In this document: in pieces, positions 1 to 21,868 of the stretch | Position numbering within the stretch: the first letter of the stretch is position 1 | Layout: the number at the start of each line of letters is the position of its first letter | NCBI RefSeq assembly: GCF_026151205.1 | Contig: NW_026971893.1 | Coordinates: 1 to 21,868 of the forward strand | Reading direction: 5' to 3' | Origin: Bolinopsis microptera | Lineage: Eukaryota > Ctenophora > Tentaculata > Lobata > Bolinopsidae | Length of the DNA: 21,868 nucleotides | Made by a program: the position numbers and the translations under genes | Notes under the pieces: generated by a model | Seen by the model: the letters and a program-made list of their open reading frames with translations, nothing else | Databases searched by the model: none | Told to the model about the DNA's origin: nothing

Positions 1-445
1 AAAATATCCCCTAAATTTTTTAATTAACATTTTTTATTTTACTAATTAAAAAAAAAATGTATGTAAATAAGTTATTTTTGTGATAATTGTGTTAAAATTT
101 GTTTTTTTATTGACGAAGGCTGTGAAATGCTCACAGTTCTGATAACGAAGAAATTAGGAAGAATATTTAAAAGCAGTGATGATGTTTATGTCATTATTCT
201 TGATTTGATTTGATCTAGTTATTGATTATTTAATTTACTCAATTAACCAATTGTGAATTGTTTGATCAAAATTCCACTATAAATCGAAAACGATTTCTTT
301 AATCTTACAGTGTGTTGCAATGAAGATTAATCAGTAATAGTAAAGTAAGCTATCTTTAAACCATTATAGAGTTTTTATTGCAAATGTGGCCTAGCTATCC
401 CATCTTAGGTATACGTATAACATGATATTTAGAATAGTTTTGAGT
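1..445. other. AT-rich intergenic DNA, no feature seen
   Basis: This stretch is strongly AT-rich with stop codons in all frames. I see no exon-like open frame, inverted repeat or tandem array before the transposon target duplication at 446. Confidence 0.6.
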
Positions 446-453
446 GGTTTACT

Positions 454-865
454 CAGGAGGTGACCGGGACATGATTTCAGGCCTGACCGGGACCGGGACC
501 GGGATACAAAATGTACCGGGAATTCCGGTCGATTTCTGGTTAATTCATGATCATAATTTATTACTCAAACTTGTTTAGCAATTTTAAACATTGTTGTATT
601 TGGCTCAGAGGATGTTTAAAGATGAAATTCACAATGAATGAAAGGAAAAACTTAAAATCACAGTGTATGAAATTATGTAAAAGATCCCGGTCAAAATCCC
701 GGCAAATTTGAGTGATTGACCGGGACCGGGACCGGGACCGGGACCAAGAATCCCGAATTAACCGGGACCGGGATCATAAATAAATAAATCAGCATTTGAC
801 CGGGACCGGGACCGGGATAGCTCAAAATTGCCAATCCCGGAACCGGGAATCCCGGTCACCTCCTG
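454..865. mobile_element. Non-autonomous hAT-like element (412 bp) with GACCGG subterminal repeats
   Basis: The ends are perfect 16-bp inverted repeats: CAGGAGGTGACCGGGA at 454-469 and its reverse complement at 850-865. They are flanked by an exact 8-bp direct repeat, GGTTTACT, at 446-453 and 866-873. CA(G)-type termini plus an 8-bp target duplication are characteristic of the hAT superfamily. The interior has no coding capacity. Clusters of the 6-bp unit GACCGG lie near both ends (about 484-505, 718-770 and 798-820), almost all on the same strand rather than inverted. Such subterminal motifs are typically transposase-binding sites in hAT elements; that role here is inferred. Confidence 0.88.
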
Positions 866-873
866 GGTTTACT

Positions 874-1236
874 GTACATTTTTCTCTTTTATGTTTGTAG
901 TAGTTGCTATGAAGCTAAACTGGTAAGAAAAAACATAATATGAAGGACTTGTTTTAATTCTAAATGAAAAGCTCGTATATTGGTTAACCATTTAAAAACC
1001 ATGACCTTAAGAACTACAAATTTAGTCCACCATAAACTTAGTCAAAATTTTGACTATAATTGTTGTAAACCAAATTTATTGAGACTAAACAAGCTAGGAA
1101 AACGATGAAAACCAAGAATGAAAACATGGGTCATGGTGTCGAGAATTCTTAGGCTTAAAACTTTAAAATATTTCTCCAGGATAACGAAATATTAATACGT
1201 GGCACAAAAATAAAATAACTCCGGTTATTTTTATGC
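874..1236. other. AT-rich intergenic DNA with one splice-like microexon pattern
   Basis: No gene is recognisable. A pyrimidine-rich tract ending in TTTGTAG at 900 is followed 22 bases later by GTAAGAAA at 923. That is the pattern of a plus-strand microexon (901-922), but there is no neighbouring coding exon to support it. Confidence 0.3.
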
Positions 1237-1270
1237 GGTTTATGCTATCCTGATCATTATGAGCCTAACA
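1237..1270 (-). repeat. Dispersed TAGGCTCATAATGATCAGG motif, copy 1
   Basis: On the minus strand this reads GTTAGGCTCATAATGATCAG and continues into GATAGCATAAACC. Close copies occur on the plus strand at 4441-4475 and 7741-7774. With the CGCGATTT repeat at 1353-1463 it forms a block found again in inverted order near 4136-4475. Confidence 0.6.
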
Positions 1271-1352
1271 TATTTTTTTCGGTTTACTTTACTGAAGTCC
1301 GTACCTATTAGTAGTACCTACCTACAGCTACTTACTGTAATGTGATCTCGAA

Positions 1353-1463
1353 ATGCAGGCGGGAGCGATTGTCGCGGCAAACGTCAAAAATCGCGATTTG
1401 TCGCGGAGAATGGGAAAAATCGCGATTCCGCACTTGCCACGATTTCCTTTTGTCCTTGCCGGT
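1353..1463 (+). repeat. CGCGATTT-type dispersed repeat, copy 1
   Basis: The block contains repeats of the palindromic core AATCGCGATT separated by TTGTCGCGG spacers, and ends in CGATTTCCTTTTGTCCTTG. About 93 bp align with the reverse complement of 4146-4243, with few differences. A third, shorter copy with the same TTTTGTCCTTG end lies at 8371-8400. Open frames through it are by-products of the repeat. The shared end suggests a mobile-element terminus, but no target duplication was found. Confidence 0.65.
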
Positions 1464-1616
1464 AGTCCTTATGCAAACATGGAAAAAAGCAGACCTCTCC
1501 GAACAGAGATTTTCAAAGTGTGGAAATACTATGCTATTTATAATCAAGTTAAACGATGGCTAAAAATAGAAATATATAAAAAGACGACGGAATGGAAATC
1601 GCTTAAGGCCAGACTA

Positions 1617-1853
1617 CAGAGGGGGGGGGGGGGGATAAACATCGTTTTTCCAGTTTTCACATATTTTATCAGAGCTGCTGAAGATGAACAAGTAGAAAAA
1701 AACTGCATAAAAATCTAACCTTGCGTTGCTGAGATATTGCACGCCAAAATTTTTTCTACTCGTTCATCTCCAGCGCAGCAGATCGATCACATATAATGTG
1801 AAAACTGGGAAATTGATAATTTACCCCCCTCCCCCCCCCCCCCCCCCCCTCTG
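1617..1853. mobile_element. MITE-like imperfect inverted repeat with poly-G/poly-C ends
   Basis: The left end reads CAGA followed by G14 (1621-1634). The right end has C19 (1831-1849) followed by TCTG. Inside, CCAGTTTTCACAT, a GCTGCTG-type segment and GATGAACAAGTAGAAAAAA recur inverted as ATGTGAAAACTGGG, CAGCGCAGCAG and a TTTTTTCTACTCGTTCATC segment. The CAG...CTG ends resemble hAT MITEs, but the flanks CCAGACTA and ACCTTGAA do not match, so no target duplication supports that assignment. Confidence 0.6.
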
Positions 1854-1861
1854 ACCTTGAA

Positions 1862-2196
1862 TATGAATAAAATAAAATATCAAGAAATAGAAAGTAGACC
1901 TTGATTATTGGAAATTAAAATATAGGGCGTGAATTGAAACGTAGAAAGGAAGAAGAGGGTAAAATCTATTCAGCCTAAACACGTGCTAGAAAGCTTATAT
2001 GCTGCAGAGTAAAATGAAATATGCCCCAAATATATCCCATTTACCTAATTAGTTTCGATTTGATCGGGCTAATAATTACTTACTAAGATACTATGATTAG
2101 GTTTAGCCTTATCGCTAAACCACCCAGTGATAAGCAACAGAACTTACGCAGTTAGTGCTGAGCTGATTTAACCGTACAAGATAAAGCAAAACTTAC
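1862..2196. other. Intergenic or intronic AT-rich DNA
   Basis: If the minus-strand exon at 2197-2295 is real, this is its downstream intron. The best candidate acceptor on the minus strand is a TTTTACTCTGCAG segment near 2004. It would open a very short terminal exon (about eight codons then a stop), but this is not supported by homology. Confidence 0.3.
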
Positions 2197-2295
2197 TTTG
2201 ACTGTTTTGAAGATAGAATCCTCCCATTTAGAGAATAAAACATCATACTTCTGCTTGTGTTTTCGCTTATTGTCTTCAAGTTCATCGTCCAAAGT
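2197..2295 (-). CDS. Probable internal exon of an unrecognised, charged, possibly coiled-coil protein
   Basis: On the minus strand a 99-nt open segment is bounded by a pyrimidine-rich acceptor (GCTGTCTTACCAG, ending at 2296) and a consensus donor (GTAAGT at 2196-2191). It begins and ends in phase 0 and encodes 33 residues, starting TLDDELEDNKRKHKQKYD and ending SIFKTVK. The composition is rich in K, D and E, as in coiled-coil or cytoskeletal proteins. It is separated by 146 bp from another phase-0 open segment with matching splice sites (2442-2534), so the two probably belong to one transcript. I do not recognise the family. No Met start, stop or complete gene model can be assigned from this window. 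Confidence 0.55.
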
Positions 2296-2441
2296 CTGGT
2301 AAGACAGCGATTGAGCAATAAATCAGGGTACATTTAGTTTGAAGCAGAAGAATGTGATTTTAGATATACTGAAAAGTACAAACTGTCAGTTGCGCCGTTA
2401 GGGACATTTTTTATTAAAAACTGCAGGATTACTGGATTTAC

Positions 2442-2534
2442 CTTAACGAACGTATTTTCTGTAATTGTCAACTCTCTGTACAATCGTTCGCTGTTCAGTA
2501 GCTGTTTGAAACAGTCTTTCTCTATTTCTTCTGT
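2442..2534 (-). CDS. Probable internal exon, same gene as 2197-2295
   Basis: On the minus strand, a 93-nt phase-0 segment lies between an acceptor (ATTATCAAAATTTCAG, ending at 2535) and a donor (GTAAAT at 2441-2436). It encodes 31 residues, starting TEEIEKDCFKQLLNSERLYR and ending NTFVK. The helical, charged character matches the exon downstream. Joining the two across the 146-bp intron keeps the frame. The open frame continues into the flanking introns only by chance. The residues after NTFVK are encoded by the AT-rich intron. Confidence 0.55.
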
Positions 2535-3310
2535 CTGAAATTTTGATAATATTTGATTAATTTTTACTACATTTATTACAGTGTTAGTAAAATAAACAAT
2601 CAAAGTATCAGTATATCACATAATACATTGAGAGGCAGTAAAACTATCGGGAAGCGATGAATGGTGACTTGCCGGCCCATGGCAACATTAAAATATGTAC
2701 ATATATTCATATAACCAAGTGAATTCAACTAAAATTACCAATAAAAAGCATCTAGCCCCAAAGAAGTACAACGAAACAGAGAGCACAGCCAATAATAACT
2801 AATCATTACACGGGAGAGAAATAGGAAGCCTAAAACACACTGCTTCCTACAAGAAGTCACAAATATATGTATTATACATTTTAGTGAAAACTCCGTTCTA
2901 GACTTATTTTTAATATCCCAAACGATATGTCAAGTCATAATTTCAAATCATTTAAGGTGTCATCCATGGTATACATACTATGCGATCTATCACAAGTAGG
3001 GTCGGGTAGTCACTCCATTGTAATTTGAGAAGCACAATATAAGCAGGACATAAATTACACTTTGAAAAGTGAAAACTTCCGACCTCCCACGTTTAAGTGT
3101 ATGATTAGTGCAGTTTGAAAATGTCACAACACAGTATCAAGCAAACTCCAAACAGACGGACTACACGCAGCAGCTGAAACACTTGGCAAGCAAACTCTGC
3201 ATTATTTACGTCATCTTGTGTGCTTTAGTAAATTTGCGACAACTCTGATGCTTTTTATCACAACCAGGACTACACAAAGTAAATTACCAAGTAATATAAT
3301 ATAGCATTAT
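2535..3310. other. Probable long intron or intergenic DNA
   Basis: I see no further exon with convincing splice sites on either strand, and no inverted or tandem repeat of note. If 3764-3952 is the first exon of the same minus-strand gene, this segment is intronic together with the hairpins at 3382-3629. Confidence 0.35.
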
Positions 3311-3360
3311 AATAAATGTCGTAAATAAATGCCGTAAATAAATGTCGTAAATAAATATTT
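3311..3360. repeat. 13-bp tandem repeat, about 3.7 units
   Basis: The unit AAATAAATGTCGT is repeated, with one T-to-C change in the second full unit and a decayed last unit (AAATAAATATTT). Confidence 0.85.
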
Positions 3361-3381
3361 GTTTTATTAATGAAATATGTG

Positions 3382-3495
3382 GGAACCTCGCACCGGGCAC
3401 CACGAGTGTGATTCGTTTAACTTATTGTTTAAGCTAGGAATTAGCCCGTTAACTAACCATTTGCATTACACTTGTGGTGCCCGGTGCGGCGTTCC
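3382..3495. repeat. GC-rich hairpin with 31-bp arms
   Basis: Positions 3382-3412 and 3465-3495 are inverted copies with four mismatches. The core GCACCGGGCACCAC is perfect. The 52-bp loop is AT-rich. An ORF of 125 codons on the plus strand (3377-3754) runs through this and the next hairpin. Its product resembles nothing I know, and the foldback structure explains the openness better than coding does. Confidence 0.75.
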
Positions 3496-3534
3496 TCACG
3501 AAATTCTGACTTTTTCTAGCCGGACAATAGACAT

Positions 3535-3629
3535 CCGTTCAGACCACTGGGAGACTTTGGGTAAGGGAACTGATCCGGCCCCAAGAGGTCATATTACAAC
3601 TTACCCAAAGTCTGGCAGCCCGTTCAGAC
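3535..3629. repeat. Second hairpin bracketed by a CCGTTCAGAC direct repeat
   Basis: A perfect 14-bp inverted repeat, AGACTTTGGGTAAG at 3552-3565 and its complement at 3600-3613, has a 34-bp loop. Direct repeats CCGTTCAGAC lie at 3535-3544 and 3620-3629. Together with the hairpin at 3382-3495 it makes a compact structured segment within AT-rich flanks. Confidence 0.65.
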
Positions 3630-3763
3630 AATGTTATTTACATGTGACATTTAAACGGCATAAGTCTAGATTATTTGAACTGTCTGAGAATTTTCTAAAC
3701 AGCGTAAAAAATCTACCACCCACTCATGCATTAAATACTAAATCTAACATTTAGTTCACAAAC

Positions 3764-3952
3764 TTTTAGCTTAGTTTCGGCAGTAGTCTGATGAGAGGAT
3801 ACAGCAACAGGGTGACTATTAGCCTGATCTAGCGCAGTGCTTCTCTTGCGCTCAGCACCTGATTTATTACTGGGGTATGCTCTGAGAGTTCGGCGCTCTG
3901 CATCTGCTACCAAGCTGTTCACCAGGTGAGGATTATGTATTTCTATACTCAT
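3764..3952 (-). CDS. Candidate first coding exon, unrecognised product
   Basis: The minus strand is open from an ATG at 3952 (context GCCAAGAAATGA) for 73 codons to 3731. The first 63 codons have balanced, protein-like composition, starting MSIEIHNPHLVNSLVADAER and including AYPSNKSGAERKRSTALDQ. The tail is AT-rich and probably non-coding. A weak donor (GTTTGT) after position 3764 would leave a phase-0 exon, compatible with the phase-0 exons at 2442-2534 and 2197-2295. This link is inferred, and the donor is poor. It could equally be a chance ORF or part of a decayed gene. Confidence 0.3.
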
Positions 3953-4135
3953 TTCTTGGCACTATGGGAGGTTGTTAGATAATATTCAGACATATATCAT
4001 AAAAAATCAGTTTTAAAGAATCTAAATGCGTAACCTTCTTAACCAGCTACATGGAACTCAATGATTCGAATGAAAATATGCTATCTCTCACATCTAAAGC
4101 AATGAAGAGTCTTCGGTAATTAATTTGTCAAAAAA

Positions 4136-4330
4136 TATCCCTCCGTATCAAGGACAAAAGGAAATCGCGGCACGTGCGGAATCGCGATTTTCTCCATTCT
4201 CCGCGACAAATCGCGATTTTTCACGTTTGCCGCGACAAATCGTGATTTTCTCAGATCCATGCGACAATTCGCGATTTTTAAAGTTCTCCGCGACAAATCG
4301 CGCATTTTCCTTTAAATCTGGTGACCAAAT
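4136..4330 (-). repeat. CGCGATTT-type dispersed repeat, copy 2
   Basis: This is the inverted counterpart of 1353-1463, but longer. At least five units of a roughly 30-bp motif built on ACAAATCGCGATTTT are present. They are followed by a short direct duplication of ATTTTCCTTTAAATCTG (about 4304 and 4337). The terminal CAAGGACAAAAGG at 4149-4161 matches the end of the other copies. Overlapping ORFs on both strands result from the palindromic units. Confidence 0.7.
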
Positions 4331-4440
4331 TTGCGTATTTTCCTTTAAATCTGCGTGTAAAATATCACGTTCTCTATAAGTATATGGAACCAATCACGTC
4401 CACAGCCTTCCGAATGTAGGTACAGACTTGAAAAAACATT

Positions 4441-4475
4441 TTCGGCTAATAATGATCAGGGTAGCATGAACCATC
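4441..4475 (+). repeat. Dispersed TAATGATCAGGGTAG motif, copy 2
   Basis: The segment reads TTCGGCTAATAATGATCAGG and continues GTAGCATGAACC. It is the inverted partner of 1237-1270. Together with 4136-4330 it reproduces, as a mirror image, the arrangement found around 1237-1463. Confidence 0.55.
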
Positions 4476-4813
4476 ACATGGCATGGAGTACGTTTAGGCA
4501 CTTGATATCATTTAAGAATGTGTAGTGTGTAGTAATAGTATGTAACTGGAAATTATCGAGAATATGTAGTGTGTGAACAGCAATTCCAGAATATGTAAGA
4601 TTATTGTCCCTCGATCCTCGAGTCTCTCCGGATCGGCAACAATTAATACAGCACTCATGAGCAGCTCAAGCCTCAATGTGCAATAATAAATAAAATATTA
4701 AACGCTATAAAGGATTAAGGAACCAGGATGTATCACATTCTTTTCAGATTCATAGGCACTAGGCAGCGATCATAGCAGTCTGGCCCCACATGATCAAATC
4801 TAGACTAGTATTA
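4476..4813. other. Intergenic, no gene seen
   Basis: The only structure noticed is a short diverged direct repeat, AATATGTAGTGTGTG-like, near 4517 and 4562. No open frame is convincing. Confidence 0.5.
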
Positions 4814-7689
4814 TAGTACAGACAAATCCGTCTGAAAAAATCGATCTGCTGACACACGAAGCTTTCAGAGGATTTTTGACGTTTTTGAGTCCCATTAGGT
4901 GCCCTTTATGGCTGACCAACTTTTCCAAACTTTTCCACTTGTCTTAAGGCCACTTTTTGCCACTTTACCACTTTTTACCACCTTTCTTGTTTGTCGAATA
5001 TCTTTAGTTGTGAACATCGTAAAAGGTTGCGGATCAATCGAGTGTGTTCATATTATCAGGAAAAAAAACTTTTGTTCAAACAATTTTTACGTCAGATAAT
5101 AAGTTAATTGGATAATTATCAATTAACTAATTAGCAAAATTCTAAAAATTTTTTATTGGCTCAAAATGATCGGAATAGCTTGAAACACGGAGAAAAGTAT
5201 TTTTTAGAAAAACTTTGAAAATTTTTCACTTACATTTTTTTTTCGAGACTTAAAAAAATTTCGAAAATTCAAAATATTTTTTCCGCCAAAAGTGATCAAA
5301 CCGCATGAAACACGGAGAAAAATGCCTTTCAAAAAAAGTTAATACTTAAATCGCCAATATTTGTAGTTGGAGTTCAGTAAATCTCGGCAGATTTTAGTAA
5401 TCAGGAATTACTAAGTGAAGAGGTCTGAAACTGAAAAACGTTAACCATACAATCGCGCGGCGATATAAGAGTTTCATAAACTAATTTTCACAGAAACTGC
5501 ACCAATGGCACAGTCAAGATCGAAACGATAGCCTGCTGTACTGTCATTTTATTGATTTCAATGATGAATCAGTGGGGTTAAGATAATCACATTTGTAATA
5601 AATAAACATCTCTGTACCGTCAATTGTGCTAATCTAAACCAGCCTACCTGTATTACCAGACCTCTTCTTTTCCTCGACAATCAAACCAAGTTGTTCATAT
5701 CGCATTTGGTGGGTGATGTAAGTAGTAATACATATCGAGCTGTATTCAATCACAATACGACACAATGCAATACGTGTATATTATATTATGGTCCTTAATG
5801 AGGTATATGAAACGTTCTATACCGTACACTTCTCGTTACTCCAGTGAGAGGCCCAGTATGGAGAGGTTTAACAGTTTAGCACGAAAACGTCTACTTGGCC
5901 TCATGGCTCTTTGACAGCTCAAAGAAGGCGAGAAAAGACCAGAAAGCTTAAATTTTCAACTCCACATTAATCCTGAGCTGATCATCATGGCCCCGAATAT
6001 CCTACGGGAAGAACCTGTATTTTTACCTCACGACGTCCGGATTTCAAATCAACACCCTCAATAACATTAACAATCCTTCCTGATCAGGATCTGTCTCTAT
6101 TAGCAATTTCCAAAATATCCTGACTCTCGTGGAACATTTCACTGAATTAATTATTACTGGTTTTTTATTACCCCTCGCCCGTCATTCGTATCTACATCTT
6201 ACCCTTGCCAGTATGTTACCCTTGCTGATTTTACGTTTAGCCGACCCTGACATATGGGGGTGATTTGAGGTAACCACCGATCCAGCATAGTAAATGAAGC
6301 GGTATGCAGAACAATACAAAACAAGTCACAGTTGATGTTGGAAGGTGTATTTACACTTGCTTCCTGGACCTGGCTGTTCCTTAGTTTCCCTGATCTGTTC
6401 TTGCCTTCTTCGAACTGTAAATGAGCCATGAGGCCAAGTATACGTTTTCGTGATAAACTTTAAAACGTCTCTATACCGGGTTTCTCACGGTATAAAGCGT
6501 TACATAAACCTCATTAGTCATTAAGAGCCATATAATATACACGTATTGTGTCGTAGTCTGATTGAATACAGCTCGATATGTATTAGTTTCAATACTTTCA
6601 ACACTATACTATATAACAAATAATTTTAATGACAGGATGGATTACTGAGGGCACTGTGTTAAGGTGATTTAAGTGGGTCCCAATTCCCACCGACCATTCT
6701 TCTTTGTGTTATGAATACTTGCTTCATCATCTCCTTTTAATAAAAATCACGGTGTCTTTATTGACTAAGCGCATTACTACTTACATCACCCACCAAATGC
6801 GATATGAACAACTTGGTTTGATTGTCGAGGAAAAGAAGAGGTCTGGTAATACAGGTAGGCTGGTTTAGATTAGCACAATTGACGGTTCAGAGATGTTTAT
6901 TTATTACAAATGTGATTATCTTAACCCCACTGATTCATCATTGAAATCAATAAAATGACAGTACAGCAGGCTATCGTTTCGATCTTGACTGTGCCATTGG
7001 TGCAGTTTCTGTGAAAATTAGTTTATGAAACTCTTATATCGCCGCGCGATCGTATGGTTAACGTTTTTCAGTTTCAGACCTCTTCACTTAGTAATTCCTG
7101 ATTACTAAAATCTGCCGAGATTTACTGAACTCCAACTACAAATATTGGCGATTTAAGTATTCTTGAAACGAAAAATTCACTAAGTTTTTTTGAAAGGCAT
7201 TTTTCTCCGTGTTTCATGCGGTTTGATCACATTTGGCAGAAAAAATATTTTGAAGTCTCGAAAAAAAATGTAAGTGAAAAATTTTCAAAGTTTTTCTAAA
7301 AAATACTTTTCTCCGTGTTTCAAGCTATTCCGATCATTTTGAGCCAATAAAAAATTTTTAGAATTTTGCTAATTAGTTAATTGATAATTATCCAATTAAC
7401 TTATTATCTGACGTAAAAATTGTTTGAACAAAAGTTTTTCTTCCTGATAATATGAACACACTCGATTGATCCGCAACCTTTTACGATGTTCACAACTAAA
7501 GATATTCGACAAACAAGAAAGGTGGTAAAAAGTGGTAAAGTGGCAAAAAGTGGCCTTAAGACAAGTGGAAAAGTTTGGAAAAGTTGGTCAGCCATAAAGG
7601 GCACCTAATGGGACTCAAAAACGTCAAAAATCCTCTGAAAGCTTCGTGTGTCAGCAGATCGATTTTTTCAGACGGATTTGTCTGTACTA
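4814..7689. mobile_element. Foldback-type element: 2.88-kb imperfect palindrome
   Basis: The outer arms (4814-5729 and 6773-7689, about 916 bp) are nearly identical inverted copies. They start TAGTACAGACAAATCCGTCT and are flanked by TTA on both sides, or by TA if the ends are read one step in. A second, more diverged inverted segment continues inward (about 5730-5950 and 6380-6585), leaving a roughly 430-bp centre (5951-6379) without a recognisable gene. The arms differ by substitutions and several indels, for example about 18 extra bases in the right arm near 7160-7185. They are therefore not a sequencing fold-back. Identical 66-codon ORFs in the two arms reflect arm identity, not coding. 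The superfamily is unknown. Confidence 0.75.
6586..6772. mobile_element. 187-bp extra segment in the right arm, flanked by ATTA
   Basis: The left arm passes directly from GTAGTAAT to ACATATCG (around 5729). In the right arm the same junction is interrupted by 187 bp, with ATTA at both borders (6582-6585 and 6773-6776). This is the pattern of an insertion with a 4-bp target duplication, or of a microhomology deletion in the left arm. No terminal inverted repeats are visible. Confidence 0.5.
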
Positions 7690-7740
7690 TTAGACAGGAT
7701 TAACTACCTGAACATTACCAGAAAACCAAAAAAAAACAAT

Positions 7741-7774
7741 GTTAGGCTCATAATGATCAGGGTAGAATGAACTG
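7741..7774 (+). repeat. Dispersed TAGGCTCATAATGATCAGG motif, copy 3
   Basis: The segment begins GTTAGGCTCATAATGATCAG and continues GGTAGAATGAACTG. It matches copies at 1237-1270 (minus) and 4441-4475 (plus). Confidence 0.6.
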
Positions 7775-7870
7775 TGGAGACAATATCTTTCCAGGAATCC
7801 ACTTTCACAAGTATTTCTTAACCCACTCCCACTCGCCTGCTGAGTGCTGACGTAACCTTGTTGGCCAATG

Positions 7871-8004
7871 ACTTGACCACATAAAGGTGACCACTTTAAG
7901 TTGACCACTTGACATATAAAACTTGACCACTAGACATTAACTTGACCACTAGACGTCATATAAAGCTTGACCACTAGACATTAACTTGACCACTAGACAT
8001 ATAG
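7871..8004. repeat. Minisatellite of CTTGACCACTAGACATTAA-type units
   Basis: Seven occurrences of TGACCAC are spaced 13-25 bp apart. The last four units (from 7922) share CTTGACCACTAGAC, with alternating tails ATTAA and GTCATATAAAG. The first three are shorter and more diverged. Confidence 0.85.
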
Positions 8005-8057
8005 TAATTCACTGAAGTTGATTCTAAAAATTTGAAAAAAAATTGTACCTTACAGTG

Positions 8058-8123
8058 CCTGTACGGTACGTACCTTTAAAAGTAGCTGTACCGTACGTAC
8101 TTAAAGCCCTGTACCGTACGTAC
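8058..8123. repeat. Three spaced copies of CTGTACCGTACGTAC
   Basis: Near-identical 16-bp blocks lie at 8058-8073, 8085-8100 and 8108-8123, separated by 11 and 7 bp. The self-complementary GTACGTAC core means each copy can form a small cruciform. No known element is recognised. Confidence 0.8.
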
Positions 8124-8137
8124 TTGCCATCTAAGGG

Positions 8138-8326
8138 CCTAGGAAGAGCTTAAATGATGTATTTATTGAGGATGCTGAGCAGGGATTGGATCAGAATGGA
8201 CTCACGATTGATTGTATGAGAAGATTAGCTGCAGATCGAAACGGATGGAGAAATGTTACCTGCCGAAGTTGTATAATACAAAGTCGACGCAGACTAATCC
8301 TTTTGGATGGACATCTCGCCATGTAA
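8138..8326 (+). pseudogene. LINE ORF2 C-terminal fragment (RTE/CR1-like tail)
   Basis: A 62-codon open frame with no start Met ends in TAA at 8324-8326. It carries the signature of the extreme C-terminus of many non-LTR retrotransposon ORF2 proteins. That signature is a proline/arginine-rich PRKSLNDVFIEDAEQ segment, a GL..., then LAADRNGWRNVTCRS, which corresponds to the usual 'A.DR..WR' motif. Everything upstream, including the reverse transcriptase, is missing, so it is a 5'-truncated, dead LINE copy in plus orientation. The assignment rests on motif memory and the fragment is short. Confidence 0.55.
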
Positions 8327-8370
8327 CATGTATGTATGTTTTGCTTGTTATTGAACAATGGACCGCTTGT

Positions 8371-8400
8371 CGATTCGCGATTTTCTTTTGTCCTTGCTCC
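8371..8400 (+). repeat. CGCGATTT-type repeat, short copy 3
   Basis: The segment begins CGATTCGCGATTTTCTTTTG and continues TCCTTGCTCC, matching the terminal part of the repeats at 1353-1463 and 4136-4330. It lies just downstream of the LINE fragment. Confidence 0.5.
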
Positions 8401-9191
8401 GTATTATATATGAAGTGATGAGATTAGATTTGTCGGTAGCTGCCAGAAAAACAAACTTATATCAATTAAATACAATTTTTATATCTAATTTGGAAACAAT
8501 TGTGAAAATAAAATCACTCATTTTAACATTTAACATTTTCAATTACTCGTATTTTTGTCCAGCATAACGAAATTTTGTTGCATCAAAAAGCCATTTTCAC
8601 AAATTAATGTTTCGTCCGTACATTAAATTATTCAACAGATCATCATCATAACTTTCAAATATTACCTACTATAATCAACCTAAAAAAGATTGGAAAAAAA
8701 ACGAATTTCTCTATCCTATATCTAGTATCTACAGATAAAAATATCAGTGATTATACTCAACCATCACAGCTTTTATCGAAATTTCATATAAAATCGTGAA
8801 TTATTCTACAAAAAAGACGTTAATAATGTTCCAGCACTCAAATGATCTGTTACAAAACAAACCCCAGAAAATTAACTACACTGTTATCAGAGACTTTCGT
8901 CCGTTTACTAATCGAAATTCTGTGATAAAACCACACTTGAATTTACAAGCAGTTAATAAATACTTTACTTGGTAATACGCAATCAAATTTAATGCAAAGA
9001 ACAGGAAGCAAATATCGGGTTGAGAACTTGAACAGATTCTTGTAAACAATTTAGGGCACACACTGCACCTAATTGTTTCATGCTTCTAAAGGGAGATCTA
9101 TCCAGATAGCTTTATACAGTGACAAAAATAGCAAGTCCACAAATGATATCAGAAGTTCTGAAAAGTGGGAAAACTGAAAATAACAACATTC
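8401..9191. other. Intergenic region downstream of the PPP1R42-like gene
   Basis: AT-rich DNA that must contain the 3' UTR of the minus-strand gene ending at 9192. I find no AATAAA on the minus strand close to the stop. Immediately after the stop the minus strand reads GTGAGAATG and, about 40 bases on, CCCACTTTTCAG, which resembles a tiny intron. A short alternative C-terminus by splicing is possible but unproven. Confidence 0.4.
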
Positions 9192-10951
<1,760 letters not shown>

Positions 10952-11353
10952 TCACTTTGCTTTGTCTCTAAAATAATCAGCCAAGTTTTCAACAGCCTCT
11001 ACACAAATACTAGGGTACATATTGTTAGCGTAGGTTGCTATGATAACCAGTGTGTTAGTCTTAACAATGATCACACCACCCTCATTTCCACCCTCTACTC
11101 TTGCGTAGATACTGTTCTTGTCACTCCTCAGACAATGGTACTCCTGGTTTGTGCTAGTCAAGTGGAACCCTTCACTGCGCAGTAAGGTAGGTTCCCGAAA
11201 AAACTTGACAATACAACTCAGTTCCTCAGGGTCTAGCATGAAGCCAACTGATGAGGCACGAAGAGATGAGTCCTTGCGGCGGATAATAGCAGCGTGTTCC
11301 ACATGTGATGTTGAGATCAGACCATCTTGGAGCAGGCTTTGTAAGTGATTCAT
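10952..11353 (-). CDS. PFN4: Profilin-4-like protein
   Basis: The 133-residue product aligns end to end with vertebrate PFN4 (about 129 residues). The N-helix starts MNHLQSLLQDGL. The middle includes YHCLRSDKNSIYAR (72-85) and GGVIIVKTNTLVIIATY (92-108). The C-helix is NMYPSICVEAVENLADYF (111-128). The open frame extends 19 codons further 5' to 11410, but homology puts the start at 11353. PFN4 is the divergent testis-enriched profilin. In mammals it has weak or no actin and polyproline binding, binds acidic phospholipids, and supports acrosome and manchette formation. In agreement, this protein has no tryptophan at all, so the usual polyproline-binding tryptophans are absent. The gene has a single exon and lies upstream of, and co-oriented with, the PPP1R42-like gene. 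Confidence 0.93.
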   Translation of the reverse strand: MNHLQSLLQDGLISTSHVEHAAIIRRKDSSLRASSVGFMLDPEELSCIVKFFREPTLLRSEGFHLTSTNQEYHCLRSDKNSIYARVEGGNEGGVIIVKTNTLVIIATYANNMYPSICVEAVENLADYFRDKAK

Positions 11354-11749
11354 TGTGAGCAACTGGAGGATAGCATGGTTAGCAATTATAAAGGAGTCTA
11401 ATCTCAGCAAATTCTCGATAAACTTAAGGTTTACATGGGACGCTGTAAATAACTATGTAATCATTCTCAATATTAATGTGTTACTTATTAATAATTTATT
11501 ACTTATTTCGAATCTGCTTCTAGGCAAATGTCCTATTAGGTTTTATATGAAGTCACTTTACCGAAAGATGGGGAAATCAAATAACCATATACTCAATACC
11601 AAAAGTGTCATAATGTCTAAATCTAATCAAATCAAATCAAATAATAATGACACAAAACATCACACAACATCATAAATATTTAATTAATTTAAATATAATT
11701 TTAGGTTCAAAGACCTAGTAAAAATATACTTAATTATACTTTATAATTA
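11354..11749. other. Upstream region of profilin-4, otherwise empty
   Basis: The sequence is AT-rich, with a short AATCA run (about 11624-11640). It should contain the profilin-4 promoter on the minus strand, but no specific element can be pointed to. Plus-strand open frames here are composition artefacts. Confidence 0.4.
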
Positions 11750-11850
11750 TGAGCATTATATTTTCATTGTTATAAATTTGTTGATTCTGTAAAATGTGCT
11801 CAAATTTCCTGTTTCATTTAATTTCTTGTTTCATTGACTATATAAGTTGA
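11750..11850 (+). repeat. Diverged dispersed repeat, copy 1 (partner at 14101-14220)
   Basis: TGAGCATTATATTTT, then AAATGTGCT and AATTTCTTGTTTC occur in the same order and orientation here and at 14101-14220, with substitutions and indels between them. The family is unknown. Confidence 0.6.
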
Positions 11851-11929
11851 TAAAGCATTTATTAGCAACATTTGCCAAACAATTGATCATGTGATATGTG
11901 AACAACCCTTTGTGATCTAGGAGACCGTA

Positions 11930-12345
11930 AAGCTTATCTCAATCTAAGGGATGAAGTTAAAGGATACGTCTTGCAACGTTGCGCCCCCACCCAAAAAGTG
12001 TCCCCCTCTTGACACCCCCTCCCCTTTTATAAAGTTAAAATTAGATGATTAAAGAGGATACACAAGTAAAATCTCTAAAAAAGTGTGTTTTTAGACTCTA
12101 GAGCATAACTCACAATTTTGCTAGTACTTGAGTTAAGTTTTTCAAAATGTCCACATTAAAATGATGATTTAGCACGCCCCTAAGTTGGCAACCCCCCCCC
12201 CCCCTCCCCTTGCACAGCGGGGTCAGCGGGGCATTCCTTACGCCACAAGATGCTGGCACAGCATTGCTGAGCTGGATCTTCCTCTGATTCCCATCAGTGC
12301 AATGAGTGTGCTCCTTAACAGATCAAACCTGAATCGTGTTCTGAT
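11930..12345. other. Low-complexity C-rich DNA upstream of an RT remnant
   Basis: Clusters of C-rich sequence (about 11980-12030, and a C13 run at 12192-12204 followed by TCCCC) alternate with AT-rich DNA. Upstream of the RT remnant a second plus-strand frame is open for about 38 codons (12230-12345). It is not recognisable. Confidence 0.4.
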
Positions 12346-12570
12346 ATGATTTTTGATTTGATGAGAACCATCCCTGATAGTGCAGAGAGCTTGCAGCCCA
12401 TCAAGGACAATATCAGGTATTTACTCATTCCCAACATGACAGGTCACACAATATGGTTAGACCTCGAGCATGGCCTATTCTCCCTCAAATCAAAGTTAGC
12501 TGGACTAGCTATCACTAATCCAGTAGAAATGTCTTCCAAAGATCACTACTTGCTGGCCACACACATCTGA
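12346..12570 (+). pseudogene. Reverse-transcriptase-associated protein remnant
   Basis: The 74-codon open frame carries segments that I recognise from the region downstream of the RT domain in retroelement proteins common in invertebrate genomes. These are LMRTIPDSAESLQPIKDNIR, then YLLIPNMTGH, then LFSLKSKLAGLAITNPVEMS. The usual form is MRTIP...IPA(L/M)TGH...LPxxLGGLGIxNP. Compared with that, the two glycines of LGGLG are changed to LAGLA, and no RT domain remains upstream. It is a decayed fragment in plus orientation. A polyadenylation-like AATAAA lies about 70 bases downstream (near 12641). The exact retroelement class cannot be fixed from this piece. Confidence 0.5.
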
Positions 12571-12726
12571 ACGAAATTCCCCTAGTCTAGTGTTTTCCAA
12601 GTCTTGTCCTGTGAGTAAAGTATGTGTGAGAAAGGTTTTAATAAAATTAATGCATATTTTTGAATTTTTAAGATTTAATTTGAGAATGAAGTATAAAGAA
12701 ATTTTTAATTAGCACTGTATAATTTA

Positions 12727-13606
12727 CAGTGGTCGACCAGGGGCAGGATTCTGACCAGGGCCGGGGAACCCCAATATAGCCGGGGCCGGGTCTGACTACT
12801 GAGAATTGGCCGGGGCCGGGAAATCTTCCATTTTGCCGGGGCCGGGGGTAGTTTACCAAACTGAAGTTAGAAATTGAAACATGAATTTGACAATAATTTA
12901 GGCTGGTGTGATGCAATCGGGAAGAATTAAACTCAAGGTGCGGCTTATCCTCACCGACTTGAGGATTAAACCGCAACTTCGTGCTGTGAACCAACTCAGG
13001 ATAATCCTCATTATCCTGAGATCCATGCTTAATTTCTAATCCTCAACTCGGAACTGAGGATAACCCTCAGCTGCTACTTTATCTTGACCTCGGGATTTAA
13101 AAGTAATCCCACATCCAAATATGGCTCAGTTCACAAAAATTTACCATAAATGGTAGGCTCTGTAGTTTACGTTGAGCCTTAGTTTTAGCTGCAGTGCAGT
13201 ATTTTTACTTTCTAGTTTCTACGTATGTTTTATCGCAAATTTCTCGGAGACGATTAATTGAAAAGTCTGATCATACTGAGGAAGAACCACGGTTTTTATG
13301 TTACTAGCCGTAGTCTAATTTAAGCTGTATGTTGTATTTTTTATATTTAAACATACTCAACATAGACAATAAATTTTTCAACTTTGAAATCTCCTAATTA
13401 CCATTAAATTGTGTTTGATTTTTTTTTTAAATGTGCCAAAATCATTTATAAAATCCCCGGCTGTGCCCCCGGCAAATGCATGGTTTTTGGCCGGGGTTAA
13501 ATTAATTGGCCGGGGCCGGGGTTTACCCCTGGCAATTTACCAAATTTTGGCCGGGCCGGGAAGGGCCGGGGGTTGTGATTTTGGCCGGGGCCCCAGTCGA
13601 CCACTG
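12727..13606. mobile_element. Non-autonomous hAT-like element (880 bp) with GGCCGGGG subterminal repeats
   Basis: The terminal inverted repeat CAGTGGTCGAC (12727-12737, complement at 13596-13606) is perfect for 11 bp and then degenerates. It is flanked by an exact 8-bp direct repeat, ATAATTTA, at 12719-12726 and 13607-13614. As in the element at 454-865, both ends carry many GC-rich units (GGCCGGGGCCGGG) mostly on one strand, embedded in AT-rich DNA. No transposase is encoded. The two elements share the CAG end, the 8-bp duplication and the overall design, but not sequence, so they are separate hAT-like families. Confidence 0.87.
12934..13085. repeat. Cluster of nested hairpins built on TGAGGATTA/TAATCCTCA
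   Basis: Inside the hAT-like element, the motif AGGATWA and its complement recur at least eight times. They form several hairpins, including a perfect 10-bp stem CTCAGGATAA/TTATCCTGAG (12995-13004 and 13011-13020, loop TCCTCA). Another is a GCGG...CCGC-closed hairpin at about 12938-12973. This may be a nested insertion or an internal binding-site array. Confidence 0.65.
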
Positions 13607-13614
13607 ATAATTTA

Positions 13615-13912
13615 AGATATTTATAGCTTATTATATAACCATTGATACAAAGGCCTTAATTTTTCACCAGCTCTCCAATATCCATCTTGAAGTTGCATTT
13701 TATATCATCAAACTACACAATATAAACTTGAGCATACTATATAGTGTAGACTTTCTGTCACAACAAGACTGCAACCCATAGTAACAAATAAAAACAAAAC
13801 CCCTAATGTCTGCTAACAATTTTCTTCTGATCCTAATATGAGCCTTTTCTCTAAAAACTCAACTGAACTAGCTTTTCGGTGTGTGGAAAAGCTTCCAGGC
13901 ATGCACATTCAT
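13615..13912. other. Intergenic, no feature seen
   Basis: AT-rich sequence without repeats or credible coding frames, between the hAT-like element and the first GCGCGC-type repeat. Confidence 0.5.
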
Positions 13913-14022
13913 TGACTGATGTTACTCGTCTAAATTTCTTCGAAGTAGCGCGCGCCGCTTTCTTCTCGAAAGCCCGATGGCACGAGCTACGAAGTAGCGC
14001 GCGCCGGGCCAGATCATGGTCA
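13913..14022 (+). repeat. GCGCGC-type dispersed repeat, copy 1
   Basis: The block starts GATGTTACTCGTCTAAATTT, contains CGAAGTAGCGCGCGCCG twice about 50 bp apart, and ends GGGCCAGATCATGGTCAA. A near-identical copy lies at 14942-15057. Its GC-rich, AT-poor composition contrasts with the surroundings. A 74-82 codon ORF on either strand through it is not conserved as protein. Confidence 0.8.
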
Positions 14023-14100
14023 AGCACATTCATTGCCCCGTTAGTTACCTGTCCCTTCAAAATCAAACTAACAGTCAAGGACAAAAAGTCATACACCAAA

Positions 14101-14220
14101 TGAGCATTATATTTTTATAAATTGTTTTACACCTTTTTAATCTGTGAAATGTGCTAAAAATTAAATTTCTTGTTTCGTTGAAAAAATTTCTTGTTTTATT
14201 GAGAAATATATAAAATTATT
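14101..14220 (+). repeat. Diverged dispersed repeat, copy 2
   Basis: This is the same-orientation partner of 11750-11850, beginning TGAGCATTATATTTTTATAA. Internally, AATTTCTTGTTT is duplicated (about 14163 and 14187). Confidence 0.55.
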
Positions 14221-14635
14221 CAAACAATATACACATAATTGTCACAATGACCCTATACAAAAACAACCCTTCAAAAAATCAATATATTCCCTATCGCAAA
14301 TATTTGGAGAAACATTTGAATATTAACCTTGGCCTTGTGGCTCTAAATTCAAATCTAAACTGTTTATATCAACAAAGTTCTTTCTCGCACCTCTGTCCCC
14401 CCCCCCCCCCCCCCCCGTACAGAAATCACTGTTGTTCTTAGGATTTCGAAACGAAGGCACTTCCTTATGTATCCAACAGCATCTGAATAACTTTCATTGA
14501 AAATTAGTGTAACAAATTGGCTAACCAGCAGCTTACAGAAAACATTTTAAAGCAATATACCACATAGTTGCTTTGCTAATTCGCAACGCAACGATCTAGA
14601 GGGGCCAGGGTTGACATTGTCAATCAAAAGGTCCC
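14221..14635. other. Intergenic, includes a C20 homopolymer (14397-14416)
   Basis: The C20 run is the longest homopolymer of the window and ends a spurious plus-strand ORF as polyproline. Otherwise nothing is recognised. Confidence 0.5.
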
Positions 14636-14690
14636 TTACTGGGCGGAGCTCAGCCTGTCATTCCGCCGAATCTTTATTGTTTATGAACAT
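14636..14690 (+). repeat. CTCAGCCTGTCATTCCGCC repeat, copy 1
   Basis: TTACTGGGCGGAGCTCAGCC, then TGTCATTCCGCCGAATCTTT and TTTATGAACAT recur at 21649-21705 (nearly identical) and, in shortened form, at 21526-21560. One copy abuts the GATGTTACTCGT motif of the GCGCGC-type repeat, so both may be parts of one interspersed family. Confidence 0.75.
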
Positions 14691-14941
14691 GATAGCCTGA
14701 GTTCCCCAGGTAAGAGGTCCCAAATATAAAATAAAAAGTATAATGTGATACCAAACTTCGACACGCCGCGCAAACAAGCATTTTTGCTTCGCAGAGCAAC
14801 GATCTCGATTATTAATCAAATGCATTAAACCAAAATGTAAACATTTGCATTTTGACGAAGTCAGAAGTAGCGCGCGCTGCGAAACACATTTTTAGCTTGA
14901 GTTGACATGCAATATTTGTAAAATATTATATTTGGTCTTGA

Positions 14942-15057
14942 CGGATGTTACTCGTCTAAATTTCTTCGAAGTAGCGCTCGCCGCTTTCTTCTCGAAATGG
15001 CCCGATGGCAAGTGCTACGAAGTAGCGCGCGCCGGGCCAGACCATTAACAATGGTCA
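14942..15057 (+). repeat. GCGCGC-type dispersed repeat, copy 2
   Basis: Aligns with 13913-14022 throughout, with a handful of changes (for example GTAGCGCTCGCCG for GTAGCGCGCGCCG) and a small insertion in the tail, CCATTAACAATGGTCAA. It is followed at 15060-15097 by CGTCGACGACTCCAACTAGG and a GC-rich tail, a motif that recurs in the palindrome at 21000-21225. A partial CAGAAGTAGCGCGCGCTGCG copy lies just upstream near 14862. Confidence 0.8.
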
Positions 15058-15097
15058 AACCGTCGACGACTCCAACTAGGTGCGCGTCTTGGCGCGC

Positions 15098-15368
15098 CTT
15101 TGATACATGTTTCGTATCCCAATATCAGGCCCAGCAGACCTTACCGGCTAGCGATATTACTACAGGGTGATCGCCTTTTCACAGCTTGTTGAGCTCCGCG
15201 CGCGCTCGTGAGTTCATTGCATTTGCACGCTTCAAACATTCCAAAGATGCAATTGTACCGCGTACCACGTGATACGATTCAGCCAATCAGAGAACAACAA
15301 TCTGCAAAGTTAAAGCTGTGCAGTTTTATATGACCTAAAATATGACTTTTCGCGATAATTCAAAATCT
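15098..15368. other. Intergenic, no gene seen
   Basis: Mixed composition with short GC-rich islands (CTCCGCGCGCGCTCGTG near 15195) that resemble flanks of the GCGCGC-type repeat. No exon or clear element boundary. Confidence 0.4.
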
Positions 15369-15380
15369 ACGTTGTTTTTA

Positions 15381-15652
15381 ATTTTCCCCCTGCACAGGGG
15401 GGGCTGAAACCAGGTTTTCGATCAAACGCTGCCATTTGTGGTCAAACTTCGCCAACAGTTGCTCTCGTCCAATGAAATCGCTGCATTTTGCCTGCCATTA
15501 TGCATAATTGAATTACATATATTCGTATGCGTGGCTTCGCTTTCATAATGCAGCGATTTCATTGGACGAGAGCAACTGTTGGCGACGTTTGACTACAAAT
15601 GGCAATGTTTGATCGAAAACCTGGTTTCAGCTCCCCCTGTGCCTGGGGGGAA
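15381..15652. mobile_element. MITE with arms of about 100 bp and imperfect 12-bp flanking direct repeat
   Basis: The arms 15382-15479 and 15547-15652 are inverted copies sharing GCTGAAACCAGGTTTTCGAT and CAACAGTTGCTCTCGTCCAA, among other blocks, with few mismatches. The termini are TTTCCCCC...GGGGGGAA. Flanks ACGTTGTTTTTA (15369-15380) and ACGTTATTTTTA (15653-15664) differ by one base, consistent with a target duplication of about 9-12 bp, as made by Mutator-like elements. The loop of about 67 bp is AT-rich. No coding capacity. Confidence 0.75.
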
Positions 15653-15664
15653 ACGTTATTTTTA

Positions 15665-15984
15665 CAAGGCGAACATTTTATTGAAAACCAGACGTTTCTA
15701 TCTCTTTTACTTTCAAAGTTAGGCTCCAGCCAGTATAGTTTCCTGGGATGCCTTCTGCGGTCGCGCGCTACTGCAAGCGAGAGGGCTCTGGATAGAGCAG
15801 ACGTTAGGAGAAAAGACAATTTTTTGAGAAAAGACAATTTTATTATTTATCACCAATTCAATACATAATCAATAAATATATATCCGAATAAATTTGATTA
15901 AAAATTAAATGATACAAGTATGCTAGCAGCTAGCGCGCTTATATTTGATAAATATTCACGCTGTTAAAATGGGTTTTACCACAC
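15665..15984. other. Intergenic, no gene seen
   Basis: Plus- and minus-strand ORFs of about 90 codons span the MITE boundary and are not credible as genes. The remaining sequence is AT-rich with no repeat recognised. Confidence 0.4.
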
Positions 15985-16067
15985 CGCCACTCACATTAGC
16001 ACAGTTGGTGAACGGACCCAGGCGCTGTTAAGCTTTTATGAGCCCTGGTTGACTGCTGAGAGTGGCG
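15985..16067 (+). other. tRNA-like relic (degenerate tRNA pseudogene or SINE head)
   Basis: CGCCACT and AGTGGCG at the two ends form a perfect 7-bp acceptor-like stem across 83 nt. TAGCACAGTTGG (from about 15996) fits the Pol III A-box consensus TRGCNNAGYNGG. About 50 bases on, GGTTGACTGC partly fits the B box, inside a loop of seven bases closed by a poor 5-bp stem. The anticodon arm does not fold convincingly, so a functional tRNA is unlikely. Confidence 0.25.
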
Positions 16068-16252
16068 AAGGGGCTGATATTAATTTTATCTTAGTTTAAC
16101 CTAGATTCCAATAAAATTTTAGTTTTGTGTTATAATTATATGATTTTTATGCGATATTTAAGTTACAGCTGCTCGCAATACATTATTGCTTAAAAATTGT
16201 TAAATATGCTCGCTATACGCTTAATTTTAGATACCGTATGTATATATACATA

Positions 16253-16510
16253 TCAGCTCATAATACCAAATAACAATAATAAATAAATTAAAAGCATTGA
16301 AGAGGTCCAAAACCAATTCAAGCATGACACAAAGTTAAATACATTTTCATCGGAAGCTTCAAGCTTATTAACGTTTGATTCCGTACGTTCATGATCCGTT
16401 ATTATGCATTCACCTTCAGGCGGTGTCGACGGATCATGCGAAAAGGGTTTTTGACAGGCTGTGCCCTTACCATAATTAAACTGAACCATTGCCTGATACG
16501 ATGTAAACAA
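16253..16510 (-). CDS. Hypothetical short ORF with hydrophobic C-terminus
   Basis: An 85-codon minus-strand frame encodes a polar N-terminal part (HDPSTPPEGECIITDHER at about residues 25-42). It ends in a hydrophobic stretch (SSMLLIYLLLLFGIM, residues about 70-84) followed directly by the stop. The layout is that of a tail-anchored membrane protein, but AT-rich DNA often encodes such leucine/isoleucine runs by chance. An inner Met (MVQFNYGKG) is an alternative start. No homologue is recognised, no splice context supports it, and the surroundings are repeat-rich. Confidence 0.2.
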   Translation of the reverse strand: MFTSYQAMVQFNYGKGTACQKPFSHDPSTPPEGECIITDHERTESNVNKLEASDENVFNFVSCLNWFWTSSMLLIYLLLLFGIMS

Positions 16511-16806
16511 GAGTGTTGGATAGGTGAGCCGCGCAAGCGCTCGCGCATTTGTGTCGCTCTGACAAATAGCACTTGAATAATTTAGCTACCAAGACGTAAA
16601 TCGCGCGTTACGTAAAGTATTATTTTTCCCTTCGAATAAAGTGAACGTTACACCCGCGTGTAACCTGCTTTAATGTTTTGTGTGCATGTGTGGTGGAGTG
16701 AGTGTATAATGAAATGATTGAATGAATCTTTTTTCTTTTGTGGTGCATATATGATGTGAGTGACAGGTGTAAAATCTAAAATATATAAATATAAATGGGG
16801 GTCTTT
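16511..16806 (-). other. Probable LINE 3' UTR and flank
   Basis: On the minus strand this follows the LINE stop codon at 16807-16809, so part of it is the 3' UTR of that element. The 3' terminus is not marked by a clear tail or target duplication. A small perfect hairpin, GTTACAC-CCGC-GTGTAAC, lies at about 16644-16661. Confidence 0.4.
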
Positions 16807-16907
16807 TCATAGGAAAGTGTTGAAGTTTAAGTCCTGCCAGTTAATATTGTCAGGTTGGTGTTGAGCCTTCATGATAGAAAGCTTCAATCGGGATTTAATT
16901 GAACCTA
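16807..16907 (-). pseudogene. 3' end of the split LINE ORF
   Basis: Read on the minus strand from the target duplication (16900-16907), this continues the reverse-transcriptase frame of 19759-20820 for 30 codons, beginning IKSRLKLSIM, to a TGA at 16809-16807. A basic IKSRLK-type segment near the end is usual for LINE ORF2 proteins of this group. The two parts were one open frame before the 2.84-kb foldback element inserted. Confidence 0.8.
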
Positions 16908-19750
16908 GTTACTCTAGTAGCAGGGAATAGTTGAGTGTGCACTTCGATGTGTACTATTTCTGACAACACAGGGTTGTTTGTTAGGTCATTCTTAACCAAA
17001 ATCGTGTGGGTGCACAATTTGTTTCGCTAGAGACAACCCTACAGGGCAAATTTTCTAAATTACCCTCAGTCGCGTATACGAGATTTTCGTATTTCGGCTC
17101 CTGAAGGTCATAGGGACTTCAATTTTAGCTTAAAATTACCGCAATAGCCATATTTATATACAACTTATGAAGCAACATAAGGTCTCCAGTGCTTTGTTTT
17201 ATAGATATTGACAAAAAACTGTTTTTTGGCTCAGCGAACCAAAAATGGGACTGAATTTTGGTAACTTGAACTAGGAAGATCGTAGAGACTTGAATTTTAG
17301 CTTAAAATGAGCGCAAACATCACATTTATATACAACTTATAAAGCAATATAAGCCCTTTAATGCTTATTTGTTAAGATATTGACAAAAATCGGTCATTTT
17401 GACTACACGCGTGAGGAAAAATACCAAATTGGGCAACAACTTTGGTTTTTTTTTGACCAGTTTTGTGCTCAAGTTATTAAAATGTGCTTTGATGTTGTAG
17501 ATCGGGTGTTTTCTTCCAATATGGGTTTCGGTATAAATCCGGAAGCACCCGGTTCATGGGTGATAGGGGTTAAAAACCCTAAAATGTCAGGCGATGGGCG
17601 AGACAATTGTCTGAATTTGGTTATAAAACACTTGCACTCTTTGCTAGGGTTTGCTTTTTTCTGCTACATCGATCCGATTTCTAACTACTAATCATCCCCC
17701 TCTACATCATTCTCTTTTAGATACATGATTTCTATAAGTTCTTGAAGGTACATCCGGTATGATGTAAAGTCTATATCAAAGCATTTTAATGTGGTCTTAA
17801 CAAGTTACAAGATATTCAAGTTCACTAATAAAACAGAGATTGTAGGATATTCTTCTTTTACATATTGATTATTGAGTAATTTTGGTTACACATGCACATG
17901 TGAGGAAAGATACCAAATTGGTTTACCAAACGAAGATTGTAGGTTATCTATTATTCTTTACATGATTATTGACGCAACTTTATAGTCAAACCTGTATTAT
18001 TTTAAATTTTTAATATTTATCCACACTCTCCATAAGAATATTATTGGGAGTCATTTTGTGGTTAAAATTCGATTAAATCAGTATTTCCAAGCAAAAAACT
18101 GCCCCAAATTTCTCCTCCGAATATGGTCCGCTAGTTCGAAATTTTAGCACTTATAAACGTTATTGTTAGACATTACATTAGTGTAATACCACTGAGGCCA
18201 GATGTAGTAATCTATTCAGATAAAGCGAAGAAGGTGCATCTGAAATAAAGAGAACTTTGCTGATCAAGAGAAAAGAATATTAAGAGATATCAGCAGCTGA
18301 CAGAAGAGATTGCAAGCTCCAGACAGTAGCAGTTCGAGTTCGAGTTCGAGGCATTTACAACTGCAGCCTCCAAACCTTTATGAACCACCTGAACGTAAAC
18401 ACTAAAGAGAAAAAGGCCATCATACACCATCTATCTGTCCAGAAACACCATTATATGGACAGATGATTGGGAGTTAGTCCAGAGGCTAGTAATTGCATAG
18501 TAGGAGCGTATAATGTTTGTAGAATGTAATTATTTTTACAAACTACCTTTCAAAACTTATAGATCAAGTGATAGCCTACCCACAATTATATTACAACGTC
18601 AGTCGATATTGTTGCTAAAAATCAGGAGCAAGCGTCTTGAAACAGGATACCATGAATCTGTATAAGTTTTAAGTAGTTTCATTCTACGTTTAATATTATT
18701 ATTGGGTCGTTTACGTTAAAGTTATATTTGGCCATTTTATAGCCTCCCCTCAAAAAGCCCACAATTACTCAATAATCAATATGTAAAAGAAGAATATCCT
18801 ACAATCTCTGTTTTATTAGTGAACTTGAATATCTTGCAACTTGTTAAGACCACATTAAAATGCTTTGATATAGACTTTACATCATGCCGGATGTACCTTC
18901 AAGAACTTATAGAAATCATGTATCTAAAAGAGAATGATGTAGAGGGGGATGATTAGTAGTTAGAAATCGGATCGATGTAGCAGAAAAAAGCAAACCCTAG
19001 CAAAGAGTGCAAGTGTTTTTATAACCAAATTCAGACAATTGTCTCGCCCATCGCCTGACATTTTAGGGTTTTTAACCCCTATCGGCTATCACCCATGAAC
19101 CGGGTGCTTCCGGATTTAAATACCGAAACCCATATTGGAAGAAAACACCCGATCTACAACATCAACTTAGCACATTTTAATAACTTGAGCACAAAACTGG
19201 TCAAAAAAAGACCAAAGTTGTTGCCCAATTTGGTATTTTTCCTCACGCATGTAGTCAAAATGACCGATTTTTGTCAATATCTTAACAAATAAGCATTAAA
19301 GGGCTTATATTGCTTTATAAGTTGTATATAAATGTGATGTTTGCGCTCATTTTAAGCTAAAATTCAAGTCTCTACGATCTTCCTAGTTCAAGTTACCAAA
19401 ATTCAGTCCCATTTTTGGTTCGCTGAGCCAAAAAACAGTTTTTTTGTCAATATCTATAAAACAAAGCACTGGAGACCTTATGTTGCTTCATAAGTTGTAT
19501 ATAAATATGGCTATTGCGGTAATTTTAAGCTAAAATTGAAGTCCCTATGACCTTCAGGAGCCGAAATACGAAAATCTCGTATACGCGACTGAGGGTAATT
19601 TAGAAAATTTGCCCTGTAGGGTTGTCTCTAGCGAAACAAATTGTGCACCCACACGATTTTGGTTAAGAATGACCTAACAAACAACCCTGTGTTGTCAGAA
19701 ATAGTACACATCGAAGTGCACACTCAACTATTCCCTGCTACTAGAGTAAG
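16908..19750. mobile_element. Foldback element (2,843 bp) with arms near 1 kb, inserted in a LINE
   Basis: The arms (about 16908-17881 and 18763-19750) are inverted copies beginning TTACTCTAGTAGCAGGGAAT. An exact 8-bp duplication, TGAACCTA, flanks the element (16900-16907 and 19751-19758). Each arm holds a diverged tandem duplication of about 120 bp (left arm about 17103-17221 and 17275-17391). The roughly 880-bp centre carries scrambled, decayed copies of arm segments (17884-17990 resembles 17402-17433 joined to 17829-17882) and no transposase. The 103-codon ORF in the left arm (17380-17691) is frameshifted by indels in the right arm, so it is not conserved coding. Long arms and an 8-bp duplication fit foldback elements of the Mutator, P or hAT groups; I cannot choose. 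Confidence 0.88.
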
Positions 19751-19758
19751 TGAACCTA

Positions 19759-20820
19759 TTTTACCACGTGCATTTGACTGCTCAAGAAACCTATTCCATA
19801 AATTTGCCCCTTTATATGCGAAATTGTGAGATGAGTGTGGTGTCACAAATCTGTCATCTCTGAGCTCAGACTTCTTAAAGAGAGAATACATGGATATGGG
19901 CTGATGACTCTTCACTATCTTCATTGTTTCAGTAATGCATCTGTATCTATATATGTTATGTACTGTCATTAGTTCCTTAGATTGGAAAATAGGTTTTGTT
20001 GATTCTCTAGAGTGGAATTCTGCCCCAAGTATTTGGCAGCGATGTGGCCTTGCTTGTTTATCACCAGTCTTCCTCAAGCTGATACATATAGAACACGGTT
20101 TAATGTGAGGTATAGTTGATTCATTGGATATTTGACCTTTCTTGTTTATACTGCACTGGATTGGCCTGCTACGAGAACAAGTTTTAAACTTGTCGCTAAA
20201 TGCTTCCGAGTCCCCAAATAAGATTAGGACACATTTCTTCTGTGCAAGGAATAGCGGTGAAAGCTTATTAATTGATACACCACCCCATACAGTTATACCG
20301 TATCCTAGATGAGATTCAAAAAGAGTGTGGTATATCTGTTTGTACAGCTGGCTGGGGAGGGAGTTTTTTATTCGATAAATACGGCCACATATGCTGTTTA
20401 ATTTCTTAGTTAGTTTCTCGATATGAGGTGTCCAACTCAGTTTGTCATCAATAATTACACATAGAAATTTCGTTTCAGTAACCTGTTTGATCGGGATCCC
20501 ATCAATTTCTAGATTCAAGTCATTTTCAGTATTATCAATGGTCTTACGTTTAGTAGGCGAGAAGTACATGTAACAACATTTTTTAACATTAATGTGCAGT
20601 AGGTTATGGCGCATATATTGGCACACAGAGTCGAGAATTTCATTCGCTATTTTGTATGCTTGTTCCTTAGTTTCAGCAGCTACAAAGATGTTTGTGTCAT
20701 CTGCAAATAGTACAAATTTTCCTAATGTACTACATCTATAGATGTCATTTATATAGATAAGAAAAAGCAAGGGGCCCAAAACGGATCCTTGAATAGTATC
20801 AAGTATAGGGTTTCTGGGTG
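19759..20820 (-). pseudogene. 5'-truncated LINE reverse transcriptase (Jockey/CR1-type)
   Basis: The minus-strand frame encodes the second half of a non-LTR reverse transcriptase. It contains QGSVLGPLLFLIYIND (about 20750-20795), the catalytic FADDT motif (20693-20707), LLHINVKKC, and the downstream TKFLCVIIDDKLSWTPHI block, where the usual FLG is FLC. RT motifs upstream of QGS are missing, and the residues before it (DTI in place of the usual GVP) suggest the 5' truncation or decay begins here. The frame is open to the insertion site at 19759, and resumes at 16899. The protein would have copied LINE RNA at the target site. This copy is dead, lacking endonuclease and half the RT. The open frame upstream to 20875 includes non-element DNA. 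Confidence 0.85.
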
Positions 20821-20999
20821 CCGGTTTTGTAATAACATATATTATATATAATAAAACTTTTGTGTTAGTAAACACAATTATTTTTTATTGTGTTCGTATA
20901 AACATTAAAAATTTCATGACGCGGACAAAATGTGAATGACAATTTAGGCGCGCAGAACACCGTTAAAAATAACGGACGCGCGGACGATAATTTTACACT
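20821..20999. other. AT-rich spacer with a small CCGTT/AACGG hairpin
   Basis: Contains a 5-bp stem hairpin at 20960-20975 between GGCGCGC and GACGCGCG islands, which look like the outer flank of the palindrome that follows. Confidence 0.4.
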
Positions 21000-21225
21000 T
21001 AACGGGTGATACTCGTAAAATATCTGTTCCATATATTGGACCGTCGACGAGTCCAACTCGGCGCGCGTCCGCGGCCTGGTAGGTTGTAAACCTACAATTT
21101 TACACTACTTGATTAAAAGTTATGAAAACTTTGTAGGTTTACAACTTACCAGGACGCGCGCCGAGTTGGACTCGTCGACAGTCCAATATATGGAACAAAT
21201 ATTTTACGAGTATATCACCCGTTAA
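21000..21225. repeat. GC-cored palindrome with arms of about 92 bp
   Basis: The arms 21000-21093 and 21133-21225 are inverted copies with small indels. They share AACGGGTGAT, GTTCCATATATTGGAC, GTCGACGAGTCCAACTCGGC and GTTGTAAACCTAC. The loop is about 39 bp and AT-rich. Its CGTCGACGA(G/C)TCCAACT core is also present at 15060-15080, tying it to the GCGCGC-type dispersed repeats. Confidence 0.8.
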
Positions 21226-21525
21226 TGAAAACTTCGAGCGCTGAGTTACGAAGCAATTATGAGCGTTACGTTTTTGATTTTGAGTGCCACGCATAGAAAA
21301 TTACATGCATACATTTAAACGTTTGGTCTGTTTACACTAATATAATATGTAAAAAGTAAACAATTATGTTATACACAGTGCCGCAGGTTTTATACAACGC
21401 AATGCCGTGTAATTTACTGTTATTCCACTTGTCATTCCACCATATCTTCAATTGTGTATATAAACACAAAATCCTTATATGCAATACTGAATACGGTCAC
21501 GGCCCCAGAAACATGCTGCGCTTAA
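21226..21525. other. Intergenic, no gene seen
   Basis: AT-rich with no exon-like frame. It separates the palindrome from the next dispersed repeats. Confidence 0.5.
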
Positions 21526-21705
21526 GTTATTGGGTGACGCTCAGCCTGTCATTCCGCCGTTGATGGATGTTACTCGTTTAAATTAAATCAAGGTTTGACG
21601 TTGTGATCCCGCCGCGCACAAATACGCAGCAATAATATCATGCTTTCGTTACTGGGCGGCGCTCAGCCTGTCATTCCGCCGAATCTTTATTATGTTTATG
21701 AACAT
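21526..21705 (+). repeat. Two CTCAGCCTGTCATTCCGCC repeat copies with a GATGTTACTCGT segment between
   Basis: Copies lie at 21526-21560 and 21649-21705 (compare 14636-14690). Between them, GATGTTACTCGTTTAAATTA at 21565-21585 matches the start of the GCGCGC-type repeats at 13913 and 14942. Confidence 0.75.
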
Positions 21706-21868
21706 ACAACATAATTGTTTATTGCTCTGATGTATGCAATTAAATCACAATGGTTGTTATCAATCTATCTGAAAACTTATATAATTTGTAATGCAATACA
21801 TTATAGAATAAATGCAATTAGAAATATCAATAACAGTTCCTATCTTACTAGAAAATTAACTGAAAACT
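21706..21868. other. AT-rich DNA to the window end
   Basis: No feature recognised. Confidence 0.5.

Follow-up and report, generated by a model that had tools for sequence, protein, structure and literature searches.

The window, i.e., the whole stretch of DNA that was analysed (contig C134, 21,868 bp, of a genome of 264.65 Mb in 232 contigs), contains at 16910-19748 what is very probably a non-autonomous foldback-type TIR DNA transposon, moved in trans by a putative transposase with a 3-nt stagger. The element has long, near-identical inverted arms with a non-coding middle, many dispersed copies share its ends and the fixed length of its duplication, and an empty site on another contig, C3, shows that the insertion consists of the element plus one copy of the duplication. 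Its borders and parts are as follows.

16910-19748 (unstranded): foldback-type element of 2,839 bp with the ends TACTCTAGTAGCAGGG...CCCTGCTACTAGAGTA, common to 25 two-ended copies (at most 2 mismatches in 16 bp) whose flanks are variable immediately outside; C3 lacks exactly this stretch plus one AGT
16907-16909 (unstranded): left copy of the target-site duplication AGT, from the 3-bp overlap of two C3 alignments and the letters of the C3 empty site
19749-19751 (unstranded): right copy of the target-site duplication AGT, from the same overlap and empty-site letters
16910-17885 (plus strand): left arm, with the inverted-repeat blocks I1, I2, I3, I7, I9 and I10, the blocks being 94-100% complementary to the right arm
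18759-19748 (minus strand): right arm, likewise defined by inverted-repeat blocks; arm identity within the window copy is 0.9966 over 886 aligned positions
17103-17399 (plus strand, left arm): two 125-nt subterminal direct repeats with a 172-nt period (repeats D1 and D2, 78% and 80%), with mirror-image counterparts in the right arm at 19268-19555
17886-18758 (unstranded): central spacer of 873 nt between the arms, common to the window's subfamily
18188-18519 (plus strand): degenerate fragment, in the spacer, from the 3' end of the coding part of another LINE, with 71% DNA identity to L041:4271-4668

An inverted-repeat element had already been recognised here by a sequence-only reading of this DNA, and its arms are indeed nearly perfect (319 nt at 99%, 286 nt at 98%, and 261 nt at 99%, plus shorter blocks). 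Only one stop-to-stop frame of at least 80 aa lies wholly inside the element; it has 109 aa and no Pfam match. With the spacer as query, 29 of the 48 listed matches (best 40 of 169 candidates, window included) span from base 18 or earlier to base 859 or later of 873. The LINE region of L041 carries a 1147-aa open frame, a protein match for the remnant lies at C134:18135-18314, and the domain of this remnant is, judged by a motif, presumably a restriction-like endonuclease.

The family of this element, family 1, is abundant and recently mobile. Its 21-bp end, with at most 2 mismatches, was matched 284 times in forward and 303 times in reverse orientation (reversed-pattern control, 0 and 0), a count inflated by a 43-bp tandem array containing the tip (L046). 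When the arm was used as a query, 32 of the 40 scored matches (the best 40 of 599 candidate places) began at query base 50 or 51, corresponding to window 16909-16910, and the two-ended copies end in TACTCTAG...CTAGAGTA. A 3-bp duplication abuts these ends in 24 of the 25 two-ended copies (the window among them), versus 18 of 600 with flanks swapped; the strict end motif took in 22 of the 25 (3-bp repeat in 21), the three copies outside it all have a 3-bp duplication, and the exception is L038 with a 4-bp duplication, GTAC. The duplicated triplets are A/T-rich, without a fixed word. Loci with a single end in the fetched stretch (L039, L040, L047, L049, L050, L054-L059), the tandem array L046, and L048 were left out of this count. 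L048 has both ends, the left one changed, and TAG on each side; the sequence flanking it is the same as at L045, which marks it as a duplicate of the L045 insertion, and counting it would give 25 of 26. L045 itself is a 496-bp MITE with family-1 ends and the duplication TAG. Two copies on C7 and C5 (L021 and L029) are identical over 843 + 2,226 bp and have different duplications, ATA and GAG. Over 461 bp of arm, the window's subfamily A is about 18% different from subfamily B (L024+25, L042-L044).

Compared within one copy, the left and right arms differ by 0 to 2.6% (identity 0.9745-1.000, 25 copies); arms diverging independently since the split of A and B would be expected to differ about as much as the two subfamilies do. 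In a midpoint-rooted FastTree phylogeny of 50 arms, left and right tips are sisters in 16 of 25 copies, 10 of these with a support of at least 0.8. By plain identity, the arms of one copy are strictly closest to each other in 13 of the 25 and not in the other 12, where the arm of another copy is as close or closer. The nine copies with non-sister arms include near-identical copies (L021/L029, L052/L060, and L031 beside L030), the short-arm copies L022 and L045, and also L033 and L034. This pattern supports a concerted evolution of the arms by recurrent re-symmetrisation, if not in all copies; assembly of long palindromes could have inflated the symmetry. A search of the Galileo paper for terms on arm homogenisation gave no hits (PMC3573991). 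As to the mechanism, a transposase supplied in trans, putatively of the DDE type, would recognise the TACTCTAGTAGCAGGG ends, excise the element by cut-and-paste, and insert it into target DNA at a cut staggered by 3 nt, the repair of which would yield the 3-bp duplication; gene conversion or hairpin-templated copying may then keep the two ~1-kb arms alike.

A second foldback element, assigned to family 2, lies in the same window.

4814-7689 (unstranded): second foldback element of 2,876 bp, with ends TAGTACAGACAAATCC... and arms of 435 nt (99%) and 389 nt (99%), absent from C3
4811-4813 and 7690-7692 (unstranded): duplication TTA of this element; the C3 empty site reads CTAGACTAGTATTAGACAAGATTAAC

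It is unrelated to the first element, the best match between the two having E=1.0. Twelve two-ended copies, drawn from the best 40 of 1,404 candidate places scored, were checked, and all 12, window included, have a 3-bp duplication (flanks swapped, 10 of 132). A wider and rather unlikely reading is that the genome contains an undescribed TIR superfamily whose inverted repeats end in TA and whose duplications are 3 bp long, in which foldback arms would have arisen at least twice, in two families without detectable homology, and would be re-copied from each other in the transposition cycle, e.g., by way of a hairpin intermediate or of gap repair templated by one arm, new copies thereby being symmetric from the start. 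How foldback arms stay symmetric can be studied well in these two unrelated families, which have 3-bp duplications and filled as well as empty homologues.

The empty sites come from contig C3, where a colinear homologue of window 2507-21715 is present without the inverted-repeat element of family 1. Its larger blocks show an identity of 98.2-99.8% to the window, one block of ~320 bp showing 93.5%. The colinear stretch includes the window's LRR-protein frame and its profilin frame. Four presence/absence differences separate the two sequences: both foldbacks, a MITE of 249 bp, and a TTAA element of 2.0 kb. C134 is probably a haplotig of C3; the C3 stretch could also be a duplicated locus instead of an allele. 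The sequence around the element is a LINE on the minus strand.

19752-20792 (minus strand): RT coding part of the host LINE (RVT_1, E=1.2e-10), its 5' limit taken from match starts
16700-16909, outer limit approximate (minus strand): C-terminal coding end, stop, and 3' part of the host LINE beyond the insertion, with letters common to the 3' ends of L062-L076 and to C3

Among 41 listed LINE matches, 33 begin at base 27 or 28 of the query, corresponding to window 20792-20791, and the C3 homologue continues through 20818; from these match starts, the host LINE is probably 5'-truncated at about 20792. The best match of the LINE flank query outside the window is C3, which is also the only other full-cover match among those listed. 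The LINE is common to the window and its homologue and the element is found in the window only, which bears out the sequence-only reading in that the LINE was there first. The insertion in the LINE is real and young, and the best explanation is that the element inserted into a LINE that had been truncated before, on one of two sequences that resemble haplotypes. Across the insertion site, C3 reads TGAACCTAGTGAACCTA (wider letters ATTTAATTGAACCTAGTGAACCTATTTTACC), and the two flank alignments to C3 share 3 bp (L061 2141-2143). Precise excision is known for some TIR transposons, and the "empty" C3 locus might accordingly be the product of a precise excision or deletion at a once-filled site. Excision usually leaves a footprint, however, and 15 more LINE copies, taken from the 41 matches listed (best 40 of 440 candidates) and compared at their 3' ends, speak against such an origin: the ancestral sequence is the one seen on C3, as 14 of these 15 non-allelic copies share its junction letters without interruption. 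We consider an excision product very improbable, and even if true, it would leave the 3-bp duplication unchanged.

The four longest family-1 copies, among pairs from the best 40 of 599 candidate places, were opened (L021, 4.7 kb; L022, 6.4 kb; L023, 8.5 kb; L024+25, 12.5 kb). LINEs lie inside L022, L023, and L024+25, as well as inside the family-2 locus L080+L081; L021 holds a further insert of ~1.6 kb, and the long family-2 copy L079 holds another, related foldback, nested in it. Within family-1 ends and a 3-bp duplication, L022 carries a 1041-aa RT frame, and L024+25 carries a 1983-aa frame and a 1211-aa APE-RT frame. Together with the remnant of a LINE C-terminal domain in the spacer of window-type copies, these frames could be taken to mean that a LINE-like element which encodes an RT and has these inverted repeats at its ends is the autonomous form, the short copies being deletion derivatives of it. 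Such an origin is most unlikely, since no RT frame recurs at a fixed place, the RT proteins in L022, L023, L024+25, and L080+L081 being four different ones (few long copies were opened), and those of L022 and L024+25 differ in make (zf-RVT versus an endonuclease/exonuclease domain). Moreover, both proteins have near-identical full-length copies elsewhere: there are five others of the L024 protein (98-100%) and 12 others of the L022 protein (99-100%, covering residues 19-1041, one with a stop), plus one further partial copy of the latter starting at residue 11, and none of them, compared by eye, adjoins a family-1 end among the ends listed. The LINE closest to the spacer remnant sits in a head-to-tail array, and the remnant has no match in the three subfamily-B copies tested (L042-L044). 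The LINE in L023 is related to that of the window (42% identity over 347 aa). A literature search gave no paper that combines terminal inverted repeats with a non-LTR retrotransposon, reverse transcriptase, restriction-like endonuclease, and target site duplication. The retroelements in the long family-1 copies are read as nested insertions.

For the DNA transposon favoured here, neither an autonomous partner nor a transposase was found in the long copies and in the loci opened inward from ends. Ten frames of these loci (from L040, L049, L051, L053, L054, L055, and L059) gave no transposase in Pfam, the results being RT, RRXRR, receptor, MFS, HAD, or none; other frames in the loci opened were judged by eye. 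Nine single ends were followed ~4.5 kb inward, of which L052, L053, and L060 turned out to be ordinary two-ended copies, the others showing one end only. The variant end of L047 occurs at 2 places only, with no partner within 13.1 kb.

The sequence-only reading had placed the borders at 16908-19750 (2,843 bp) and taken for the target-site duplication a pair of 8-bp words, which is present and exact.

16900-16907 (unstranded): left 8-bp word TGAACCTA, a native LINE repeat, also found where no element interrupts the LINE, in the C3 homologue and in 14 of 15 LINE copies
19751-19758 (unstranded): right 8-bp word TGAACCTA, a native LINE repeat present in the same homologue and copies

Occurring twice at 9-bp spacing, TGAACCTA is the LINE's own sequence, and the fifteenth LINE copy, L071, has substitutions at the junction with the length unchanged. 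C3 and the LINE copies keep 9 bp that the 8-bp interpretation removes; the duplication is AGT. At the corresponding offsets, the 8-bp pair was found in one of 22 family-1 copies tested, which is the window itself, against the 3-bp duplication of the family at large. Copies with another duplication length are what the sequence-only reading had itself named as a refutation, and this is the case here. The LINE frame does run unbroken across the site, as seen in the natural copy on C3 (...ARGKIGSLGSIKSRLK...NTFL-stop; full reading ARGKIGSLGSIKSRLKLSIMKAQHQPDNINWQDLNFNTFL-stop), though for 33 codons past GKIGS and not for the 30 claimed earlier, and the earlier spliced frame lacked the L-G-S of the C3 frame. 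Frame continuity had been offered as proof of the borders and of the target length; since the two interpretations differ by 9 bp, which is three codons (L-G-S), both keep the frame and such a test is blind to the duplication length. Duplications of the 8-bp class are known from Mutator, hAT, P, and Merlin. Despite the exact pair and the continuing frame, an element at 16908-19750 of such a superfamily has next to no probability, an 8-bp duplication being refuted by the empty sites. This is a warning case, as an exact 8-bp repeat and an open frame looked like proof, and both were derived from the host LINE.

Where the transposase is not known, the length of the duplication is an important superfamily clue. 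Family 1 does not have the 8-10 bp of Mutator or the 8 bp of hAT, P, and Merlin. PIF/Harbinger agrees in the 3-bp length; the canonical Harbinger prefers TWA targets, and TTA or TAA make up only three of the 25 family-1 duplications. EnSpm/CACTA also agrees in length, but the ends here are TACTC...GAGTA and not CAC...GTG. Zator, defined by a 3-bp duplication and an ISAzo13-like transposase, agrees in length as well, and PF07592 had 0 matches here and 0 in 14 control genomes too. Duplications of 3 bp are also found in Academ and Chapaev3. What Zator, EnSpm, Harbinger/Nuwa, Academ, and Chapaev3 have in common with family 1 is the length of the duplication. The FB elements and Galileo (P superfamily) of Drosophila share with it long arms, structural dynamism, and a mostly non-autonomous nature, but have duplications longer than 3 bp and different ends. 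In the literature, 3-bp duplications are given for EnSpm, with ends 5'-CAC..GTG-3', and for Harbinger/Nuwa (PMC12730594), as well as for Zator (PMC10045372). Among the titles and beginnings of abstracts listed, none described a foldback whose duplication is 3 bp long, an outcome that does not prove absence.

Most foldbacks are said to belong to Mutator, and that placement was suggested for Tetris of Drosophila virilis partly on the basis of its 8-10 bp duplications (PMC4079207). For family 1, a duplication of only 3 bp argues against Mutator; because Tetris was assigned in this way, the 8-bp interpretation could have misfiled the family (PMC4079207). Compared by features and not by sequence, Tetris differs from family 1 in its duplications of 8-10 bp versus 3 bp (PMC4079207). 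The two are alike in being non-coding, in having long inverted arms with internal tandem repeats, and in that no autonomous copy was found (PMC4079207). Both also share their ends with a short MITE (DAIBAM in Tetris, L045 here) and occur in satellite-like arrays, TIR-220 in Tetris and, in family 1, the 43-bp unit at L046 that contains the tip (PMC4079207).

Beyond the foldback inserted in the LINE, the window carries several further features, namely:

4814-7689, second foldback element, of a family unrelated to the first, with target-site duplication TTA
9192-10253, minus strand, frame for a leucine-rich-repeat protein (LRR_4, E=1.2e-17)
10952-11452, minus strand, profilin frame (E=3.5e-34)
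15393-15641, MITE of 249 bp, with ends CACAGGGG...CCCCTGTG
21009-21213, hairpin with arms of 62 nt (97%) and 81 nt between them

Comparison of the window with its colinear homologue on C3, a contig of the same genome, revealed no counterpart of the second foldback on C3, and all 12 of the 12 checked copies of its family displayed 3-bp duplications. C3 also lacks the MITE, which is bordered in the window by the 4-bp duplication CCTG (15389-15392 and 15642-15645). Both the LRR_4 and the profilin frame lie within the stretch common to the two contigs. At the TTAA of window 11424-11427, the C3 homologue has a 2.0-kb insertion absent from the window, with ends AGGACCAGTTAACTG...; near the hairpin, 22 bp on C3 stand in place of the 103 bp of window 21372-21474.

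Elsewhere in the B. microptera genome (G000), the following loci were considered:

L041, C9:8866060-8871700, LINE with a 1147-aa open frame
L045, C1:16311882-16312577, short foldback insertion
L046, C2:493700-495700, 43-bp tandem array
L048, C1:16439000-16441556, same short foldback insertion as L045
L049, C7:2159453-2162025, insert of about 2.3 kb between exact duplication copies of at least 101 bp
L054, C4:4018400-4022980, single foldback tip

Part of the 43-bp unit of L046 matches the outermost 23 bp of the first foldback's end at 95.7%; this array is a satellite with a transposon tip. At L054, a short tandem array translating as QLKYMIDVDS precedes the tip, and an open frame about 2.8 kb from the tip gave a sub-threshold 7tm_1 match (E=4.7e-5).

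L045 and L048 hold the same insertion about 130 kb apart and, because the flanks are also the same at both places, the pair is a segmental duplication. The 230-aa frame of L049 carries RYIDDGAGMF and was judged RT-like by eye; a Pfam scan of this frame gave no match.

The L041 LINE, in which the motif RPDVVIYS is present, is accompanied by a second, head-to-tail copy at a distance of 3,862 bp; the 987 bp covered in both copies are 99.9% identical. Similar spacing was found in other pairs among the matches listed with L041 in the protein match search.
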